Shown piece after piece: positions 1 to 64,000 of a stretch of DNA of 64,000 nt. This DNA comes from Gigantopelta aegis (taxonomy: Eukaryota; Mollusca; Gastropoda; Neomphalida; Peltospiridae), in contig NC_054704.1 in NCBI RefSeq assembly GCF_016097555.1, positions 91,930,502 through 91,994,501 on the forward strand, given 5' to 3'. Under the pieces are notes generated by a model that saw nothing but the letters and a program-made list of their open reading frames with translations, did not search any database and had not been told where the DNA came from. Position 1 is the stretch's first letter, and the number at the start of each line of letters is the position of its first letter. A program made the position numbers and the translations under genes.

Positions 1-1030
1 TATTAATTGATAAAATCTACTTTTTAATTCTGTTTAATTAATTCTGCTATCTTATTTTGTACTGATTGATAAATTTGTTCTTCAGTCGTTTGAGAATTAA
101 AAAATAATTTATTTAAGTCAGTTGTGAAAACTATTTCTATTCATTCTTCTTTTTTAATATTTATAAACAAATAGCATACATGTCATTAAAAACAACGTGT
201 GTGCTTATAACTTAGTGGAAAACTATTTTTATTCATTCTACTCCTGACAATACATTTCTGTTTCATTATCTACTTATTTGTTTATTATGTTCAATGTTTG
301 TTCTAAGCTTTATGCATTTTTTAAAAAACATTGTTGATGTTGTTAACTGGATTGCAACAGGACCGACTAAAGTACAAAATGATTGGGGAAATTTATCACA
401 GATAAAATGTTCAGCGGAGATTGACTGGGGGACTATCCAGGAAATGAGAAATGTTCTGATACCATATTTTACCCTGCAGGCCATTTGTATTTTTGCTCGT
501 ATAACATGTATGACATATATACACACGATAAAGATAATATAATAATAATCATACTAATTACTTTTTTTTGTAAGATTTGATTATGGGAAACAGGACATGT
601 AAAATGTAATTTGACCTAAATATGACATGACATGGCTTCTTATTATAGTTATAAAATAGGTTAAATATACTTGTACCTATATGTAGATATATTTCATCCA
701 TGCAGGCCATTCATCATATTTTTAATTTAAAGTTGACTTTTTTTCCTGTGTTTTTTTTCCTGTGTTTTTTACCTGACTTTTTTCCTAGATTCAATAAAAA
801 CACAAGCCTAGGTATACTTACCTAACCATCTTTACTTTAAAAATGGACTTGTATTTCTTTATGAGATACTTACTAATATAACAGTTATTAGTAGCAGATA
901 AAAAAAATATCAATGTTGTTACATCTGTCCTGGCTCTTAGCTTTAGTTTTGTGACGGTCATAACACATTCCTATTTCTTAATTACACATTGTAACTTTTA
1001 AGGAAGAAGTTGCATTCAGGTTCCTAATAA
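1..1030. other. AT-rich intergenic DNA, no feature seen
   Basis: Low-complexity AT-rich sequence. Short open frames of 60-86 codons occur on both strands, but none resembles a known family or shows splice context. I see nothing supportable here. Confidence 0.5.
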
Positions 1031-1320
1031 GATGAGAGAATTCAATTATGATGAGAGAAGGAAGGAATGTTGTAATAAACAGCGCATTCATATTTTTAAC
1101 TACGGTTATAATGTGTCAGGTATATGGTTGAGGACCAGACAGATAATAACAGAAGAAACCTACACAATAGTCTTTTTTATTGGCAGTAAGGGATCTATTA
1201 TATGCAGTATCCCACAGACAGGATAGTACATACCACAGCCTGAAAAAAGAAATAGCACGATGGCCCACTAAAATGGATCAATCCAAGATTGACCATGCAT
1301 CAGGCTTTACCAGTGGGCAA
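1030..1320 (-). mobile_element. Degenerate tRNA-derived SINE remnant
   Basis: Read on the minus strand, this resembles the SINE family seen intact at 7131-7452: a CCCACTG segment, the GTGGTATGT block, GGGATACTGCATATAA, then the AAGGATCTTTTAT-like block in reverse and an ATAACCGTA-like tail. Many substitutions and gaps indicate an old copy. Confidence 0.5.
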
Positions 1321-1329
1321 ATTTCAGGT

Positions 1330-2944
1330 ACATGTATTATGTTTAACTGAAAATATCAGGGATTACACACAATTTTCAAGTGAAGAGAACATTACATATA
1401 ATATATTATCTGAAAATTCCAGGGATTATTCTAAAACATTTTTTTTTAAATTGGGGGGTGGGGTGGGGGTGACTTTAATTTTATCCAGACATGAAATTTT
1501 TATATGAAATGTTTACTGAAAATTGCCGTCTTAAATTTACCAACACCCTTCAGTCAATGGTAATGTGCCTGAACCTTTTTGAAAATTGGGTAGCAGTCAG
1601 TCAGTGAACCAACAGTGACAAGGTATAAGAAATAAGCACTATTCACACCTTCACATATGCTAGTAGTGTAGTACTCATTCAATCCAGGATCACCACTGTG
1701 TATCAATTAACACCAACGCTGGACTGTCATCTAATAAAGGGGGGCATCGAGACTTGGGGGCACTGCGGCTGGGAGGGTGGTTGGGGGGGTTTTGAGGGGG
1801 ATGGAGGTGTTACCGGAAGTATATAGTTAGGCGCTTAGGCGTAGGCGGTTTCGGCCGTAAGAAGTGTTAGGTTGTCCGGGAGCGACTTGCCCCCCTCCCC
1901 CCCCCACACCCCAAAATGCTGCCGTCCACGCCAACGTTCCCGATACGACTGATGCCCCTCTCTTTTAAACCCAACCAATAACAAAACTTCCTGGGCGCGG
2001 GTTGACCCCCACTTCCTACCAAACATCCCCCTCTTCTTCTTTTTTTAGGTCTAAAAGGGTAAATACTATAGTTAATTTTATTTTTAGACTGCCCGATCTT
2101 TTTTGCGACAAAAAAAATTAAAAAAAATTAATAGAGTTCTGTATTATTATTATTTTTATTTGGAACGCGGATCTAAATTTAAAATTGACCCCCTATTTTT
2201 ATTTTTAGATTAAAATTCAAAATTGCCCGATAAAGTTTTCTGTCCCGAGTCAGGCCCCTGGTATCCAGAGACGGGACTCGGGATAGACATGCTCGAAACC
2301 TTCGTGGTCTATGAGCATGTAAAAACTCTCAAGTCAAGTATCAGTTAACAAAGTGTGAGGTCCTGTGGAATGCATCCGCGTGAGCGAAGCTTGACATTTG
2401 TAGATTCATTTAGTATGACAATACATTGCCTGAAGTAGTAATTAAATGAAAAGAAAAAAAAATAGGAGATTTTGGTATTTATAACGAAGGCAACATGTCA
2501 AACATGTTACATTAACGAAGCTTAGTGGTGTTCCACCAACTGATATTCGCACTTAGCACATAAGAGAAAAACTGTCAATATAGTATCAAGCTCGTCTTAT
2601 TTTTCTGAATAATTTATACCATCACTAATACACACACACACACTCAAAGTAAACATGAATGACATCATAATTTTAGTATTTTACATGCCCTCCCCGAGCA
2701 ACCAAACTGACTATTGAGTCGTGTATGGGGCGACAGGAAAGTATAAGAGATGGCAAATATGTTACACTTCTAACTGGGAGTAAAAATTTGATATCTATAA
2801 TATTCATAGTAATAGTCTCCACAAACGGGCCATATCTCATGGCAGTCCATTTGTCAAGCAGGTGGTGATGAGATTTGGCCCGCATATTTCGCGCATGCGC
2901 AGTTAAACGCACCTTGCCGCATATCAAGCCAGGCTGTATGTCAT
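1330..2944. other. Intergenic DNA with a GC-rich patch and a small hairpin
   Basis: Positions 1735-2030 are much richer in G and C than their surroundings and contain G and C runs. At 2243-2283 the arms TCCCGAGTC and GACTCGGGA can pair. No coding pattern or known family is recognised. Confidence 0.4.
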
Positions 2945-3440
2945 ACCACACCGGCTGGGTCAAAGTTCAAAGTCCACCGAAATTTTGATAGAGAAGTTAA
3001 CACCACAAGTCCTGTGATTGTTTATAAATGTGTGTGTGTGTTGGTTGTAAAAAAGAATTATTTTCATCTGGACTAAAAAATGTATGCAATTTTATTTCAT
3101 CTACTACCACTGTGTCAAGTAGCCTTGTGCTTGGAACATGTATCATTGTATGGGACACCTGTAAAAAAAAAAAGTACTCACATTTCTGTCATTTGTGCGA
3201 AACTAGGGGTGTTGTAAAAACATCTGGTTATACCGAAAATGAGCCATGAAAGGTACCATTTATTTCAGTTAATACTTTGATGTAGGGGTTGTAGTATTGA
3301 TATTTATGGGTCATAGTTTGGTTGATATATTGCATATAGTGTTTTTAAGCACAAACGTTAACTTGGTCGCCAATGGGGTTTTATTTGATATAGTCATACC
3401 TCCAAGGTAACTTCCATGCGGTGTTACGTTAGCCAAAAGC
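2945..3440 (+). promoter_or_regulatory. Presumed 5' flank and promoter region of MMACHC copy A
   Basis: This block lies immediately upstream of the exon 1 ATG and is repeated, slightly diverged, at about 23207-23643 upstream of exon 1 of copy B. Homology starts near TGGGTCAAAGTTC in both. No clear TATA box is visible. That it contains the promoter is inferred from position alone. Confidence 0.4.
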
Positions 3441-4208
3441 ATGGAATCAAAAAACAAACTACTGGAAGCAAGATTAAATAATATTTTATCACCATTAGGA
3501 TTTGAATTGTACCCATTTAAAGTAAGTAATTATAGTATGCCACAAGTAAAAATGTAGTATGGGAAATTCGAGGTACTTTATAATTGCATTAGTATATTTT
3601 AAATAATTGCATTAGTATATTTTAAAAGTGCTTTGTAATTTTATGACAGTTATTAGTTGAAGAAATTTTTTAATTTTACTTAACCAACAATGCAGAAAAA
3701 TCTACATATTTGATGAAAAAAAAGAGAAAGAAATGTTTTATTTAACGACGCACTCAACACATTTTATTTATGGTTATATGGCGTCAGACATGGTAAAGGA
3801 CCACACAGATTTTGAGAGGAAACCCGCTGTCGCCACTACATGGGCTACTCTTTCCGATTAGCAGCAAGGGATCTTTTATTTGCACTTCCCACAGGCAGGA
3901 TAGCACAAACCATGTCCTTTGTTGAACCAGTTATGAATCACAGGTCGGTGCAAGTGGTTTACACCTACCCATTGAGCCTTGCGGAGCACTCACTCAGGGT
4001 TTGGCGTCGGTATCTGGATTAAAAAAAAACATGTCTCGACTGGGATCCGAACCCATTACCTACCAGCCTGTAGACCGATGGCCTAACCACAACGCCACTG
4101 AGACCGGTCACATATTTGATGAATTCATATTACAGTGTTCTGGCTGGGTGAAAATTAAAGGAAGGTGGCCGTGCGGCGCCATACACTTTAAAAAAACCTA
4201 CCTACAAC

Positions 4209-4239
<31 letters not shown>

Positions 4240-7200
4240 ACTGAAAAAAAAGGAAGCTTGGTTACCATATATCGTTGTGTGTTAGTTGGTTGACTTTGTG
4301 GAAAGACATACTCCTTATTTTGCCTCATTATTTGGTACAAAAAAAGTTGATACGAAATACAAGCTGACTCATGTTTTGACAGTTGTCAGTGTAACATTGA
4401 CTGGCAATTCCGGTTTTGCTGAACCGATCAGTTTTAATATTATTTTAATAAAGATTTCAAGATAAGTGGTTTTTTAGTCTGAGATTGCTGAGTCCATAAT
4501 TTTTTTTAAATGTTTTAATTTTTCAGATAAATATCACTTTTATTGTGTGTATCAAACATAAAAATGTATACAGGTATGGGACAAAATAGAGGCTGTTAAA
4601 AATACTGTTAAATTATGTTACATTAACTGTTGTAAGCTACTGAAGTTTTTCGTACACACGCGGTTTGTTTCCTTTGATGTCCAGTGTGCAGAATATTTAT
4701 TTTTTGTGTAGAAAAAAGTGCATTTTGTAGCGTAAATAGGTGCTGTAAAATTATAGTAGGGTGCGGGAAAATAAAGAAGAGCGCGGAAAAATAAAGGGAG
4801 GGCGGCAGAACGTGAAAGGAGGGCGGCAAAATGCAATAGTGGTGCGGGTCGCCCCACTTAAATGGAGCAGCAAGAACACCACAGAAGCACACACATGCTT
4901 ACAATCGGTCTACTCCCGCTCACTGAACGAAAAAACCCTAACACTGTTGAAAGAAAGACATGTTTTGTTTAATGACGCACTCAACACATTTTATTTACGG
5001 TTATATGGTGTCAGACATATGGTTATGGACCACACAGATATTGAGAGAGGAAACCTGCTGTCGCCACTTCATGGGCTACTCTTTTCAATTAGCAGCAAGG
5101 AATCTTTTATATGCTCCATCCCATAGACACGAGAGCACATACCACAGCCTTTGATGTACCAGTCGTTGTGCACTGGCTGGAGCGAAAAATAGCCCAGAGA
5201 TCGATTCCAAACCGACCGCACATCAAGTGAGCTCTTTACCACTTGGCTACGTCTTGTCCCTGAATCCATGAAAGGAGGTTTGATCATAGATTTAGCTAAG
5301 TGCTGTTATGACGTTAAATTTAAAATTTCATTAATGTTGTCAGTGTTCTCGCTGCTAGTATATAAATTATAATTGTGCTAGGATATTGTAACCATTATAA
5401 CATGTATTGTTTTTCTTGATGTTGATATTATTATTATTCATGTCTGTATAATTCATATACGGATTGAATTGAATTGTATTGCTCCATTTTCGCAAGACTG
5501 GACGGGTTGACCCGCTATTACGTTTGCCCCCCCCCCCCCCCCCCCCCCCCATTTATCTGCGCCCCTCTTATTTTTCCGCATCCTACTATATCTTACAGCA
5601 CCCAGCTCTGCTATTTCAAAATGCATATTTTTTTCACATTGCATACTAGACGTCAAAGGAAACATGCCACGGTGCGTACGAAAACGCAAGTGACAAAAAG
5701 CTTCAGTAGTTCATGACAGTTACGTTATGTAATTTAATATGTCTTTTGTAACAGCCTCTATTGTGTGACTTGTGTCCCATACCAGTATCCATTTGTATGT
5801 TTAATAATAAATAACAGTAGTTAAATATTATTGGAGGAATAAAAACATTTTATTATTATTGTTTCGTCAATCTCCGACTGATTTTTTTTTTTTACATGGC
5901 ACCAAATGTATCACGTGATTAGAATGGTTATTCTGTCTTTTGTGTCCACTGACTCTCATCTGATATTTTGACTTCAATTGCAGATTTAATTGGTCGTAAC
6001 TGATAAATTTTACTTACTGTCATTTGTTTATTCCTTAGAAATTTTTAATTGTGTTAGGGATACAACCACGTACACTAACAATGAAAGTGGTAGTGTTCAT
6101 CATTAAATTTTAAATTTTAGGTGACAAATAATATATAGTATAATACACTGCTTTTACAAAACTACTTTTATCGGATTGACTCATTCGAAGAAGCTAGAAA
6201 TAAAAAGAACAGAAGAATGTAATCCCACATTAGGGGATCACTTTGGAAAAAATTGTTATTGTTTTTCAGATACATTGAAATCTTTATAATAATATTAACA
6301 TTTTTATTGGTTCACCAAAACAAATGTCTGTGAATGTCAGACCGACAATATCTCTAGTTCAACTACATAAAAGATGAGTCAGCTTGCACATTGTACCAAC
6401 TGAGGAGGAGTGAAGTTTACTAGAGTTCTATTTGAAAAATGCATTTATACTGTAAATGTTTCACAACTATTAGGCCATTTCCAAGTACATTTAGTGGGTA
6501 GCTTCCTTAACTCACGGAGGAACAAAATCATAAATTTGGTAATCCTGACCCCTCCTGGAAAACGGGTATGATGCATTCCATGAGTGTGGTAGGTTGGGTC
6601 AACAGTTTACTCAGGAGATCGTTGAGGTCCATGGGCCTCTTTTTGGTATAAGGAAGAAAAAATAAAAATAAATCATTATGTAATTATGAAGACTGTAAAA
6701 TATTTTTAAGTTGATGGGTCATAAAACAAATTGTAACGGAAATTTAATCATGACTAAATCGTGAAATCTGAGGACATAACATAACATGGTATTAAAATGT
6801 TCTGGAAAGGACCCTAATCAGTACCCTTGTCACTCGACCCGCATAAATATATATAGGGGCAGGACGTGGCCCAGTGGTAAAGTGTTCGCTTGATGTGTGG
6901 TCGGTCTGGGATCGATCCCCGTCAGTGGGCCCATTGGGCTATTTCTCGCTCCAGCCAGTGCACCACGACTGGTATATCAAATGCCGTGATATGTCAAATT
7001 GTAACGGAAATTTAATCATGACTAAATCGTGAAATCTGAGGACATAACAGAACATAACATGGTATTAAAATGTTCTGGAAAGGACCCTAGTCAGTACCCT
7101 TGTCACTCGACCCACATAAATATATATAGGGGCAGGACGTGGCCCAGTGGTAAAGTGTTCGCTTGATGTGTGGTCGGTCTGGGATCAATCCCCGTCAGTG

Positions 7201-10200
7201 GGCCCATTGGGCTATTTCTCGCTCCAGCCAGTGCACCACAACTGGTATATCAAATGCCGTGATATGTGTTATCTTGTCTGTGGGATGGTGCATATAAAAG
7301 TAAAAGATCCATTGCTGCTAATCGAAAAGAGTAGCCCATGAAGTGTCGACAGCGGGTTTCCTCTCTCAGTATCCATGTGGTCCTTAACCATATGTCTGAC
7401 GCCATATAACCGTAAATAAAAGTGCGTCGTTGAATAAAACATTTCCTTCCTTCACATAAAAATAACCTAAACATTCGTTATTCACCATTGGGTCTTTTTC
7501 TGTATCGTGATTAATGCTCGCCTATAATTTAATTTTTACCTGCTATTTTTTATTCTTAATGACAACACATTATAAATGTATAATGTTAAAAAAGGTAGAT
7601 AATGCCCACAGGTCTATGCCTTTTTGTAATCCTCATTTAAAAGGACAAACAACCTTCACACACATGAATATACATGTATATACATACCGGTACATAGAAA
7701 CAGTCAAAACTCAGTCTGCAATACATACACAATACATACACATGTATTCCTAGCCTTAGTTTAAACACTTGTAGTCCAAGTATTCATGTCTAAGCTTAGA
7801 AATTGAGTGGAATTAACTAATGTGACTGGAGTTTGCCCAACACCAGTTGTTGGGAAAGGGAGACGAGTGTTCTAAAAAGGGACCACTTGAAACTTTAAAA
7901 TCTTCCGAAATCGACTGTGAAACCTTTAGATATAAAAAGTGTTTGTTTTGAATAATACCACTCACTAGTGCACACTGATTTATTAAGGGACCGTGATGAC
8001 ATTTTGAGACCGGCCCTAATCATCAGCTATTGCATTTGGTAATTCTGATACGTAGTCTTCAGAGAAAAACTGCTGCATTTTTCCAGTTAGTAGCAAGGGA
8101 TCTTTTATATATGCACTTTCCCAGTCAGGACAACATATGTCGTCGTCTTTGATTTACCAGTTATCAGACATTGGTTGGGATGGGGGAGAAAAACTTCATT
8201 AGAGAAAGGGTCCATTAAGGGGGTCCGATCCAACCAAGCTAGATCCTACCCATCTATATATCAGTACAAAGTTGAAAAGGTCAGTGTTGTTATGAAAATG
8301 AATTAACAGTTGGTAATTTGGCAATTGAAATATGTATGTTTGTATGAGACCCATTTTAAAAGTCTTTTTAGACAACTGTAAGTCACCATAAGTTTTGGTG
8401 AAAAAAAGTGGTCTAGTGGATAAGCTGCTGGATAATCAAGTTGATGACAGTGGTTCAAATCCCGTCAAAGCTAGCTCACACATTCATTCATCTTTCTCAT
8501 CTATCACCCTCTGCCTATCATTCTCATTATCTCTTAATATAAAAAAGCTTTCCAATTTCTCCCACGATTTCAATCTGTTTCGACCCTTTCTGTCAATTTC
8601 CTCCGACTCTGTCTTCTGAGTTGTCCACACCATCTCCTACCTGCCTCAATGTCCTCCACGGGTGCAGTCTCTGTGTATTTCTCTGCACCCACCTGGCATC
8701 CTCATTCTCTACCGCTAATAAAGCTGGTCTGACCCATGGCACTAACGACCGCCGGTAGTAGGGATGCATAGTAGGTGGTTACAAGTGCCTCATAACAATG
8801 CCAGAAGTAATTACTGAACACTCCCCGAAGTCCCCTGCGCGTGCTGTAACCTCACCGTGGTGCAGGGGTGTAACATTCTCTTTGAGAATGGCCAATACAG
8901 CACAAATTGAAGTTTAGAGTAAAATTCGGTGTCCGTAAAATTCTGTGATATTTGTATTTGTATTTTTGCACAGTTCTTTACTGTTTTTGTTTAAACCTTG
9001 AATTTTTATATTGATGTTGATCATCACTTTATTTATTTGCATTATCATAGTTTGACACCCAATAGCCGATGTATTTTTCGTGCTGGGGTGTCGTTAAACA
9101 TTCATTCATTCTCCCCGAAGTGGTCAGACTAAGCCCACAGCTGAAAGCTGATGGGGGAATAGCAGGTGTGTGGCACAGATAGCTACAAGAGACGAGCACC
9201 TGTCATGGTTGGAGAGACAAGGACTGGGATGTGGAGATGGACAGCGAAAGAAGTTGAAAGATAGGAGGAGTTGCCAGATTGGGAAGAAATGAGATGGAAT
9301 TTAACGGAGAGAAAGAAAAGGGGGAAGTTGGGGAAAAAAACAAAAAACGTTTTCGTCAAAAAGACTCTTAGATTTCTTGGAATAGTAAGATTATTAATTA
9401 AAATTATGTATACATGTACCTAATCATCCTTTTCTGCTTTTTAGAATTATTAAAATATTTTCATTGCTTTTTTATATAGGTCGGATGGTACAACGAAAAA
9501 GTGGGTGAAGCATATGTCTTGCCTTACAACAGTGACACACTGGCATTTTCAACAATCAGTACACCTGACATGTTTGAAAAGACATTTAAACCATTCATCT
9601 TTGAACAGGACTTGTCAGGTACTCAGGATCCCATTGACCAATGCATGATTCATCACTTTAACTTAGTCAAACAGGTAATACAATCCAATCAAGCAACTAA
9701 CCAATCACTTTATTTCCCACAGCTGTAATCAGCTTTTAGCTAAAACAATATATACATTTCTGCAAGACTGGCCTCGGTGGCGCAGTGGTTAAGCCATCAG
9801 ACTACAGGCTAGTAGGTACAGGGTTCGCATCCCGGTACCGGCTCCAACCTAGAGCGAGTTCTTAAGGGCTCAATGTAGTGTAAGGCCACTGCACCCTCTT
9901 CTCTCTCACTAACAACTAACCAACTAACAACTAACCCACTGTCCTGGACAGACAGCCCAGATAGCTGAGGTGTGTGCCCAGGACAGCGTGCTTGAACCTT
10001 AATTGGATATAAGCACGAAAATAAGTTGAAATGAAATATGTGTTGAATTTATGAAGCTGTTTTGTTTTAAACGTAGGTATTTAAGTATTGAAAAACATGG
10101 ACAATGTTGCATAGAAAAATAAAATTACAACTTTGAGGTGAATTATAAAGGTATGTAGGGCTTTACTTTAACAAAAAAAGCTGCCTTCATAATTACTGTC

Positions 10201-12176
10201 AGCTGAAACTTAATGTTAATATTCCATTTATTTCATAGTTTGGTGTCAGTGAATGTATGTTTAGATGTGGAAAAGAAAAGGAAACAAATGATTGTTTAAT
10301 GCCACCTCAGAACCTAGTTAACATATAATTATGTTTCTGTAATTTTCACTGTTTGTCCTACGTAATTTGACTTCAATGTCAGGTTTGTGAAAGGTGCTGC
10401 ATCGGGTATGGTAAGAGGCTTTTATTTAAATATATTTTGATTTTGACAAAACATAAAGGAGTTTGTCCACCCATCCACCCACTCCTGGATCTGCACCTGA
10501 ATGTTATTAAGCTGATGGGCTTTTGTAGGAATTCTTGGAGGAGGAGGTAGAAGTGATCCATGACTTCGAGATGACGCCCAATCGCCGCCCCAAAGTGTTG
10601 CTGCAGACGGCAGGTCACGTGTCGGGTGCCGCCTACTACTATCAGCAAAACGACCTGAAGGAGAACACCTGGCCACAAAAAAAGGTGGGTGCAGGTGTGA
10701 AAATAAGTCTAGAACGGTCGGACAGGTTACGGGGTGACGCCACATGATGGGAGTGCCCTGCATGAGATTAACCTATTACATAGCCAGGGGGGCCACAGGG
10801 TCAAGGTCGCCCCCCTTCCATCAAACCTTTTTTTAAAGAAACTATTACATTTTATAAAATCATACATACACCCAAACAGAGATACCTAGTGTGGGTTACC
10901 TCCCCTCAACACCCACCCCCCACCCCCATAAAATCCTGGGTAGCCAGTGTGTCCAGGTGCCCTTTTTTGCTCTAGTTGTACTCTAAAATATTGCTTGGGT
11001 CTGCCCTTATAGAAGTTTTTGTCTTATTGTTGACAAAGTGTTGCAAATACCATTAAATCAAAGATCAATCTTATAGCCACAAATGTGGAAAGTTTGGCAT
11101 TGCATACTGACTAAGGTTGGGCAGTAACAACTAATATTTTTGTCATTCCAACCACTGCACCACAGCTGGTTAAAGGCCATGGTATGTGACTACGTGTCAG
11201 AATTACTAATAATAATAAATGTGCTCTAGTGGTGTCATTAAACAAAACATACTTTTTAAAAACAAATAGGGGTACAACTTTATAGGATCTTCTCCAGCTG
11301 AACAAAAATAACTTTTAGTTTACAGTAAAAGGGCATTTTTTCATATTTTCTAGGTACACATACTTAAAAACACATTTCAAATATCAAGATTTTTTATTTT
11401 ATTTTATTTGCAAATATATATCATGAGAAAGGCATGTTTTATTTTAAAGTTTATTTTAATGACACCACTAGAGCACATTGATTTATTAGGCATGTTTTAG
11501 ATACATTATTTTAAAAAGTGTACTGATGTCGAAAAGAAACTTTACAAAGCTTGAAATTGTATTGTAGAAAACCAACAAATGGTACAGTGAGATATGAAAG
11601 TATCATGGAGTTCAACAATGCACTTTGTGATACGTTCAAAAAGTTTATAAGGTGGTTTTTAATTTGCTTCTTTTTAATTAACAACAATATTTATCAAATT
11701 ATTCAAATTTCATGTGTGTAACGTTTCTTTAGGACAATGTATGGGCATCAACACAAACGTGTTCAGGAGTGCAACAAAGGTCTGAAAATTTAATTTTACT
11801 GATCAATAGCATTTAGTGATTTAATACACCTTCACGTTTAATATCTACCGTAAATCTCTCTTTTCAGAAAATGTATGGGGTGAGCATCCATCCAAGATAT
11901 GGTGGCTGGTTTGCATTCCGCCCTGTTGTGATTTTCAAGAACATCGAGTGTCCAGATCTTGAGCAACAACTTCCTGAGGACTGTGTGCCTACGCAAGAAC
12001 TGAGAAAAGAATTACTTGAACGGATTAACTTTCACTGGCAAGACTGGAGTTTCCGAGACATTATAGCTCCTGTCAAGAGATATTCAGAAGAACAAAAACT
12101 CTATTTTCAAACCTTACCAAAGGACAGACATGAACTCCTTGTGAAAATGAAAAAGAAGCATATGTGTGGGGACTAA
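3441..12176 (+). CDS. MMACHC: Cyanocobalamin reductase / alkylcobalamin dealkylase (MMACHC), copy A, four exons
   Basis: Exons are 3441-3521, 9480-9674, 10529-10684 and 11868-12176 (including the stop), all in phase 0 with GT-AG borders; together they give 246 residues. MMACHC removes the upper axial ligand of incoming vitamin B12 in the cytosol, using flavin or glutathione, and passes cobalamin on to MMADHC. Recognition rests on exon 1 ending FELYPFK and exon 2 starting VGWYNEK (human FEVYPFQ/VAWYNE), DPIDQC, NRRPK in exon 3, HVSGAAYYYQ with His at residue 122 as in the human protein, HPRYGGWF and NFHWQDW in exon 4. Human MMACHC has 282 residues with a low-complexity C-terminal tail; this protein stops after KKKHMCGD. 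The 6-kb intron 1 is full of SINEs. All four exons are open and conserved, so this is probably the working copy. Confidence 0.93.
3718..4109 (-). mobile_element. tRNA-derived SINE (type 1 head) in MMACHC intron 1
   Basis: On the minus strand the element begins with a tRNA-like head (GTGGTTAGGCCATCGG, box B GGTTCGGATCCCAG) and ends in an AAATAAAACAT-type tail. It is flanked by a 14-bp target-site duplication, ACATATTTGATGAA, at 3704-3717 and 4110-4123. The paralogous site in copy B (near 23893) has only one copy of this target and no SINE, so insertion followed the MMACHC duplication. Confidence 0.9.
4133..4884. mobile_element. hAT-like non-autonomous element, copy A
   Basis: The left end CAGTGTTCTGGCTG is mirrored by CAGCAAGAACACCA at the right, and inside are GGAGGGCGGCA-type repeats near both ends. 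The paralogous copy at 23918-24698 has cleaner termini (CAGTGTTCTCGCTG). No matching 8-bp target duplication is visible at either copy. Ends starting CAG suggest the hAT superfamily, but no transposase is present. It was in place before the MMACHC duplication. Confidence 0.5.
4946..5265 (-). mobile_element. tRNA-derived SINE (type 2 head)
   Basis: The minus strand reads GACGTAGCCAAGTGGTAAAG, then a GGTCGGTTTGGAATCGAT box, the CCAGCCAGTGCAC block, GCTGCTAATTGAAAAGAG, the CATATGTCTGAC block and an AAACAAAACATG tail. This is the same family as the copies at 7131, 20218 and 30290. No clear target duplication was found. Confidence 0.85.
5560..5890 (-). repeat. Inverted partial copy of the element interior at about 4480-4800
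   Basis: The reverse complement matches the segment containing GGTATGGGACA, AGAGGCTGTTA and the TTCGTACRCACG region of 4480-4800. The two copies form an inverted pair about 1 kb apart, separated by the SINE at 4946-5265 and a poly-C run at 5527-5550. Confidence 0.6.
5891..6726. other. MMACHC intron 1, no recognisable element
   Basis: AT-rich intronic DNA. No open frame, repeat or motif that I can support. Confidence 0.4.
6727..7267 (+). repeat. Two-copy tandem duplication of about 270 bp
   Basis: Unit 1 (6727-6994) and unit 2 (6995-7267) are nearly identical; unit 2 carries a 5-bp expansion in an ACATAAC run. Each contains the first ~140 bp of a type 2 SINE, so unit 1 ends in a truncated SINE and unit 2 runs into the complete one. 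The duplication arose after the SINE inserted. Confidence 0.85.
7131..7452 (+). mobile_element. tRNA-derived SINE (type 2 head), complete
   Basis: The tRNA-like head GACGTGGCCCAGTGGTAAAG is followed by GGTCGGTCTGGGATCAATCC, the CCAGCCAGTGCACCAC block, GCTGCTAATCGAAAAGAGTA, CATATGTCTGACGCC and an ATAACCGTAAATAAAAG tail. The same insertion is present in copy B at 30290-30575, so it predates the MMACHC duplication. Confidence 0.88.
8086..8240 (-). mobile_element. Truncated, degenerate type 2 SINE
   Basis: The minus strand preserves the middle of the SINE: the Y-rich CCAGCCAATG-like block, the GGTAAATCAAAG segment and AAAAGATCCCTTGCTACTAA. Both ends are lost. Copy B diverges exactly here, where its large insert begins (31220). 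Confidence 0.6.
8400..9340 (+). mobile_element. SINE-like insert with tRNA head, split by a nested SINE
   Basis: Copy A has this block between GTCACCATA and TTCTTGGAATAG; copy B does not. It starts with a tRNA-like head (GTGGTCTAGTGGATAAGCTG, box B GGTTCAAATCCCG), continues with pyrimidine-rich sequence, and is interrupted at 8832-9110. The 3' part (9122-9340) is purine-rich. Confidence 0.6.
8832..9110 (+). mobile_element. Nested SINE with 11-bp target duplication
   Basis: The insert is flanked by CTCCCCGAAGT at 8821-8831 and 9111-9121. It contains CACCGTGGTGCAGGGGTG and ends in the tail CCAATAGCCGATG ... GTCGTTAAACATTCATTCATT, which resembles the tail of the type 1 SINE at 20801. It has no tRNA-like head and may be 5'-truncated. 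Confidence 0.75.
9767..10036 (+). mobile_element. tRNA-derived SINE (type 3) in MMACHC intron 2
   Basis: The head GGCCTCGGTGGCGCAGTGGT with box B GGTTCGCATCCCGG is followed by a CTAACAACTAACC-rich middle, GTCCTGGACAGACAG, CAGGACAGCGTGCTTGAACC and an ATAAGTTGAAATGAAAT end. In copy B the same family sits at the equivalent place in the opposite orientation (41281-41486). Confidence 0.85.
11125..11265 (+). mobile_element. Short SINE remnant in intron 3
   Basis: It retains CATTCCAACCACTGCACCAC, GGCCATGGTATGTG and the tail ATGTGCTCTAGTGGTGTCATT. The start of the same remnant lies at about 43755 in copy B, where the duplicated block ends. Confidence 0.6.
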
Positions 12177-12280
12177 AGTTTGCTGCATACATAATGGAAC
12201 ACCCAACACTTTACGGTGTTTAATTTATTAACAAGCATATATAAAATATTCAGTCATAATTCATTGTCTTAATATCCAAA

Positions 12281-12470
12281 TGGGAGGGACGTAGCCCTGT
12301 GAGAAAACGCTTGCCTGATCTGTGGTCGGCCTGGGATCGTCCCCTGTAAGTGGGCCCATTAGACTATTTCTCGTTCCAGCCAGTCCACCACGACTGGTAT
12401 ATTAAACGCCATGGTATATGCTATCCTGTCTGTGGGATGGTACATGTATATAAAAGATGCCTTGCTATCG
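12281..12470 (+). mobile_element. 3'-truncated type 2 SINE downstream of MMACHC
   Basis: GGGACGTAGCCCTGTGAGAA, GGTCGGCCTGGGATCGTCCC, CCAGCCAGTCCACCACGACT and TATAAAAGATGCCTTGCT match the 5' two-thirds of the family. The tail is missing. Confidence 0.75.
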
Positions 12471-13741
12471 GCATAAGTCAACACCTTCACCCATGACAGG
12501 CTTGATCTGAATGTACCCATTAAACTCTGTGACCTGATCTGACCTGACATAATGGAAAATCTAGCAGGTTTCCTCAAAATGTTTTGACAACAACCGTTGT
12601 GTCTGACATTACTGGTCATAATCCGTAATGGCGGAGACGACCTTAATACAAGAGTATTTTTGCTATAAAATATTAAGTAAAAATTTATGGTTTGAAAGAT
12701 TGATATTTATAGTGGGGTCTTACAAATGGGGAGGGGGGGGGGTAGGTGGGGTTCCACTGTATTTTAAAGGGGCTCCATCAAAATTGCATAATGAAGGATT
12801 TCCACCAAACGTTTTAAATAATTTTAATGTTTTAAGTACAACCAAATAATTTAATTTTCTAGTAAAATAAATTTTATTTATTGAAAAATCTATAGAGAAT
12901 GATCTACAGGTTAAGCGTGTGGTATCATAATTGTGTGCACACACGTTTGGTACTCATTGTTCACCCGTAAAGTGACAGACCCTAGTTTTTAAACACTACG
13001 GTATATTTTTCACTATTAGAGCAATTTTTCAAAATTGAAATTACACATTACCTAGATTTTATCGTTTAGTTTATCCATTTCCATACACTTAATGTTTCTG
13101 GTCATATTAGCGCTTTTAAAGGGACAGTCAACTCAAACAAGAGCATTGTGTTGGAAAGATGCATACCCGGACCACCAACACATACCGACACTTTAACAAA
13201 TGATTTTAGAGTTATAAAAAAACATGATTATTCCTGCTAACATTTGTTTCGTTTTTGTGTCATCCGGTGCTATAGCTTGGGGCGAAGTGACGTCAGCCGA
13301 CCAACTCCTGTATGCACAGTGTAAACAAACGCGCTAATTTACGACAAGGCGCTTCGCTTTCATCAACCTAAATGACTTTATAGTATAATAAACTATTTAA
13401 CTAAATATATTTCAGTTTGCATCAAAGGAATGAAATGGAGTTACAGTATTTTTCTCTCTTAAAAAATCCAAAGAAAAAATGCATATTATTAGGCCTATTG
13501 GTAGGGTACATTGGAGCAAAACCGACCACTCACAATACCCAAGTGATAATTTTCTTTTCTTTGGGACTACGTAATTGGTCAGTTTTGTGATTTTAGATGG
13601 GGAAAGTCTACTTAAGGGTTTTACAGAATTATTTACAGTAATAAAGCAGGATGGCTGATAATGATTATTATGATTTTAGGGGTATCCATGCGGTTATCAC
13701 ACAATATCCTGTGATCTTAATAAAAGAGGCATGTAATTTTA
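12471..13741. other. Intergenic DNA, diverged repeat-like sequence, no gene
   Basis: A G-rich patch lies at 12727-12755. From about 13120 (AAGGGACAGTCAACTC) to 13640 the base composition shifts towards higher GC and resembles a dispersed repeat, but it occurs only once in this window, so its nature cannot be confirmed. Confidence 0.35.
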
Positions 13742-13752
13742 TTTCTTTTCAA

Positions 13753-13894
13753 CATCACCTATCCTCATAACTAGTGCATATTCCCTACGATTAGTAGACT
13801 GGTCCGAACATCCCAACAGCCAATGGGATGGCTTAAATTCTTCCACTGTGTACCCTTCCTGTTCCGGTAACATGACTACAACTTCCTTCTTTTT
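13753..13894 (+). repeat. DIRS left inverted terminal repeat
   Basis: It starts ACATCACCTATCCTCATAAC and ends near ACTTCCTTCTTTTT. The reverse complement of 19612-19754 matches it with few differences. Confidence 0.88.
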
Positions 13895-14191
13895 CCTTCG
13901 CTTCTAGCGGTTCGGACGTTCTTTATTTTGCTCTGTCGTAATCTGAGCCATCTGTTTTATTACTTAGTTTATGTTTTGATTATTGTGGTGACACTTTCTT
14001 TAATGTTGTTACTTGCTATTATACCATTATTTGGTTGTAATCACTTTATTTTAAGTGTTATTTACACTTTATTTTTTTTTTTGTCATGTGTGCCGGTTAC
14101 CTTTTCAGGCGCCATTTTAAAATGGCGTCTAATTTGTTTACCGAATTTGTGCATTTTTATGTGTTTGCTTTCTCATTACAGTATTGTTGAG

Positions 14192-14904
14192 AATGTCGGA
14201 TACTAGCTCTTCTGTCCCGGGTGTCGGTCACCCTGTGATGTCAAGTCACGTTGTCTACTCTGTCTTCCTCCCGGACCGGCTGAATTGACAACTATTTGAA
14301 GGTCTTGGCTCAGCGGGCTAAGAAATCGGATTCTGTTTCGGCGGCTTCCCCTCCAGCTACGCCGACTTTGGAGTTTGTGGCTGAACTGCTTAAGTCATTA
14401 TTACCAAGTATGGTTCAAGAAACTATCGATTTGCTACAAGCCACTACTAGACCTACGGCTACCGTGACGGTACCGGTTACTACTCCAGTGTCTGCTACGG
14501 TAACCACGGCTACCGCACCGACGGATGCTACGGTGTCTCGACCGCCTAGGGATTCCTCTGCGGATCATCGCCGATCTACTTCATCTGTTTTTGGGCATCG
14601 CAGCCGTGAACGGAGCCGTTTTCCACGATCTACGGCTTATTCCAGTCGCCGTCATCGGTCACGAAATATACAGAATCATGTCTCACGGTCACCCTCCGGT
14701 TCCCGTTACGGCTGTTCATGGTCTCCACGACCTTCAGGTACTGCGGATCGGCATGCTTGTGCTAGACTTTTGCGGGACTTCCCTGAGAATGAACCACACG
14801 GTTCCGTCGTGGATGATACAGATACCGTGGATAATATGACTACGAGCTTCTACCATCGCTACCTTGGCCACCGGCGCCTACCCGGAAGGGACCGGTTACC
14901 ATGA
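14192..14904 (+). pseudogene. DIRS gag-like ORF, frameshifted
   Basis: A short start frame at 14192 (MSDTSSSVPG) reaches a stop near 14275; a second frame is open from about 14284 to 14904 without an ATG at its head. The product is rich in Ser, Thr, Pro and Ala, then in Arg-Ser (SRERSRFPRS), as in ORF1 products of DIRS elements. It presumably encoded a nucleic-acid-binding structural protein. The assignment comes mainly from its place before the RT. Confidence 0.5.
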
Positions 14905-15859
14905 TTGCTACCGACACAGCCCCAGAGGATGTTGTGATTAAATCTTCACGGACACCATGGAATTTTTGGCTGAAGCTGCTTCCAGAGTTTCTGAGGGTTC
15001 CAGACGGGACCGTTTACGGTTCGGTTCGGTTCGGTTCAGCTGCGGCTTCCTCTATTGACGATCACCTTTCCGATGTGCACATTATGAGAGCAGATGCGTC
15101 TTCGACTGCTTCCGTTATAGTTACGGATTTGCGGACTACATGACGATGAGGGGTTGTCTGGCTGTGGTTTACAACATGTTCCGTCATGTCTACCTCCGCC
15201 GACGCATTCCAAGATGGGCCCGACACCGATGATTGCTTCGGATGTTCATTGACAGCCGGTACTTTGCAGGTCGGTGCTACCGATGATGTTGCAGAAGACG
15301 TTTGTTTCCATGACTGCCACTGTTTCTGTGATTTTAAGAGAGAAAAAAATAAAGAAAAAAATATAGAAAAAAGGCAGGTTCAGTGACGTTTCCAGCGACA
15401 CCTGTTACCGGCCCTATCTAGACTTCGCCTGTCTTGATGTTTCCGGATGCATTCCATCCTGCAGCTTTACTTTGCTGTTTACGTCGCCTGTGGCTACTGT
15501 GGAAGGGACTTCAGCGGTTTCACCGGGTTAGCGTTCTTCATACTCTTCTCGTGACCAGTCTGAGTCGTCTCACCGGAGCCGTGCACGCAGTCGGTCTTTA
15601 TGGCCTATCACGGGTCTCATGGACCGTTGTCACCGATCTTCGTCTGATGTTCGCTTCCAGGTTCCTGGGGGATTCCGACGCGCCTTTTCATGATCTCCGT
15701 CTCCAGCGACTGCCTTTCTGTCCGTTGGTCTGCTTATGCGCGCCTTATGACGAATTTCCACATGATGATCCCGTCTCATCTGTGGTTGAGGATACGGTGT
15801 TCTTACTTCATATGACTATGCGTGTTTGCCTTGCTGCTGTTATGAAATATTAGTCACGT

Positions 15860-17306
15860 GGAACCTTCGACGATATGTCTTGCTCCGAGGTTGAGACAGA
15901 CATTCCGCCTGATGACAAACTGTTTTCCAGTTTCCTGTCGATTGTCAGTTTGCCGCTGTTGCTGTTGGGCCACACAGTCAGTTGTGCTATGGCATCGATT
16001 CGACGTTACATGCGTACCGGGTTAGTGTTGACGACAGAATGCATTGGTCCGGTGGTGGTTCGATGATTTTACCGATATATTCGGCAGATCGATCGCTACA
16101 TCCGGTGGTGTTGCCAGTCAGTCGCTACATTCTCTGGCTCCGGAAGTTATCCCGTCGCCATCACGTGGTTTGGTTTTTTTTACCGCGACTATTTTACTAT
16201 GGTCCAGTGCGGTTTATCCTCTCACTGCGTTCACTGTTGTTTCACCAGAGTTATATCTCAGGTTCGTACTGCAGGGAGTGCACTACGAGTGGATGGTTTT
16301 GCCGTTTGGCATTTCGGTAGTTCTTTGGCTGTTCACAAGAATAACAGCCTCAATGGCGCGGGTTTTTCATCAGCAGGGTATATCATTTTACCCATGCCTG
16401 GACGACTGTCTTTTGAAGTGCCAGAACAAGACGAAGTTAGCGGGCCAAGTCAGCTATGTACTTCAGTTCTTGAACCATCTCGGATGGATTGTCGACCAGG
16501 AAAGGTCTCTACTGCTACCAACACAGAATCTCCAGTTTCTTGGGATTCACTTGCGTACCGATCTGGGACTTCTTCAGGTTCCTGCAGCCCGATGGACCAA
16601 GATTCAATCTGCGGTATCAATCTGGCCGAACTTGTGACTTTCCATGCGTGGCAGAGCCTACTGGGTCTTTTGACCTCAACCCAAGGCTTGACTGGGGTAC
16701 CTGTCACGAGGCGGCCGTCGTCGGGCCTCGGGAGAGCTTGTCGTCCACTAGCGGATGGTCTAATGATCTACCGGTCACGAACCTCGGTGACAGGGGGACT
16801 TGCGGCCGGGGATGCCCCACCAAACGCACATCCGTCCAGCTACGGGGTAGCCTGCAGTTACAGCGTTTACAAGTCTTCCTCATTCCGTACATCACGTTGA
16901 AGAACCCCTGACTGATGATAACCCTTCTCGACAACCTTTAACCCTGTCTGCAATGGTAGCTTATTTCATAGAACGTCTTAGGCGGAGTCTCTTTGCTGCC
17001 ATTCCAAGCGACCAACCATCTGTTTGTGGACGCCTCACGAGAAGGTTGGGAAGTCATTTCAACAGTCCGACATCGGGGCTGTGGTCTGCCGTCGAAGCCA
17101 GTTTCCACATCAACGTGTTGGAGCTTCTGGCAGTGTTCAATGCGATACGTCATTGGCGTCGGCACTTGCGCCATGCAACTCCTATGGTAGCGACCTACAA
17201 CGCGACAGCGGCAGCCTACATCAATCGTCAGGGCGGAACTCATTCCAGCAGTCTGATCGATCTCATCAATCGTCTGTTCAAGCTGACAGATGCAATCCTG
17301 CTGTAA
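15860..17306 (+). pseudogene. DIRS reverse transcriptase and RNase H, broken
   Basis: The frame 16044-16637 carries the RT core: LQGVHYEWMVLPFGIS, then FYPCLDDCLL at the catalytic position (family form usually YLDD), then LNHLGWIVDQEKS-like and LQFLGI motifs. RNase H-like sequence follows in another frame (16953-17306), with HINVLELLAVFNAIRHW and TYNATAAAYINRQGG; the FVDASREGW motif lies in a third frame at about 17020. It would copy the element's RNA into DNA. Sequence between 14904 and 16044 is GC-richer than its surroundings and runs through several frames, which suggests a degraded ORF. Confidence 0.78.
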
Positions 17307-17716
17307 CTCCGAGCATGTCACATACCAGGGGTGTCGAATGTTCTGGCAGGCATGTTGTCAAGACCGTCCGCTCCACAAAGCACCGAGTGGATGCTCAACC
17401 CAGAAGTGTTCCGGTGGGTGTGTCACAGGCTGTGGACACAAACTGGTGATCTTTCTGTGACGTGCTTCATTCGTCAACTCCGATTGTACGTGTCACTGGT
17501 ATCGGATTCCGACGCATTGAATCTCGACGCCTTGGCCATCAGTTGGGACAATCTGGATGCGTATGCGTTCCCGTCACCAGTGTTGCTATCGAGAGTCCTC
17601 CAACGGTTTCAGGAGTTCCATTGTCGGATACTTCTCATCGCTCCAAAATGGCCAAGCAGAATCTGGTATCCATACATTCTACGTCTTGTGGCACCAGATC
17701 CTCTACTGCTACTTGA

Positions 17717-18843
17717 TTGGGATCGCCTCTTGCTTCATCCCACGTCAATACAGCACCATTCACATCCAAGCTTGTACCAACTACATGTGTGGACCTTATC
17801 TCCGACGGTTTAAGGAAGAAGGGGTTTTCTTTGACCACATTGGCAATTTTGAAAACTCAACAGGCATCTACAGCTGCTACATACAATGTCCGGTGGTTGT
17901 GTTTTCATCGATGGTGCCTCAGTATGAAACTGAAACCTGAGACTATTCATGTCAAGAACTTGGCAGAATTTCTGCTGTATCTTCGGTTGACATTGAAACT
18001 CAAAGGCTTTACGATTGCTGACTATGTTTCGGTCATCGCAACAGTTCAGGACTCTGCCACGGGTACTAAGCTAGCTGCTGTTCCTGAAATCCACTCCATG
18101 TTCAAGGGTTTCAAGCACGAGGATCAGATTCAACGGTTTCGGCCACCGAAATGGGACCTTAATCTAGTTCTGAGGGCCTTGTCTCAAGCACCTTACGAGC
18201 CTGCTGCGAAGGCCTCCTCTTTAGAGGTTTGGACAAGGAAGACGGTGTTCTTGATAGGGTTCACTACAGCGGCAAGAGTGTCAGAGATACATGCTTTGAA
18301 TGTCGACATGGTGCGTTTTAATCGCGACTACTCTTCATTTTCACTGGGTCTTTTGATGAACTTTGTTGCTAAAAATCAGTTGCTGGATCAATGTTCTCAC
18401 ACCTATGATGTTAAAGCACTCTATTCCATTGTGGGTTCACATGATATGGAAGATTTGTCGTTGTGTTCTGTTTGAACTCTTAAGCTGTACCTGGAGAGAA
18501 CTGCCACCTTTCGCAAACATCGACAGAGAATTGTTTCTCTCTTACAACCAGAGACATTTGAAAGACATTACTAAAAACACAGTGTCTACTTGGATACGAT
18601 CCACGATTTTGTGTGCCTAACAATCAGCAGGGTTACCTCCACCGTCGGCGTCTTACCCCACCTGAACTGTGTGCTTTAGCCGCTACTATGTTGCTGCATT
18701 GTAACACTCCGGGTTCCAGCATCGTATCCGGGGTGTTGTTGGGCCACCGATTCCATCTTAGCGAACTACTATCTGCGAGATTTATCGACCGAAGACGTAG
18801 AGGGATTCCATCATCTGGGTCCGGTGGTTGCAGCTCAAACTCT
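17717..18843 (+). pseudogene. DIRS tyrosine recombinase (C-terminal domain), broken
   Basis: Codons from about 17800 to 18475 read as a DIRS recombinase: a SAM-like N-terminal part (ATYNVRWLCFHRWC, VKNLAEFLLYL), then the first catalytic Arg in TTAARVSEIHALN. The rest lies in other frames: 18363-18620, then the HxxR region, where PELCALA stands for the usual HE(I/V)RALA and so has lost His and Arg. The catalytic Tyr segment YYLRDL is near 18765. The protein would integrate the circular DNA. Missing catalytic residues and frameshifts make this copy inactive. Confidence 0.75.
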
Positions 18844-19466
18844 GGTTAACTCTAGTTGTCCTTGTTGTCGTTGATGTCGGATTCAGGACTGTACCCCAAG
18901 ATGTCCATTGAATCGACAAGTGAGGACTTCATGTGACAAATTGTTTTTGCACACCTTTTTGTAGTTTTGCACTGGTTGGTGTCGGAACTTTTTGTATGGA
19001 TAACACTAGTTAGTCAATGCACTGCACACTAACGACCTGTTTTCCTATTAATTGAACTAACTTCTCCACCGTTTTACTAGTAAGAAAAAATCGGGGTTTT
19101 GTTGGTTTAATGTTCTGATGGATGTTTCCACCATATTTGTTTCCGTTAGGTAACCATCCAACCAATAATTGTATACCAAACACCTGCATCTGCGGTGGTG
19201 ATGCTTACCCACCATTCAGAACTTCCTTGTTGGAGAACGAATTTCTGACCCTTTTCGTAATTCATGACTTCATTCATCCACACCACTGACGGATGCCACC
19301 TTTCCCACTCAATACTACCAGCATGGATATTGGTTGTTATGCATCGTTTGAAGGATGGGCTAATTTTGGTTGGCTTTCGTTCTTCCACTGTCAGTTCTTA
19401 CCGGTCCATGGGGTGAACATTTGTACATCTTCGGAGTATGGAACCCGCCACCATCTGTTGAATGCT

Positions 19467-19554
19467 GCACTAGTTATGAGGACAGGTGATGTTGAAAAGA
19501 AATGGAGAAAACTTGAGGTGTTTTCTCTTTTATAGATACATCACCTGTCCTCAT
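19467..19554 (+). repeat. DIRS internal complementary region
   Basis: The first half (to about 19502) is the reverse complement of the left end (13742-13775). The second half (from about 19503) is the reverse complement of the right end, about 19743-19788. The fused TTGAAAAGAAATGGAGAAAA marks where the two termini would meet in a circle. Confidence 0.85.
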
Positions 19555-19611
19555 GGAATGATTTCCCACCCTTCCTCCCCTCTTCCAGTTCTCTGTGTGA
19601 TTCGCTCAGGG

Positions 19612-19788
19612 AAAAGAAGGAAGTTGTAGTCATGTGACCGGAACAGGAAGGGTACACAGTGGAAGAATTTAAGCCATCCCATTGGCTGTTGGGATGTTCG
19701 GACACGTCTACTAATTGTAGGGAATATGCACTAGTTATGAGGACAGGTGATGTATCTATAAAAGAGAAAACACCTCAAGTTTTCTCCA
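19612..19788 (-). repeat. DIRS right inverted terminal repeat plus right-end extension
   Basis: Positions 19612-19754 are the inverted copy of 13753-13894. The outer ~34 bp (TGTATCTATAAAAGAGAAAA and on) is absent from the left end but is represented in the internal complementary region. Confidence 0.85.
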
Positions 19789-20156
19789 GTGTGTCTAGAC
19801 ACATGGACTGGGGACCATCTAAATATACATTTGGCAATCAGGAACCACAGGTACAAGCCACGGAAAGAAAAGACCAATTAACTAAGAAAACACTCCAATT
19901 ATTATTTCAGTATGTGGGTTAATTTATGGACAAAACATAATACAGTTATTTCGATACTTTGACAATGGTGGTTTATTTGGTATTGAAAAATAATATATAC
20001 TTATTGCTGGCTTACTAGGATGGATATTATTACAGAACATTGCGATGCATCCGCAAAAATCAGGTATATTTTGTTTCATTAGTTCTAAGACTAATTCCTG
20101 ACATGACACGTAAGTATTAGGTAACCACTGGTTCACCAGAGGCTGTATTCACTGGG

Positions 20157-20213
<57 letters not shown>
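20157..20213. repeat. (GT)n microsatellite
   Basis: An uninterrupted GT dinucleotide run directly upstream of a SINE. Confidence 0.95.
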
Positions 20214-20217
<4 letters not shown>

Positions 20218-20222
<5 letters not shown>

Positions 20223-20545
20223 CGTAGCCCAGTGGTAAAGCGCTCGCTTGATGTGCGGTCAGTTTGGGATTGATCCCCCCCCCCCGGTGGACCCATTGGG
20301 CTACTTCTCGCTCCAGCCAGTGCACCACGACGGTACGTCAAAGGCCGTGGTATGTGTTATCCTGTCTATGGGATGGTGCATGTAAAAGATCCCTTGCTGC
20401 TAATAAAAAAAAGAAAGTAGCCCATGAAGTGGCGACAGCTAGTTTCCTCCCTCAATATGTGTGTGGTCCTTAACCATATGTCCGACGCCATATAACCGTA
20501 TATAAAATATGTTGAGTGCGTCGTCAAATAAAATATTTCCTTCAC
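20218..20545 (+). mobile_element. tRNA-derived SINE (type 2 head)
   Basis: GACGTAGCCCAGTGGTAAAG, a box B region disturbed by a C run, CCAGCCAGTGCACCACGA, GATCCCTTGCTGCTAAT, CATATGTCCGACGCC and an AAATAAAATATTTCCTTC tail. Nearly complete. Confidence 0.88.
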
Positions 20546-20800
20546 AGGGATGGTACAAAAAAGCTGTGCCCGTTATATATAATTGCTGTCACATTTATCA
20601 GTTTTATTAATTAACTATATGATTATACTTGTTGATATTAAGCAATAATGTGTATTATATATCGTTGAATATGCATACCAATCCAAAAGCCTTGTGTGAG
20701 CATCCCTTTAATATCACTAAATGCATTTTTCATATTTTAAAAATGCGTGTACCTCTGAGAACGGTTATAAAGACGAGTTCTAGTCTACTTTTTAAGGGCA

Positions 20801-21185
20801 ACCGGCCTTGGTGGTGTTGTGGTTAGGCCATCGGTCTACAGGCTGGTAGGTACTGGGTTCGGATCCCAGTCGAGGCATAGGATTTTTTATCCAGATACCG
20901 ACTCCAAACCCTGAGTGAGTGCTCCGCAAGGCTCAATGGGTAGGTGTAAACCACTTGCACCGACCAGTGATCCATAACTGGTTCAACAAAGGCCATGGTT
21001 TGTGCTATCCTGCCTGTGGGAAGCGCAAATAAAAGAAATGATAAATAAAAGAGTAGCATATGTGGCGACAGCGGGTTTCCTTTAAAAAAAAAATGTCAGA
21101 ATGACCATATGTTTGACGTCCAATAGCCGATGATAAGATAAAAAAATCAATGTGCTCTAGTGGCGTAGTTAAATAAAACAAACTT
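20801..21185 (+). mobile_element. tRNA-derived SINE (type 1 head) with 15-bp target duplication
   Basis: The head GTTGTGGTTAGGCCATCGG and box B GGTTCGGATCCCAG are intact, and the tail contains CCAATAGCCGATG and AAATAAAACAAAC. The target duplication TACTTTTTAAGGGCA lies at 20786-20800 and 21186-21200 and is perfect, suggesting a fairly recent insertion. Confidence 0.92.
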
Positions 21186-21267
21186 TACTTTTTAAGGGCA
21201 TTTCACCGTTTCAATGTCACAGATTCTGGTTTCAAATGTGTTACGGATTTTTTAAATTGGGCCCCTG

Positions 21268-21380
21268 AAATGGTGTATGTTGTTAGTGCCAAGGAGAACC
21301 TGTTCTATTGGCAATCTTCATTTGAAGTTGGGCAATTTAAAATGGGTTTCAGTGGGAGATGACATCTGTGTAGTGAGACC
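21268..21380 (-). repeat. Inverted partial copy of the GGTCTCACTACA element
   Basis: It is the reverse complement, with scattered differences, of 21400-21512. The two arms are separated by 19 bp and form a fold-back. Confidence 0.88.
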
Positions 21381-21399
21381 TAATCGGAGTTACGATTTT

Positions 21400-21825
21400 G
21401 GTCTCACTACATAGATGTCATCTGCCATTGAAACCCATGTTAAATTGCCCAAATTCAAACGAAGATTGCCAATAGAACGGGTTCTCATTGGCACTAACAA
21501 CATACACCATTGCGAACATACATTATATAAGCATTTATTTTCACTCCAAAATTGAGACCATTTCCGTCTCAGTTTTTTGCTATATGACCGCATCTGGCTG
21601 TAGTACCGATCCGAACAGGTGGTTCATTAACCGATTCACTCGGGCTGTCTCTTGCGCTATACACCCATGTCCCAAAAGGGACCATTACCATTAAACATAC
21701 ATATTGTTTTAATTCTTCACCATTTCCTAGAAGTGAATATGTGAACCATAACGTGTCACAATTAGGAACTATAGTGGACCGTCATCAATGAACTATCACC
21801 CAGAAGTGATCTGTGTAGTGAGACC
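21400..21825 (+). mobile_element. Non-autonomous inverted-repeat element, copy 1 (426 bp)
   Basis: The ends are GGTCTCACTACATAGATGTC and GATCTGTGTAGTGAGACC, inverted with respect to each other. A second copy lies at 22670-23131. No coding capacity; superfamily unknown, and the target duplication is not clear. Confidence 0.8.
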
Positions 21826-22669
21826 TTAAAGTCTAGTGACAAGTTTTGTCAAACTTGTTTGAAGTAAATTTTATAATTTGGGTTATTTACACCATGAAAA
21901 GCTATACTAGACCTGTGTAACTTATGAACTCTAAACAATACACCAAAAGATAGATGCACCATACCATCCAATAAAACTTCATATCACATTGTTACTCCTT
22001 GGTCATCCACACAATAGATGGCCATAAAACAAACAGCCACTATATGGTAATGTATGACCTTGTTTGTACTTCTGATATATGGAACATACAAAGAAGCTAA
22101 TTATCTAGTTAGTTCATTAAAAATATTAGTTTTCAACAATTGTTTCATAGTGAAGTGTTGAAATCCTGTTTTTTTCTGTATATTTCAGCATGAAGATCCA
22201 CACATTATTAATGGCAGATACAAATTCTACTTTTATAGTAGAATATTATGTTATATATTCACAATACCATCAAGACTGTTTGTCACTATGACTGTACATT
22301 CGAAAAAATTCATTATGCACAAAATCACAGAAATTAGGGTGAATGTGGATATTGACCTTGTGACCTTGAATTTTGACCTTTTACAATGAGAAACTCCATG
22401 TTAAGACACTCAGATCAATTTATATATTACATGTAAGAACACTAGAATATAGATTTTGACACACACACACACAAAAATTTAAAAAAAAAAAATAATAATA
22501 ATTTTTTTTTTACGTTTGCAATATTTACCCAAATAGGGCCCCAATAAGCTTGGCTCAAATCCACATCGATGAATTACCTTTTATAAGGATGCTACACTAG
22601 TACATTTTCATTTTGGCTTGCTAAACTTATTTTGGGGGGAATAAACCTTAATTTCATGTTTTACATTAT
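21826..22669. other. Intergenic AT-rich DNA, no feature
   Basis: It holds a short CA run and A/T runs at 22460-22511. I see nothing coding. Confidence 0.4.
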
Positions 22670-23131
22670 GGTCTCACTACACAGATGTCATCTGCCATTG
22701 AAACCAAATTGCCCAACTTCAAACGAAGATTGCCAATAGAACGGGTTCTCATTGGCACTAACAACATACACCATTGCGAACATACATTATATAAGCATTT
22801 ATTTTCACTCCAAAATTGAGACCATTTCCGTCTGTTTTATGCTATATGACCGCATCTGGCTGTAGTACCGGTCCGAACAGGTGGTTCATTAACCGATTCA
22901 CTCCGGCTGGGTCTGGCGCTGTGCACCCATGTCCCAAAAGGTCGATGCACAATATTACAAGATAACATGGGTAAAATACAGCCAGAAGGCTTACCATTAA
23001 ACATACATATTGTTTTAATTCATCACCATTTCCTAGAAGTGAATATGTGAACCATAACGTTTCACAATTAGGAACTACAGTGGACCGTCGTCAATCAACT
23101 CTCGCCCGGAAGTGATCTGTGTAGTGAGACC
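22670..23131 (+). mobile_element. Non-autonomous inverted-repeat element, copy 2 (462 bp)
   Basis: It is closely similar to 21400-21825 throughout, with the same termini, plus an extra block of about 45 bp near 22941-22990 that copy 1 lacks. Confidence 0.82.
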
Positions 23132-23421
23132 TTTGTCAAAACGGAAAAATGCGTATAGAATAGCGGCCCTTTGTTGCTCGTTGCTATGCAGGTAGCACTA
23201 AACCAAATAAGTTCCGGATGGGTCAAAGTTCGAGAAAAGAGAAAAAGTTTGATAGAAAAGTTAACACCACAAGTCCTGTGATTGGTTATAAATGTGAGTG
23301 TGTTGGTTGTAAAAAAAAATTCATCTGGGCTAAAAATATGCACTTTAAAGTACCATTTACTTCAGTAAATACTTTGAGGTGGGGATTGTAGTACTGATAT
23401 TTATGGGTCATAGTTTGGTTG

Positions 23422-23510
23422 CATCTTCATAAATCAAGGCTAATATATTCGTTCCTCTTCGTTCCTCGTAATACAAGGAACGAATATATTAGCCTTGATT
23501 TATGAAGATG
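23422..23510. mobile_element. 89-bp palindromic insertion
   Basis: Perfect 35-bp arms (23422-23456 and 23476-23510) flank a 19-bp spacer. AGTTTGGTTG occurs directly on both sides (23412-23421, 23511-23520), while the paralogous site at 3315-3324 has it once and no insert. It is therefore a discrete insertion with a 10-bp target duplication. Confidence 0.88.
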
Positions 23511-23917
23511 AGTTTGGTTGATATATTGCATAATATTTATAGTGTTTTTAAACACATACGTTAACATGGTCGCCTATGGTGTTTTATTTGATATAGTCAT
23601 ACCTGCAAGGTAACTTTCATGCAGTGTTACGTTAGCCAAAAGCATGGAATCAAAAAACAAACTACTGGAAGCAAGATTAAATAAAATTTTATCACCATTA
23701 GGATTTGAATTGTACCCATTTAAAGTAAGTAATTATAGTATACCACAAGTAAAAATGTAGTATGGGACCCTGGTGATTCGAGGTACTTAATAATTGCATT
23801 AGTACATTTTAAAAGTGCTTTGTAATTTTATGACAATAATTAGTTGAAGAATTTTTTTAATTTTACTTGAACCAACAATGCAGAAAAATCTACATATTTG
23901 ACGAATTCATATTTTTA

Positions 23918-24698
23918 CAGTGTTCTCGCTGGGTGAAAATTAAAGGAGGGCGGCTGCGCGATACCACACCCTTAAAAAACCCACTACACCCCCCAAAAAA
24001 ACAACAACAAAAACAAACAAACAACAACAAAAAAAACCCCACACAACAACAACACAAAACAAATCAAAAAACGGAAAAAAATAAAAAGGAAGCTTGGTTA
24101 CCATATATCGTTGTGTGTTAGTTGGTCGACATTGTGGAAAGACATGCATATTCCTTATTTTGCCTCTCATTATTTGGTACAAAAAAGTTGATACGAAATA
24201 CAAGCTGACTCGTGTTTCGACAGTTGTCAGTGTAACATTCACGGGCAATTTCTGTTTTGTTGAACCGATAAGTTTTAATATTATTTTAATAAAGATTTCA
24301 AAATAAGCGGTTTTTTAGTAGGAGATTGCCGAATCCATAAAAAAATTAAATATTTTCACTGCTCAAATAAATATCACTTTTATTGTGTGTATCAAACATA
24401 CAAATGGATACAGGTATGGGACAAAATAGAGGCTGTTAAAAATACTGTTAAATTACAGTACAATAACTGTCGTAAGCTACTGAAGTTTTTCGTCAGTTGC
24501 TTTTTTGTACACACGCGATTTGTTTCCTTTGATGTCCAGTGTGCAGAATATTGATTATTTTTGTGTAGAAAAAAGTGTGAATTTTGTAGCGTAGATAGGT
24601 GCGGGAAAATAAAGGAGGGCGGCAGAACGTGAAAGGAGGACGACAAAATGGATTAGCGGAGCGGGCCGCGCCGCTTAAATGGAGCAGCGAGAACACCG
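23918..24698. mobile_element. hAT-like non-autonomous element, copy B
   Basis: The termini CAGTGTTCTCGCTG and CAGCGAGAACACCG match at 13 of 14 positions when inverted, and GGAGGGCGGC-type repeats lie near both ends. It is orthologous to 4133-4884 and was carried along by the duplication. No transposase or clear target duplication. Confidence 0.55.
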
Positions 24699-25094
24699 CA
24701 GAAGTACACACGTTGGGCGTCTTAGCTGAAACAGGTGGAGATAACTCTATTCCAGATGGCGCGACGATCGACAGGGTCCCAGAAACCTGGTTTGTCTCCG
24801 ACTGGCTTCAGGTTATAAGCGATCAACTGAGTGACTTGAAATTACGTATCAGTTTGTTTTAACAGTAAAGTAATATTTTAAATATCAGAATGTGTTTTGT
24901 TGCATTTTTCTTAATGTCTATCTAACTGGGAAAAGGAAAAAAATTGGAGTGGCAAAGTTGAGTTTTTATGCGGCAAAGTGTAGGCCTACCCATGCACACG
25001 TTTTTATACAGTGTCAACACGAACGCATTGCGTATTATACAAAATATATATTTATTACCTTTACTGTTAATGTCTTTTCCACCCTATCTAAGTA

Positions 25095-26960
25095 TATAAA
25101 ATACTAGACCGCCCTGTGTAGGAACGTCCTGTATAGAGCCGTCATCACTATATACATCTATATATATATATTTTTTTTTTTAATACTACACACCCACACG
25201 TTATACCATCGACGTCCCAAACTGCGTTCACCTAACAACAAAAACACGAATACGATATTTACGGAAATATTATTCTACATTTTTCAGCTACGATACGTGA
25301 AACAAAATAGATTTTAATCATTTAACGTAAAAAAATCAACAATTTAGATGTAAAACAAATCCATTCTAGTAAACAAAAGTGAAACACCCTACAGTAAACA
25401 GGAAAAAGTGCGACGTTTCTAACTGCGTTCAGGCGCATGCGTTTGCAAAAAGTATCGTAATGCGTATGTGCAGTTCATTATTTTCCATTTTTAAGACAAC
25501 TACATGAAAAAATATATGTTTCTTAATTATGCACAGTTGCCGAACACTTAATTTATTCAATTTGTTTAAAAGGAAAAATTCAATTTGTCAAGCGTTCTGG
25601 TTCTGTCCGCGTTTTATCAACACACATCGCTCACACTTGATGTCAATACTGATAGGCATTACGTCTATACCTGCGCATAGTTTGTAAAATATAATTTTTT
25701 TAATGAATTGATTCTAAATTAACAAAATTTATATACTCAAAATTATTTACAACTGTTATGAATGGATTATGAATACTATTCACTACAATAGAGGCACAAA
25801 AATGTAGCATACCTTTTGCAGATCGAATATAATAATTGAAAACAAATTCTAACAGGGGTCCTAAAAATCATAAAAATTAAATTCTTTGGCCTTGTTGATC
25901 TGGCACGTTGTGAGGTCATGTGACACGCATCGAATGTTAATTCATCTTTCTCCATTTTAAGTCAATTTCTACGAGTTATGTGGACCCCATATCGGTAATT
26001 TTAAGGAATAAACAAAAACGACTTAGTAAAATTAATGGTTTTAGGAGTTTGTAAAGTTTTGTATTTAAATACTTACTTTTCTCAACTTTATTGTTTATAA
26101 AAATGTTCCTGAACTGTGAAGAAAAACCTTATAAATGAACGACATGCCGATGACAACAAATCGGATGTCGATTGCGCGAACCGTGCCCGAGAAAACAAAG
26201 TGAACGGAATTTGAAGTATAACGCAGTTAGGGACGTTGACGATATATAAAAACAATCCCGGCTTTTCATATATATATTTTTGATTATTACCCACAATATA
26301 TATATATTTTCTTTATTATTACTGACTTTCCCCCTCATATCTCAGTACACGTGTAGACAAACGTCAACTGGTAACCATTCACTGCAGTGTATACTATAGA
26401 CAGTCATGTTCAGAACCGTGCTGTGTAGGAACGTCCTGTACAGAGCCGTCATCACTATATATTTTTTTTAATACTCGCACACGCACACGTTAAATATATT
26501 TTTTTTTTTCCCCGAGTATTATCCAAAATATACATATATTTTCTTTATATACAAAATATATATTTATTCCCTCTACTGTTAATGTGTTTTCCACCATATC
26601 TAAGTATATAAAATACTAGACCGCCCTGTGTAGGAACGATACAAAATATATATTTATTCCCTTTACTGTTATGTGTTTTCCACCATACCTAAGTATATAA
26701 AATACTAGACCGCCCTGTGTAGGAACGTCCTGTACAGTGCCGTCATCACTATATATTTTTTTTAATCCTATTATCCACAATATACATATATTTTCTTTAT
26801 TATCACTCACTCCCCCCCCCCCCCCCCCCCCCCCATATATCTCAGTACACGTAAAGACAAACGTCAACTAGTAACGACTGGTAACCGTTCACTGCAGCGT
26901 ATACTATAGACCGTCCTGTGCAGAACCGTGCTGTATAGGAACGTCCTGTAAGAGCCGATA
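25095..26960. repeat. Local family of repeats around CTGTGTAGGAACGTCCTGTA
   Basis: The unit TAGACCGCCCTGTGTAGGAA or a close relative, usually followed by GCCGTCATCACTATATA and a T run, occurs near 25108, 26400, 26617, 26709 and 26907. Neighbouring blocks (TATATTTATTCCCTTTACTG; TTTTCCACCATATCTAAG) repeat with it. Part of the region is inverted: GACGTCCCAAACTGCGTTC near 25210 against AACGCAGTTAGGGACGTTG near 26220. No coding sequence is visible. Confidence 0.6.
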
Positions 26961-27407
26961 AGGTTTTGGCCCCTTATGATCGTGGTATAACAAAGAATGA
27001 CAAAGCAATGAAAAAATACAGCTATCCGAGTTTGTTGGACCCTGACGAGTGACGCGCCACCTGTTTTATTATCTCCCCTGTTCTGAGCTAAGACGCTACA
27101 GTAGCGTTATTTACTAGTTTCAAGTACAGAAGCGCAAAATGTCATAAGAACAAAATATATAGCTGCAACTTGCTTGATTGAATTTATGTCTTGAGGAATT
27201 AATGAATAAATAAGGAACTTTTTATTTTTCAAAAATTATTGATTTAGCTGTCAGCAGATTGCTGCATGGTGTTTAAAATATTGCTTTCAAGATAAGGTGG
27301 AACAGACTTCTTTTTTTGGTTTTTATAAATAGCTTTGGTTATTTCTAATTGTATTTTTTATCTAAATATTTTCGTAATATTTGTTCAAATATAATACTCA
27401 CTATACA

Positions 27408-27790
27408 CCGGCCTCAGTGGCGTCGTGGTAGGCCATCGATCTACAGGCTGGTAGGTACTGGGTTCGGATCCCAGTCGAGGCATAGGATTTTTAATCCAGA
27501 TACCGACTCCAAACCCTGAGTGAGTGCTCCGCAAGGCTCAATGGGTAGGTGTAAACCACTTTCACCGACCAGTGATCCATAACTGGTTCAACAAAGGCCA
27601 TGGTTTGTGCTATCCTGCCTGTGAGAAGCGCAAATAAAAGATCCCTTGCTGCTAATCGGGAGAGTAGCCCATGTAGTGGCGACAGCGGGTTTCCTCTCAA
27701 AATCTGTGTGGTCCTTAGCCATATGTCTGACGCCATATAACCGTAAATAAAATGTGTTGAGTGCGTCATTAAATAAAATATTTCTTTCTT
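27408..27790 (+). mobile_element. tRNA-derived SINE (type 1 head) with 13-bp target duplication
   Basis: The head GGCGTCGTGGTAGGCCATCG, box B GGTTCGGATCCCAG and tail ATAACCGTAAATAAAATGTG are present. TACTCACTATACA flanks it at 27395-27407 and 27795-27807. Confidence 0.92.
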
Positions 27791-28188
27791 TCTTTACTCA
27801 CTATACATATTGTAGTAATAGCCATATTTTTAATGTAAAACTGATCTAAATCCTAGTTTACGTTTTCAAATTTTAGCGCCCTTATTTGCTCGATATATAT
27901 TTTGGGCATGATCGCCATAAATTAAGAAAACTACAATAGTTTTAATTGGCATACGGGTCATGTGTTTTTGACCTGTTTTTGGTTCATGTGTAGAAAAACT
28001 AATTTTTAAGATAAAATGTAATAAAGAATTGGATATATTTAAATTTTCTTATCTACTTGACTGTCTACACATCTTACTGTGAGACTTGGAAACATAAACA
28101 AACGATAGGTGGCATATTACTTTAAAACTAGGGGAAATCCCAAATGGCACGATTTAATAGAGACAACGACCCACCAGGGTGAGAGTAT

Positions 28189-28319
28189 CAGTGGCGTACA
28201 GGGCGCAAAGCAGCGCTTTATATTTACTCGCCAACTGGCTAGTGAATGACAAAACCCCCACTAGCAACCTTGATATTGTTACTCGCCAGGCAACATATAA
28301 AGTACAGGTATTAGTATGG

Positions 28320-28378
<59 letters not shown>

Positions 28379-29874
28379 AACCATTTAGACAACACTTCAA
28401 GTTCCTGATTACCAAATGCCATCAGCTCTTTTTTAGAGTGGCCATGTGTCATGATGAAAAATGAAAAAAACACCACCATCTTTATTGGTTCTTAGAAGAT
28501 TTTGAAATCGATCCTGTAATTCTTTAAAGTTATGTCAACAATTTTTCCAACAGCCTGTGATAATGTGTCTTCATATTTCATTATGTCTCCCTGGAATGTA
28601 CAGAATTCAGAGTCATTTGTCTTCTGACCTTCCATACACATAACAAACTTCTCCTGAAGCCCACCAGAAATGGGTGCATCCTTCATGTTGCTGATGGTTT
28701 CCACACAATCCTGAATTGCTGATGGTACAGTGAGTAGTATTAGAGTCCTAGACTGAATCTTGAGACTCAACAAAACCACCTCTCAAAAAGGTATGCAAGG
28801 AAATGGCAGAATGCAACACATTTTAAACTTGCCATCTGTTTTTTAATTCTGTTATCTCTCTGTTTAATGTCAATGTTTTTACTGGTAGCTGCTAAACTTT
28901 CCATGTGAGTGCATACTGCTGCATAGTGGCCATAGTCGGATGCCAAATCTCCACCCTTCTTCCCCTCAAGAAACACTCTCAATGCTCTGTCAAGATGAGG
29001 GACCCACCTAGTTCCCTTCACTGGTGTAGTGCTATATATCCTAGCTTCCAACTCATCACCAATCATTTTGAGTTCCCTCTTGCTCTTAGGGATGAAATGA
29101 TAAGTCTTCCATATCAACTGCAAACAATCTGAAACTGCTAGAACCATGGGACTCTTTCTTCTTCTTTTTGTAGCTGAAGTAACGCCAATTCTAGCCGATG
29201 GGCCATGCAGTGAAAATTAATTAAATGAGGGGTATTTTCTCGCAACTTTGCCACAACTCCATTTCTCTGCCCCATGTTAACACTGGCACCATCAGCGCAG
29301 AAACCAATCAATTTAGTTTTTAAATCTTCTTCACCTAATCCCATTACAGACATAGCATCTATAATTGCAGAGATAACACCATCGGCATGGGCATGTTCTA
29401 GTTCCTTAAGTGCTAACATTTTATTTTCTGGGAGACCAGATTTATTTAATGAGCGAACATATATCACCTCATTCTCGGATATGGAACTGTCTGTTGCACC
29501 ATCTATCATCAGTGAAAAATAGTTAGCTTGGGCTAATTCTTTTGCACTATTTTCTTTTATTGTTCTAGCTACCGTTGAAAGCATTCCAGCACACTTCACA
29601 TCATTGGCGTATCCTGGTGTAATATTAAGACCTTTTTTCTTTTTTAAGATTAAAAGAGTTAAAATTTTTAAAAGACGTTTGTTCTTTGGCAATGCAATAA
29701 GCTGTGTTAAATTTAATCTTTAGCTCTGTCACGTAGGTGGGGCCACCGGGGTGGTTGTCCAGGGCGCAAAATTCTGGACTGGAGGAAGGGACTCGGGGAG
29801 TGCTAACGGTCCACTGGTTGGGGGGCGCAATACTTGCCTCGCCCCAGGCGCTGGCAACCCACGCTACGCCACTG
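28189..29874 (-). mobile_element. hAT transposon with 8-bp target duplication
   Basis: The ends are CAGTGGCGTA and TACGCCACTG, exact inverted repeats of 10 bp. Direct flanks are GAGAGTAT (28181-28188) and GAGAATAT (29875-29882), a 7-of-8 match, as expected for hAT elements. It contains a decayed transposase and an (AT)n run at 28322-28374, and lies inside intron 1 of MMACHC copy B. Confidence 0.87.
28492..29692 (-). pseudogene. hAT transposase, ZNF862/KIAA1586-like group, three frames
   Basis: The segments are 29692-29138, 29147-28767 and 28779-28492, each in a different frame. The first holds the catalytic core FSLMIDGATDSS and FCADGASVNMGQRNG, followed by INFHCMAHRLELAL. The second continues with KGTRWVPHLDRAL. 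These match host-domesticated hAT-like proteins of the ZNF862/KIAA1586 type. The N-terminal zinc finger and the C-terminal hAT dimerisation motif are not seen. Two frameshifts make it non-functional. Confidence 0.82.
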
Positions 29875-29882
29875 GAGAATAT

Positions 29883-30289
29883 AACAACGTGGAAACACGC
29901 CTTAGTTTATATTTCTTGATTTTGGTTTGTTAGTAACCAGTAGCGTGTTCAGGAAGGTAAGCGGTTGCGAGAGCTTGCAATCAATTTAGTATGACGTAGA
30001 CTACAGACATTGCCAGTGAGGTCACGCAGAGTATACTGTATGTATGTGCATGTAACCCCACCACGAAAAGTGTGAAACATGACATTGTTCAGATTAGTTT
30101 GGTTACTGAAAACATACCCAGTCAACTTTTTAAGAGGGCCCGTAGGCCCCACATACGTGCTTAAAAAACTTGAGTTTAGACTTTAATCTCTGTCTTCTTC
30201 TCTACTTCCAGAAATATTATTTATAATTCAATAGTCTTCATATCATAGATGATTTATTAAAGTTGTGAATTTCAATAATGTTATCAGGG
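29883..30289. other. Intron 1 of MMACHC copy B, no feature
   Basis: No similarity to copy A or to any element elsewhere in the window is seen. Homology with copy A restarts exactly at the next SINE. Confidence 0.4.
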
Positions 30290-30575
30290 GGCGGGACGTA
30301 GCCCAGTGGTAAAGTGTTCGCTTGATGCACGGTCGGTCTGGGATCGATCCCCGTCAGTGGGCCCATTGCACCACGACTGGTATATCAAAGGCTGTGGTAT
30401 GTGCTATCATGTCTGTGGGATGGCGCATATAAAAGATCCCTTGCTGCTAATCGAAAAGAGTAGCCCATATAGTGTCGACAGCGGGTTTCCTCTCTTAATA
30501 TCCATGTGTTCCTTAACCATATGTCTGACGCCATATAACCGTAAATAAAAGTGCGTCGTTAAATAAAACATTTCC
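30290..30575 (+). mobile_element. tRNA-derived SINE (type 2 head), orthologue of 7131-7452
   Basis: GACGTAGCCCAGTGGTAAAG through TCGTTAAATAAAACATTTCC. About 40 bp of the CCAGCCAGTG block is deleted. Its 3' flank matches that of the copy A SINE for about 640 bp (to 31219), but its 5' flank does not. Confidence 0.88.
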
Positions 30576-31219
30576 TTCCTTCACATAAAAATAACCTAAA
30601 CATTCGTTATTCACCATTGGGTCTTTTTCTGTATCGTGATTAATGCTCGCCTATAATTTAATTTTCACCTGCTATTTTTTATTCTTAATGACAACACTGT
30701 ATGTATAATGTTAAAAAAGGTAGATAATGCCCACAGGTCTATGTCTTTTTGTAATCTCCATTTAAAAGGACAAACAACCTTCACACACATGAATATACAT
30801 GTATACACATACCGGTACATAGAAACAGTCAAAACTCAGTCTGCAATACGTACACAATACATACACATGGATTCCTAGCCTTAGTTTAAACACTTGTAGT
30901 CCAAATATTCATGTCTAAGCTTAGAAATTGAGTGGAATTAACTAATGTGACTGGAGTTTGCCCAACACCAGTTGTTGGGAAGGGGAGACGAGTGTTCTAA
31001 AAACGAACCACTTGAAACTTTAAAATCTTCCGAAATCGACTGTGAAACCTTTAGATATAAAATTAGGGTTTGTTTTGAATAATACCACTCACTAGTGCAT
31101 ACTGATTTATTAAGGGACCATGATGACATTTTGAGACAGTCCCTAATCATCAGCTATTGCATTAGGTAATTCTTATACGTAGTCTTCGGGGAAAAACTGC
31201 TGCATTTTTCCAGTTAGTC

Positions 31220-32810
31220 AAGGTCAAGGTCAAAGGGTTTTACGTGCACGTTCAGAGCAAGCTGTTGTAGCGCACGCCTGTCGTGGGCACAGGTGCCGGC
31301 CTTGGCCGGCCTCTCTGTCCAAGACAGGAAAAGTGGGGGGGGGGGGGGGAAGGAGGAGGGACCGTCTGCACTGGCAGGTGCAAGGGAGCACCAGCAGTCC
31401 GATTGAATCGGTAGCAGGCGGATGGGTTTGGGGGTGCTATGGAATTTTGAGTGGAGCGTTTTAACCAAAGAGAAAAAGGTGCGCAGTTTTGTTGAGTAAT
31501 TTGGCGCAATTTTGAACGGTCGGTCGAAAGGTAAAAGTTTGAGCTAGTATAGGTTTTGGAATTCGAGTGTAACTCGTTAGTGGTTCGAGAGTAGCTCGTT
31601 ATTTATAGACCTTCATGATGCTGGTTGTCTCCCTAGGCTGTCCATAGGGTCCTCAGAAGGACCTGACCTATTCAGGTCGTGGCATGACAGCCCAGAGGAG
31701 ACTCGTGCAATTTGTGTAGACACTGGTAGGCAAGGCAATTTGTTCCGGGGTGGTCGAAGCGCAGGTGTTGATTTGGTCTTCAATTTGCTCCTCAGTGACA
31801 CCAAGTACATTCCAGCAGCAAGTATTTTGGTTTATTGGGGTGGGGGCGGCCGATATTCTTTTGTTCGGCCTTCCCCGGGTGTTTGCAATTGTGTACTCGG
31901 AACCGGTTTCTTTTGTCCGGTTCCTTATTTGAGCACGTGCTGGGCCATTTAGTGTTGGGCGGATGCATTGTTATCATTAGTCAATGCATCCTGTGTGCTG
32001 TTGCGGTGAGCATGCTGTCTGTGTGTAATCCTAGTTTTGATGTTTAGGTTGTACCTATTGTCTTACGTCCCTATTCTAGTGTATCCAACGGTCATCATGA
32101 CCACCCCTCCCCCCCATGCCTCTGTGTAGGTTGGTTAACACAGTGGCTGGGGGGGGATTAGTCTATTCTAGTTATCTAATTTGAAGGGCACGCCCTTGTA
32201 GTATGTGTATTGGTTAAAAAGCCTAGTGCCTAGCATATTATTTAACATACAATGAAAGAGAGAGAGAAGAGAGAAGTTAGTTGGTTAGTAATGAATAGTC
32301 ACATACATCACAGTCGTCCTTTTCTGGCGTGCTAGGTAATAGTGGTTTTGTTTTGATTTGGTTTCCCTCCCCCGCAAATTCAACAAGTGATTATCGCTAT
32401 CTATTGGTAACTGTATACTACTTTGTTTGTGGGCTAGCGCCCTTAACTATATTGATCTTACTTGGTCGGTCTTCTATATTCTGTTCTCTGGCTGTCTTTC
32501 AGTGCCCTAGGTGACTTACCGCGTCTGCTAGTTTTATTCATTACTAAGTGCATGGTGCGAAATACATGAAAATGTGCGTTATATATATAAGTGGGTTTTG
32601 TGGATGGCTGGCTTGGACCCTTGGGCGGCTGAAAAGAGAGAAGTTGATAATTAGTGGTCCTACCCTGATTGGTACATAGGCTTGGGATGGCTGGTTAATT
32701 TCTTGTTCAGCTGTGTTACTGCGATCGCATACGGAATGGTATGCATGAGTTTGCCAAGTTGTTTTTGAAGAATAATTAGTAACCTGCTATATTGACATTA
32801 GTATATTCAG
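31220..32810. other. Unclassified insert, probably a mobile element
   Basis: This begins abruptly with CAAGGTCAAGGTCAAAGGG, where copy A continues as a SINE remnant. It is GC-richer than the intron and has a G run at 31336-31350. It is part of a roughly 9.5-kb insert that also contains the LINE. No convincing protein domain in any frame. Confidence 0.4.
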
Positions 32811-33590
32811 AAGTTCGCTACCTCCCCACCTTTGGCCACTTATAGTAGAGTGCCTCGTTTCCGAGTTCTAAGTGGTAGCAGCTCGTACATAAGGGCTTAC
32901 AAGCGGGTGGTTTTGAACATTCTCTATGTATAGTTTAGTTAACAGTTTATTTTAATGTTTTGGTTTGGAGGGCCGGGCTGATTGTCAAAGCCTACTAATA
33001 ATTTAATAATATAATATATACATTAATCTATACGGAAGTTCGCTACCTCCCCACCTTTGGCCACTTGTAGTAGAGTGCATTGTTTCCGAGTTCTAAGTGG
33101 TAGCAGCTCGTACACAAGGGCTTTCAAGCGGGTGGTTTTGAACATTCTCTATGTATAGTTTAGTTAACAGGTTATCATAATGTTTTGGTTTGGAGGGCCG
33201 GGCTGATTGTCAAACCTACTAGTAATTTAATAACATTAATCTATACGGAAGTTCTCTACCTCCCCACCTTTGGCCACTTGTAGTAGAGTGCATCGTTTCC
33301 GAGTTCTAAGTGGTAGCAGCTCGTATACAAGGGCTTACAAGCGGGTGGTTTTGAACATTCTCTATGTATAGTTTAGTTAACAGTTTATCATAGTGTTTTG
33401 GTTTGGAGGGCCGGGCTGATTGTCAAACCTATTAATAATTTAATAACATAATATATACATTAATCTTTAGGAAGTTCGCTACCTCCCCACCTTTGGCCAC
33501 TTGTAGTAGAGTGCATCGTTTCCGAGTTCTAAGTGGTAGCAGCTCGTACACAAGGGCTTACAAGCGAGTGGTTTAGATACAATCCTTACA
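32811..33590 (-). repeat. Tandem array of about 3.5 units of 213-225 bp
   Basis: Units start at AAGTTCGCTACCTCCCCACC near 32811, 33036, 33249 and 33472; the last is truncated. Each contains CACCTTTGGCCACTTGTAGT, GTTTCCGAGTTCTAAGTGGT and AAGCGGGTGGTTTTGAA. The LINE 3' untranslated region at about 33700-33805 is a diverged relative (CACCTTTGACCACCTGTACC, GTTACCGAGTTTTAAGG, GGTGGGTGGTTTTGAA). Confidence 0.88.
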
Positions 33591-33602
33591 TAGTCTAATA
33601 AA

Positions 33603-33607
<5 letters not shown>

Positions 33608-33652
<45 letters not shown>

Positions 33653-33661
33653 TTTTTTAAA
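33608..33661 (-). other. LINE poly(A) tail
   Basis: A run of about 50 T with few interruptions on the plus strand, directly beyond the 3' untranslated region of the minus-strand LINE. Confidence 0.8.
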
Positions 33662-33813
33662 TTTTTTTTTTTCTTCCTTCTTCTACCTTTTCTTCTATTT
33701 CTCTACCGGCCCACCTTTGACCACCTGTACCCGAGTGCCTCGTTACCGAGTTTTAAGGTTACCACTCTTGTGTAGGGGTGTACAGGTGGGTGGTTTTGAA
33801 GATTTTTATTTAT

Positions 33814-36800
33814 TTATAACTCTGGTTTGGTGGACTGGACGAACCGATAAACTGCTTTGAAAGTTTTATGCTTTAGGCATTTATCCGGGTTTAGTAGAAA
33901 GTTAGGCGTTATATGTTTATTATGGTTACCATCGGTGATTGATTTTAACATTAGTTGTCTCTGGGTGGTATGTAGCGTGCAATCCAGGAGATAGTGTTTC
34001 ATATCTTCCCGGGTGCCACAATCACATTCTGGATTTAATTTGGTAAAGGAGCAGCTGTTTAGTTTTGACGATTGTCCTAGGCGTAGTTTGGTGATTAGCT
34101 TATCCACATACGTGTTTTTGTGTTTAGGTCTTATAGAGTTAACTAGAGGCTTGATGTTATAGTGCCATGTGTTTTTAGTTAGGTCCCAGCTAGCTTGCCA
34201 TTGGTTTATGTAGTGTTTTTTTGCTTTTGACATGAGCTCTGTTATTCCTAAGGGTAGTGTGGTAATTGTGCTGGTAATTGCGAGTGCTGTTTTTGCTCCA
34301 TAGTCGGCTACTTCGTTACCAATTATTCCTACGTGGGCTGGGACCCATTCGAAAACTACTGTTAATTTAAGTTGGTTTAGCTCGTTAAGTACTTTGTGGA
34401 TGGCTGCTAAGATGTCAGGCCTAGTAGATTTGTTAGTTTGTAGAGATTGGATTGAGCTAAGGCTATCAGAGAAGATGACGCTTTTAGGGTATTGTTTACT
34501 TTTAATCCAGATTAGTGCTTCGTAGATGGCTGTCAGTTCTGCTGTGTAGACTGATAAGTTGTCTGACAGCCTGGCGTATTTAACGAGTTTAGCGTGTTTG
34601 GATATCTTTTCTTCCACTACTGCGAAGCCAACCCTGCCATTGTCCGGGTTTTTTTGATCCATCTGTGTAGACGTGGATGTGCTCTGGGTAGTTTTCATTG
34701 GCTGCTGCTTCAAACAGGACTTTTTTAAAGGGCGGAAACGGTGTTTCGTCTGTGGCTTTTTTAATTAGGTATGGAGTGTGGCATTCCATAGGTTGATTAA
34801 TGTTATATAGAGCTACTGGTGTGTTATCAATTCCGACTTCTATTTCAAGTTTACTGGCCCTGGTGGCAAATGAGTCGTTAAGCTTTTTATTTTTATTAAA
34901 TTCTAGCCCTGGTTTAGCAATTATAGGGGTAAGTTCCTGAACTGGGTGGTCTAATTTAAGCGAGTGGATTTTTAGGTGGTATTTGAGATGTTGTAAGTTG
35001 CGGCGATATTTAAGTGGCATGATGTTAAATTCTACCTCGAGGCTTTGGCCGCTAGTGTTACGTGGGACTTTGGCTATTGTTCGTAAGGCTTGGTTTTGTA
35101 TGATATCTAATTTTTGTAGCAGTTTGGGGTCGGCGCAGCTGTAGGCTTGGGCTCCGTAGTCTATCCTGGAGAGGATACATGCTTTGTAAACCATAAGCAT
35201 TGCTTCCGTTTGCGCACCCCAACTGGTGCCTGAGATTGCCCGTAGTAAGTTTAGCGTGTTTTTAGACTGTTTGATTACATTATTTATATGGTCGCTAAAG
35301 GTTAGTTTTGAGTCGAATGTTACTCCCAGGAATTTAAAGGTTTTGACCCTTGGGATTGGTTTGTTATTTGAGGTTATTTGGTGATTATCGGATGAGTTGA
35401 CCTTATGGAATAGCATGCAGACTGTTTTAGTTTCTGATAGTTTTATGCCCCAGTCCTGGGCCCATTTATTGAGTTTATTCATGTCGTTCTGCATGAGGCT
35501 AAATAGTTGTTTGGTTACTCTGCCTGTGCGCCAAATGGCGCAGTCGTCGGCGAAGAGGGCTGTATTTAGGGGAGTGGTTGATTTAATTTTACTCTTGGCG
35601 TTGAGCGCTTTGGTTATGTCATTGATAAAGATGTTGAACAAGGTTGGTGATAGGACTGAACCTTGTGGGATACCGTTAATTATTTCAGTTTTTTGAGAGT
35701 AGTGTCCGTTTACTCTAACAGATATTGATCGGTTGTGAATAAAATTATTAATGAAGTTGAACATATTGCCCTTTATACCGTTAGTTTTTAGTTTATTGAG
35801 TAGTCCCTGTCGCCATACCATATCAAATGCTTTTTCAATATCTATAAAAATTGCTAGTACTTTATTGGACTTGCGGAAGGCGTCATTTATGCTATTTTGT
35901 AGTCGAACTATCTGGTCAATTGTTGAGTGTTTAGTTCTGAATCCGCTTTGTACGTTAGTAATTAGCTTATTCTCTAGGAGGTAGTTATTTAGTCGCTTAT
36001 TGATAATGGTTTCTAAGGTTTTGCATAAGTGCGACGTGAGTGTTATTGGTCTATAGCTACCCGGGAGCGAGTGGTCCTTGCCCGCCTTTGGGAGGCTAAA
36101 GCACTCCGCGTGTTTCCACGCTGCGGGCATGCGACCCCCCTCCCAGATCCTGTTATAGAGCGACAACACTACTTCAAGGGTTACATCTGGCATATGTTTT
36201 AGCAGCGTGTAGCTGATTTGGTCTGGCCCTGTGGCGGTGCTTTTTTTTAGATTTAATGGCTGCTTTTAGTTCAACTAGTGTTAGTGGTTGATTAAATTCT
36301 AGGTTGTCTGTATTAGGCTGAGTATCACTCTTAGTATTATTTGTTGGGAGGTTGTTATCTTTCTTAAGTTTGTTAAAGAATATTTCAGGGAAGTTTTCGT
36401 TGCTGCTGTTTTTACTAAATGTTTGACTGAGGAGGTCTGCCTTTTGTTTATTTGTGGTGGCTAATTTATTTTTTTGGAGGACTGTAGTGAACGTGCGTTG
36501 TCCTTGGATGGCATGAACCTTCTTCCACATTTCCCTAATAGAGGTTCTGTTGTTGATATCCCCGCAGAATGTCTGCCAGCTAGCCTGTTTAGCTTCCGTG
36601 ATTAGTTTACCTATTTCTTGTTTAGCTATTTTATATTTAGTGTGGTATTCTGGTTTACCCGTTTTCTTAAAGAGTTTTCGCATCCTATTTCTGAAGCTAC
36701 ATTTTGCTTGAATTACGTCTGTCCACCAACTGACAGGTGAATTTTTTGTGGGTTGTTTGGTTTTAGGTATATTTTTTTCAGCTATTTGGATTATTTCGTT

Positions 36801-37718
36801 GGTGATTTTAGTGGTTGCATCGTCGATATCTATGTTAGGTAGTAGTTTAAGTTTGCTGCAGTCGCTTGTAAAGCCTGCCCAGTTGGCTTTACTAAATTTG
36901 AATTTTGGTAGGAATTTTTGTTGTTCAGTATAGGCTATATTACTTTTATAGGTAGTTAGTATGGGTAGGTGGTCGCTATTTAGAGCATCTAGTACCTCCC
37001 ATTGGGCGTTTGCTCCTATGGTGTTAGAGGTTATGGTTAGGTCGATGGCAGAGGAGGCTGCTAGATGGTCGTGAAAGTAGGTGGGGCTGCCATCGTTGAG
37101 ACATACTAGGTTGTTTATATTAATGAAGTTTTCGAGTATGTCACCCTGTGTGTCTGAGTGCTGGCCTCCCCATAGTGGGCTATGGCTGTTGAAGTCTCCT
37201 ACTAGGATTAGATTACTATTTGGCTTAATAAGTTTATTGTAGTCGTTTATGGTTAGTTTTTTGAGGGCCGCTCCTGGTGGGCTATAGACATTGATGACGT
37301 CTATAGGCATTTTTTTATTTAGTACCGTAAGTCCTAGGACTTCCAGATTGGTATTTAAGGCATCGGTTTTAATTTCGCTGTGTGGGATGGTATTTTTAAT
37401 GAGCGTGGCTAGGCCACCTCTAGTGCTATTCTCACGGTGTTTATAGTAGGTTGTATAGCCTGGTATTTTAAATTGTTTAGTTGTTATTTTGTTATTATTA
37501 TTTTTATTATTATTTTTATTTTTTTTGGGCCCAGCCCCTAACCAGGTTTCCTGGATGCATATTATGTCCGGCTTGTTGTTATTGGTGCTGACGAGTTGAA
37601 TGAGTTCAGCACCATGTCCCATTGAGTGGAGGCCTTTAGCGTTCCACTGGAGAACACTAAGGCCTTTATTGTCTAGTTTATCATTAATTTTTACGGTGTG
37701 TGGAGACTTGTCTCCCAT
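33814..37718 (-). pseudogene. LINE ORF2: endonuclease, reverse transcriptase and RNase H, two frameshifts
   Basis: The endonuclease part (37718-36174) shows SVLQWNAKG, CIQETWLG, VYSPPGA, LVGDFNSHSPLWG, SAIDLTITS and LNSDHLPI. The RT (36193-34589) shows PGSYRPITLTS, IDIEKAFDMVW, GIPQGSVLSPTLF and LFADDCAIW. RNase H (34713-33814) shows YTDGS, YTAELTAIYEAL, SDSLSSI and WVPAHVGIIGNEVADYGAK, then CDCGTREDMKHYLLDC. The three parts lie in three frames. Each break coincides with an A homopolymer in the coding strand (8 A near 36243, 7 A near 34655); removing one A in each would restore a single frame of roughly 1,300 codons. No other stop was noticed. Confidence 0.88.
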
Positions 37719-37764
37719 TGTCTGTCCTGGAGTTAGGTTTATCTATTTAGGCAGTGTTTGAATT

Positions 37765-39996
37765 TTACTTAGTTGACTGGTTTAGGTTATTTTTGAGCTC
37801 GGCTACCTCTTGCGCTAGTTTTTCTAAAATTTTGGTTAGTTCACTAATTTGGCAGTTTTCTTTGTTTTTGACCATTTCGGCGTAAGAGATGGTTGCCGAA
37901 ATTGGTTTAGATTTAAAGGTTGTCTGACTTATCTGGTTTATTTGGTTGGATTGGGTTTTTTTTGAGTTATTGAGCTGCCGCATCGCTCTTTGGAAGTGGT
38001 GACAGCGGTTATCATGGGCCATGTGCCGGCTGAGGCAGTTAGGGCACTGGATGGGTCGTGTACATGGGGAGTTTAGGGAGCTTCTGGGGTGTCTTTGGCC
38101 ACATCTGTGGCATGTTGGCATCTCTCGGTGGTGTCTGCATTTGTTAGCTCCGTGGCCCCATTGTTGGCAGTGATGGCATTTAGATGGTTTAATTTCATAC
38201 TCTTGTAATTTATGCCTGCGACCTGAGATAGAAATCGAGTTATCTGTGGTAACATCTGCCGTGATTAGTAAATAGCCGTTGGTCCAAATGGTAATGTTAT
38301 CTATATTAAGTTGGGGGTTTCCAGCCTGGAGTGCTGTTTTAGTCGTTTCCTGGGGGGGGGGGGGGGGGAGGGGGTGGAGTTTAACTAACCATTTGTTAAT
38401 GGGTTTGGTTGGTTGGCTGCTTGGAGGGATGGCTCGGGTCGTGGGTGGTGGGATATCGGGTGACGACCGGGTAGGGGTGGGGGCATGGGGGGTTGGGGTG
38501 GGGTTTAGGTTACGGCTTGGGGTGGGAGTTAGGGATGGCAGGGTATCAGTGCTGGTGGTATTTTGGGTTAGGCTAACGGTAGGGGTGGGGGTTGGAGGGG
38601 GGGGAGGTGGTGGTTGGGTTAGTGTGGGGGGTGGGTACTGTGGTAGGGGTGGGTGCTGGGGTGAAGGAGGGTGGGGGGGTGGCCGTTGAGAAGGAGATTG
38701 AGAGTAGGGGGGGGATAGGTTTGGAGGTAGAGGTAATCTCTTTGGTATGGGATTTACTGGTTATCCTTTTTCCGTTTTTGGTGGTCTTATCACTATGTTG
38801 GGTGGGTATTATTTTTTTGTTTTTTAGGAAGTTTATACTTTTGGCCGGGGTTCGTTTTGCGTTCCTGTCGTTTGTGGCCTTGGTTGGTGGGTATCGTTGG
38901 TGTGCTCTGGTGGTTTGGGTGGGTCTCATTTGGGGCCGGCTGCCTGCAGCGGTTTTGTTGGTTGTTATACTGACTTTTTTTGTTTTTGCGTTTGCGAGAG
39001 TGGCGGACGCGGTTACTTCGGTGGGGTCCGCTCTCGTTGTTGGGTTGACCGTTTGTGAACTAGAGAAATCTAACTTTTTTTGACAGGTTTTGGGTGTGTT
39101 TCCTACCGTTAGGTGTTTTTGGATTATTGTGTGAAGTTTTTTACTCTCGGTGCTGCTTTGGCTGGTCTCCAGGGTGGGTGTTGTCACTTTATGTTGGGTT
39201 ATTTCCTTGCTTACTGTTTTTAATTCTATGTTATCTTTATCCCCGGTTTGTGGGTTCATCTTTAGCCTGATTAGTGGCCCCAGTGCTTCTAACGTTGTTT
39301 CTTCTCCTTTGATGTACGTCGTCCCATTTGTTAGCTGGGTGTGGTAGAAAGCTTGGAGGGGATTGGTTGTAGTTTTGTTGAGAAAGTGTTGCCAGTACAC
39401 GTATTGGTATGGGCTGGGGTTAGCTCCGTTTATGAGGACTTGCCTTATTCCTTTAATGTTATCAGTCTGTTTTGTTATTTTAGCTTTTTTATGGCTTCTG
39501 CCAGGGGTGGAAAGGGCATCGAATTTATTTCGAGTGGTTACATCTGGGTGGATATCATGGCTGTCCATCTCGTCGTCCTGGTCGCTGTCTGAGAATAGGT
39601 TGGCCTCTTGGCTAAGATTGAGGGATCCTAGCCGTTTTACTGCGCTCCTAGGAGTCGCGGGGGTGGGGCGACAGGTAGATTTTTGGGCCAGATTGAGCGC
39701 CAGCTCGTTTGATTTATGGTTTGGGTTGAGGCTGACAAATTCAGTGTCTGGGTTTATTGCCTTGTCGATTATGTTTTTTCTGGTTTTCTTGGAGGTGGCG
39801 GGTTTATTGGGCTTACTGGGTTTGGGGGGTGGGGTAGGAGATTTCGGGGAGGTGGCTGGCTTACTGGGTTTAGGAGTTGGTTTAGGCGATGTTGTTGGGG
39901 GGGGGGGGATGGTTCCTTATCGTCCTGCGTTGACACATGGATTTCTTCCTCTGTTCTCTCGGGCGTGGCTTCACTGCTCTGTTTTGGGTCTACCAT
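37765..39996 (-). pseudogene. LINE ORF1, gag-like with zinc knuckles, frameshifted
   Basis: Fragments are 39996-39769 (Pro-rich), 39568-38573 (MDSHDIHPDV through a Thr/Pro-rich tail) and a frame ending at 37765. The last contains three knuckles in a row, CHHCQQWGHGANKC, CHRCGQRHPRSSLNSPC and CPNCLSRHMAHDNRC, and a Leu-rich C-terminal helix. A G/C run at 38351-38369 separates the parts. Such proteins bind the element's RNA. Frameshifts sit in or next to homopolymer and Pro-rich tracts. Confidence 0.75.
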
Positions 39997-40080
39997 TATT
40001 GGTTGTGGTTTATTGTTGGTTTGGTCTAACTTAGCCGGAATCCTTTCTGTGCGGACCTGAACGGAGCCCGCAATATCGTT

Positions 40081-40775
40081 AGTTGGAATGTTTGGACTAG
40101 TTGTTGTAGTTTATCAGCGTTTTGTTAATTTTCCGTTCTAAGTTGCTAAATACCTAAGTTTTTAACAAGCGAGATGAAATAAGGTTATTATATAAAAAAT
40201 ATACTACAGCAAAGGGGAGAGGAACGTGTTAATTCATAATCAACAATTCCTAAAAATAATTTACACAATGTTACTGAAATTATACTACAAAGATACAATA
40301 GAAAAGAAAAAAGAGTGTGGAACGTGTTAATACATAGTCAACCAATTCCTGAAAAAAGAAAAATATAAAGTACACAAAAACGTTGTTGAGTCCTAACGGA
40401 CTCTGAGAATAGGCTTCGAGTTTTGTCTAAGAAAATATACTTACCTTAGTCTTTTTAGTCCAGGTATCGTGTATCTCTTAGGTTTTTAACCATCCTATCT
40501 TCGATGTGTTTGTATCGCTCTCGGTGAGTTGTGATTATCGATGATCGATAAAGGGTTCCATTAACTCGAAGAGGAAGTAGCCCTCCGAAACCTTCCCAAT
40601 GAGGATTCAGGGGACACGTACCCACCAAAATATATTAAAATGCCTTTTTTTCGGGGTTTTTTTTTCTCCATTGTGTTGCCTCCCCCCCCCCCCCCCAAAT
40701 ATTTTCTGGATCCACCTCTGCCCCCCCCATGTCCACACTCGTTACGGCCCAGCAGGTTCCGTCGATATATAAAAA
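40081..40775. other. LINE 5' flank, uncertain
   Basis: It may be the 5' untranslated region of the LINE, or separate sequence. There is a C run at 40682-40696. Homology to copy A intron 1 restarts at AAGTTTGTATGAGACCC. Confidence 0.35.
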
Positions 40776-41280
40776 AGTGTGCAAGTTTGTATGAGACCCA
40801 TTTTAAATGTTTTTAGATAACTGTAAGTCACCATATTTGAAAAAGGTTTGGGTCAAAAAGATTTTTAGATTTCTTGGAATAGTTAGATTATGAATTAAAA
40901 TTATGTATGCATGTACCTAATCATCCTTTGCTGCTTTTTAGAATTATTAAAATATTTTCATTGCTTTTTTATACAGGTTGGATGGTACAATGAAAAAGTG
41001 GGTGAAGACTTTGCCTTGCCTTACAACAGTGACACACTGGCATTTTCAACAATCAGTACACCTGACATGTTTGAAAAGACCTTTAAACCATTCATCTTTG
41101 AACAGGACTTGTCAGGTACTCAGGATCCCATTGACCAATGCATGATTCATCACTTTAACTTAGTCAAACAGGTAATACAATCCAATCAACCAACTAACCA
41201 ATCACTTTATTTCCCACAGGTGTAATCAGCTTTTAGCTAAAACAATATATACATTTCTGCAAGAAATGGTCACAATATGA

Positions 41281-41486
41281 TTTCATTTCATTTCAACTTA
41301 TTTTCGCTCTTATATCCAATTAAGGTTTAAGCACGCTGTCCTGGGCACACACTTCACCTATTTGGGTTGTTTGTCCAGGACAGTGGGTTAGTGGTTAGGG
41401 AGAGAGAAGAGGGTGTTAAAACTCACTCTAGGGTGGGAGCCGGTACTGGACTGCGAACCCTGTACCTACCAGCCTTATGTCCGAAA
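41281..41486 (-). mobile_element. Type 3 SINE in intron 2 of MMACHC copy B, opposite orientation to copy A
   Basis: The minus strand gives AGGTACAGGGTTCGCAGTCC, the AGAGTGAGTT segment, GTCCTGGACAAACAACC, CAGGACAGCGTGCTTAAACC and AAGTTGAAATGAAATGAAAT. It lies between TTCTGCAAG and AAATATGTGTTG, the same junction sequences that border the plus-strand SINE in copy A. Confidence 0.82.
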
Positions 41487-41998
41487 TATGTGTTGAATTT
41501 ATGAAGCTTGTTTTTGTTTTAAACGAAGGTATTTAAGTATTGAGAAACATGGACTATGTTGTTAAAATGTGACAATGTTGCATAGAAAAATAAAATTACA
41601 ACCTTGAGGTTAATTATAAAGGTATGTAGGGCTTTACTTTTAACAAAAAAAAAGTTTGCTGCCTTCATAATTACTTTCAGCTGAAACTTAATGTTAATAT
41701 TCCATTTATTTCATAGTTTGGTGTCAGTGAATGTATGTTTAGATGTGGAAAAGGAAAGAAAACAAATGTTTGTTTAATGCCACCTCAGAACCTATTTAAC
41801 ATATATATGTTTCTGTAAGTTCTCTGTCCTACGTAATTTGACTTGAATGCCAGGTTTGTGAAAGGTGCTGCACCGGGTATGGTGAGAGGCTTTTATTTAA
41901 ATATATTTTGATTTCGACAAAACATAAAGGAGTTTGTGCACCCACCCACCCACCCACTCCTGGATCTGCACCTGAATGTTATTAAGCTGATGGACTTT

Positions 41999-42520
41999 CT
42001 CCTTGACGACATCCCCTCTACCAACATCCGTTTCCTCCGTGAGTATGGACTATACTAGACTTTAATCCTTTAGGCCGTCATTTTAAAAACTTTGTTTATT
42101 TTTTTTTGTAAACAGTCGGTAAACCTTTATTTTCGACAGTCCGTCTAAATTGCTCAAAATCACCTTAAAACCTTTTCGGCCGAGCAGTCATAAACCCTTT
42201 GGTTTTAATTTAGAGTCCAGACATGTTTTTGGATGCAGTTACTCTTTGTAGACTTAGGTAAATTACAGGCTTCACCGAGGAATCGAAATTCAGCCAATCA
42301 GAGCACGGCTCCCACTCGGTGTTACTTCAAGTTTGCGAAGTGTCTGCTATTCGGTCCGCGCTCGCGCCTGACCGCACTAAATGGCTATTTTCCAAAACCT
42401 GCCCACTTCAAACTCAATCCCCCCCCCCCCCCCCCCCTCCAGAGTTGGTCACTGGCGATGTGAGAGGCTAAGTCCGTACTGGGCGTGCCTGAACCTTTTT
42501 GGATAGGGGCACGTTAATAG
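41999..42520 (+). other. Foreign insert replacing the exon 3 acceptor in MMACHC copy B
   Basis: Copies A and B agree up to TATTAAGCTGATGG; copy B then differs for about 520 bp and rejoins inside exon 3 at GAGGAGG. The insert opens with ATGGACTTTCTCCTTGACGA, 17 open codons ending in CTCC, then the strong donor GTGAGTATGG. It also has a C run (42421-42437) and GTGCCTGAACCTTTTTGGA, which resembles 1568. Confidence 0.7.
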
Positions 42521-42716
42521 GATTCCGATTCCGATGAGGAGGAAATAGAAGTGATCCATGACTTCGAGATGACGTCCAGTCGCCGCCCCAAAGTGTTGGT
42601 GCAAACGGTAGGTCACGTGTCGGGTGGCGTCTACTACTATCAGCAGAAGATCGACTTGAAGGAGAACACCTGGCCACAAAACAAGGTGGGTGCAAGTGTG
42701 AAAATAAGCCGAGAAC

Positions 42717-43258
42717 CAAGCTGATTTAAATTAGCTCTACATTGCGTGGACTCCTATGTCCAGGTGACATTTCATCTATAAATAACAATTTCAATATCGA
42801 CCAATTACACTTCGCCTTTTACAGCGTTATTCGGGAGCATACACATTCTAAAAATATCGGGCGGGACTATTTATGCAATAGGCGAACTTGTTGATCTATT
42901 TCAACATTAAAAATCAGGAAAAAGTGAAGTAATAAACTCTAGATTGTATACTAGTATAAACAGATTTTATGGCTATGCCATCACGGTGGGGTTTTTTGGG
43001 TTTTTTTTTTTTTTGTCTTGAAACGAATTTTATATTGAAATTAGTTTCCGGCATACTTCGTAATTCACCCGAATCATTTCGTATACCCTCGGCATAAACC
43101 CGATTTTTTTCACATTCCTTTCAAATCACTGGCATGATTTTGCAAGTAAAGTTTTCATTGGTCAAATGAAAGGTCAGCTGGACATGAGTTCCAACATGGT
43201 GCTGTTAGATCCACAGGTAATAGTAATTAACCAGTGGAGCTAATTTTAATTAGATTGG
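42717..43258. mobile_element. 542-bp hAT-like MITE in intron 3 of MMACHC copy B
   Basis: It is flanked by the 8-bp duplication CCGAGAAC (42709-42716, 43259-43266). The ends CAAGCTGATTTAAATTAGCTC and TGGAGCTAATTTTAATTAG are imperfect inverted repeats. Copy A has a single related target (TCTAGAAC/GGTCGG region near 10709) and no insert. No coding capacity. Confidence 0.82.
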
Positions 43259-43814
43259 CCGAGAACAGTCGGTCAGGTGACGGGGGGACGCCACACAATG
43301 GGAGTGCCTTGCATGAGATTAGCCGATTACATAGCTATCGATGAAATCATATTGTTTGCGTCTTTTGGGGGATTGGTTCATGCAGTCGCATAGCCAGGGA
43401 GGGGCCTTGGGGGCAATGTTGCCCCCCCCCCCCCACCCCATCAAACCTGTTTTTAAAGAAACTATTAAATTTTATAAAGTCATACATATACACAGACATA
43501 GATACATCGTTTGGGTTACCTTCCCACCCCACCCACCCAATATAAAATCATTGGTAGCCAGTGTGTCCATGTGCCCTTTTTTGCTCTAGTTCTACTCTAA
43601 AATATTGCTTGGGTCTGCCCTTATAGAAGTTTTTGTCTTGTTGTTGACAAAGTGTTGCAAATACCATTAAATGAAACATCTTATAGCCACAAATTTGGCA
43701 AGTTTGGCATTACATATCAACTAAGGTTGGGCAGTAAAAACTAATATTTTTCTCATTCCAACCAGTGCACTACAAGTGGTTAAAGTCCATGGTATGTGCT
43801 TTCCTGTCTCTAAA

Positions 43815-45039
43815 GCTCGTGACAACTGAAAATTATTTCACTCGGGACATAAATTTGATAATAACTGGTAACTCGTTTATTATCCTCTGTTTACTATAAC
43901 ATATCTGACGTTGTTGTTTTGGGGGATACCTGTGGTGCAAACATAGTCACTATTTGTACATAGATAGGGTGGGAGTAAATTTGACAGCCATTCGATACTT
44001 TTTGGTTTGTTTATTATTAGTATTATTCAAAACAATGTCCACTTTACATTTCATGTGAAATAGATATTATTTTAAGATGTAATATGCACTTGAACGTCGT
44101 CTGACCCAATATAATCATATGCAGAGCATGTATAATAAGGACTGGGGACTCATTGGAATGTCCATAGAAATAGATTGAGGTAGGGGTGGTCTACATTACA
44201 TGGTGTTTTTAATTGTTTATACTTACTGCAAACTGGCAAAATGTAAACATTGCTTTATTCTTATCAATAAAAAATACTTCCGTCAACAAAAACGTCTGCA
44301 TTTGACGTCAGTCTTTCGTTTATGACGCACAATTGCTATTTAAAGATAGCGCGCCAAAATACATACCGCGTCACATCAAGACGATACCTTATTAACGATC
44401 GGGATCGTTTTGATATATTTTTAGAAAATACATTCGATACATATAGAATACTATACTCGTTTTCGCTAGATATCATTTTTACGAAACGAGTGAACTTCCC
44501 AAACGTATCTGACCTCACTTTCGTTCGGTCAGATACGTTTGGGAAGTTCACAAATTTCGTAAAATTTCGTAAATAAATAAATTTTACATTTCAAGACCGG
44601 ATGTCGATTTGCATAACTAGCCGGTGCACGACTACGTGCCGACGCATTGAGAAATAGTTCGTTGTGCTTCCGCTACTTCTCAGTGACGTTTTCAGGGGAG
44701 TGGTGTAGACGTACTTCCCCTTAAATTTCCATCAGGTTTATTTTTTTAATTTAAAGAAAGCTGTAAAGTACATGCATAAATATATGTTTATTTTCATATT
44801 GGGTGAAAAATGGGCAAAACTAATGCATAATTCCATATTTTAACAAAACGTCCCCAAGAAACAAATATTTTTGTTACGCCACTGGTTATGCTAATAATGA
44901 TAAATTCACAAATCACAACTGACAATAACAATTTGTTGATCAAAAATCAAACCAATAAGAGAATAACAAGTGTTTTTGCAGTTAAAAATCTGTAGCTTGC
45001 AAAATCAGCCGAGTTCACGGGAAAACTAAAGTTACAACT
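43815..45039. other. Intergenic DNA beyond the duplicated block
   Basis: Homology to MMACHC copy A stops in a SINE remnant. MMACHC exon 4 was looked for here and not seen. One strong hairpin lies at 44492-44549. A 45-bp sequence (AATTCACAAATCACAACTGA ...) at about 44904-44948 recurs just right of the next MITE at about 45624-45668. Confidence 0.45.
44492..44549. repeat. Perfect 23-bp stem with 12-nt loop
   Basis: Arms 44492-44514 and 44527-44549 are exact reverse complements; beyond them ACGAAACGAGT pairs partly with CAAATTTCGT. Function unknown; possibly the core of a small fold-back element. Confidence 0.85.
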
Positions 45040-45043
45040 TTAA

Positions 45044-45612
45044 GGTCGTCGACCGTCACTTTTCGCGCCCTTGCTTTGGCTTTGTACACAATAAATATAG
45101 CATACCTTACCTTAATTTCACTTGAAATCAAATATTTCGTAAGAGGTACAAGTTTTTAATCACAGGATTTTCTTCAAACACATTCAGATGCATTAGTAAA
45201 ATTCAATAGGAATTTTGCACTGGATTTTTTCCAGCATTCTTAAAACGGAAACATCATGTACACAATTTATGGTTATTGTATGGAGGTGCAAAGTGACGTC
45301 ATTGGAATTCTGATCATTCAAATTCAAAATTAGCTACATTATTACAATGCTTCGCAACATTAAAATAAAAACTGGTCTACTAACCTTGACCCCTGTTAAA
45401 TTTCTATAACAAGCAGACAACGCTGTTTACAGGTCGGTATTTGTTTATTTTTTGATAATTCTGCACAAAATATTAAGTTTAAGTTTTAAAAGATGAAAAA
45501 AATAAAAAGTACCTTTTGTCAAATATATCGTATGAAAAAATTAACGTTGGATATATTTCATTTATTCTGTACGAAGCCAAAACAAGGGTCCAAAGAGTGA
45601 CTGTCATCGACC
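45044..45612. mobile_element. piggyBac-like MITE flanked by TTAA
   Basis: TTAA lies on both sides (45040-45043, 45613-45616). The ends GGTCGTCGACCGTCACTTTT and AGAGTGACTGTCATCGACC are inverted, and similarity continues inward for about 75-110 bp (CCCTTGCTTTGGCTTTGTAC against GTACGAAGCCAAAACAAGGG). No transposase. TTAA duplication is typical of piggyBac. Confidence 0.78.
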
Positions 45613-45919
45613 TTAATAATAATGAATTCACAAATCACAACTGACAATAACAATTTGTTGACCAAAAATCCACATAATAAATAAAATAAATATGTTTAAT
45701 TATTGTTCTGTTCATTATTTTATTTTTATTTTTTATTTAAAATTATTTCTCGCGCGGTTCCGTTTACATCAACTTTTAATGAATGACATTGCTGAATCGG
45801 TGAATGACATTTGTAGTAAAAGTTGTGGGATGTTACTGACCTTGACATTAATTATGAATGAAAAAAAAAAGTCCCAATATGCTAATAAGGTCGCTGTCCA
45901 GCCAATCGAAATTGACTCT

Positions 45920-46421
45920 GTTAGTAGGTATGGCACTTGAGCCTCAAAATATGTAAATGAGGTGGCGTGACCTGACGTGGCCTCTTCTGATTGGCTGACC
46001 TCTAAGCGTAGGATGTGACATCACGGGGACGCTAACCTTGACCTACTTCGAGTACATAGACCTCTGAGTTAATAACTTGGGCAGCTGTGGGATGGGCGTG
46101 GGAACCTGACCTCCGTGTCAGGAAACACCGGATGTCGGTAAAATGTGTGTTAACCGTCGTGGGTCCTTTGATGTTCAGGAAACAGATGACGAGGAAGTCG
46201 TTAATGACCCATATAATGGTTTCGAATGATGGGGGGTTTATCTGACTATGACAACTGTTCCTTTGATGTTCAGGAAACAGATGGCGAGGAAATCATTAAT
46301 GGCTATCAGATGGCAAGATAGCGTGGGTTTTACGAGTGTGTTAACTGACGGGGGTCTATACAGGAAACAGATGGGGCGGAAGTCGTTAATCAGATGGCAA
46401 GATGGGTTTAATCGTTTTGAC

Positions 46422-46470
<49 letters not shown>

Positions 46471-46630
46471 CCAGATGCGAGCCTTGGCAACGGGGAGTGG
46501 AAAATTCCAAAGCGTTTGAAACGTACCCATATATGGTCATGGCGTAGGAACACCATGAGTCATCCCAGAACGTGTTCAGACACGTCTTGACCTCGATATA
46601 GCGTGGGGACGCTATGGATGGCGTGGGGTG
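45920..46630 (+). repeat. Left long terminal inverted repeat of the virus-like element
   Basis: It aligns with the reverse complement of 57090-57692 from GGCACTTGAGCCTCAAAATA to the GTGGGGACGCTATGG region. Inside, CAGGAAACAGATGNCGAGGA occurs three times (near 46179, 46272 and 46361) and a (GT)n run lies at 46425-46468. Confidence 0.85.
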
Positions 46631-46670
46631 TAACGTCATGCCCTAGACATGGCTGTACCCCACATTATGA

Positions 46671-46910
46671 TCGGCCTCATTGGTGTAGTGGTTATGACTG
46701 GTAGGTACTGGGTTCGTATCCGGGTATCAACTGGTATTCAGACGTTTCACTAACCACTACCTCCCACTGTTCTGGACAGGTAGTCCCACAGTTTAAGTGT
46801 GCGCGTGCGTGTGTCCAGGATAGCGTGCTTAAACCTTAATGGATTATTGGATTAGTGTTAGACCGGATACTCTCAACCGTGATAACCGTGTGTGTGTGTG
46901 TGCCCAGGAT
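46671..46910 (+). mobile_element. Type 3 SINE, degenerate
   Basis: GGCCTCATTGGTGTAGTGGT, box B GGTTCGTATCCGGG, the CACTAACCACTACC segment, GTTCTGGACAGGTAG and CAGGATAGCGTGCTTAAACC follow the order of the copy at 9767. Confidence 0.7.
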
Positions 46911-46984
46911 AGCGTGATTGGATAGAGACAGAGGTACGGAAAATAAATATAAACAAACAGTGTTCCTTGGTTGGAAACTTTATT

Positions 46985-47239
46985 TCACAAAGAAAACATT
47001 AGCCAGTTGCCACAGAGGCTATCAGATGTGTAGCTAGGTCTTAAAATACAGACTATATGAAAGAATGTTATATCGTCTGCTAAATACGTTAATGAAGAAC
47101 ACATGGTGTCGCAAGTGAGTACGGCTCTCTTGTGAAGTACGTCGGGTGATGGAAATATGATATCCTGAGCCAACAGATGTCGAAGCAAACTATAAGTTTC
47201 AAAGAAAGAAAGCGGGGGAGAAGGGAATGTGCGTAACAT
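46985..47239 (-). CDS. Small hypothetical ORF inside the virus-like element
   Basis: 84 codons on the minus strand, ending close to an AATAAA-like signal (TTTATTT on the plus strand at 46979-46985). The product has no family I recognise. It is oriented like the genes on the right of the element and lies just inside the left repeat. It may be chance. Confidence 0.22.
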   Translation of the reverse strand: MLRTFPSPPLSFFETYSLLRHLLAQDIIFPSPDVLHKRAVLTCDTMCSSLTYLADDITFFHIVCILRPSYTSDSLCGNWLMFSL

Positions 47240-47574
47240 GCCAGCCCATTACTTTAAAAGAGGAAATGATTAAAATAAAAGAAATGTGTGTTAAGGGGAA
47301 GAAAGGAATGTGCGTCTTACTGAACACATCTCTTTGATGTACGTTTTTTATGCGAACGTCTGTCGCGCGCACGCTGAGGGTGTTTATTTATATCATTGGG
47401 CAATCTGGCATGTTTAACTTTGATCTGGTGTGGAAACTGGCTGAAAACAAAAACAGATATCTGTGGTTCCCCAAGACCATTGGTTTGTTTTGCCCCTCTA
47501 ACGGTTAAAGACAGAGAGAGAGAAACGATATGCCAAACGTGCTTAATCCATTAACTCGGCGAAAGGCAGACTAT

Positions 47575-48562
47575 AGTACTGTCGGAAATAGAATAAAAAT
47601 GATTTTCGTCGATTATTTCTTACATATTAAACTGACAAGTAAATATTTTGTAAATATCTACTTAATGATAGTCTACCTAATTTAGCATTTACTTGTTTGG
47701 GCGCTTATTGATGTTGAAGGTGGTGTTTACTCTTGAAATTAAAAGAAAATGTCAGTAAACAGGTGCTTTGTATATTTTAATGGAACAGACTATAAAAATA
47801 TTTGGTCAGCGTGTCAATTTCATTGCTGTTACAATATGTGATGGACTGTTTCTGATGATGGTTTGCCCCTATCCCTCTACAAAACAAAACATTTGTAGTC
47901 ATTTATAAGTACTTTTGAGCAAAACTGTGAAGAGCCATTATGAATGATCCATTATACCGGTATTAAAGGCGCTATCTCAATGTTGCCCAATGACAGCTAT
48001 TGCAAATTATTATATTTTTTTATATAAAATTTTGATTTAACATTTAAAGAACACCTTTAACAATATGCCCATAAATGATTATAGGAAATAATGTTATCTA
48101 CTGGTAGAAAATACATTTTTATTGGAGAATCTTTATCACAACTCGCATTATATAGCACCTTTAAATTGTTGCAAGATTGTGTAAATTTCTAATGTACTTA
48201 CATTGAATTTATATTCAATAAATATGCTTGTCATAATTAATCATTTATGCTGCAATTCAAAATAATCAGTTAACTTTCAGTTTTAAATTAAAAGTTTGTT
48301 TAAGGGTAAATGAAATTGACACATATCGATCAAAATGTGTTATAGTTTGTTCCAACAAAGGTCACAAATCACCCGTTTACTGACATCTTTAGTTTAATTT
48401 CAAGAGTAAACACAACCTTGTACATCAATGAGAGCCCAAACAAGTAAATGCTAAATTAAGTAAAGTATCATTGAATGGATATTTACAAAATATTTACTTG
48501 TCAGTTTAATATGAAAGAATAAAATCGACGAAAATAATTTTTATTCCATTTCCGACAGTACT
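47575..48562. mobile_element. 988-bp element with ~190-bp terminal inverted repeats
   Basis: The ends AGTACTGTCGGAAATAGAAT and ATTCCATTTCCGACAGTACT are inverted, and similarity extends about 190 bp inward on each side, including TTACTTGTTTGGGC / GCCCAAACAAGTAA and TTTACTCTTGAAATTAAA / TTTAATTTCAAGAGTAAA. The centre has no coding capacity. Superfamily unknown. Confidence 0.85.
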
Positions 48563-49072
48563 TTAGCAGACAACACTCGCCGTGCTGTGCCAAGAGCTTA
48601 ACAAGTAACACGTGTCGATCAAAGGGAAATAACTGCATTTTAAAACGTGTTCGCACTACGACTCCAAGAGTTTTTCCCCTTTACCATATACGTTTAAGTC
48701 TATATATACTACTGAAAAGAAGTTAAGGGTCAAAGGAACATTTTGATCATTTTTGGAAGTATGTTTTTTTTACGCCAGATATGGTTAGAATATTAACCTT
48801 TGTGTTGTCATTTGGACTAAAGACAACACATTATTAAGGGGCATGCAATCATTGCCCTTATCTTTAGAAACGTTTTAAGTTAACCCAGATTTCCTTTTCA
48901 TGTATTTGAAGCAAAAACATAGTCAGACTTAACTGACAACCTGCCTCGATACACCCATTGTGACACCCCGTGCACCATTTGCACGTGCTTAGCATGAGTG
49001 TAATTCAATGCATGCCAATTTTAGTAATAAAAGGATGAGCATTTTCCTTTCATCATCACTTTAAATTTGTAG
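48563..49072. other. Probable left flank of the first Tc1 element
   Basis: No ORF. It may include the left inverted repeat of the Tc1 element, but I could not find a matching right end. Confidence 0.35.
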
Positions 49073-50088
49073 ATGGTTCGACGACAACTCAGTTTGCAAG
49101 ACAGGGGAAGGGCCATTAGCTGACTACAAGATGGACACACTCAAAGATCTGTGGCTCACCGTCTAAATGTAAGCCAAAGTGTTATCGGTAGACTGGCAGA
49201 GGTTCAGGACGACTAATTTTATTCAAAATCGCTCCCGTTATGGAAGACCACGATCAATAACAGCACGAGAAGACCGTTTCCTGATGATAACGGCGTTGCG
49301 ACAGCGTTTTGTGACCGCACGGCGTCTTCGTGATCAACTCAGAGCTGCTACAGGCAACAATGTGTCCGACCAGACCATTAGGAATCGTCTGCGAGACCAA
49401 GGTTTGCGATGTCGGCGTTCTGTAGTCCGACCACAGCTACTTGCTGGTCACAGAAGGGCTCACCTTGATTGGTGCATATCCGGTGGAACCGTGGGCAATG
49501 GGCAGAGACATATTCACAGATGAGTCACGGTACTTGCTCCAGTTCAATAATGGCCGGGCTCGTGTTTACCGTCGTCAAGGAGAAAGATTTACTGATGTTA
49601 ACGTTGTTCAACATCTACCATTTGGAGGAGAAAGTGTAATGGTGTGGGTGGGCATATCCATGAATCACAGAACCCCTCTGTACATCATTAATGGAAATTT
49701 GTCTGGTCAGCGTTATCTCAACGAGATTGTTCAACCTTTTGTAATTCCACTTCTGCAGCGGATTGGACCAGGAGCTTGGTTCCAGGACGACAACGCAATA
49801 CCTCATCGTGCCAGGGTGGTGACCGACTTCCTGCAGCAGCAGAACGTTCAGCACATGGATTGGCCTGCATATTCACCAGACTTGTAACCCATTGAGTATG
49901 CGTGGGATGAACTAGGGCGGCGCGTTCGATCATATCACGTCCCTGCCGTCAACCTCCAGCAACTGGCTCAGCAATTAGTTGCAGAATGGCAAGCGATTCC
50001 TCAACGTTATTTCCAACGCCTGGTTAACAGCATACGCCAACGTTGTCAAGAATGTGTGAATGCCATTGGTGGCTACACCAGTTACTGA
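49073..50088 (+). pseudogene. Tc1-like transposase, copy 1, broken
   Basis: The start MVRRQLSLQDRGRAIS is followed by TGA at 49121. Two frameshifts (near 49200 and 49490) link a helix-turn-helix part (GRPRSITAREDRF, VSDQTIRNRLRDQG) to a DDE part (IFTDESRY, GGESVMVWVGIS, FQDDNAIPHRAR, WPAYSPDL-stop-PIEYAWDELGRR). The in-frame stop at 49885 replaces the residue usually Asn in SPDLNPIE. By my count 34 residues separate the second Asp from the Glu, the classical Tc1 spacing. It ends GGYTSY at 50088. Confidence 0.85.
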
Positions 50089-50271
50089 CGCTTCTACTAC
50101 ATGTGTGAACATCATTTTTGGGGGTGCATGACTTTCTCCATCTGGGTAGTAAACTAGTGTCCAAGCAAAGGTTTTTTGTTTTGTGTTTTCTGTTCTTGAG
50201 ACATCAAATAAATAATTTGTCATTAGTCGTCACAAATGACTATTATTTTTATTATTATTGTTATTATAATA

Positions 50272-51767
50272 TACTCTTCAAAAGAAGAAACGCAAAACCA
50301 CATTGTCGTAACATTTGGAGAATTGATTTAATTATTGAATGGTGAGACCGATAATTACCAAATGTTGCAGGATTGTTCACAATTCACTCTAGTCCATTAT
50401 GAGTAAGTGATAGGACACACCACCAAGGTCAAGGTCATCTGGAGTCAATACCGGGTGTGGCCTCCGCGTGTGTTGACAACTGCCTGGCACCGCCTGCCCA
50501 TTGAAGCAACCAGAGTACGGATGACGTCCCGGGGGATGGTGGCCCACTCGGCCTGCAAGGCTGCTGCCAGCTCGGGCAGGGTCTGGGGCTGTGGTTGTCG
50601 CTGTCGGAGGCGTCGGTCCAACTCGTCCCATAGATGCTCAATTGGGTTCAAATCCGGTGATATCGATGGCCAAGGAAGGACATTAATGTTGTTCTGTAGG
50701 AAAGCCGTTGTGAGACGTGCTGTGTGAGGCCTGGCGTTGTCATGTTGGAACACTGCGTTGGCGTTGGCCATAACTGGAACGATGTGTGGCCGGAGGATCT
50801 AGTCAATGTAGCCCTGTGCATTCAGGTTGCCCTGCACGTGGACCAGGTCAGTTCTGCCAGTGTGTGAGATGGCTGCCCACACCATGACACTACCCCCGCC
50901 GAATCTGTCCACTTTCTGCACGCAGTTTTCTGCATAACGTTCACCACGACGCCTATACACGCGACATCTTCCATCATGACGTCGGAGCAGAAATCAGGAC
51001 TCGTCACTGAACCACACCTGTCTCCATCGCAGTTGAGGCCATTGTCGATGAATCTGGCACCACTGCAGTCGGAGTCGACGGCGTTGTGGTGTTAAGATGA
51101 CACCTCGAACTGGACGTCTGGCACGAATTCCTACCTCACGTAGGCGGTTCCGTACGGTCTGGTCGGATATCCTGCGCAAACCTGGTATTGCTGCGGCTGT
51201 GGAGGTGGCAGTAGTCAATCGTTCCCGAAGGTGGCGTACCCGGATGTAGCGGTCCTGCCCGGGGGTAGTGACCCGTGGTCGACCGGATCTAGGGAGGTCA
51301 CGTGTTGATCCATGTTGCTGGTAACGGTCCCACAGTCTGGAGATGGTGCTTGGGGACACATGGAATGCCCTGGCAACGGCCGTTCTGGATTCGCCTGCGT
51401 CTAGTCGGCCGATGGCATTGTTTCTCTGCGGTTCACTGAGACGTGGCATGTCCTGGATTGTCAACTGTCGGCCAGATACAGAGGCCAGGCAAGCGAACAC
51501 CCTGCACTTTTATACTGTCGGTGTTCATGTTGCACGTGCAGACAACGCACGTGCAGTGGTGACATGGTTTGCACGTGGCTGCGTTTTTGCGAATATTCAC
51601 ATTTTGGAAATTTATTGTACAGTAGCTGCGTTTTATCGAATGTAACCGTGGGAATGTGTTTGGGACATGCAATGACCTTATATTCACAAAGCATGAACCG
51701 GTAGGAAACATAAAATCGGAGTTATAACCCATTTGTACCCTTTTGCGTTTCTTTTTTTTTTAGAGTA
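50272..51767 (-). mobile_element. Tc1/mariner element, copy 2, with inverted ends and TA target
   Basis: The ends TACTCTTCAAAAGAAGAAAC and TTTGCGTTTCTTTTTTTTTTAGAGTA are inverted, with TA on each side (50270-50271, 51768-51769). The element is about 1.5 kb and contains one minus-strand transposase. Confidence 0.87.
50445..51449 (-). pseudogene. Tc1-like transposase, copy 2, two in-frame stops
   Basis: From ATG at 51449 (MPRLSEPQRNNAIG) to GGHTRY and the stop at 50445 there is one frame of 334 codons with no frameshift but two stops, TGA at 50994-50996 (after VWFSDES) and TAG at 50799-50801. Domains: two helix-turn-helix units (VSPSTISRLWDRY, ISDQTVRNRLRE) with the linker GRPRVTT, then DDE residues in FSDES, FQHDNARPHTA and SPDLNPIEHLWDEL. 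I count 33 residues between the last two. It was probably active not long ago. Confidence 0.9.
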
Positions 51768-53227
51768 TATATATATATGTATATGTATATATAATATGTC
51801 ACGTCAAGAGTGACCAAGGGCTCTTAATCACACAATTTCCCAACAGAAAACAAAAACAAATAATTTTACATTTGTATTTCACCAAGAATCAATAAATAAT
51901 TATTAATCTTAATATTTAGTGGTGGTTTATAAACAATTCACTGGAAATAAGGTAATACTGTTCATATATAATAACACCCAGGCACCAAGCACCAGTAAAT
52001 TATCAGTCTCTGGAATAGAGAACCCTTTCAAATATGTGTAACCAAGTCCAGGTCAAGTTCATCGACAGTGTTGCTTTGTACTTGCAACCCTCGACTCGCC
52101 GTCACTCTGTTCCATAAATAAGGCCATTTATAGTGTCGGTCAACGGTGACACCAGAAGCTGCTGGTAACCATTATCACCCCAACTTAATAAATCCGACCG
52201 TCACTCTTCCACTATCAACGAGGCCATCGGTATCAGTCCCCACGGTGACGCAACAAGCTGCTGGTAACCCATCATCACCCCAGCTCACAATAATACACCC
52301 GACCTGACAATAAAAACACGGTAAATAATACAATTGCCATGATTACACCATAATAAAGTAACTAAACCTTGATTTACAGGATTTTGGCATATAACCTGGT
52401 TTCCACAAAAAAATATCTATTTCCAGTACTTTTCATTGGCCATTTATTAGTGCAACCTATTTACAAAACACTACGGCCAATTCTTATTTAATACACTATG
52501 TCCATTAAATATACATGTACAAAGTTGTCAACTATTAAAATTACATTATACAACCATTTTTACTTTAACCAGTGTTAACAATTATTACTATAAGTATACA
52601 TACAATATTTACTGCCAAACTATACAATTTCCTAACAAATTACCGCCTTTTCCTTAATATACAAGTTAAAATAAAATACTTACAAACATAATGCAACTCC
52701 AAGTATAATATAATATAAACAGACATATAACAAAACCCTACTTACCCCAGCTGTTCACAGGAAACCTCTCTAGTTCCAAAACGTGACACGTGTCCACACA
52801 CCATGTATCACTGCCCGTGCACCATGTGCATCACAGCTCTGGGTTCCCCCAACAATAGCCCTGACCAGCACTTTTAACCAAGTGTCAACGAAAATGGACT
52901 AGTCCACAATCACGCTGTGCCACTGCAGACCAAACCATTGCAAGTGCTAGGGTATTTGACTGCACGTGTGAAAAGGTACCATATGACAACTGCGAGTAAT
53001 AGGCTAAATAAAATATTCAAATAATCTACACAACCAATACTCCACAACTTATGTACAATAAAATACGGTTGTGACATAATATAATAATAATAATAATAAT
53101 ATATTGCGATAAGTCCATGTTATATATTTTTAGAATATTTATAGATCAAGGAAATAACTGCACAGAGTACTTCTCTAGACCACTAGCCCTGACCGTTTAC
53201 TATAAATTTTACCAAATGGGTAAATAC
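51768..53227. other. AT-rich interior of the virus-like element, no gene seen
   Basis: There is a short internal repeat (AGGCCATCGGTATCAGTC..., CACGGTGACRC) near 52130-52290. No ORF or motif supports a gene. Confidence 0.4.
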
Positions 53228-53345
53228 AGTGGTCGATCTAGGATCGATCCCCGTCGGTGGTTCAATAGGCTATATCCAACCAGTGCCACTGGTATGTCAA
53301 GGGCCGTGGTATGTGCTGTCCTGTGCACACATCCCTTGCTACAAA
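53228..53345 (+). mobile_element. Degenerate type 2 SINE fragment
   Basis: GTGGTCGATCTAGGATCGAT, CCAACCAGTGCCACTGGTAT, GGCCGTGGTATGTGCTGTCC and CATCCCTTGCTACAAATT keep the family order. It runs into a minisatellite. Confidence 0.7.
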
Positions 53346-53357
53346 TTACAAATTGCA

Positions 53358-53653
53358 AACTACACATATATAAAGTGGACACATATTGGGTTACATCGAT
53401 AGGCCTTAAGGGCGACAACTACACATATATATAAAATGGACACACATTGGGTTACATCGAGAGGCCTTAAGGGCGACAACTACACATATATAAAATGGAC
53501 CCACATTGGGTTACATCGAGAGGCCTTAAGGGCGACAACTACACATATATAAAATGGACACACATTGGGTTACATCGAGAGGCCTTAAGGGCGACAACTA
53601 CACATATAAACTGGACACACATTGGGTTACATCGTGAGGCCCTAAGGGGCGAC
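53358..53653 (+). repeat. 59-bp minisatellite, five units
   Basis: Units start at 53358, 53417, 53478, 53537 and 53596, with lengths 59, 61, 59, 59 and 58. Each contains AACTACACATATA, GGGTTACATCG and CCTTAAGGGCGAC. It lies where the SINE's 3' part should be. Confidence 0.92.
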
Positions 53654-53672
53654 ATGTGAATAATATTAGTGT

Positions 53673-54147
53673 TCATTTCTCTTCATCTTCGTCCTCATCA
53701 TCAGTATCATCACCATCGGTATCGTCGTCGTCTAGTTCGTCCAAATATTCGCTGATCCAGGAACGATACTGATTTAATTTAGAACGAATCTGAGGTCTCC
53801 GATCTCTTTTTGGATTGACTGACTTTAGAATTTTTCTCGTGTTGGGACCTTTGTCAAAGTAATGCATATAGGTCAGGAAGCGAGAGTACATGTCTTTAAA
53901 TAACTTCCATTGTAAAGTCTTCATGTTTCTTTCGATGGTATCTTGGGACATGTTTTTTTTCTTCGTAGCGTTTCCTCTTGCTTTCGATATAGTCATGATT
54001 GATGTCGAATTCACGCTCGATCATCAGACGTACGCCTTCGTTTACCAGATCGGACGACGGCTCGTCTTCTTCATTTCCCTCCTCGCACGTTTTAAATCGC
54101 AGTTGTCGCTGCAAGTCACTCCCGTCTTTAAAGACTAGACCACGCAT
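53673..54147 (-). pseudogene. Acidic-tailed hypothetical protein of the virus-like element, frameshifted
   Basis: The ATG at 54147 (MRGLVFKDGS) lies about 10 nt after the ATPase stop. The first frame ends at 53896; the remainder lies in another frame (from about 53950 to 53673), with a helical basic part and a C-terminal tail of mostly Asp and Glu (ELDDDDTDGDDTDDEDEDEE). Similar acidic tails occur on DNA-mimic or virion proteins, but no family is recognised. Tight spacing to the ATPase suggests co-transcription. Confidence 0.5.
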
Positions 54148-54156
54148 ATCGCAAGA

Positions 54157-54942
54157 CTACATCCTCTTGACTTTTTTCAGATAGGGCTGTACCTCATCTT
54201 CTTCTTCTTCGTCGTCACTTTCGTAGGCGGGTATGCCTGGTAGTTTTCTCTTGAATGTGTTTCTTTGCATGATGTGCACGTAGAGCTCTTTCTCCGACGG
54301 TGGTTGAAACTCTTCTGAGACATTCGCCGTTACGTTCGTGCATTTATACCATTCGGACGGCCCCGTCTCTAAACCATTAGGTCGAAGGCGTCAATGTTCG
54401 GGCGTGGTCGTTTCAAATCCACCAAGAGATGTCAGTAGGGCCTGTGGGTAGCTTCCTCAAACCGTTGCATCAAATGACGAGGTTAGGACTTGTTGCTTGT
54501 CGCTGGGGTTGTTGAACAGTGCCAAGTAATGACAGTTTCTTCTTTGTGTCGGGTCCTTGCTGTTATAGAGATTTCTGTGGTGACTTCCTTCCGTGAACAG
54601 ATCGGTGATGCGAGGGTCTTTTCCAGCTGTAGACATGAGGTCATCCAACACGATGAAATTTCTGACTCTGGGATCCAAATAACGATTCTTTTCCAAATTC
54701 TCGGGTATTCCTTGAAGAAATTTCACTCGAGCAACCATTTTGATCGTATCATAGAGAGGTTGCCATTGTTAGTAGAGCCAAATGATGCGTTAAGGAGGCT
54801 GGTAGATTTTACCATCCCTTAGCAGTTTGTACAACAAAAATATTTTTCCACACGACGTGGGTCCCGACACGATCATGGTGAACGGATGTAACAATCTTGG
54901 GGGCTGCTGCTGCTGCTGGAAAGGCTTATCTTCAGATTCCAT
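54157..54942 (-). pseudogene. Packaging-type P-loop ATPase of the virus-like element, broken
   Basis: The ATG at 54942 (MESEDKPF) is followed by a Gln run and the Walker A region VSGPTSCGKI, where the usual Ser or Thr after Lys is Ile. A stop comes soon after (RDGKIYQPP). The next frame (54738-54457) carries the Walker B-like FIVLDDLMS and TEGSHHRNL, then DPTQRRNCHYLALFNN; about eight codons normally present after HHRNL appear deleted. A third frame carries the remainder to a basic end, KKVKRM, at 54157. This resembles the FtsK/A32-type genome-packaging ATPases of Maverick/Polinton and adintovirus-like elements, which drive DNA into capsids. Several lesions make this copy dead. Confidence 0.72.
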
Positions 54943-55021
54943 GAGTCCATGTTTATTTCGTACGTGTCGAGTTAGGTCGTCGGTTCAAACATTTTTTTTC
55001 TCTCGCAAATGTGACACTGAT

Positions 55022-55444
55022 TCATGATGTTGACTGTTGAAGTGTTCGATGTGAACTGGCGATGTTGAAACGGCCACGTCCCCTTTTATAGTCTTCACAG
55101 AAATGCTTGCGCCGTTTTTGACTCATTCCAGTCTGCTCACGTCGTTTCTGTTCCACGCCGCTCTGTTCTCGTTTCCATTTCTGCTCGGCCTTGGCTTGCT
55201 CTACCACCTGTTGCGTGGGCGATACCATGACGACTTTGGGTGCCGAGCGCTTGCTCTGTTCCTCTTTTTCTTTTGTCCACGTGGGTTCGTAGAGTTCTAG
55301 ACATCGATCCACACTATACAACATCTGACTTTTCCCACCACGCTGCACTGGAAAATGAGGTTGAAGTTTGCCTTGGGCTTGCAACTTGTAAAAGCGGGTC
55401 CACTTGTCCACGTCGGGAACGTACAACTTGTACTGGTCTGACAT
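55022..55444 (-). CDS. Basic hypothetical protein of the virus-like element
   Basis: 140 codons from MSDQYKLYVPDVDKW to the stop at 55022. The N-terminal half is mixed; the C-terminal half is very rich in Lys, Arg, Gln and Glu (WKREQSGVEQKRREQ) and likely helical, ending in a basic GRGRF stretch. No family recognised. A TATAAATA box lies about 53 nt upstream of the ATG, and AATAAA lies about 65 nt downstream of the stop (54952-54957 on the plus strand). It is the least damaged gene of the cluster. A virion or DNA-binding role is only a guess. Confidence 0.6.
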   Translation of the reverse strand: MSDQYKLYVPDVDKWTRFYKLQAQGKLQPHFPVQRGGKSQMLYSVDRCLELYEPTWTKEKEEQSKRSAPKVVMVSPTQQVVEQAKAEQKWKREQSGVEQKRREQTGMSQKRRKHFCEDYKRGRGRFNIASSHRTLQQSTS

Positions 55445-55496
55445 GTTACTTCTCTGAAGGTTCTACTTCAAATGACGATGTTACCCACTGCCCCTT

Positions 55497-55504
55497 TATT
55501 TATA
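55497..55504 (-). promoter_or_regulatory. TATA box of the basic-protein gene
   Basis: TATAAATA on the minus strand in a GC-richer setting (GGGTATAAATAAAGGGG), about 53 nt upstream of the ATG at 55444. Confidence 0.6.
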
Positions 55505-55659
55505 CCCTCTACAATTTCGCGCATGCGCACAAAGATGTAGTTTGAATTTTGTGTGGTACGTATGACCCATCGTGCACGGCTCAGGGCTACTCTTGGGCCA
55601 CACTAAGGGCCACACTAAGGGCCACACTCAGAGTCACACTCAGAACCACACACAGGTCC

Positions 55660-55709
55660 ACACAAAGTCCACACACACACACACAGGTCCACACAAAGTC
55701 CACACACAC

Positions 55710-55744
<35 letters not shown>
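55660..55744. repeat. (CA)n tract with CACAAAGTCCACAC repeats
   Basis: Two blocks of CA dinucleotides separated by AGGTCCACACAAAGTCC; preceded by four AAGGGCCACACT-like repeats from about 55595. Confidence 0.9.
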
Positions 55745-55747
<3 letters not shown>

Positions 55748-55823
55748 CACCATTACATTAATAACAAACAAAAAGTGTTATTCACATGTTTATTTTATAA
55801 AACGAAAAGTAGCACACACGTGT

Positions 55824-56357
55824 TTAATGTCTGAACACGTTGTTAATGTAGTCACATCTCGGGGACAGCCTGTAATGTTCCATCACTGGATCGTCCATCT
55901 TCTTCCATCCGTAGGCCAGTAGTCCTACAACAGTAACAGACGACGGCATCGTGGTCTCCCGTGTAGAAGAAACCGGCCTTGACGAGTTCTTTCAGTCTCT
56001 GACTCATCTGGAGGGGCCACCAACCAAATGTGGACGATGGCAGAACAAGTAATGTCTCGAAAGGCCATCCCATTCGTCATCGGCGTCGTAGGCATCATCA
56101 TCGTAGGGAGCCGAGTCCATTTTATATTCTGGATCTATGGGTTCTTCGTCCACGATTTCGACGGGTTCATGGGTATCCGTGGGTTCTTCATCCACGATTT
56201 CACCGGGTTCACGTGCAGCGTCCGTTTGATCCATGAAATGTTCTTCTGGTTTGCATTTGATCGTATGTCTTTTGGAACATTTGCATACCAAGACATCGTC
56301 ACCGCTGCTACAACTGCTGTTACTGCTGCTGTCCATTCTCGAATATCCCGATGCCAT
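55824..56357 (-). pseudogene. BIR-domain (IAP-type) protein of the virus-like element, frameshifted
   Basis: The ATG at 56357 (MASGYSRMDSS) opens a Ser-rich and then acidic region with a repeated EIVDEEP motif. In the next frame comes a BIR-like core: FGWWPLQMSQRLKELVKAGF, FYTGDHDAVVCYCC. In the third frame follow YGWKKMDDPVMEHYRLSPRC and the stop at 55824. The Cys-x2-Cys, His and Cys zinc ligands are all recognisable in the BIR order, although spread over two frames. BIR proteins bind and block caspases or pro-apoptotic factors and are carried by several DNA viruses. AATAAA lies just downstream (near 55790). Two frameshifts (about 56060 and 55920) disable it. Confidence 0.72.
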
Positions 56358-56409
56358 CTTCACTCTACAACGGTCGACTGACGAATGACGAACAGTTCTA
56401 AATCTAATG

Positions 56410-56417
56410 TTTATATA
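56410..56417 (-). promoter_or_regulatory. TATA box of the BIR gene
   Basis: TATATAAA on the minus strand, about 53 nt upstream of the ATG at 56357, the same spacing as for the neighbouring basic-protein gene. Confidence 0.55.
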
Positions 56418-56488
56418 CACAATGTCTGAGCATGTCCAAACACGTCCTGGGTTTTTCCCGTGACGTCACCGAACATGTCTGGACACGT

Positions 56489-57055
56489 CTAATATCTCGG
56501 GTTGCATTCCGAACACTCTATGGCACCCGTCAGATTTTGATGATCTTGGTGGCACGGTATGACGTCTCTCAATTCAGGCACAAAGTCGTAGATAGTGTCA
56601 AAGCATTTCTGGAGCTCTTTCCACTGTTCAGCAGTCAGTCGAACGCCGCGACGGGAGATTTTCAATTCTTGATCACAATACCAGCACTGACGAATATCCA
56701 CGCCGGCATAACTACGTTTGACGTAGACGTTCCCACCGAGATGTTGTGATGTTTCCCGTTCGAAAGTGGCCAGTTCCAACAACTGTTTCATCGTCAGAGA
56801 AACGGCTTTCTTGGTGGGAAAATGTTTTCCATGGTCCTCGTCAAACTGACGAACGTGAATGGCAATGTCCCCCTTCCACACTTTAGACACGACGTAGACG
56901 TTACAGCCAAGGTCTAGTTTGCATCTCGTTTCGTTTTCTTCGTTTTTGACAAGACCCTCTGTAGTGTTTCTGTTATATCTCGATGCCATTTTATATGTAA
57001 TATTATATATCGTAAGTATCATCAACGGTATACGTCTTCTTTCTAGCAGTGTCAC
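56489..57055 (-). CDS. Two-copy PC4/Sub1-like protein of the virus-like element
   Basis: 188 codons from ATG 57055, or 166 from the better internal ATG at 56989 (MASRYNRN). Two similar halves follow the PC4 (transcription coactivator p15) pattern. The first has LGCNVYVVSKVWKGDIAIHV, RQF and PTKKAVSLT; the second has GGNVYVKRSYAGVDIRQCWY and SRRGVRLTAEQWKELQ. PC4-fold proteins bind single-stranded DNA and assist transcription or replication. A C-terminal CHQDH...CSEC might bind zinc. The frame is intact. The TATA-like sequence CCTATAAAAAAACC lies at 57085-57098, at the inner edge of the right terminal repeat. Confidence 0.68.
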   Translation of the reverse strand: MTLLERRRIPLMILTIYNITYKMASRYNRNTTEGLVKNEENETRCKLDLGCNVYVVSKVWKGDIAIHVRQFDEDHGKHFPTKKAVSLTMKQLLELATFERETSQHLGGNVYVKRSYAGVDIRQCWYCDQELKISRRGVRLTAEQWKELQKCFDTIYDFVPELRDVIPCHQDHQNLTGAIECSECNPRY

Positions 57056-57086
57056 TGGGCGAATGGCAAGCGCCCTGAATTTGGTT

Positions 57087-57094
57087 TTTTTATA
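57087..57094 (-). promoter_or_regulatory. TATA box of the PC4-like gene
   Basis: TATAAAAA on the minus strand, 32 nt upstream of ATG 57055 and about 98 nt upstream of ATG 56989. It borders the inverted repeat, so the first gene would be driven from the repeat edge. Confidence 0.5.
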
Positions 57095-57692
57095 GGCCCC
57101 ACGGTAGTGTCCCCACTATATCTCGAGGTCAAGACGTGTCTGAACACGTTCTGGGATGACTCATGGTGTTCCCACGCCATGACAGTATATGGGCACGTTT
57201 CAAACATCTTGGAATTTTCCACTCCCCGTTGACTCACATCTGGTTGACACACACGTCAAAATGATTAAACCCATCTTGCCATCTGATTAACTACTTCCGC
57301 CCTATCTGTTTCCTGTATAGACCCCCCCCCCCCCCCTCCCCTCCACCAGCTACCAAACCCATTAAACCCAGGCTATCTTGCCATCTGATAGTAATTAACG
57401 ACTTCCGCACCATCTGTTTCCTGTACATCAAAGGACCCACGACGGTTAACACACCTTACCAACATCCGGTGTTTCCTGACACAGAGGTCAGGTTCCCACG
57501 CCCATCCCACAGCTGTCCAAGTCATTAACTCAGAGGTCTATGTACTCGAAGTAGGTCACGGTTAGCGTCCCCGTGACATCACACCCCACGCTTAGAGGTC
57601 AGCCAATCAGAAGAGGCCACGCCCAGGTCACGTGACCTAGCTCATTTGCATATTTTGAGGCTCAAGTGTCATCCCTACTACTTCTGTTCCCT
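57090..57692 (-). repeat. Right long terminal inverted repeat of the virus-like element
   Basis: Reverse-complement match to 45920-46630. It contains a C run (57320-57337) where the left copy has other sequence, and two copies of the ATCTGTTTCCTGTA motif. Confidence 0.85.
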
Positions 57693-59190
57693 GTAAAGTT
57701 GTTGACAAATCAAAATACAGTTTGTAATACGCACCTAGTGGTGCGTACAAAATTTGTACGACACCGTTACATCTTCACCAGGAGGGTAATAAACTACTTT
57801 GCAAAACAAGAATGTATTGAATTTTTAAAATAAGATTTTTGCCAGAAAAAGACATGGCGGATTCGCATATGCATTGCAGGTGAGACTTTTTTCTCTTTAA
57901 AAAAAAATAAAACAAATCAAATCAGTTCATCCATAAATACATGAACAGTATAAATGTGTTTTGTCACGTATTGTGGTCTGTTAATATATGCAAAAAACAA
58001 AATGATATGACGAACAAACAAAATTTTACGGATTTTTTCGACAAGATTCGTAAACACACATTTTAGTTGACGATAATTTAAAACAAATACTAATGCAAGT
58101 AGTACACAGCCAAAATCATGTCACTTAATTGATGTTTTTAAATTAACAACAACTAGTGCAACTAAATGGTTTAACATTCGAACCGTAATATATTTTGCTA
58201 TCTAGTTTGCTTAAAACTTTGCGTTAATCACAAGTGATAATTAGAAGCAACGCTAAATTACTTTGAACTAACGCTGTGACAGGAAAAAAGAAGTTTTATA
58301 GTTGACAAAACAATGTTGCCGATCAAAATAAGTCTGACAAATTACATAAATTTCATAATTCATCGCATATATCAAATCTAAACACTATTGCTTGTCATTG
58401 TATTGTTTAATTATTCCTCTTGATGGTCAAAGTTCATAAATTATGTTTAAAATTACACAAATTTTCCAATTCATCGCAGATATCAAATCTGAACACTATT
58501 TCTTGTCATTGTATTGTTAAATTATTTCTATTGATGGTCAAAGTTCATAAGTTATGTTTATCACCCTTTTCTTTAACGCTTCTTTGATCTGTCCTTGTAA
58601 TACATCAACTAAAATGGCCGCAGCTGTCAAAGTAAGAAAGTAACTATAAATGAATGCTGGCGATTCTGCAGAAATAATATATTACCATGTGCTAGAAAAC
58701 TGGTGAAGTATATCTGTAAGTAAGATTAATCATTGCTGTAATGTTACTTTGTCAATTACTAAAACATCTATCAAAAACATCACTAACAATACAGTGAACG
58801 ATGTTTAGTCTTTCCCATAAACTTTATAGTATGAAAAAAGTCGTTTCTTGTGGGAAGGACTATACTCAGTCTATACACTTTAGATTTTTATTTTTGTCAG
58901 ATGCACATTGCAAATTATGGAGCGATTCTAGACTATTATTCATTGTCATACACGTGTACTATAATATGCTGTAACACTAATAATGGATGAATCTAATAGT
59001 AATCCACCTATAGTCTTTCCCACTGGGAACGCTTTAAAAAAATATATATATCATAGGAGCCTACTATGGAATTTACTACAAGTTGTTTATTTTTTAGCCG
59101 ATTATTTTCTAAATTGCATTCAAAAATAGTATTGTTTTGTTATTTCCAGACCACTTTTACTTTTTCTAACGTCAAACCAAACTGAAATTA
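57693..59190. other. Intergenic AT-rich DNA
   Basis: No gene seen. A two-copy tandem repeat lies at 58340-58563; the rest shows no supportable feature. Confidence 0.4.
58340..58563 (+). repeat. Two-copy tandem repeat of about 112 bp
   Basis: Both units contain ATATCAAATCTRAACACTAT, CTTGTCATTGTATTGTT and TTGATGGTCAAAGTTCATAA; the second starts near 58451. Confidence 0.85.
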
Positions 59191-59262
59191 TTTACACCCC
59201 CCCCCCCCCCCCCCCCGCCCATTTTCGTAGATTGGTGAGACGGTGTGGTCATTACAAAATAG

Positions 59263-59266
<4 letters not shown>

Positions 59267-59350
<84 letters not shown>
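59267..59350. repeat. (TA)n microsatellite
   Basis: About 42 uninterrupted TA units, just upstream of the third Tc1 copy. A C run precedes it at 59197-59216. Confidence 0.95.
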
Positions 59351-59353
<3 letters not shown>

Positions 59354-59491
59354 CATGCACGGTTCGACATGTCCCGTGTAGTATTCGGTCAATTTGTTTT
59401 ACTTGTCTTACTGACAATGTTGTCAAGTGAACGAAAACGCTTCAAAAATTGTAAAAAAAATTAACGTTTTTTACATTGTAGCATTTTTAGT

Positions 59492-60385
59492 ATGCCAAGA
59501 ATACCCAATAATTTACGCGAACGGGCGATTGGCATGCTTGATGCTGGCATGTCGACAGAAGACGTTGCAAGGCATGTTAGGAGTTCTAGTCGAGCGATAC
59601 GAAATCTTCGCGTAAGATTTCGAACGACAGGAAGCACAAACGACTTGCCACCTCGTGGACGTCCGCGTGTTACAACACGTGGTCAAGACCGCTATATTAT
59701 GAACACGCATTTGCGCAATCGATTCCAAACTGCCACTGCTACTGCTGCTAACACACCTGGGCTTCACAATAACCGAATCAGTGGGCAAACTGTTCGTAAT
59801 CGTCTGCATGAGAACGGTTTACATGCACGACGTCCTTACGTCGGATGCGTTTTAACGCAACGTAGACGTCTAAATCGTCTTAATTGGGCACGTGTACACA
59901 CTCGTTGGATATGGCGACGCTGGAATACCGTTCTTTTTTCGGATGAATGCCGATTTTCTTTACAACGTGGTGATGGCAGGGTGCGCGTCTACCGTTGGAG
60001 AAATGAACGCTATGCTGACTGTTGTGTTCTTGAACGAGATTGTTTCGGCGGTGGGGGTTCTGTCATGGTCTGGGCAGCCATTGCCCATGGTTATCGTTCA
60101 CCACTAGTCGTCATTGATGGCAATTTAAATGCTCAACGTTACCGCGATGACATTCTCGCTCATCACGTCATTCCTCTGTTCCATAACAACGCCAACATCT
60201 CGATTTTTCAGCATGATAATGCCACCTCTCATACAGCTAGAGACACTGTAAATTTTCTTAGGACAAATAACTTTGATTTCATTGATGACTGGCCCGCTAA
60301 AAGTCCTGATCTCAACCCCATCGAGCATGTCTGGGATAGTCTGGACAGACGATGTTTCCTGGGTCCGCCCTTGTGGTCATATTAG
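59492..60385 (+). pseudogene. Tc1-like transposase, copy 3, C-terminally truncated
   Basis: One unbroken frame of 297 codons from MPRIPNNLRERAIGML. It has two helix-turn-helix units around GRPRVTTRGQDRY, then LFSDECRFSL, GGGGSVMVWAAIAHG, FQHDNATSHTARD and WPAKSPDLNPIEHVWDSLDR. I count 35 residues between the last Asp and Glu. After LDRR the expected final ~45 residues, ending in GGHTRY-type sequence, are replaced by CFLGPPLWSY, so a 3' deletion removed the end. All three acidic residues are present. Terminal repeats were not found. It belongs to a different lineage from copies 1 and 2. Confidence 0.85.
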
Positions 60386-61484
60386 TGTTTTTAATATCAC
60401 GAAACACAAAAGAGCATGTTACGGAAAGCTAAAAAAAACATACCACTCCATTAAATAGCAATATCTGTTTTATTTATACATTTTAACATGAATTGAAATT
60501 AATATTAAAAGAGTTATGAATAAGAAAAAACCCACTCTGTTTGTGCACAATAATGTTTCCTTTTTATTAACCACCATTTGATCCATTTCAATCTTGTTTT
60601 ATTAATATAAGCTGTTGAAGACAAGATTGTTAAATGTTGTTGTTTTTAATGTCATTTTAAGGAATTTGCATCTCTAAGGTTATGGAATTTGTTTTTCATT
60701 TGATTTAAATGTTTTAATACATGCAGTTTGCATTGGCTTACTTGCACCAGCATTCTCGTTACCAGAAAATAAAACTGGTTCTCAGAAATAATCATTATAG
60801 AAATACATTTTGTTGTTATGACTTTATAAAAATAAAAATGAACACCAAGGTTGTTTACTGTTCCTTTATATATTAAATAGAATTTGTTTATAAGGATGTT
60901 TTTAACAAAAATTTATCTAATTAATTGTAATTTAAATGCTATGGTCTTTGTCCTTAAAGGCACTCAATCATAGATTCACTGGGCCTTACTTCTCTAAATA
61001 TGGATTATAAATGACAATTACATTAATTTGGAATAACAAACCTCGCTATTGTATCACCCAAAACATTTTAATTGAATCCCATGCCAACCTGTGAGCAGCT
61101 TCATTTTAAAAATTGGAACTCTTTTTTGAGGAGTCTAAAACGTACGACAAAACCGAGTATTGATGAGGCTATATACGACAGCCGTGTAAAGTACCTTTGA
61201 ATTTTATATACAGTGCACGACCGCCGTGTATAGAGACTTTAAAATAATTTAAAATATATTATTTCTTGACAAGAAAAAACCCAAAAAAACACGGCGAATA
61301 CGCTGAAATAAAATAATAAATAGTTGGAACATAAACTCACGATTTTTGTTTATTATTATTATTTGTTTTATTATTATTATTATTATTATTATTTTGGTTT
61401 ATTTTTAATTATTTATTTTTTATTATTATTGTGTGTGTGTTTTTGTTGTTTTTTGTGTGTTTTTGTTGCTGTTTTTGTTGTTGT
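60386..61484. other. Intergenic AT-rich DNA
   Basis: No gene or repeat recognised; (TTA)n-like runs at 61350-61395. Confidence 0.4.
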
Positions 61485-61965
61485 TTTTTTGTCGTTTTAC
61501 GGAGCTATCGTACACAGGACCACTGTGGGCGCGTGTGCAGGAATTTTAGCAAGGGTGGGTCTAGATTTAGGTCAGCAACGTTTACAGCGGGTGACACGCT
61601 TCCCCGGACAATTATCGGGGGGTAAAAAAACATTTGCTTAAGCAGGGGATTGAGCAAGCGATTATTATTATTATTATTATAATTATTATTTATTTTTATT
61701 TTATTTATTTATTGGGGGTTGGGGGAGGGGGGGGAGGCGAGGGTTATTTTGTTGTTTGTTGTTGGTTTTTTGTTTGTTTGTTTGTTTGTTTGTTTGTCGT
61801 TTGTTTGTTTTTTTACGAAGCTCCGTACACTGCAGACGCGTATGCAGGGATTTTAGCATGGGGAGGGGGTCTACACGAAGGGGAGCGAAGTTTACGGTAA
61901 AGGGTCGAGACATGTTCCCCGAAAAATGTATCACAAAACAAAATTGTTTATGCAAGGAGATGGGT
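61485..61965 (+). repeat. Pair of diverged direct repeats of about 170 bp
   Basis: Both copies (61485-61660 and 61796-61965) share GTCGTTT, TTACGRAGCT, CGTACAC, GCAGGRATTTTAGCA, GTTTAC and TTCCCCG motifs in order. Between them lie (ATT)n, a G-rich patch and (GTTT)n. Confidence 0.6.
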
Positions 61966-62395
61966 ATGTGCCTGCACCGACAAAAAAACATTGTGGCACA
62001 ATAATGTTTGTTTAATACACAACATAATGTCCTGCGTTACTAGAAAATGAAGCCTTGTCTACTTGTTTACTAGTACGTTGATTACAATGTCGTGTCAATA
62101 AAATTTACTTCATTGACCTCATTAATGTACATCTAATTTGCAGTTATCAAATTTCGAACGTAAAAATATAGCTTGTGTCCCCTCCCGTATATATTTTATC
62201 TGCAGGTATTTAAAAATATTAATGAGAGGTTTTTCAACTATACCGTTACTATACGGATAGTGATTGGTCACCACTTCGAGTGTAGTTGGTGACGCACTAG
62301 CAATTTGCTTCCAGTTGTTTACGATTAAACGGCCTGCTATATGTAATACAATTCGTAGCTAATATATAATTTAAATAATAATAATTGTCACGGGG
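61966..62395. other. Intergenic DNA, nothing supported
   Basis: No ORF, repeat or motif that I can defend. Confidence 0.35.
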
Positions 62396-62528
62396 ATCCT
62401 ATAATACCCGTAACTGAATAAAACACGATTATCCAAATATCTCTCCTAACTGTATATCTATTAGATCTCTCTGTATCGGGCAGTCCAATACCCGAGTGGC
62501 TCGGCTCTAGGTATATCAGAGATAAGAT

Positions 62529-62666
<138 letters not shown>

Positions 62667-62754
62667 ACGTTTAGTTCACTAGAAAACACAACAAAACACA
62701 ATACACTTTGGAATCTGTATTAACCTTACGCTGACAAATATATTTGCCGCAGTT

Positions 62755-62995
62755 AATTCTTACAACAACAATAATAATAACAACCCGGAACTAATCTCTT
62801 AATTAGTTAATCACTAGGTGTCTAGTTTACACAATATTCTAATAACTTCACCGTGATACAACACGCACACGTGTGATAATTGAGAAACGCTGCCAGGGGA
62901 ACTTAATTAATAAAGGAATTACAACTCTATTGCTAACTGGTTAATTTTTAATTAACCCTTAACTACTCATTCAGTAACCTTGTAATACAGAATTA
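62755..62995 (+). repeat. Left arm of a large inverted repeat
   Basis: Its reverse complement matches 63665-63990: GTTAATCACTAGGTGTCTAG, CACACGTGTGATAATTGAGA, TTAATTAATAAAGGAATTAC, GTTAATTTTTAATTAACC and CTACTCATTCAGTAACCTTG all recur inverted. Confidence 0.85.
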
Positions 62996-63664
62996 ATACT
63001 GGTACCTATCTGTCACGGAACATGCTCTTAAATTTGTTTCGCCTGTGGCGATTTTAATTGTGTTAGAGGGCCGTGTGCAGTTTATTGCCCGTAGCCCAGA
63101 TGGGCAACTTGTTACGTAATACTTCGCACGATCGGACATTCCATTACACACCCTCAGCCAGCTGCGGAGGCCATGTGGCTAGTAGTTACGTAATATCTCC
63201 GGTAGTGCTGTTTATGGCCAGGAGATTGCTCGCGGTTGGCGACAGCCAGACTGACGATCAGAGAGAAATATACCGAGGTAGAATATGAGATGATACGTGA
63301 GGTACCGCCTTGTATCCCCAGGCAAAATCCTGATTTATAATAAATAGCTAGAATTTAGAGATATCCGAGAGAACGAATTAGGACGGCTCCAGGGGATCAC
63401 GAACGTAGTCCGTTAGGACTTGGTAAATATCATTTCTGCTCTGTGTATAACCTTGATGTGATTGATGTGACTTAAATATTTTAATACTGTATTATACCAA
63501 TATTCTTTAAACAGTGTCTTCGGTCATCTGACGAAGTAAATCGTAGACTTTTTGTTCTAACATTATATGAGTATTTGGTAATATAAAGCTTAGCCAGTCA
63601 TCCTAGTAGACCCTAGGTAAACTGTAGGTTATTGTCTTTATTGTGATAAGTATTAATTCTGTGT

Positions 63665-64000
63665 CACAAGGTTACTGAATGAGTAGTTAGGGTTAATTAA
63701 AAATTAACCCGTTAGGAATAGAGCTGTAATTCCTTTATTAATTAAGTTCCCCAAGAAGTGTTCCTAAATTATCACACGTTACTGAACGAGTAGTAAGGGT
63801 TAATTAAAAATTAACCAGTTAGGAATGGTGTTGTAATTCCTTTATTAATTAACTTCTCCTGTAGCGTTTCTCAATTATCACACGTGTGGGTGTGGTGTAA
63901 CGGTGAAGTGATTCGCATATTGTGTAACTAGACACCTAGAGATTAACTAATTAAGTGATCAGTTCTGGGTTGTTATTATTGCTGTTATTAATTCACTACT
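63665..64000 (-). repeat. Right arm of a large inverted repeat, partly duplicated, cut by the window edge
   Basis: It contains the inverted block of 62755-62995, with its ACTGAAYGAGTAGTNAGGGT to TTAATTAASTTC part present twice in tandem (63670-63765 and 63781-63855). It continues past the end of the window. Confidence 0.82.

What the first reader, a model, noticed from the sequence alone, without database searches (positions are those of the whole stretch)
45920..57692. Endogenous virus-like element with ~0.6-0.7 kb inverted repeats and a compact gene cluster
Seen: two long inverted repeats about 10.5 kb apart, and on one strand next to the right repeat a run of small genes: PC4-like, BIR, basic protein, packaging-type ATPase, acidic-tailed protein. 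Known: long terminal repeats plus a packaging ATPase mark Maverick/Polinton and adintovirus-like elements. Inference: this is a shortened member or relative. The combination of PC4-like and BIR genes with such an ATPase, with no visible polymerase, integrase or capsid, is unusual and may represent a poorly described group.
Basis: partly seen in the sequence, partly recalled or inferred. Interest (0 to 1): 0.85.

Follow-up and report, generated by a model that had tools for sequence, protein, structure and literature searches.

The report
Stripped-down Maverick carrying apoptosis-inhibitor gene
This stretch of a deep-sea vent snail's genome is an old, damaged copy of a compact virus-like transposon that lacks its own polymerase, integrase and shell genes but carries an apoptosis-inhibitor gene, and its family is so numerous that it may explain many of the snail's apoptosis-inhibitor genes.

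Summary
The element is real. It spans 45923-57682, has ~0.7 kb inverted repeats (88.9% identical), Maverick-type AGT ends and an exact 6-bp target duplication, TCTGTT. The host is Gigantopelta aegis.

This copy is a pseudogenised member of a high-copy family. X has 1143 first-look candidates in the genome; 150 were scored and all 150 matched. In 20 sampled copies PC4-BIR-X-ATPase, where present, keep order and strand. Seven of 20 are complete 5.7-7.2 kb insertions with AGT ends and exact 6-bp duplications; none of the seven shows capsid-position ORF or protease, and six show no integrase. Relatives near polymerase genes carry BIR or X with integrase and adenovirus-type protease.

So it is a non-autonomous Maverick (Polinton) derivative, probably moved by relatives' polymerase and integrase. 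Pooled dN/dS is 0.19-0.43. Ten of 10 sampled top-scoring BIR loci are element-linked. The boldest open reading is a satellite that keeps its own packaging ATPase to use a relative's capsids.

The parts
45917..45922 (.). left target-site duplication TCTGTT
   Evidence: identical to 57683-57688
45923..46614 (+). left terminal inverted repeat, begins AGTAGG
47571..48566 (.). foldback (inverted-repeat) insertion inside the element
   Evidence: arms 44 + 132 nt, 93% and 89% complementary; 84.9% over 258 bp
49173..50088 (+). Tc1/mariner-like transposase pieces (insertion)
   Evidence: Pfam HTH_Tnp_Tc3_2 4.5e-13; DDE_3 9.5e-5, below its cut-off
50269..51770 (-). second Tc1/mariner-like insertion with its own short inverted ends
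   Evidence: Pfam DDE_3 1.4e-10, HTH_Tnp_Tc3_2 2.9e-10; ends 50269-50297 / 51741-51770
53203..53654 (.). non-coding tail shared with other copies, with a 59-bp tandem repeat (53358-53654)
   Evidence: 85-100% to stretches of L012, L013, L017, L023; TRF
53673..54156 (-). acidic C-terminal part of the ATPase ORF, in two frames here
   Evidence: found in 15 of 20 sampled copies; part of one 640-aa ORF in L016
54352..54984 (-). packaging ATPase (A32/IVa2 type), broken by in-frame stops and a short deletion
   Evidence: 279 homologs, alignment, tblastn frame -2, stops
54985..55059 (-). remnant of an N-terminal C2H2 zinc finger of the ATPase ORF
   Evidence: halves in adjacent frames, by eye; zf-C2H2 6.5e-10 in L016
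55022..55444 (-). X, small basic protein, 140 aa ORF open
   Evidence: 6 database homologs; 150 of 150 scored genome loci match
55852..56076 (-). BIR domain piece, about two thirds of the domain in frame
   Evidence: Pfam BIR 4e-10, profile 3-45 of 70
56004..56357 (-). acidic N-terminal part of the BIR gene, in another frame
   Evidence: joined in one ORF with BIR in a relative (L012, 217 aa, BIR 2.8e-20)
56489..57022 (-). two-domain PC4 (p15) protein with C-terminal C/H/C/C motif, 177 aa ORF open
   Evidence: Pfam PC4 2e-14; homologs 33-84%
57105..57682 (-). right terminal inverted repeat, begins AGTAGTAGG on the minus strand
57683..57688 (.). right target-site duplication TCTGTT

Best explanation
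This is an old, pseudogenised copy of a compact, non-autonomous Maverick (Polinton) lineage in the vent snail Gigantopelta aegis. Seven complete compact copies seen are 5.7-7.2 kb and run TIR, two-domain PC4 (missing in one), BIR, X, C2H2-ATPase, non-coding tail, TIR; one of the seven also keeps integrase. The lineage probably derives from Mavericks that also carried integrase, a capsid-position ORF, protease and polymerase. Inferred mechanism: the terminal repeats are replicated by protein-primed PolB and inserted by integrase, both supplied in trans by autonomous relatives in the same genome. The cargo adds a single-chain PC4 pseudo-dimer that binds single-stranded DNA during strand-displacement replication or late transcription, and a BIR protein that blocks apoptosis. 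The copy in the window was later inflated to 11.8 kb by nested insertions. Shown: ends, duplications, gene order in sampled copies, many matching loci, the relatives and the dN/dS values. Inferred: supply in trans and the functions of PC4 and BIR.
For: Ends and exact 6-bp duplication. Seven of 20 sampled copies have AGTAGT ends and exact, mutually different 6-bp duplications, against 1 of 380 cross-locus pairs in the control. Gene order and strand are kept, where present, in the 20 loci: PC4 in 16, BIR in 19, ATPase in 19, integrase in 2, protease and capsid-position ORF in 0. Pfam finds nothing on the opposite strand of the tail, where PolB would be expected, in the three complete copies tried (L012, L014, L018). 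Integrase lies between BIR and X in L020, L021 and downstream of BIR in L037. Seven of 150 BIR rows lie within 25 kb of one of 85 PolB places, where 0.55 is expected. L039 and L040 show integrase, U1, U2, X, a ~470-aa ORF and a protease-position ORF; in L040 this is Peptidase_C5, 1.2e-5. Pooled dN/dS in six complete compact copies is 0.19 to 0.43.
Against: Supply in trans was not tested: no expression, excision or particle data. None of 40 listed TIR rows of the window's type lies within 20 kb of a PolB row, so no helper with the same ends was shown. Constraint may partly be inherited from autonomous ancestors. Within the seven complete copies the best match is open over at least 90% of the query in 3 for PC4, 4 for BIR, 4 for ATPase, 7 for X. 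Compact copies show at least two different BIR-X spacers, so compaction may have happened more than once.
Confidence: 0.8

Rival explanations
1. The window holds one full-length Maverick that merely lost its other genes by local deletion; nothing is special about the compact set.
For: This copy is decayed and relatives with the missing genes exist in the genome. Compact copies have more than one BIR-X spacer.
Against: The same short gene set recurs with its own ends and duplications at seven of 20 sampled loci, sizes 5.7-7.2 kb, and shares nearly identical BIR-X spacers within a group of six copies (95-99%).
Confidence: 0.1
2. A sharper form of the best explanation: the compact element is a satellite. 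It keeps X and the packaging ATPase so that its own DNA is packaged into capsids made by autonomous Mavericks, and BIR to keep the cell alive meanwhile.
For: ATPase is kept in 19 of 20 sampled copies while the capsid-position ORF and protease are seen in 0 of 20, with pooled dN/dS 0.30 (ATPase) and 0.19 (X) in complete compact copies; larger relatives exist in the same genome.
Against: No particle or packaging evidence; in three of seven complete copies the ATPase is not open over 90% of the query. No PolB row lies near the window-type TIR rows. The ATPase may be kept by chance or for another role.
Confidence: 0.3
3. The genes belong to a host IAP/PC4 gene family amplified by ordinary duplication or retroposition.
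For: Host annotation calls one copy 'putative inhibitor of apoptosis' (P0006); published clam and oyster work attributes intronless IAPs to retroposition (PMC7831173, PMC8917759, passages read).
Against: TIRs, AGT ends, 6-bp duplications and the adjoining packaging ATPase and integrase. Ten of 10 sampled top-scoring BIR loci are element-linked.
Confidence: 0.02

Closest known systems
Maverick/Polinton elements (vertebrate set of PMC8097293; section 7 and passages read)
   Same: TIR length within the 46-1447 bp range, (AGT)2 // (ACT)2 ends, 6-bp target duplications, DNA-packaging ATPase, accessory genes flanking the core modules; relatives here carry integrase and protease near PolB
   Different: No PolB, integrase, protease or capsid gene found in this copy; no integrase in six of seven complete compact copies and no protease or capsid-position ORF in any of the seven; these are 5.7-7.2 kb against 12.7-24.6 kb for intact vertebrate elements
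Adintoviruses (PMC11071296, passages read; the 2021 founding paper is not held)
   Same: Relatives carry rve integrase with C-terminal chromodomain, a trait given there for adintoviruses; [quoted passage not shown]
   Different: PolB and hexon, which define them, were not found in this element; the BIR + two-domain PC4 pair was in no passage or listing that I saw
Phage satellites such as PICIs (recalled, not looked up)
   Same: Short mobile element that keeps a packaging function and lacks its own capsid
   Different: Animal host and A32/IVa2-type ATPase; dependence on a helper is not shown
Expanded single-BIR, intronless IAP genes of molluscs (PMC7831173, PMC8917759, passages read)
   Same: Single-exon, one BIR domain, scattered over chromosomes
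   Different: In G. aegis the sampled ones sit inside or beside Maverick-type elements; whether that holds in clam or oyster was not tested

Membership tests
Maverick/Polinton | Terminal inverted repeats | tested here: met
   88.9% over 593 aligned bases
Maverick/Polinton | AGT-type end motif | tested here: met
   right end AGTAGTAGG; left end has one AGT only; AGTAGT at both ends of seven relatives
Maverick/Polinton | 6-bp target-site duplication | tested here: met
   TCTGTT both sides
Maverick/Polinton | A32/IVa2-type packaging ATPase | tested here: met
   279 homologs, Pfam over cut-off in four of five ATPase homologs scanned; the gene is broken here
Maverick/Polinton | Protein-primed family B polymerase | tested here: not met
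   none found in the window element; PolB lies within 25 kb of 7 of 150 BIR rows elsewhere
Maverick/Polinton | rve integrase | tested here: not met
   none in the window element; present in relatives L020, L021, L037, L039, L040, L042
Maverick/Polinton | Adenovirus-type protease | tested here: not met
   none in the window element or in the 20 sampled X loci; present in L040 and L041
Maverick/Polinton | Double jelly-roll major capsid protein | tested here: inconclusive
   no homolog of the ~470-aa capsid-position ORF in the window or in the 20 sampled X loci, but that this ORF is the capsid gene is inferred from its place; its fold was not tested
Adintovirus | PolB with OTU-like domain and hexon recognisable by BLASTP | tested here: not met
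   no PolB found in the window element; hexon and the OTU domain were not looked for directly
Adintovirus | Integrase with C-terminal chromodomain | tested here: not met
   not in the window element; rve + Chromo in L020 and L040
IAP (BIR) protein | BIR domain | tested here: met
   Pfam 4e-10 in the window piece, 2.8e-20 in relative L012
PC4/p15 | PC4 domain | tested here: met
   Pfam 2e-14, two stretches
PC4/p15 | PC4 ssDNA-binding fold | tested here: inconclusive
   Foldseek has no match at E <= 0.001; best rows are MRP1/MRP2 (0.0058), human PC4 (0.011-0.029) and PURA repeats (0.015)

The most novel reading that the evidence does not exclude
Compact Mavericks in G. aegis are true satellites: they have lost polymerase, capsid and protease, in most cases integrase too, yet keep a selected packaging ATPase, a small core protein X, an ssDNA-binding PC4 and an anti-apoptotic BIR, and spread by diverting autonomous Mavericks' replication, integration and capsids. 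This would be an animal counterpart of capsid-hijacking phage satellites, and the main source of single-exon IAP genes in this and perhaps other molluscs.
Probability: 0.3. Interest if true: 0.88.

Novelty: new variant of a known kind. Interest (0 to 1): 0.7.

Why it matters
Two questions become testable. First, non-autonomous elements usually keep only their ends (general knowledge, not looked up); a high-copy Maverick derivative that keeps four coding genes with dN/dS well under 1, packaging ATPase included, invites a search for satellite behaviour in animals. Second, mollusc genomes are known for swollen IAP families, and intronless single-BIR members have been put down to retroposition. 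In G. aegis the top-scoring BIR loci sampled are linked to Maverick-type elements (10 of 10), so part of that expansion may be viral or transposon genes counted as host immunity genes. The same may apply to single-exon two-domain PC4 genes.

Tried and rejected
Tried without result: IMG/VR scans with X, PC4, A1 and A3, GTDB contigs with A3, phage records with an ATPase homolog, PHROGs, and PDB by sequence for X, the ATPase piece and the capsid-position ORF: nothing informative. The X model is low confidence (pLDDT 63) and its fold search gave no match at E <= 0.001. Pfam on 19 interior ORF pieces (6 of them transposase pieces of the insertions) and one ORF outside, and on 18 six-frame stretches with X at stops covering 46640-47571, 48567-49172 and 51510-53357, found no PolB, integrase or protease; the foldback and mariner stretches were not translated in six frames.

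Considered and rejected: two unrelated dispersed repeats (exact TSD at the motif-defined ends); host gene family with introns (intronless ORFs inside TSD-flanked elements); plain local decay of a full-length copy (seven complete compact copies). A pair of window-type TIRs ~17.5 kb apart on C10 looked like a full-length partner; its left end carries X and ATPase directly, and one fetched stretch read partly N, so I left it.

Full report
WHERE AND WHAT. The window is C6:91930502-91994501 of a 1,149,253,464-bp assembly. Two contigs of that assembly have exactly the lengths (59,883,994 and 40,821,028) of the contigs listed for Gigantopelta aegis proteins P0006 and P0007, so I take the host to be this hydrothermal-vent snail (lineage). 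A third G. aegis protein, P0016, lists a contig of 91,665,651; no contig of that length was among those I saw (C10 is 91,664,263).

THE OBSERVATION. Self-comparison gives one pair of long inverted repeats around the cluster, 45922-46614 and 57105-57680, 527 identical of 593 aligned bases. Read to the base, the element runs 45923-57682. Its right end reads AGTAGTAGG and its left end AGTAGG, and TCTGTT lies directly outside both. Random 6-mer pairs in this window agree in 7 of 20,000 draws. PMC8097293 (section 7 and passages read) gives (AGT)2//(ACT)2 as the most common ends, and 6-bp duplications, for intact vertebrate Mavericks. The outer 300 bp of the two repeats differ by K80 0.078, which suggests that the insertion is not recent.

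GENES IN THIS COPY. All are on the minus strand next to the right repeat. (1) A 177-aa protein with two PC4 stretches (Pfam 2e-14); homologs from Gigantopelta, Mytilus and unnamed sources are 33-84% identical and most share a C-terminal Cys/His motif. Its model (pLDDT 68) has no Foldseek match at E <= 0.001; the best rows are trypanosome MRP1/MRP2 (0.0058), human PC4 (0.011) and two-repeat PURA (0.015), all nucleic-acid binders; a single-chain PC4 pseudo-dimer is my inference. (2) A gene with an acidic N-terminus and a BIR domain (4e-10), now in two frames. (3) X, a 140-aa basic protein without a Pfam family over cut-off. (4) A packaging ATPase. Its own pieces hit Pfam only below cut-off, but its longest open piece finds 279 homologs, and four of five homologs scanned pass the Adeno_IVa2 or Pox_A32 cut-off; here the frame has in-frame stops and lacks a short stretch found in homologs. 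(5) The acidic piece 53673-54156, which in other copies is the C-terminal part of the ATPase ORF together with C2H2 fingers (L016: 640 aa stop to stop; zf-C2H2 6.5e-10). Pfam found no polymerase, integrase or protease in the rest of the element as far as translated, and tblastn with relatives' integrase, U1, U2, capsid-position ORF and protease finds nothing in the window. The stretch of about 47.1-53.2 kb holds two Tc1/mariner-like insertions and a foldback and has almost no match in five copies compared.

THE FAMILY IN THE GENOME. A 601-bp piece of the left repeat matches at 48 places (40 of 348 candidates scored). Protein X gives 1143 first-look candidates; 150 were scored and all 150 match, 78-100% identical. 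The unscored candidates are unverified. I fetched 20 of the 150, spread down the list. In these the genes present keep the order PC4-BIR-X-ATPase and the strand (L026 has a further partial inverted copy); PC4 is found in 16 of 20, BIR in 19, ATPase in 19, the acidic part in 15, integrase in 2, protease and the ~470-aa capsid-position ORF of the larger relatives in 0. Seven of 20 are whole insertions with AGTAGT...ACTACT ends and exact 6-bp duplications, all different: 6571, 5891, 7108, 6273, 5874, 7241 and 5674 bp. Pairing the left end of one locus with the right end of another gives 1 hit in 380. Three further loci have inverted repeats around the cluster without that exact signature (L010, L011, L013); L015, L021 and L026 show weaker or other inverted repeats; seven loci show none (L009, L017, L023, L024, L025, L027, L028). 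In three complete copies (L012, L014, L018) the opposite strand of the tail, where PolB would be expected, gives no Pfam hit. One of the seven (L020) and one other (L021) keep an integrase (rve 2.3e-15, Chromo 2.5e-8 in L020) between BIR and X. So the compact gene set itself has been inserted repeatedly. Outer repeats of the seven differ by K80 0.012-0.125, so at least one insertion may be young.

RELATIVES WITH MORE GENES. DNA_pol_B_2 matches at 124 places in 91 scored candidates of 211, several in frames of 1000-1600 aa. Of 150 BIR rows, 7 lie within 25 kb of one of 85 PolB places (further pieces of one locus left out by hand), where 0.55 is expected (Poisson 2e-6); in 5 of the 7 PolB lies 8.9-19.3 kb downstream on the opposite strand. 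Of the 150 X rows three do. None of 40 TIR rows of the window's type lies within 20 kb of a PolB row. I read 5 kb beside four of those five. L039 and L040 run integrase-chromodomain, U1, U2, X, a 471-473 aa ORF, then a protease-position ORF; in L040 that ORF is Peptidase_C5 1.2e-5, over its cut-off. L042 shows integrase, part of U2, X and the start of the same long ORF. L041 is a more distant element with integrase, U1, a 449-aa ORF 45% identical to the L040 ORF, protease (2.1e-7), U2 and an ATPase-like stretch (tblastn 32%, 4e-24; Pfam only below cut-off); X was not found in it by tblastn. I take the 449-473 aa ORF for the capsid gene from its place only; its fold was not tested. In L039, L040 and L042 X sits just before that ORF.

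SELECTION AND DECAY. Among six complete compact copies without integrase, pooled dN/dS is X 0.19 (15 pairs), ATPase 0.30 (15), BIR 0.33 (15), PC4 0.43 (10 pairs; one copy lacks PC4). Over 21-30 copies of all kinds, medians are 0.20-0.29. Against a simple reading: in the seven complete copies the best match is open over at least 90% of the query in 7 for X, 4 for BIR, 4 for ATPase, 3 for PC4; part of the constraint may date from autonomous ancestors; and compact copies have at least two kinds of BIR-X spacer, so compaction may have happened more than once.

BIR GENES AS CARGO. The BIR family gives 759 candidates; 150 were scored, all over cut-off, many in open frames of 180-230 aa. Eight of 10 have X, whole or in part, just downstream; the other two, L031 and L037, have a stretch like the L020 integrase beside them (40% over 87 residues in L031, 94% in L037), so 10 of 10 are element-linked. 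These are top-scoring rows; multi-exon host IAPs would score lower exon by exon and are not represented. P0006, an NCBI 'putative inhibitor of apoptosis', is a gene model across BIR, X and the acidic part. Passages of PMC7831173 (51 of 159 hard-clam IAPs intronless, DNA transposons enriched around IAPs) and PMC8917759 (intronless oyster IAPs, 8 in C. virginica and 3 in C. gigas by one passage; those of C. virginica lack retroposition machinery) put intronless IAPs down to retroposition; a Maverick-cargo origin is an alternative that I could not test there, and in oysters the number concerned is small. PMC9223095 (passages) reports two single-exon, two-domain PC4 genes in bay scallop, which may be similar cargo.

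HOW IT LIKELY WORKS. Inferred from the anatomy: PolB of autonomous Mavericks replicates the DNA from the terminal repeats, integrase inserts it with a 6-bp duplication, PC4 coats displaced single strands or helps transcription, and BIR delays cell death. Why a packaging ATPase is kept without a capsid gene is the open point; a satellite using relatives' capsids is the boldest explanation not excluded.

NOVELTY. Paper searches (listings, with passages of the papers named here) showed no work on BIR or PC4 cargo in mollusc Mavericks, or on compact capsid-less Mavericks; most subscription papers, and the founding adintovirus paper, are not held. [quoted passage not shown] I rate it a new variant of a known kind.

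Noticed in passing
33814-39916 (-): Long ORFs that read like a non-LTR retrotransposon (zinc-knuckle ORF, endonuclease, RT, RNase H; identified by eye) may explain the strong GC and AT skew of 34-40 kb.
   Followed up: partly
14284-18475 (+): RT-like and tyrosine-recombinase-like ORFs in a row, like a DIRS/Ngaro element (by eye).
   Followed up: no
59465-60385 (+): Long Tc1/mariner transposase ORF (306 aa stop to stop) just outside the element (Pfam DDE_3, HTH_Tnp_Tc3_2).
   Followed up: partly
database protein P0016: The NCBI gene model 'metal cation symporter ZIP14-like' of G. aegis begins with a stretch like the element's PC4 N-terminus, so it may be a chimeric annotation or an element insertion.
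   Followed up: no
database protein P0018: A CARD domain (9e-9) joined to a PC4-like part with the same C-terminal motif, on an unnamed 1837-bp contig: another link between this PC4 family and cell-death domains.
   Followed up: no
L026: Partial inverted copy of PC4-BIR beside a compact cluster.
   Followed up: no
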